DNA of 17,004 bases from a candidate division TA06 bacterium SM23_40 (GTDB lineage: Bacteria; LJUI01; SM1-40). Below are positions 1-17,004 of this stretch, piece by piece. Numbering within the stretch: position 1 is the first letter of the stretch; every line of letters starts with the position of its first letter. Both the position numbers and the translations under genes were made by a program. The notes beneath the pieces were generated by a model, which was not told where the DNA came from, made no database searches, and saw nothing but the letters and a program-made list of their open reading frames with translations. The stretch spans positions 1-17,004 of the forward strand of contig LJUI01000047.1 in assembly GCA_001303705.1 (NCBI GenBank). The letters run 5' to 3'.

Positions 1-1
1 C

Positions 2-1645
2 TATGTTTCGAAGACGTCGTCATATGGGACAGGGTGCAAACCGTTCTCGTTTTCTCTGTTCGTCGACTACGAGGGAGAAGACAGATATATCTGTCCGGAA
101 CCAGAGGGAAAGATCACGTTCAACAATTGGGATAGCTTCGGTGGGGTCTGGCCCGAGTCCGAGCCATATCTGTGGCCCTACGCTATCTGTCTCGATCTGG
201 GCGGGGAGGATGAGTATAGAGTGCGGCATCGAACCAACAACTCGCAGCGTCACAGCTTCGGGCACGGAATCCACCTCGACATGATGTGGGATGGGGGCGA
301 TGTTGTCGGTGTGGTCGAAAACCCGCTGGAGCCCTACCGCCCATTCCCGCTGCCGCAGGCAGTGCGGAGATCTCCCTATTATGAGGATATACGGGCGCTC
401 CAGAGCGCGGACACATTCACGCGCTTCCAGGCGATTGGGCGCATAACGCGGGCTGGACCTGCCGCCGTTCCCGTCCTCGCCGAGACGATAAGGAGGTCCT
501 CTCATAGGCAATTCAATCGCGATGTGATGGAGTGCCTTCACCATTTCCTTTCGCAGAGCGAAATCCCGGGGGCCGTAATCCCCTCGCTGGTCGCGCTCCT
601 CGGAGCGGAGGACGAGGAAGTCCGGACGGTCATGGCGGATGATTTCGGGGTGTGGAAGATCGCCGCGGCTGAGGAGGGCCTGATCGCCGCGGCGAGAACT
701 GACGGCGCCGCTTCCGTGCGGAGATTCGCCCTCAGCTCGCTCATGGAGCTCGAGTCGAGGGAGGCGCTGCCGCTGGCGAGCGATCTGGCGCTCGCCGATC
801 CTTCAGAGGATGTTCGCCGCACTGCGGTCCGCTATCTGAGCAGGGTGAGGGATGATGATGTCGATCCGTATCCGATTCTGGCGAAGGTCCTCCAGAGGGA
901 TGACCGCTCTTCGGTGCGCGTTGCGGCGGCGGAGGGCATCGGCCGGTTGCGGGATGAGCGGGGTATCAGATTCTTGCGGCGGGTCGCAGCGTCTGGTGAC
1001 GTATATCTCCAGCGTGCGGCGGCGAGGAGCCTGGCCGAGCTCTACCAGATCGAAGGAATCGAGCTATTGATCGAGTCGCTTTCCTTTCCTTCCATCGATG
1101 CCTTCTACAACTACGATCGAAATGTTCCCAATTGGATCGCCGGGTACGCCAACTTCGATCTGCCAGAGGATGAGCGATATGATCAGGAACGCTGGCGGGA
1201 ATGGTATCGTCAGCACAGGCGCAGGGTCGACATCCGGGCAAACGTCGATATGTATCGGGAATCGTTGGCGCTGACCGAGTCGCTCCGCGGCGCGTCGAGT
1301 GAGTCGCAGATTCAGCAGTACGAAGAGTTCTTGGAGAAGTACCCGGATAATGAGCGCATCCAGCGGCTTCTGGCTCAGAAGCTCAACGAAGAAGCATGGA
1401 ACATGGTCACTGCGGCGGAGGGTACGCCGGAGTTTGACCCGGAGACCGGTCTCGGGTATGCGCTTCGTGCGGTCGAGTTGAAGCCGCACCGGAACTACTA
1501 CGACACATTGGCGGAGGCGTATGTGGCGGCGGGCCGGATAGACGAGGCCATGACTGTCTGCCGGCAGATGCTGATACGATATCCGGGCGAGAAGATGTTT
1601 CTCGACCGGCTCGAACGATGTGAGAGAATGCAGGCAACTAAGTAA
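2..1645 (+). CDS. HEAT-repeat / TPR protein, 5' truncated by window edge
   Basis: The frame is open from base 2, so the start lies outside the window; 547 residues are visible and the ATG at 221 is only an internal Met. The visible N-terminal part has two similar short segments, VDYEGEDRY and LDLGGEDEY, about 44 residues apart, followed by a Gly/His-rich stretch (HSFGHGIHLDMMWDGGD). Residues ~136-358 are helical HEAT-like repeats (for example DPSEDVRRTAVRYLSRVRDD and DRSSVRVAAAEGIGRLRDERG). Residues ~485-533 form a TPR-like helical pair (LRAVELKPHRNYYDTLAEAYVAAGRIDEAM). These are protein-protein interaction scaffolds; no catalytic motif is visible and the partner is unknown. It ends with TAA and converges on the minus-strand membrane protein 152 bp away, a gap where I see no clear terminator. 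Confidence 0.8.
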   Translation, partial: YVSKTSSYGTGCKPFSFSLFVDYEGEDRYICPEPEGKITFNNWDSFGGVWPESEPYLWPYAICLDLGGEDEYRVRHRTNNSQRHSFGHGIHLDMMWDGGDVVGVVENPLEPYRPFPLPQAVRRSPYYEDIRALQSADTFTRFQAIGRITRAGPAAVPVLAETIRRSSHRQFNRDVMECLHHFLSQSEIPGAVIPSLVALLGAEDEEVRTVMADDFGVWKIAAAEEGLIAAARTDGAASVRRFALSSLMELESREALPLASDLALADPSEDVRRTAVRYLSRVRDDDVDPYPILAKVLQRDDRSSVRVAAAEGIGRLRDERGIRFLRRVAASGDVYLQRAAARSLAELYQIEGIELLIESLSFPSIDAFYNYDRNVPNWIAGYANFDLPEDERYDQERWREWYRQHRRRVDIRANVDMYRESLALTESLRGASSESQIQQYEEFLEKYPDNERIQRLLAQKLNEEAWNMVTAAEGTPEFDPETGLGYALRAVELKPHRNYYDTLAEAYVAAGRIDEAMTVCRQMLIRYPGEKMFLDRLERCERMQATK

Positions 1646-1797
1646 CGCGGGATGCCACCCGGATCGTGCAAATCGGCCCGCAGGAGTCACCTCGATCTGA
1701 GGAGCACTGAGTCACGTACTGACAACGGAGGTCTGCGTCCCAGCGATCAGGAGCAGTTCATTGCGACCGAGCGGCGTCGACCGGGAAGGTGCGGGCG

Positions 1798-2712
1798 TCA
1801 GCCGGAGGGCAGTTCAGGACGTCTGATGTCGCCTTCCTTTGCTGCTTTTCCCCAGAGATCGGTATAGGTGAGTGTCCAGAGCGTATGCTGATAGGTGCTA
1901 TGCACCCCCGTTGCCACGGCGAGGTAGCAGAAGGCGACGACTGCGCCGGGCACGAGGCCAAACAGCGGATGTATGAGGAACAGGAGGACGAACGGGACGA
2001 GCAGGATTATCCCTGCGGTCACGAGGAGCAGAAAGTAGACGAACGAACTCCCGAACGCTACGAGCCAGACCGCGATCGATTCCCAGAGGTGGTTGCGTAC
2101 TGTTTCCCATCCGCGTGCTAGGGAAGCGACGACGCCGGCGCCATCTATGACGCAGGCGCGCCGTGCATAGCTGACGATGATATGGGCGGCAATGGCGCAG
2201 GCCAGGGCCGGCAGCAAGAGGACGGCGATCGCGCCCATGAGGAGGAACCCCGCGCCGGCCGGGCCGCCGGCCAGGGCGCCGAAACCTATCGTGCCGGCCA
2301 CCGCCACGATCACCATCAACACCACGGCGAAGATCGCAACCAGGACCAGAAGCTCAATGCCGAGGAGCCGCCAGAAGGGGACAAGTCCATACTGCCAGAC
2401 AAGCCCGAACCTGAGCCTCTTTCCGCCGTCGATCTCTCGTGCTGCCCTGATCAGGCCACCCTCAGAGATGACTTTCAGAATGAACAGGCCGACGAAGATT
2501 ATGATGATCAACGGGATGAGCAGGAGGAGGAGGGGAAGGAGCCAGTCTTCCGGCAACCCCCAGCCTCCCATAGAGGGCTCGCCCCACTTCTCGTGCCATT
2601 CGCCGATCGGACCGAACCCGCTTCCCCCTGCGGCGAGGAACCCGAAGAGCCACAGGTACGGATGTTGCCACATCGTACGAAGCGAACGTCGAATGAGAGA
2701 ACCGTAATCCAT
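1798..2712 (-). CDS. polytopic integral membrane protein, unknown function
   Basis: 304 residues starting at MDYGSLIRRSLRTMW. This start is chosen because GGAG lies 4-5 bases upstream of the ATG at 2712; a longer frame back to 2754 has no comparable ribosome site. Hydrophobic segments lie at about residues 15-30, 58-80, 117-148, 155-180, 212-240 and 241-268, giving roughly six membrane spans with Gly/Ala-rich linkers. The segment GGLIRAAREIDGGKRLRFG between spans 2 and 3 and the motif SLARGWETVRNHLWESIAVW resemble bacterial DUF-type membrane proteins in which short amphipathic helices alternate with membrane spans. I cannot assign a precise family or function. It lies 71 bp downstream of rocD on the same strand, so it may be the last gene of the EIIA-rocD transcript. 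Confidence 0.85.
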   Translation of the reverse strand: MDYGSLIRRSLRTMWQHPYLWLFGFLAAGGSGFGPIGEWHEKWGEPSMGGWGLPEDWLLPLLLLLIPLIIIIFVGLFILKVISEGGLIRAAREIDGGKRLRFGLVWQYGLVPFWRLLGIELLVLVAIFAVVLMVIVAVAGTIGFGALAGGPAGAGFLLMGAIAVLLLPALACAIAAHIIVSYARRACVIDGAGVVASLARGWETVRNHLWESIAVWLVAFGSSFVYFLLLVTAGIILLVPFVLLFLIHPLFGLVPGAVVAFCYLAVATGVHSTYQHTLWTLTYTDLWGKAAKEGDIRRPELPSG

Positions 2713-2783
2713 CGCTCTCCTTCCCTTCTGCGACATGTCCGCATGGAGGGCCATTGGACGAGAGGATTCACGTCAGGCGGTCC

Positions 2784-3998
2784 TCAGGTGAGCAGCTTGA
2801 CGATCCTCTCCAATGCCCAGTCGATATCCTCCTTAGTAGCGATGAGAGGCGGGGCGAAGCGGATGACCTGGCCGTGAGTCTCTTTGGCCAGGATTCCCTC
2901 CTCCATGAGCTTCTCACAGAACGTTCTCGCCGTGCCCGAGGACTCTTTCACATAGGCTCCGATCAGAAGGCCTCGTCCCCTAATCTCCTTGATGTGGGGT
3001 GAGTCCATGCCCTCGAGCTCGGACACGAAGTACGCCCCCAACTGAGCTGCCTTCTCCGGCAGCTTCTCGCCGATGATGACGTCGAGAGCAGCTATTGCCA
3101 CCGCGCAGGCGAGTGGGTTCCCGCCGAACGTGCTCCCGTGATCTCCCGGAGTGAAGACATCCATCACCTCCCGCGAGGCGAGGATGGCCGAGATGGGGAT
3201 CACGCCGCCGCCGAGAGCCTTTCCCAGAATGAGGATATCCGGGGAGATTCCATCGTACTCACAGCAGAACATTTTCCCCGTACGGCCGAGACCGGTCTGG
3301 ATCTCGTCGAGGGCGAGGAGCACATTGTGGCGCTCGCAGATATCGGCCGCCGCCCGCAGATAGCCATCATCGGGAACGATGATGCCCGCCTCGCCCTGGA
3401 TCGGCTCGACGAGGAAGGCCACGGTCTCGGCGGTGATTGCCTTCTCGAGGGCGTCGATATTGTTGTACGGGATGAGGCGGAAGCCCGGTGCAAACGGCCC
3501 GAACCCTGAGCGATACTGTTCCTCGGAAGAGAATCCGACGATCGTTGTCGTCCGGCCGTGGAAATTGTTATCGCAGACGATGATCTCAGCTCTATCTCTG
3601 GGGACTCCTTTTACCGTATACCCCCACTTTCTCGCCGCTTTGACCGCCGTCTCGACCGCCTCGGCGCCGGTGTTCATGACGAGAGTGCTCTCCATGTGTG
3701 CGAGATCACAGAGGTTCTTGCACAGCGGGCCGAACTGGTCGTTATGAAACGCCCGGGAGGTGAGTGTCAGGCGGGCCGCCTGGTCGTGGAGGGCGGCCAT
3801 GATCTTCGGATGACGGTGTCCCTGGTTCAGTGCCGAATAGGCGCTGAGCATATCGAGGTACTGTTTGTCTTCTACATCCCACACCCAGACGCCTTCGGCG
3901 CGCGCGATGACGACTGGCAGAGGAAGGTAGTTGTGAGCGCTGTACCGGTCTACCAGATCGATACATGCCTCAGTTGCACTGCACTCCTTCGTGGCCAT
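2784..3998 (-). CDS. rocD: ornithine--oxo-acid aminotransferase
   Basis: 404 residues, full length for ornithine aminotransferase, a class-III PLP-dependent aminotransferase. It converts ornithine and 2-oxoglutarate to glutamate-5-semialdehyde and glutamate in the cytoplasm, linking arginine/ornithine catabolism to proline and glutamate. Visible motifs are the N-terminal substrate-pocket segment DRYSAHNYLPLPVVIARAEG, the cofactor phosphate loop NTGAEAVETA (109-118), the cofactor-binding LDEIQTGLGRTG (230-241), the Schiff-base lysine in LGKALGGG (K260), and GSTFGGNPLAC (288-298). The start MATKECSATEACIDLVDRYSAHNY is full length and has AGAGG a few bases upstream. The EIIA gene ends 26 bp upstream on the same strand, so co-transcription is likely. 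Other class-III aminotransferases (acetylornithine, GABA) are the alternative, but the N-terminal signature and overall match favour RocD. Confidence 0.94.
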   Translation of the reverse strand: MATKECSATEACIDLVDRYSAHNYLPLPVVIARAEGVWVWDVEDKQYLDMLSAYSALNQGHRHPKIMAALHDQAARLTLTSRAFHNDQFGPLCKNLCDLAHMESTLVMNTGAEAVETAVKAARKWGYTVKGVPRDRAEIIVCDNNFHGRTTTIVGFSSEEQYRSGFGPFAPGFRLIPYNNIDALEKAITAETVAFLVEPIQGEAGIIVPDDGYLRAAADICERHNVLLALDEIQTGLGRTGKMFCCEYDGISPDILILGKALGGGVIPISAILASREVMDVFTPGDHGSTFGGNPLACAVAIAALDVIIGEKLPEKAAQLGAYFVSELEGMDSPHIKEIRGRGLLIGAYVKESSGTARTFCEKLMEEGILAKETHGQVIRFAPPLIATKEDIDWALERIVKLLT

Positions 3999-4024
3999 GC
4001 GCCTCTGTCCCCCTGTTGATCTGA

Positions 4025-4531
4025 CTATTCCATCTCCTTGAACGTCTTGATGATCTCGTGTTCCGACTGAGCTTCGAGTAAGCTCCGCCGGAACTCCTCC
4101 ATCCGCACTAATGTCATGAGGTCTTTCAATACTTTAAGGTAGGTCCGGTCGTCATACGGCGGACTCACCATGACGAAGAAAAGGTGGCTCGGCCGCTTGT
4201 CGAGCGCATCGAAATCGATTCCCTCCGTCGATCTGGCAAACGCGATGACGAAGTCCTTGGCCTGGATCGTCCGGACGTGGGGGATCGCAACTCCGCTCTC
4301 GAGACCTGTTGTCGCCTTTTTCTCGCGATTGAACAGGTCGGTGAAGAGCTTGGATCGGTTCCCTATCTTGCCCGACCGCTCGAGGAGCTCGACCAGTTCT
4401 TCGAGAACTGCCTGCTTTACCTCCCACAGCAGGCGGTCCGGGCGCTCGCTCTCCCCGTCGGCGAACGCCTCCGGATCCGTCTCCAGTTCCATCTTGATGA
4501 GATCGGGCCGTAGATAACGCGCGATATTCAT
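4025..4531 (-). CDS. PTS EIIA type-2 domain protein (PtsN-like)
   Basis: 168 residues from MNIARYLRPDLIKMELE, where the EIIA fold normally begins. The longer 201-residue frame back to 4630 adds a low-complexity extension that does not resemble the family. The phosphorylation-site signature TTGLESGVAIPHVRT is complete, with the phosphoacceptor His at residue 85. The C-terminal segment PSHLFFVMVSPPYDDRTYLKVLKDLMTLVR matches the fructose/mannitol/nitrogen EIIA family. Such proteins accept phosphate from HPr or NPr. Without EIIB/EIIC partners in the window, a regulatory (EIIA-Ntr-like) rather than transport role is more likely. A moderate AAGAGG lies ~13 bases upstream, so the exact start is slightly uncertain. 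The neighbour 26 bp downstream is rocD, an uncommon pairing suggesting a link to nitrogen or carbon status. Confidence 0.88.
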   Translation of the reverse strand: MNIARYLRPDLIKMELETDPEAFADGESERPDRLLWEVKQAVLEELVELLERSGKIGNRSKLFTDLFNREKKATTGLESGVAIPHVRTIQAKDFVIAFARSTEGIDFDALDKRPSHLFFVMVSPPYDDRTYLKVLKDLMTLVRMEEFRRSLLEAQSEHEIIKTFKEME

Positions 4532-4630
4532 CGCAAGTGCTGTGCCTCTTTCGGGTGCGATCGAACGATCCAGGGTTGCTCCCCAACAGGAGCCTTCTAT
4601 GGGCTGTCGTAACCTTCTCACTGTGCACAT

Positions 4631-4659
4631 CTTGACAAAGGGGTTGACGGTTTGTCAAG
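4631..4659. promoter_or_regulatory. 9-bp-arm palindrome upstream of the EIIA-rocD operon
   Basis: CTTGACAAA (4631-4639) and TTTGTCAAG (4651-4659) are a perfect inverted repeat with an 11-base spacer. It lies about 100 bp upstream of the EIIA start, in the 210-bp gap after the beta-barrel gene. Each arm contains TTGACA, so it could overlap a -35 element, but I see no convincing -10 at proper spacing on the minus strand. On the minus strand an alternative fold also exists (GGG-C-TTGAC with GTCAACCC, then CTTTG), so an attenuator or weak terminator for the upstream gene is possible. Operator is the preferred reading by symmetry, but this is inference. Confidence 0.45.
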
Positions 4660-4711
4660 CCCTAACCGGCATATTTCCCGGCGTGCGCGCCCTCGGACAG
4701 ACGATGGCTGG

Positions 4712-4728
4712 GGGCGTCGAAGACGCCC
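4712..4728 (-). terminator. short GC-rich hairpin after the beta-barrel gene
   Basis: GGGCGTC-GAA-GACGCCC is a perfect 7-bp stem with a 3-base loop, beginning 13 bases beyond the stop codon of the 4742-5539 gene. The bases following on the minus strand are not T-rich, so this is not a canonical intrinsic terminator; it may protect the mRNA 3' end or assist termination. Confidence 0.35.
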
Positions 4729-4741
4729 GGAAATGGTTCGA

Positions 4742-5539
4742 CTACTCCAGAGGGAGAAGGGGAATGGCGTCCGGTTCCGAGGCGGGCCTGCTGAGGTAGT
4801 AGCGGAAGGTGGTGGATAGTGTGGCGCCGGAGATATCTGCCCGCCACGTGCCGAACGGGCCGATCGTCTCCCGTGTCGTTCCCCCCAGAAGGTATCTGAA
4901 CTCGGACACCCAGGCGAGATGTTCGCCTGCAAACCATTCGATGCCGACAAGGGGGAAGAGACAGACTCCACTGTGCCACACAGTCTTTCGCGATTCGAGG
5001 TCATAGGTCTCACCTATGTCCGCACCGTCAGACTCGATCTGTCCCGAGAGGATCGTCACGCCGCCGCCGGCACCGACATAGAGGGATAGAGTCTGCGATG
5101 GGATCGTCAGATGCTGTATGACCGAGAGGGAAGTGAGATGCATGCTGCGACGGTACATCACTTCGGGAAAGATCGCAGCACGGCTTCTGTAGGAGAAGTC
5201 AGAGTATCGGAGGCTCGATGGCGGGGAGTACAGATGCTCTGCGCGGAATCCCCAATAGGGTCCGATGCCGCGCAGGAGGCTGATGGCCACGCCGGGCACC
5301 CCGCTGTCGTGCTGGCGCATCTCGAACTGGTGGTAACCATTATTGTCGGGATCGAGATATTGCGAGCGTGTCGAGAACGACAGGTCAAGCCAGCCGGCAG
5401 AGATGCCCAGTGCGGTCTTCCCCTCCAGGTCGACGCCCGATGCCGGTGGTGACGAGAGGAGCATCACGCCAGTCGCAAGCCCGAGGATGACGAAGCGGGG
5501 GAAGGCTATCTTCTCTAAGGGTGTCGGATTTCCTAACAT
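4742..5539 (-). CDS. secreted, probable outer-membrane beta-barrel protein
   Basis: 265 residues. The N-terminus has a basic start and hydrophobic core (PRFVILGLATGVMLLSSPPASG), consistent with a Sec signal peptide cleaved near residue 35. The remainder is rich in alternating hydrophobic/polar stretches and aromatic residues (KTALGISAGWLDLSFSTRSQY, LSLYVGAGGGVTILSG, ATLSTTFRYYLSRP), the pattern of a small outer-membrane beta-barrel of about eight strands. No enzymatic motif is visible. GAGGT directly abuts the ATG, an unusually short ribosome-site spacing that may mean inefficient or coupled initiation. A strong promoter and an intrinsic terminator lie within 155 bp upstream, so expression may be controlled by premature termination. 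A porin-like or structural envelope role is plausible but not proven. Confidence 0.75.
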   Translation of the reverse strand: MLGNPTPLEKIAFPRFVILGLATGVMLLSSPPASGVDLEGKTALGISAGWLDLSFSTRSQYLDPDNNGYHQFEMRQHDSGVPGVAISLLRGIGPYWGFRAEHLYSPPSSLRYSDFSYRSRAAIFPEVMYRRSMHLTSLSVIQHLTIPSQTLSLYVGAGGGVTILSGQIESDGADIGETYDLESRKTVWHSGVCLFPLVGIEWFAGEHLAWVSEFRYLLGGTTRETIGPFGTWRADISGATLSTTFRYYLSRPASEPDAIPLLPLE

Positions 5540-5542
5540 ACC

Positions 5543-5650
5543 TCAATGGGGGCAAACAGATGGCTTCTCCCTGCGGAGATTCAAAAATCGGCGCCTCCGA
5601 GAGCGGCGCCGAGGATGAAGATCGGTCGGTGTCCCTTGCCACCATCCCAT
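5543..5650 (-). CDS. possible leader peptide upstream of the beta-barrel gene (tentative)
   Basis: A 35-codon frame starts at ATG 5650, begins MGWWQGTPTD, carries an Arg-rich run (RRRSRRRRF), and stops with TGA at 5543, three bases before the ATG of the beta-barrel gene. It spans the terminator hairpin at 5588-5612, so ribosome movement could influence termination. A GGGAG directly precedes the ATG, a poor spacing. Evidence is only position and length; it may be chance. Confidence 0.15.
   Translation of the reverse strand: MGWWQGTPTDLHPRRRSRRRRFLNLRREKPSVCPH
5583..5612 (-). terminator. intrinsic terminator inside the leader of the beta-barrel gene
   Basis: On the minus strand TCGGCGCC - 9 bases - GGCGCCGA is a perfect 8-bp GC-rich stem followed directly by TTTTT, the full signature of a Rho-independent terminator. 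It lies 44 bp upstream of the ATG at 5539 and ~50 bp downstream of the promoter at 5664-5692. It is therefore either the end of a small RNA or an attenuator of the beta-barrel gene. Confidence 0.75.
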
Positions 5651-5663
5651 CTCCCACAGCTCC

Positions 5664-5692
5664 ATTCTACGTATGATGTGCGAATCTGTCAA
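5664..5692 (-). promoter_or_regulatory. sigma-70-type promoter TTGACA-N17-TAGAAT
   Basis: On the minus strand a perfect -35 (TTGACA, 5687-5692) is followed by a 17-base spacer and a -10 TAGAAT (5664-5669, five of six consensus). Transcription would start near 5657. This is the best housekeeping promoter in the window and drives either the beta-barrel gene or a ~75-nt RNA ending at the terminator at 5583. Confidence 0.75.
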
Positions 5693-5822
5693 GGAGATTC
5701 TGGCTCCGCCGCCATATCGGGCTGAGACGGCATTCCTCCCTGCGGGTCGGTCGGGCCCCCGCGTACAGGCCCTGGGGCCGGAGGCGGTGGACGCACAGAA
5801 ACGCGACGGGCCGAGCGTGTCT

Positions 5823-5851
5823 GCGCCCGGGGACGGGTGGTCCCCGGGCGC
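5823..5851. other. strong 12-bp GC-rich stem-loop in the 475-bp gap 5540-6014
   Basis: GCGCCCGGGGAC (5823-5834) and GTCCCCGGGCGC (5840-5851) form a perfect stem with loop GGGTG. It lies ~165 bases downstream of the protease stop codon. No T-run follows on either strand, so it is not a canonical terminator; an mRNA 3'-end stabiliser or Rho-aided terminator is possible. Apart from this, the promoter and the terminator, I see no gene in this gap. Confidence 0.5.
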
Positions 5852-6014
5852 TCGCGTCCGCTCCGTATGTTCGTATCATTTGACCCCATGAGAGATATGT
5901 CGTGTGTTAGCTCGATGTTGAAGGTGGCCCCTTTAGAGCGGATTCTTTCTCAGAGATGTCATGTTGTAACTGCCGGAGGTGCCTCGAGGCGCTGCCTCAC
6001 AGGGTCATATGATA

Positions 6015-9000
6015 CTATCTGAGGACGATCATCCGTCTCGTCAGTACCCTGCCGTCCGCCTCCAGGCGGCAGAAGTAGATGCCGCTTGCGACACGGGAGC
6101 CATGCGCGTCCGTGCCCACCCAGCGCACCCGATGGACGCCCGCCTGCCGCACCTCATCCATAAGGTAGGCAACACGCTGGCCCAGGATGTTGTACACGGC
6201 CAGGCGGACAGGTCCTCTCTTCGGCAGGGCGAACTCGATCTCCGTCTCGTCTCGGACAGGATTGGGGCGGTTCTGGCCGAGCGCGAGCTCGACGATCTGT
6301 TCCAGTTCTTCATCTCCGGCATCTCTCTCGACGCTCACGATGGGCCTCGTGGCGAACCCTACTCCCGAATCCCCGCTGAAGAACATCCTGTACGATTCAC
6401 CCTCGACGAAGATCTGCGGGGAGATGATTATGGTCTGATCCCAGCGTCCCGGCCCGCCTACGTCGAGTTCGCACCCATAATCACCGGGGCCGGTCTGTCT
6501 TGTCCAGATGATGCCATCTGGCGACGTAGCCGATCCGACACGGTACCTTCCGTCCTCTTCGACGATGCCGCCGTACCACATGCGGTATCTGTCGCCTTCC
6601 CAGACGACAAACGGATCCCAGACGCTCAACTGGTCGAAGCGTCCCGGATCGCCGCTCTCACTCAGGATCGGCGCGCCGTGTCGCGTCCAATTCACACCGT
6701 CCTGGGAGGTAGCGAGCCCGATCCTGTACAGGAAGTCGGGATAGCCGAACGCCGAGTACCACATGCGGTAGTCATCCGGCCCCGACTTCGATAGAAAGAG
6801 CCCGTATATGATGAACCAGTCCCAGCTGTAGTACTGACCGAGAAGGACGGGGTTGCCGCCGTACTTCTCCCACGTGATACCGCCGTCGGTCGAAGTGGCG
6901 TACCCGACCCCCGCGGTCGCGAGACCGTCGCTTCCGATGAACCACATCTTCAACGTATCGCCGTCCCTGATGACGAAGGGGCGCCAGACGAGCACATTAT
7001 CCCATCCCGAGGCGGACGGCGAGAGCACAGGGTTGGAGGGCTCCCGCTCCCACGTGAGCCCGCCATCGGTGGACGTCGCGAGCCCGATTTGGTAGACGGA
7101 GGCCATCGTATCTCCTCCCACTCCTGCGTACCACATCTTGAAGACTCCCTCATCTTCGAGCATGGTGCCGCCGACTACGAATGAGTCCCATTCGGTCGAG
7201 TCGCCAGGGGAGAAGACGGGGTTGAGCGGGCTCTTCACCCAGTTCGAGGTCCTCGGGACCCGTACCTCGAGGGTATAGACGAACTGGGTTCCCCGTTCGT
7301 CAGCGACGACGAGTGTGAAGTCTATCGTCTGGCCGACAGGGTGGCCGAGAGAGACCGTGAAGTCGAAGTCGTCGAATGTGGTAGCTATGCCTTCTTCCGG
7401 AATATCCCCGAACAGCTCGACGCTGTCGGTGATCGTAACGTATGGATCGGCCGTCGAGATGACGCCGCGCACCTCATGGCCGACCGCTGTGCCGCTGTTT
7501 CTGACCGAGACCGGGAGCTCGATCGACTCGCCCGGCTGGGCGACACCATCGCCGTTGCCCGCGCTCGTCCCCGAACTGTCATCATCGAGGTAGTAGTGCT
7601 CCAGGGTCAGGATCGGTATCGAGAGTCCGGAGGCGGCGAAGACGTCGGCGATGCCCCAGCCGTAGTCGTTATCGGGAGAGCTCGACTGGCTTGCGGTGCT
7701 GAGGAGCGCCTCGCGCACCTGCATCGGCGTCCACTCGGGGTGTATCTCGAGGAGGAGGCCGGCAGAGCCTCCGATGAGCGGCGTGGAGAATGACGTGCCG
7801 CTCCCGTACCCGTACGCCGTCGTGGTAGCCGGGTCGACAAGGTATGTGTCGACGCCGAGGGCGCACACCTCGGGCTTGGTGCGACCATCATAGGTCGGGC
7901 CGCGCGAACTGAAGGTGGCGATGATGTTCGATCGGTCGACAGCGCCGACGGCAATAATGCTGTCTGCGTCGGCCGGGGCGAGCATTGTCCCCGAGGCAGG
8001 GCCCTCGTTTCCCATGCAGTTGCAGACGACGATGCCGTTGTACGCCGCCCAGTCCGCGGCCTGGGTCGTCACCGCGCTGTCTCCGTTCATGTCAGGGTAC
8101 GTGTACCAGTCGATATATCCGAGTGAGCTGGAGACGACATCCGCGCCGAGGCTGTCGGCCCACTCGATCCCTTCGACCCACCAGTCCTCCTCCTGCGGGT
8201 ACTCGCCGGATGTGTCTTCGGTCTTGGCGAGGATAAAGCTCGCACCGTAGGCAGGTCCGATCAGGTTGCCATCGGAGAACCCCCCGAGAACAGAGAGGGT
8301 CGCTGTCCCGTGGTAGTCCTGGCCCGGCGGATCACCGGGCTCGTTCTCAGTGATATCATCATCGTTGATGAAGTCGTGCTCGGCGATGAGATCGATGCCC
8401 GTGAGTGCCTCATGGTGGCGGTTGAACCCGGTGTCGAGCATGCATACGATGACCCCGGCACCGCTGTATCCCAGCATGTGGAGGGGCAGTACATTGATCT
8501 GCTCAAGCTGGAAATCGGACAGTCCATAGTCCCATGAGAAGGCGCGGCCCGGCTGCTCTAACGGCGTAACGGCGCGGGGAGGGGCGGGGCGCACTTCCTC
8601 GCGGAAGGTTCTCCGATAGGAGACGAGAGGATTGATTGCCCGGACGAAGGGAAGCCGGGAGATCGCGCGGATCTGGTCCGGTGTGGCCTCGATGCTCACG
8701 GCGTTGAGCCAGCGCGATGTCGCGCGATGTTTCGCCCCGGTCGCCTCGATCGCTGCGATGTATTCTGATTTGACGGAGATGTCTCGGAAGTCGACGAGAT
8801 CGTCCTCTGCGCGCACCTTGGCGCGCCTGTGGAGCGTTCGCTCGGGAAATGCGGCACGGGCGGCGTCGAGGCGGGTCTGACATTCCCGTTCATCGAAGAT
8901 ACCTTTGTCCGTCAGGTAGACCCATACCTTGAGTCGCGCCTCGGGTCGGCCCTCCATCAGTTCACGAACCCGCGGCGAGATGAGCGGGATCCGCTGAGGT

Positions 9001-9119
9001 TGCGTGAGGGCAGGGTCGGTGAGGTGCTGGCCATGAGTCTGTTCAGCACCGGGCGGGGCAGCGCCCACGAAAAGGGCGGCTGCCAGGATGAGGATTCCGA
9101 ATCTTCGAGCTTGCTTCAC
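6015..9119 (-). CDS. secreted subtilisin-family serine protease with beta-propeller-like region and C-terminal sorting-type domain
   Basis: 1034 residues. The start is GTG at 9119 with GGAGG eight bases upstream, leading into a signal peptide (KQARRFGILILAAALFVGAA). The longer frame to 9413 overlaps the neighbouring gene and is rejected. Domains: I9-like inhibitory propeptide ~60-170; S8 catalytic domain ~215-500 with Asp229 (VCMLDTG), His270 (DYHGTA), oxyanion Asn371 (GNEGP) and Ser443 (GTSFSTP); an Ig/CARDB-like segment ~510-625; then five repeats of a GH43/GH32-like propeller with [KR]M[WF][YF] cores (661, 724, 785, 846, 911) and S-x-DG-x-x-W motifs; and a FlgD/type-IX-like tail at 945-1034. 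Likely secreted or surface-anchored and autoprocessed. It lies 166 bp downstream of the propeller lipoprotein; a weak promoter (TCGACC-N17-TATTTT) may lie in that gap. Confidence 0.93.
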   Translation of the reverse strand: MKQARRFGILILAAALFVGAAPPGAEQTHGQHLTDPALTQPQRIPLISPRVRELMEGRPEARLKVWVYLTDKGIFDERECQTRLDAARAAFPERTLHRRAKVRAEDDLVDFRDISVKSEYIAAIEATGAKHRATSRWLNAVSIEATPDQIRAISRLPFVRAINPLVSYRRTFREEVRPAPPRAVTPLEQPGRAFSWDYGLSDFQLEQINVLPLHMLGYSGAGVIVCMLDTGFNRHHEALTGIDLIAEHDFINDDDITENEPGDPPGQDYHGTATLSVLGGFSDGNLIGPAYGASFILAKTEDTSGEYPQEEDWWVEGIEWADSLGADVVSSSLGYIDWYTYPDMNGDSAVTTQAADWAAYNGIVVCNCMGNEGPASGTMLAPADADSIIAVGAVDRSNIIATFSSRGPTYDGRTKPEVCALGVDTYLVDPATTTAYGYGSGTSFSTPLIGGSAGLLLEIHPEWTPMQVREALLSTASQSSSPDNDYGWGIADVFAASGLSIPILTLEHYYLDDDSSGTSAGNGDGVAQPGESIELPVSVRNSGTAVGHEVRGVISTADPYVTITDSVELFGDIPEEGIATTFDDFDFTVSLGHPVGQTIDFTLVVADERGTQFVYTLEVRVPRTSNWVKSPLNPVFSPGDSTEWDSFVVGGTMLEDEGVFKMWYAGVGGDTMASVYQIGLATSTDGGLTWEREPSNPVLSPSASGWDNVLVWRPFVIRDGDTLKMWFIGSDGLATAGVGYATSTDGGITWEKYGGNPVLLGQYYSWDWFIIYGLFLSKSGPDDYRMWYSAFGYPDFLYRIGLATSQDGVNWTRHGAPILSESGDPGRFDQLSVWDPFVVWEGDRYRMWYGGIVEEDGRYRVGSATSPDGIIWTRQTGPGDYGCELDVGGPGRWDQTIIISPQIFVEGESYRMFFSGDSGVGFATRPIVSVERDAGDEELEQIVELALGQNRPNPVRDETEIEFALPKRGPVRLAVYNILGQRVAYLMDEVRQAGVHRVRWVGTDAHGSRVASGIYFCRLEADGRVLTRRMIVLR

Positions 9120-9189
9120 AGCACATACCTCCTCTCTCGGATCTTGCGTTGAGCGGCGCAAAATAGTCTGGTAAATGCGCGAGGTCGAG

Positions 9190-9221
9190 CAGGTGGGAGC
9201 TGGACGCTGAGTACCCACCTG
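9190..9221. repeat. 8-bp-arm inverted repeat between propeller lipoprotein and protease genes
   Basis: CAGGTGGG (9190-9197) and CCCACCTG (9214-9221) are perfect inverted arms with a 16-base spacer, 65 bp beyond the stop codon of the propeller gene and ~70 bp upstream of the protease start. No T-run follows on the minus strand, so operator or transcript-processing hairpin are both possible. Confidence 0.35.
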
Positions 9222-9285
9222 AAGATACGTTTGACGCTTGTCCGGTGTTCCAGGGCGCTTGGTGCAGGCGGGATGCGATTCCATC

Positions 9286-11058
9286 TCAGGGGACCGCGAA
9301 CAGCGAGTCGGCCAGGCCGACGTCGAATTGGATCCCGACGACCTGCGTCTCGCCAACAAGCTGGTGCTGTACGAGCCGTCTGGTGACAAACGGGATGCGT
9401 CGTCCGCCAGCAACTGCCCGGTAGTCCTCGAACCGGGACTCCCTGATTATCGGCGCGTATGGGATCCGTTCTAGCAGCCGTCGGGGCAGCCCGTCGTGCG
9501 CGCTGACCCAGAGCTGGCTGGATGTGTAATCGCCCTGGCTCGCGCCGATCACCACCACGTCAATTCCGTCGACTACTTCTGTGTGGATGACGTCGGCAGC
9601 GATTCCCAGCTTGTCCGGCGGCGCGTCGTCCAGGTCGCCTGCAAGATGTTTCAGGAACTGCTCGGGTGAGAGGTTGTAGACGGCATAAAGCAGGTAGCCG
9701 AGACTCTGCGGCACGTCGGAGAGCCGTCCCTGCCCCGGGAGCGGCACGCCATAGTTGTAGATGAGCACCGAGTTTTCTCCGAGCTCGACACGCTCTTCGC
9801 CCGGCGGCCTGAAGAGAAGACGAATATCGAGTGTGGCTGCTCCTCCCTCCGCCTGGACGGCATACATAGTTCCGCGCTGGGTCAAGACCATGTCCCGGAC
9901 CGATTGTCCCTCGCCCTTCATTCTCTCGAAGATTCGGTACAGCTGCGAGCGGTCGGGCCCGCCACCACTCTTGATGCGGTCGCGAGATCGGGCCGGGAGG
10001 TGCGAGAATCCGATCTCGCCCACGCCAGGGCCTGCAGACAAGGTCGCCAGGACCGCGAGAGATCCGGGATCGAGGATGAAAATGCGCTTGGTCGCTCTAT
10101 CGATGAGCACCAGCCGGTCGCCCTCCGGTGTGAATGCACCGAAGCCGGGAGACTCACCTAGTGCCAGGTTGCGATAGGGTGAGATCTCGAGGCTATCCTC
10201 GAAATTCGTCTGAAAAGTGATCACCAATCCTACTCTTGGTTCGTCGCCCTCAGCCTCCGCCTCGGTCGCCACCACGAGCTGGGTCCCGTCCGGGCGCACC
10301 ATGATCGAGCGGGGCGCCCTGTCGAGCGGGATGGTGCGGACCGCCTTGAGCGTCGCAGTGTCGATGATAGTGATATCGCGGGACAGAACGTTGGCTGTTA
10401 TCACATAGCGTCCGTTCGGCGAGATGGCGATGTCGTACGGGTCGTTGCCAACCTCGATCTCGGCAGCAATCACGCGCTCCTCGGTATCGTAGACGGTGAT
10501 CTTGTCATAGGTGCGCGCCTCATCGGGGGAGTAGGTGCCGGGGATGTGTCTCTGACAGATATACAGCCAGCGATCGTCAGGAGTGAGAACGGCCCGCCAC
10601 GGATTCGGGATCTCGACCGATGCTGTGGAGATGAGAAATCCGGTCTCGGCGTCGAACTCATGGACAGCATCGGAGATTACGTAGTAGCGGCTCCCGTCAC
10701 TGGTGAAGACCGGATTGACCAGAGGGGTGGTCTTGATGGCGTGAGTCGCCGTCTCGATGATTGTAGTTTGATATCCGCGGCGGTTGGCTACCCATATCTC
10801 CTCGCCGCCGGGCCGCACCCTGATCGACTCCGGTCCATCGCCGGCATAGATCTTGCCGATCGCTCGAGCCTCATAAGGGTCTATTATCAGAATATGATTG
10901 CGGTCGCGGATCGACACGTAGCCGAGGACGACGAGTTCTGTCTCCTGGACCTGGCAGCCGAACATCAAGGTGGCGGCGAGGAGAGCAGCGGCGATCAGGA
11001 GGAGCAGCCATCTCCGTAGGGCGAGATGAGAGAGGGCGGTAAGGATAGTACGATACAT
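9286..11058 (-). CDS. YVTN-type beta-propeller lipoprotein fused to a LolA/LppX-like domain
   Basis: 590 residues. The N-terminus has a hydrophobic signal (RRWLLLLIAAALLAATLMFGC) with a candidate lipidated Cys35, although the lipobox LMFGC is not ideal. Residues ~40-350 are a surface-type beta-propeller of YVTN/NHL blades (GDGPESIRVRPGGEEIWVANR; GNDPYDIAISPNGRYVITAN; APRSIMVRPDGTQLVVAT). Residues ~366-590 resemble the outer-membrane lipoprotein-sorting (LolA/LppX-like) fold, with LWVSAHDGLPRRLLER and a terminal DSLFAVP. The propeller probably binds a protein or ligand, while the LolA-like half is a hydrophobic-groove module; the joint function is unknown. AGGAGG lies 11 bases upstream of the ATG, a long spacing. 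Its start is 72 bp downstream of the selenoprotein TAG stop, consistent with co-transcription. Confidence 0.82.
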   Translation of the reverse strand: MYRTILTALSHLALRRWLLLLIAAALLAATLMFGCQVQETELVVLGYVSIRDRNHILIIDPYEARAIGKIYAGDGPESIRVRPGGEEIWVANRRGYQTTIIETATHAIKTTPLVNPVFTSDGSRYYVISDAVHEFDAETGFLISTASVEIPNPWRAVLTPDDRWLYICQRHIPGTYSPDEARTYDKITVYDTEERVIAAEIEVGNDPYDIAISPNGRYVITANVLSRDITIIDTATLKAVRTIPLDRAPRSIMVRPDGTQLVVATEAEAEGDEPRVGLVITFQTNFEDSLEISPYRNLALGESPGFGAFTPEGDRLVLIDRATKRIFILDPGSLAVLATLSAGPGVGEIGFSHLPARSRDRIKSGGGPDRSQLYRIFERMKGEGQSVRDMVLTQRGTMYAVQAEGGAATLDIRLLFRPPGEERVELGENSVLIYNYGVPLPGQGRLSDVPQSLGYLLYAVYNLSPEQFLKHLAGDLDDAPPDKLGIAADVIHTEVVDGIDVVVIGASQGDYTSSQLWVSAHDGLPRRLLERIPYAPIIRESRFEDYRAVAGGRRIPFVTRRLVQHQLVGETQVVGIQFDVGLADSLFAVP

Positions 11059-11130
11059 TATTGCATTTTCCTCCTCACGGTCACACTGAGGAACGTGGTG
11101 GATCCGCGGGCTCTGTCGCCCGAGATGGCG

Positions 11131-11781
11131 CTAGGGCGTGGCCGATTCGGCGTTCAGTATCTGAGTGATGAATTCTGCCTCAGTCACCGCCCCGACGAAC
11201 TGGACTGTCTCGTTGATGACAGTCTTGGGGACCCCGGAGACGTCGTACTTGTGGGCCAGATGGGGAAACTCGATGGCCTCGACCATATCGGCACGGACGA
11301 GGTCAGACTCTATCGCCGACCGGTGCGCCAGGCGAACTGCCTGGGTGCAATAGGGTCAGGTGGGTGTGACCAAAACCTGAATATGGACCGGTTTCGTAAG
11401 TCCGGCGAGCTTCTCGCGCGAGGCATGAGCCAACCCTGAATCTCCTTGTGAAACATCGATGATGTCCTCGATCAACGATGCGGTCTCATACCCGGCAGGT
11501 ATCCCGTAGAATCGGAGGCCGTAGTCCTTTGTCCCCTCGATAACGGTCGCGGGTATCTTGTCGATGCCGTACCGCTCGACTATCTGTTGATCAATCTGGA
11601 AATCGTAGACCTCGAGCGAGATCTTCTCTGATGTCTCCGCGATCTCCTCCAGCAGCCTCCTCGTCTCGCCGCAGAACTGACACTCCAGCTCCTGAGTGAA
11701 GTTGACCACCTTCACCTGCCCGGCCAGGACCTTAAACCGGTCCCGGATGGTCTCTTTATCTTTGGGAGCTATGAGAGCCAT
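11131..11781 (-). CDS. protein disulfide oxidoreductase, predicted selenoprotein with in-frame TGA (Sec142)
   Basis: 217 codons from ATG 11781 (GAGGAG five bases upstream) to TAG 11131, read through TGA at 11356-11358. It has two thioredoxin folds. The N-terminal one has CQFC (C34-C37) and cis-Pro segment KIPATV (P77). The C-terminal one begins VHIQVLVTPT, then the TGA codon, then PYCTQAVRLAHRSAIESDLV, with cis-Pro segment GVPKTVINE (P185). PDO proteins normally carry CPYC after TPT, so TGA stands exactly for the first active-site cysteine, giving U142-P-Y-C145. Post-TGA sequence keeps the family fold in one frame for 74 codons, and a SECIS-like hairpin follows the TGA. Likely a cytoplasmic thiol-disulfide or peroxide-reducing partner. 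Calling the gene as ending at 11356 leaves half a domain. Residual risk: a true nonsense mutation or sequence error. Confidence 0.85.
11324..11349 (-). promoter_or_regulatory. candidate bacterial SECIS element
   Basis: On the minus strand, 17 bases after the TGA, CCAGGC-AGTTC-GCCTGG forms a perfect 6-bp stem with a 5-base apical loop (11328-11344), extended by a lower TGC/GCA stem across a small internal loop. It meets published bacterial SECIS criteria: a loop 16-37 nt after UGA and a G within the first two loop bases (AGTTC). The stem-loop is inside the coding sequence, as expected in bacteria. Confidence 0.72.
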
Positions 11782-11884
11782 TTTCTCCTCCTCGCGCGAG
11801 CTTGTGCTCTTTGCACATCGCGGCCATCCTGCGAACGCGGCAGGCAACACGGCAGAAAGGGTGTGCTCCGAGTGAGGTGTCAAG

Positions 11885-11913
11885 ACGATACCGCCTCGTA
11901 CAGGCGGTGTCAA
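11885..11913 (-). promoter_or_regulatory. sigma-70-type promoter with dyad filling the spacer, upstream of the oxidoreductase
   Basis: On the minus strand TTGACA (11908-11913), a 17-base spacer and TATCGT (11885-11890) form a promoter about 100 bp upstream of the ATG. The spacer is exactly the perfect inverted repeat CCGCCT-GTACG-AGGCGG (11891-11907), a likely operator. A second TTGACACC copy lies 30 bp downstream (11878-11883), without a good -10. Confidence 0.5.
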
Positions 11914-12021
11914 CGCATATTTGCCGTCGGTGTGTGCCAATTCACTCAATCGGAAGGGCGAAATCTCAAACGGGGGAACAACCCACTGGATTCGCGATTA
12001 GCGGGATTGGGGGTCGGATGG

Positions 12022-12080
12022 TTGCACTCTGGTGCGAAGAAAGACACAGCACGGGGGGTGGGGAGGGCACGGCCGTGCTG
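12022..12080. promoter_or_regulatory. candidate sigma-54 enhancer: two phased GCAC-N4-GTGC dyads
   Basis: GCAC-TCTG-GTGC (12024-12035) and GCAC-GGCC-GTGC (12067-12078, a perfect 12-bp palindrome) share the same dyad spacing. Their centres are 43 bp apart, close to four helical turns. They lie ~140-195 bp upstream of the sigma-54 promoter at 12217. A further CAGCACGG (12047-12054) inversely repeats CCGTGCTG (12073-12080). The arrangement suits an NtrC-class activator, but the binding protein is inferred. The 526-bp gap 11782-12307 otherwise holds only promoters. Confidence 0.4.
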
Positions 12081-12216
12081 CGTGCGACCGCCGCGGCCCG
12101 ACGGCGGGAGGAAGGGGCCCACCGATCGATGCACTAAGCCGCCATTTTCCGGGGTGTTATGCCGTCCACAAATCCGAGTGTATGGAGCAAGCGACATCGG
12201 CCGGTACACACCGTCG

Positions 12217-12232
12217 TGGCACACTTCTTGCT
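12217..12232 (+). promoter_or_regulatory. sigma-54 (-24/-12) promoter upstream of the NtrC-class gene
   Basis: TGGCACACTTCTTGCT matches TGGCAC-R-N4-TTGCW at every specified base, with GG (12218-12219) and GC (12230-12231) ten bases apart. Transcription would start near 12243, giving a ~65-nt leader to ATG 12308. It rules out the longer frame starting at 12032 as the protein start. Confidence 0.85.
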
Positions 12233-12307
12233 AAATTGGGACACCGGCACGAGCCCGGTTCCGCAGGGCAATGGACCGCATCTACCACCCCACAAATACT
12301 GAGGCTT

Positions 12308-13801
12308 ATGCGTTCATCGACGATATCGCCTTTGGGCCCGACAGAGACGCAGGAGGAGACAGGGCGCAAGGAGGGTGCGGAGGGATTCCTGGTGCTCGTG
12401 GCTTCTCCGGAGGCCGGATATCGGGACACCCTTCTGCCGCTCATTCTTCGAGAGGGTTGGTCATTCTCCTGGGCGGAGACCGCCGAGCAGGCACTCCGTA
12501 AGTTCGAGCGCTCCGATCCCGCGGTGGTGTTGTTGGCCACCGATCTCGCCGGCTCGTCAGCCCTGAAGCTCCTTTCCCGGATCAAGGAGCATTCGGACGA
12601 GCAGGAAGTGATTGTCATCACCCAGAATCCGGACGTCCAGACGGCGGTCGAGGCGACGCGGCTGGGAGGAAATGAGTACATCTGTCTCGATTCTCAGATC
12701 GATCGCCTGCGTGAGCGGCTGGAGGGGGCGTACGACGAGTGGATGGCTCGACAGAACCGGGCGGGCGACGCTGCCTGGAAGCAGCGGCGATACGGCCTGG
12801 AGAATATCATCGGGGAGAGCCCGGTGATGCAGGAGGTGTACACGTGGGCGGAAAAGATCATCGCGAGTGACTCGGTGACCGTGTTGATCAGAGGAGAGAC
12901 GGGGACGGGCAAGGAGCTCCTCGCCCGGGCAATGCATTATGGAAGCGCCCGTGGGAAGCAGCCATTCGTGGAGATCAACTCCACCGCGATCCCCGACGAT
13001 CTTCTGGAGGCTGAGCTGTTCGGGTACGAGAAGGGAGCGTTCACCGATGCCAAGAGGCAGAAGAAGGGGCTTCTCGAGCTCGCCAACGGCGGTTCGCTCT
13101 TCTTCGATGAAATCGGTCACATGAGCATGAAGCTCCAGCTCAAGCTGCTGAAGGTCGTGGAGGAGAAGGTCTTTCGCCGTGTTGGAGGGGTCAAAGACAT
13201 CAGCGTGGATGTGAGGATAATGGCGGCCACAAGTCGCGACCTGGAGGCGGCCCTGCGGGATGGGTATTTCCGCGAAGACCTGTACTATCGACTGAACGTC
13301 GTCTCCATCGAGTTACCGCCACTCCGGGAGCGTGGCGGCGACATCATTCTCCTGGCCAACCACCTCGTGAAACGGTTCAACAAGGAATACAGCCGGGAGA
13401 TCGAGGGGATCTCGGCCGAAGCCGAGCGCCTGCTCATGGCGTACGAGTGGCCGGGGAACGTGCGGGAGCTCAAGAATGCGATCGAGCGCGCTGTCCTCCT
13501 CGGCAATGGGAGGCTCATCGTCCCTGAGGACATCCGGATCAGCCTGCGGGTCGATACGGCCCTGAAGGATCAGGGACGAAGACAGAAAGGATCGGGCATC
13601 ACTCTGGAGGTGCCGCTCGAGGATTTCTCTTTTGCCGAGGTGGAGAAGGCCGTAATCGCCGAGATCCTCAAGATGAACGGCTGGAATAAGAGCAAGGCGG
13701 CGAGAATGCTAGACATATCCCGGCCCAGACTGCTGAGAAAGATAAAGAGGTACGGTCTGGAGAGGGATGGATCCGAGCCAGGAGACGGGACCTGTCCATG
13801 A
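12308..13801 (+). CDS. NtrC-class sigma-54-dependent activator with degenerate receiver domain
   Basis: 497 residues from ATG 12308, preceded by a weak GAGG and placed after a sigma-54 promoter. Residues ~26-140 are receiver-like but have lost the key residues: the beta1 acidic pair is A32-S33, the phosphoacceptor position is Ala77 (VVLLATDL where VVLLDxxL is usual), and the beta5 lysine is absent (YICLDSQ). The AAA+ domain at ~165-400 is intact: Walker A GETGTGKE (196-203), sigma-54-contacting loop GAFTDA (243-248, a G-to-D variant of GAFTGA), Walker B SLFFDEIG (263-270), AATSRDLEAALRDGYFREDLYYRLN and WPGNVREL (381-388). A Fis-type HTH is at ~446-483 (NGWNKSKAARMLDISRPRLLRKI). It should open sigma-54 promoters using ATP, but probably not through phosphorylation. 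It likely regulates its own gene and the downstream lipoprotein. Confidence 0.93.
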   Translation: MRSSTISPLGPTETQEETGRKEGAEGFLVLVASPEAGYRDTLLPLILREGWSFSWAETAEQALRKFERSDPAVVLLATDLAGSSALKLLSRIKEHSDEQEVIVITQNPDVQTAVEATRLGGNEYICLDSQIDRLRERLEGAYDEWMARQNRAGDAAWKQRRYGLENIIGESPVMQEVYTWAEKIIASDSVTVLIRGETGTGKELLARAMHYGSARGKQPFVEINSTAIPDDLLEAELFGYEKGAFTDAKRQKKGLLELANGGSLFFDEIGHMSMKLQLKLLKVVEEKVFRRVGGVKDISVDVRIMAATSRDLEAALRDGYFREDLYYRLNVVSIELPPLRERGGDIILLANHLVKRFNKEYSREIEGISAEAERLLMAYEWPGNVRELKNAIERAVLLGNGRLIVPEDIRISLRVDTALKDQGRRQKGSGITLEVPLEDFSFAEVEKAVIAEILKMNGWNKSKAARMLDISRPRLLRKIKRYGLERDGSEPGDGTCP

Positions 13802-13946
13802 ACAACTGTAACGAAATAGATCTGCTGAACTGGGACAGATCCGGCGATTGTGCAAAGGTCAGGGAAAGCGAGCGGCCGGACGGGGCGCTGACTAACGTTC
13901 TCGGGTTCAGTGAATTAGCGGAGTCAGCCGGGATGGGAGAGCGGTC

Positions 13947-13962
13947 TGGCACAAGTATTGCT
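13947..13962 (+). promoter_or_regulatory. sigma-54 (-24/-12) promoter upstream of the ZU5-like lipoprotein
   Basis: TGGCACAAGTATTGCT is a second exact match to TGGCAC-R-N4-TTGCW, with GG (13948-13949) and GC (13960-13961) ten bases apart. Transcription would start near 13973, leaving a ~119-nt leader before ATG 14092. The leader contains hairpins CGCCGG-AGAGG-CCGGCG (13994-14010) and GGAGC-TCGG-GCTCC (14065-14078), the latter just before the GGAGG ribosome site. Confidence 0.85.
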
Positions 13963-14091
13963 TCACTAGTTGAGCGAACGTCGGAACAGGGCACGCCGGA
14001 GAGGCCGGCGGGCCTGACCCGATCCAGTACGGGACGAAACGATATCCCGAGATGGGGTCGCACAGGAGCTCGGGCTCCGAGGAGGTACATG

Positions 14092-14649
14092 ATGCGTTCG
14101 CTCAACACGACACGGGGTTGGCTTGTGGGAGGACTGTTGATACTCATACTTGTCCTCGTTGGGTGTAGCCGGGACGACTCCCCGATTGCTCCGTCGGGGC
14201 CGGCAGCACTGGAACCGGATACGAGGACGGAACTGAATTTCCTCCCTATCGTAAATCCCGGGGGCGAGGGCCCTGCCAGAGGCCCGTGGATTCCGATACT
14301 GATCTGGGACAGGTTCAAAGACGACGGCGGCGAGCTCGATAACGGCCTCATCAGATTGGTGATCCCGGAAAACGCGCTCGGAGACGAAGCGTACATCTGG
14401 ATCTTCAGAGATCCTTTCTACGCGAAGGCTACCTTCGGCCCGGAAGGCCTCCGCTTCGCGAAGAAGGTGGAGCTGCGCTTCGATCTCGACTACGTTCAGT
14501 TGGGCTCGCTAAGCCCGGATGACGTTAGCATATGGTGGTTCGACGATGACTTGAATGAGTGGGAGAGGCTCGATACGTGGTTTGACCAGTCAGAGAGGGA
14601 GGTGGTTGCGGAGATCCGTCACTTCTCGGTATACGCGCTCTCCGATTAA
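14092..14649 (+). CDS. lipoprotein with ZU5-like C-terminal domain
   Basis: 185 residues from MRSLNTTRGW; GGAGG lies six bases before ATG 14092 (a second ATG at 14089 is immediately adjacent). The longer frame from 13798, which overlaps the preceding stop as ATGA, would place a sigma-54 promoter inside the gene and bury the signal peptide, so I reject it. The signal LVGGLLILILVLVGC has a perfect lipobox LVGC with lipidated Cys25. Residues ~80-185 fit the ZU5-like pattern seen in bacterial surface lipoproteins: IRLVIPENALGDEAYIWIF, FGPEGLRFAKKVELRFD, DVSIWWFDDDLNEWERLDTW and the terminal IRHFSVYALS. It is probably an envelope-anchored beta-sandwich, adhesive or structural; no enzyme motif is seen. 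Confidence 0.85.
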   Translation: MRSLNTTRGWLVGGLLILILVLVGCSRDDSPIAPSGPAALEPDTRTELNFLPIVNPGGEGPARGPWIPILIWDRFKDDGGELDNGLIRLVIPENALGDEAYIWIFRDPFYAKATFGPEGLRFAKKVELRFDLDYVQLGSLSPDDVSIWWFDDDLNEWERLDTWFDQSEREVVAEIRHFSVYALSD

Positions 14650-14658
14650 GTGTCAACT

Positions 14659-14697
14659 GTCGGAGCCCCTGATTGGAGGTGTGTCGGGGGCTCCGAC
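14659..14697 (+). terminator. strong 11-bp stem-loop after the lipoprotein gene
   Basis: GTCGGAGCCCC (14659-14669) and GGGGCTCCGAC (14687-14697) pair perfectly around a 17-base loop, nine bases past the stop codon. No T-run follows, so it may act as a partial terminator or mRNA stabiliser between the lipoprotein and HD-GYP genes. Confidence 0.4.
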
Positions 14698-14713
14698 CGA
14701 ACAGTCAGCCTTG

Positions 14714-14737
14714 ACGAAGAGTGGTTTCCCTCTTCGT
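14714..14737 (+). promoter_or_regulatory. second stem-loop in the leader of the TPR/HD-GYP gene
   Basis: ACGAAGAG (14714-14721) and CTCTTCGT (14730-14737) are a perfect 8-bp stem around loop TGGTTTCC, ending ten bases before the ribosome site GAGAGGAG. It may modulate translation of the downstream gene; it does not match the cyclic-di-GMP riboswitch consensus as I remember it. Confidence 0.35.
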
Positions 14738-14758
14738 ACACGCTGAGAGGAGCCAAAG

Positions 14759-16675
14759 ATGAAAGCCAGAGAGTCTCTCTCTCTGGAACAGCTTCTAGTG
14801 CTCTTGCAGAAGATTCGGTCTGCACCGGGTGTAGACCGGCCCGACATTGATGAGCCCGAAGCTGAAGAGATAATGGTCGATGGCGACGCCTTCGACCGTC
14901 TCAGGCGTTGGGTGGCCGATGGCGCTATTCCGGGCGAGGACGTGATCAAGCTCGGCCTTGTCAAGGATTCGCCTGAACAGGGTGAGTCCGCCACTCAGCC
15001 ACTCAAATTGACGGAGCGAGATCGTCTGGTGGTGTTGATGGAGGCCGGGAAGGTTCTGGCGTCAATGTATGACTGGGATCGGTCCATAGATTGTTACCGG
15101 GAGGCGCTGGAGATCTGCGAAAGACTAGAGGATACCGAGGCAAAGGCAGAGGCCTCCAAGCAGATCGGACGCCTCTATCGTCGTAAGAATCAATGGAAGG
15201 AGGCACTCGGCGCCTACGAGAAGAGCCTTGAGATGTACCGCGCGCTCGGCGATCTCGAAGGTGTGGCTCAAATTCACAACTCGCTGGGCATCATCTACTT
15301 CGAAAACGGCAAGTGGGACGAGGCGAAGGAGCGGTATCACGAGGCGCTGGAGGTAGCAGAGGAGCTCTCGAACTTCTTGCTCATCGCGAAGATAAACAAC
15401 AACCTGGGTGCTCTGGCGAATGCGATGGGCGACTGGGATCGGGCGGTCATTCACTATCAGGAAAGTGTGCCGGGGTTCGAGAAGGCCGGCGACCTGAAGG
15501 GGTTGGCGGAGACCTACCACAACCTCGGGATGACCTTTGCCGATCAGGGAAATCTGGAGAAGGCAGCCGAGTACTACGAGAGAAGCCTCGATCTCTCAAA
15601 GGAGCTTGGAGATCAGCGGCTGATGTCCGGCACTTTTATCAACCGGGCACACCTGTTTGCCAGAGAGGGCAATTACGACAAAGCCAAGGAGTACTGCGAT
15701 CGCGCACTGGCGATGCTCGACAGGCTCGGCGACAAGCTCGGCATCGCTGAAGTGTACAAGCTCTACGGTATGCTCCACCGCGAGCGGGAAGAGTGGGAGA
15801 GCGCGGAGCACTTGCTTCTGCAGAGTATCGCTTTAGGTGAAAAGATTCTCAATCCGCTCGGTGTGGCAGAGGCGTGCCACGAGCTCGGACTGGTGTACGA
15901 ACGCATGGGCGAAGGGAAGAAGACCTTGAAGCTGTTGACCAAGTCGCTCGACATCTTCAAGGAGCTTCGTGCGAGGAGGAGCATACTCCAGCTGAACCGA
16001 GAGCTGACAGAGGTCGAGAAGCTGTACCTTCGCATTCTGGAATCGATGGGTGCGGCGGTTGAAGCGAAGGATCCGTACACCCACGGTCATTCCCGGCGCG
16101 TGGCAAACTACTCACTTGAACTCGCCAGTAGATTCGAGGTTTCCGAAGAAGAGGCGAAGGGCATCTTGAGCGCGGCATATCTCCACGATGTGGGGAAAGT
16201 CTACATCGACGAAACGATCTTGATTAAACCGACAAGACTGACCGATGACGAGTACGAGCTGATCAAGCAGCATCCCAGGCTCGGCCTCCGCATGCTGGAG
16301 TCTGTCGAGTTCCCGTGGACGGTCAAGCCGCTCATCCTGCACCACCACGAGCACTTTGACGGGTCGGGATATCCCGACGGATTGAGCGGGAACGACATCC
16401 CCTGGGGTGCAAGACTCATCTTCGTGGCCGACTTCTTCGACGCCATGACGTCGGATCGGCCCTATCGAGCAGCCTGGGCAGTAGAGGAGACGATCAAGGT
16501 AATTCTTCACAACAGAGGAACATTGTTCGATCCCGAGATCGCTGATGTCTTCATCGACCTCGTGAAGAGCGAAGCCGCCCCTATTCAGGAGGATATCGCG
16601 TGTCGATTTGAGCGCGTGAAGAGCGCGCTGGAAAGCGGTCGCACGGCGGCATCCGAGGTCGAAGTTCGCTCATAG
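14759..16675 (+). CDS. TPR-repeat / HD-GYP domain protein (cyclic-di-GMP phosphodiesterase type)
   Basis: 638 residues; GAGAGGAG lies about eight bases upstream of ATG. Residues ~1-80 are an uncharacterised helical N-terminus. Residues ~90-412 hold about eight TPRs (SIDCYREALEIC, ALGAYEKSLEMYRALGD, AVIHYQESVPGFEKAGD, AAEYYERSLDLSKELGD), a protein-binding scaffold. Residues ~425-620 are an HD-GYP phosphohydrolase: H444 in THGHSRRVANYS, H476-D477 (AAYLHDVGKVYI), H505, H529-H530 with the GYP motif at 537-539 (HFDGSGYPDGL), D558 and RPYR. All metal-site residues I can check are present, so it should be active on cyclic-di-GMP (or a related dinucleotide). It has no membrane span and is cytoplasmic. 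It lies 109 bp after the lipoprotein and may share its sigma-54 transcript across two hairpins. Confidence 0.93.
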   Translation: MKARESLSLEQLLVLLQKIRSAPGVDRPDIDEPEAEEIMVDGDAFDRLRRWVADGAIPGEDVIKLGLVKDSPEQGESATQPLKLTERDRLVVLMEAGKVLASMYDWDRSIDCYREALEICERLEDTEAKAEASKQIGRLYRRKNQWKEALGAYEKSLEMYRALGDLEGVAQIHNSLGIIYFENGKWDEAKERYHEALEVAEELSNFLLIAKINNNLGALANAMGDWDRAVIHYQESVPGFEKAGDLKGLAETYHNLGMTFADQGNLEKAAEYYERSLDLSKELGDQRLMSGTFINRAHLFAREGNYDKAKEYCDRALAMLDRLGDKLGIAEVYKLYGMLHREREEWESAEHLLLQSIALGEKILNPLGVAEACHELGLVYERMGEGKKTLKLLTKSLDIFKELRARRSILQLNRELTEVEKLYLRILESMGAAVEAKDPYTHGHSRRVANYSLELASRFEVSEEEAKGILSAAYLHDVGKVYIDETILIKPTRLTDDEYELIKQHPRLGLRMLESVEFPWTVKPLILHHHEHFDGSGYPDGLSGNDIPWGARLIFVADFFDAMTSDRPYRAAWAVEETIKVILHNRGTLFDPEIADVFIDLVKSEAAPIQEDIACRFERVKSALESGRTAASEVEVRS

Positions 16676-16703
16676 CGGAGCAACAGAAGAGAAACGCGAT
16701 GTG

Positions 16704-16803
16704 AGGGGGAACCTTCCTGGCCTGGAAATAGAGAGGAATAGACGCGGGGCCGCGCGAATTCGTCGGGTTCCTGGGTCTGTAGCCAGCGTGTTAGGTTCCC
16801 CCT
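16704..16803. repeat. 100-bp element bounded by an 11-bp inverted repeat
   Basis: AGGGGGAACCT (16704-16714) and AGGTTCCCCCT (16793-16803) are perfect inverted repeats 78 bp apart, starting 28 bp after the HD-GYP stop. The interior holds smaller dyads: TTCC-TGGCCT-GGAA, CGCGG-GG-CCGCG, CGAATTCG and CTGG...CCAG. As RNA it would be a closing stem with several arms, perhaps a structured 3' UTR; as DNA it could be a small MITE-like element. It has no coding capacity. Confidence 0.45.
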
Positions 16804-16849
16804 TCGTTATGTACCGCGGGCCTGTCGGTTGACATACACGATGGAGAAG

Positions 16850-17004
16850 ATGTGTCACGGCGCCGGCCAGCTACATCGAGCGTGCGGGAGATGTATCACG
16901 GCGCCGGCCAGCTACATCGAGAGTGTGAGAGATGTATTGCGGAGCCGGCCAGCTACATCGGGTGTGCGGTGGATGCGCTGCGGCGGCGGCCAGCCAGATC
17001 GGGT
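16850..17004. repeat. 41-bp tandem repeat array, at least 3.8 units, running off the window
   Basis: Units start at 16850, 16891, 16932 and 16973 (last one partial), each exactly 41 bp apart. By hand the first two match at 37 of 41 positions and the second and third at 32 of 41. Every unit has a core near GGCGCCGGCCAGCTACATCG; units 2 and 3 contain the dyad GATGTA...TACATC, so each can fold into a hairpin. There are no unique spacers, so it is not a CRISPR array. A 41-bp period shifts frame and the repeat is non-coding. Confidence 0.85.

Follow-up and report, generated by a model that had tools for sequence, protein, structure and literature searches.

A protein disulfide oxidoreductase gene of a candidate division TA06 bacterium with a probable selenocysteine codon in its second active site

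The N-terminal domain of AhpF is formed by tandem thioredoxin folds with one CxxC motif, and AhpC is reduced by it. In a thioredoxin fold that carries a UxxC motif, the first residue attacks and the second is the resolving cysteine; selenocysteine (Sec) at the first position confers higher reactivity at neutral pH. The protein disulfide oxidoreductases (PDOs) of solved structure (PDB 1a8l, 1j08, 2ywm, 2ayt, and 2hls) have two thioredoxin domains with a CxxC in each, and the second motif, CPYC, begins with a cysteine. Proteins of the PDO model TIGR02187 with a UxxC motif are a listed selenoprotein family (PMC9312934, PMC13188914), credited in PMC13188914 to Kryukov and Gladyshev 2004 (its reference 12). 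A 2006 listing includes such Sec-PDOs from Carboxydothermus hydrogenoformans and Symbiobacterium thermophilum (PMC1794560), and a 2024 listing includes them for the Borrarchaeales of the Asgard archaea (PMC11227280). The preliminary description of the locus reported here held that a Sec form of this two-domain family was not established, which is wrong: the literature had listed it by 2006, and the NCBIfam short name of TIGR02187 is PDO_seleno_TRX.

The stretch of DNA analysed, called the window below, comprises 17,004 nt (contig LJUI01000047.1, positions 1-17,004), and window coordinates are used throughout. On its minus strand, a frame opens at ATG 11781-11779 and runs for 141 codons to a TGA at 11358-11356, directly after ...VHIQVLVTPT. 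Past the TGA the same frame continues as PYCTQAVRLAHRSAIE..., includes GVPKTVINE, and ends at TAG 11133-11131. Translated with TGA as U, the product has 216 residues with U at position 142; the TGA is single, and the translation has no other stop or frameshift. The features of the gene are as follows.

11131 to 11781, minus strand: predicted Sec-containing PDO (TIGR02187), 216 amino acids, read through TGA; from sequence, translation, and profile and structure matches.
11787 to 11792, minus strand: ribosome-binding site AGGAGG, 5 nt upstream of the ATG, from sequence.
11671 to 11682, minus strand: domain 1 active site C34-Q-F-C37, with Cys codons, from translation.
11551 to 11553, minus strand: predicted domain 1 cis-proline P77 (KIPAT), from translation, placed by analogy with the family.
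11347 to 11358, minus strand: domain 2 active site U142-P-Y-C145, from translation and homologue alignment.
11356 to 11358, minus strand: TGA codon, very probably read as Sec, which aligns with Cys codons (73 homologues) and TGA (11 other homologues).
11227 to 11229, minus strand: predicted domain 2 cis-proline P185 (GVPKT), from translation, placed by analogy with the family.

Judged by its sequence, the product is a full-length two-domain thioredoxin-fold PDO (TIGR02187, also named as a homologue of the AhpF N-terminal domain). It matches TIGR02187 with 281 bits (cut-off 185; 4.3e-84) over residues 7-210, which covers model positions 3-208/209, and thioredoxin-type domains are matched in Pfam. 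Both halves required by this two-domain family are present: C34QFC37, in the context ECQFC, with KIPAT, and U142PYC145 with GVPKT, the cis-prolines being predicted. The solved Pyrococcus-type PDOs align over residues 1-211 (1j08, E 1e-52; 1a8l, E 2.3e-49), and the archaeal ...VTPTCPYC... stands opposite ...VTPTUPYC... in the window protein. The cysteine-type PDOs are thus alike along the full length and differ in having Cys where the window PDO has Sec. The published Sec-PDOs, likened by model and motif, share the NCBIfam model, the UxxC motif, and the single Sec. The N-terminal domain of AhpF (PDB 1zyn, 1hyu) has the tandem thioredoxin-fold layout in common with the window PDO, but the sequence match is weak (E 1e-4) and, unlike AhpF, the window PDO is a stand-alone protein that has both redox sites and is without the flavoprotein part. 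The preliminary description had the frame, coordinates, and residues exactly right. Its claim of a complete second thioredoxin domain after the TGA is borne out by GVPKTVINE and by the nearly end-to-end matches to TIGR02187 and the solved PDOs, the kind of alignment it had proposed for the read-through product.

We compared 80 loci fetched from GTDB-type genomes and others from a whole-genome search; the alignment and tree have 85 rows, the window included. At the site of the window TGA, 73 of these 85 family members have a Cys codon and 12 (including the window) have TGA, while TAA and TAG do not occur there. The preliminary description had placed the TGA where PDOs have the Cys of CPYC, and this pairing agrees with it; it had also considered that homologues might all be truncated at this point, and they have Cys or TGA at that codon instead. 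In the 80 fetched homologues the frame runs on through the equivalent position. Every homologue keeps the sequence downstream of the TGA as coding, and each Cys form is one unbroken protein. These observations bear on a rival reading, that the TGA is a true stop giving a 141-residue single-domain thioredoxin-like protein, with the downstream domain untranslated or translated separately. The 141-residue part does contain, in Pfam, a complete domain 1 with CQFC. The conserved downstream coding and the continuous Cys forms speak against this reading, however, as does the position of the break just ahead of the domain 2 active site, an odd place for a domain to end, and we regard it as extremely improbable. 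A gene finder that halts at the TGA would cut the PDO short ahead of its second active site.

The Sec rows come from Chloroflexota, Zixibacteriota, Nitrospirota, a record labelled Gemmatimonadota, and the bacterium UASB270. On the 85-row tree the Cys/Sec state changes 9 times in the best tree and at least 5 times on well-supported branches alone, so that Cys and Sec forms alternate repeatedly across phyla. The first Cys of the domain 1 site is Cys in every aligned row, and the switch to Sec is confined to the second site. In the sequences compared there are two redox sites per chain and only the second switches, so the contribution of selenium can be studied in the PDO by a comparison that nature provides. 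The window PDO has at most 61% identity to the homologues compared, and its source genome has no close relative among the genomes compared. Among the 11 other Sec-PDO genomes, SelB is above the cut-off in seven, split over contigs in one, a 42-residue fragment in one, and not found in two; the genomes in which it is absent or incomplete are draft or error-prone assemblies. The two genomes in which SelB was not found both hold a peroxiredoxin with an in-frame TGA, which points to a missing contig as the probable cause. A Cys-type PDO from the Zixibacteriota is interrupted in domain 1 by an in-frame TAG, at query residue 87, which is probably an assembly error or a sign of a decaying gene.

The source genome (2.88 Mb in 189 contigs, 89.76% complete, a draft assembly) carries the full Sec gene set. 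In a profile search, selA (557.9 bits) and selB (391.9 bits) adjoin on contig C5. The tRNA-Sec gene (selC) scores 77.7 bits against a gathering score of 47, ARAGORN reports it as tRNA-SeC with anticodon TCA, and selD (374.4 bits) follows directly after it on contig C58 (tRNA-Sec/selD stretch 183-1467). The preliminary description had named the absence of such genes as a ground for doubt; selA, selB, selC, and selD are all there.

Further selenoprotein genes in this genome were sought family by family. The selD gene itself has an in-frame TGA, reading MSRVRLTQLVTCAG-TGA-ASKVG (TCAG-U-ASK), which we take to be the catalytic Cys/Sec position of SelD. A 2-Cys-type peroxiredoxin on contig C137 has an in-frame TGA at about 1633, at the peroxidatic Cys position (PGDFTFV-U-PTEL); its FTFV-U-PTEL fits the published motif TxxU (PMC9312934). 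Close relatives of this peroxiredoxin with an in-frame TGA occur in several other genomes. A thiol-disulfide oxidoreductase of Prx/TlpA-like type (contig C80, 1-1200, minus strand) has an in-frame TGA in STT-U-PGC, a UxxC type, and is probably a further selenoprotein. With the PDO, at least four genes therefore have TGA at a redox Cys. FdhA, the commonest bacterial selenoprotein, had no match in the source genome (TIGR01591).

These findings weigh on two other explanations. The first attributes the TGA to faulty sequencing, or to a nonsense mutation in a PDO gene of Cys type that is decaying. In its favour are the draft state of the assembly (189 contigs, 89.76% complete) and the single base that separates TGA from TGC or TGT. 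However, the gene has no other stop or frameshift, 11 homologues of several phyla share the stop at this codon, always as TGA, and the genome encodes the whole Sec apparatus besides three further genes whose catalytic Cys position holds TGA; we consider error or decay very unlikely. The second supposes that TGA has taken on another meaning throughout the genome, for example Trp or Gly, as happens in some genomes, rather than being recoded locally. Here the tRNA-Trp found by ARAGORN has a CCA anticodon, the TCA-anticodon tRNA is of the Sec type, selA, selB, and selD are complete, and the TGA coincides with the codon of the redox Cys, just like those in the three other genes, all of which leaves genome-wide reassignment extremely improbable.

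Recoding to Sec would also draw on the RNA downstream of the TGA, where the following feature lies.

11328 to 11344, minus strand: hairpin of bacterial SECIS type, in which a stem of 6 bp (CCAGGC/GCCTGG) closes a 5-nt loop (AGUUC); the TGA lies 17 nt ahead of it.

In the bacterial SECIS model, the loop has 3-9 nt with a G in its first two positions, the stem has 4-16 bp, the spacing from the UGA is 16-37 nt, and the minimum free energy is at most -7.5 kcal/mol (PMC13188914). The window hairpin lies within all of these limits, with a folding energy of -10.7 kcal/mol alone and -18.9 kcal/mol including the lower stem. The SECIS-like hairpin of the preliminary description, CCAGGC-AGTTC-GCCTGG at 11344-11328, thus fits the published model. 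Sec and Cys homologues were compared for this hairpin, each also against its own synonymous recodings because the coding sequence partly dictates this stretch. Sec forms have the higher mean SECIS-type stem score (5.7 versus 4.2 in Cys forms; Mann-Whitney p ~2e-5), and their percentile rank against synonymous recodings is also the more extreme (Mann-Whitney p ~2e-5); both p-values are optimistic because the Sec sequences are mutually related, and one duplicate locus and near-copies inflate the contrast somewhat. By total folding energy downstream of the TGA, the two forms cannot be told apart (p 0.73). For the window PDO alone, 12% of synonymous recodings yield an equally good stem. Rfam gave no match in the window.

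The preliminary description regarded selenocysteine as the best explanation of the TGA, and it is strongly supported by the machinery, the Cys/TGA pairing among homologues, the other TGA genes, and the hairpin. We are nearly certain, on sequence grounds, that the gene encodes a PDO with U-P-Y-C as its second site and that UGA 11356-11358 is translated as Sec by way of SelB, Sec-tRNA(Sec), and the SECIS hairpin. SelB and Sec-tRNA(Sec) would decode the UGA under the direction of the hairpin 17 nt downstream. Because the literature already lists UxxC forms of TIGR02187, the window PDO joins a known selenoprotein family, to which it is a well-supported addition: apparently a genuine selenoprotein whose sequence was previously undescribed, in a family that is thinly documented.

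In the protein, Sec142 would be the attacking nucleophile of the domain 2 site and would form a selenenylsulfide with Cys145. A thioredoxin reductase is encoded in the genome (400.8 bits), and the genome search found one PDO match. With this reductase and a single PDO, the natural reading is a path from NADPH through thioredoxin reductase and the PDO to protein disulfides, the reductase presumably supplying the electrons. Cytoplasmic disulfides may be the substrates; by likeness to the AhpF N-terminal domain and AhpC, these probably include peroxiredoxins, and possibly the Sec-peroxiredoxin as well. A more specific idea is that the contig C137 Sec-peroxiredoxin (FV-U-PTE) receives its electrons directly from the Sec-PDO, in a selenium relay for peroxide that replaces AhpF/AhpC; donor and peroxidase would then both be selenium-based. 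We hold this direct relay to be rather doubtful. Genomes that hold a TGA-type relative of the peroxiredoxin number 5 among the 11 others with a Sec-PDO and 4 among the 15 with a Cys-PDO, and the groups are not clearly separated.

Among ten Sec-PDO loci whose sequence was read by eye, no conserved neighbourhood was seen; two close Chloroflexota loci have transporter genes upstream in common, and another locus has rubrerythrin-like genes. Upstream of the window PDO lies a promoter-like sequence.

11885 to 11913, minus strand: sigma-70-like promoter TTGACA-17-TATCGT, 10 of 12 matches, a consensus match only.

In 11875-11920 (minus strand), an inverted repeat ACCGCC-N7-GGCGGT lies across the spacer of this promoter, and TTGACACC occurs twice; the repeat and TTGACACC could form a candidate operator for a regulator. 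On the other side, a gene for a beta-propeller repeat protein of the YVTN type (9286-11058, minus strand) begins 72 nt past the PDO stop and is possibly co-transcribed with it.
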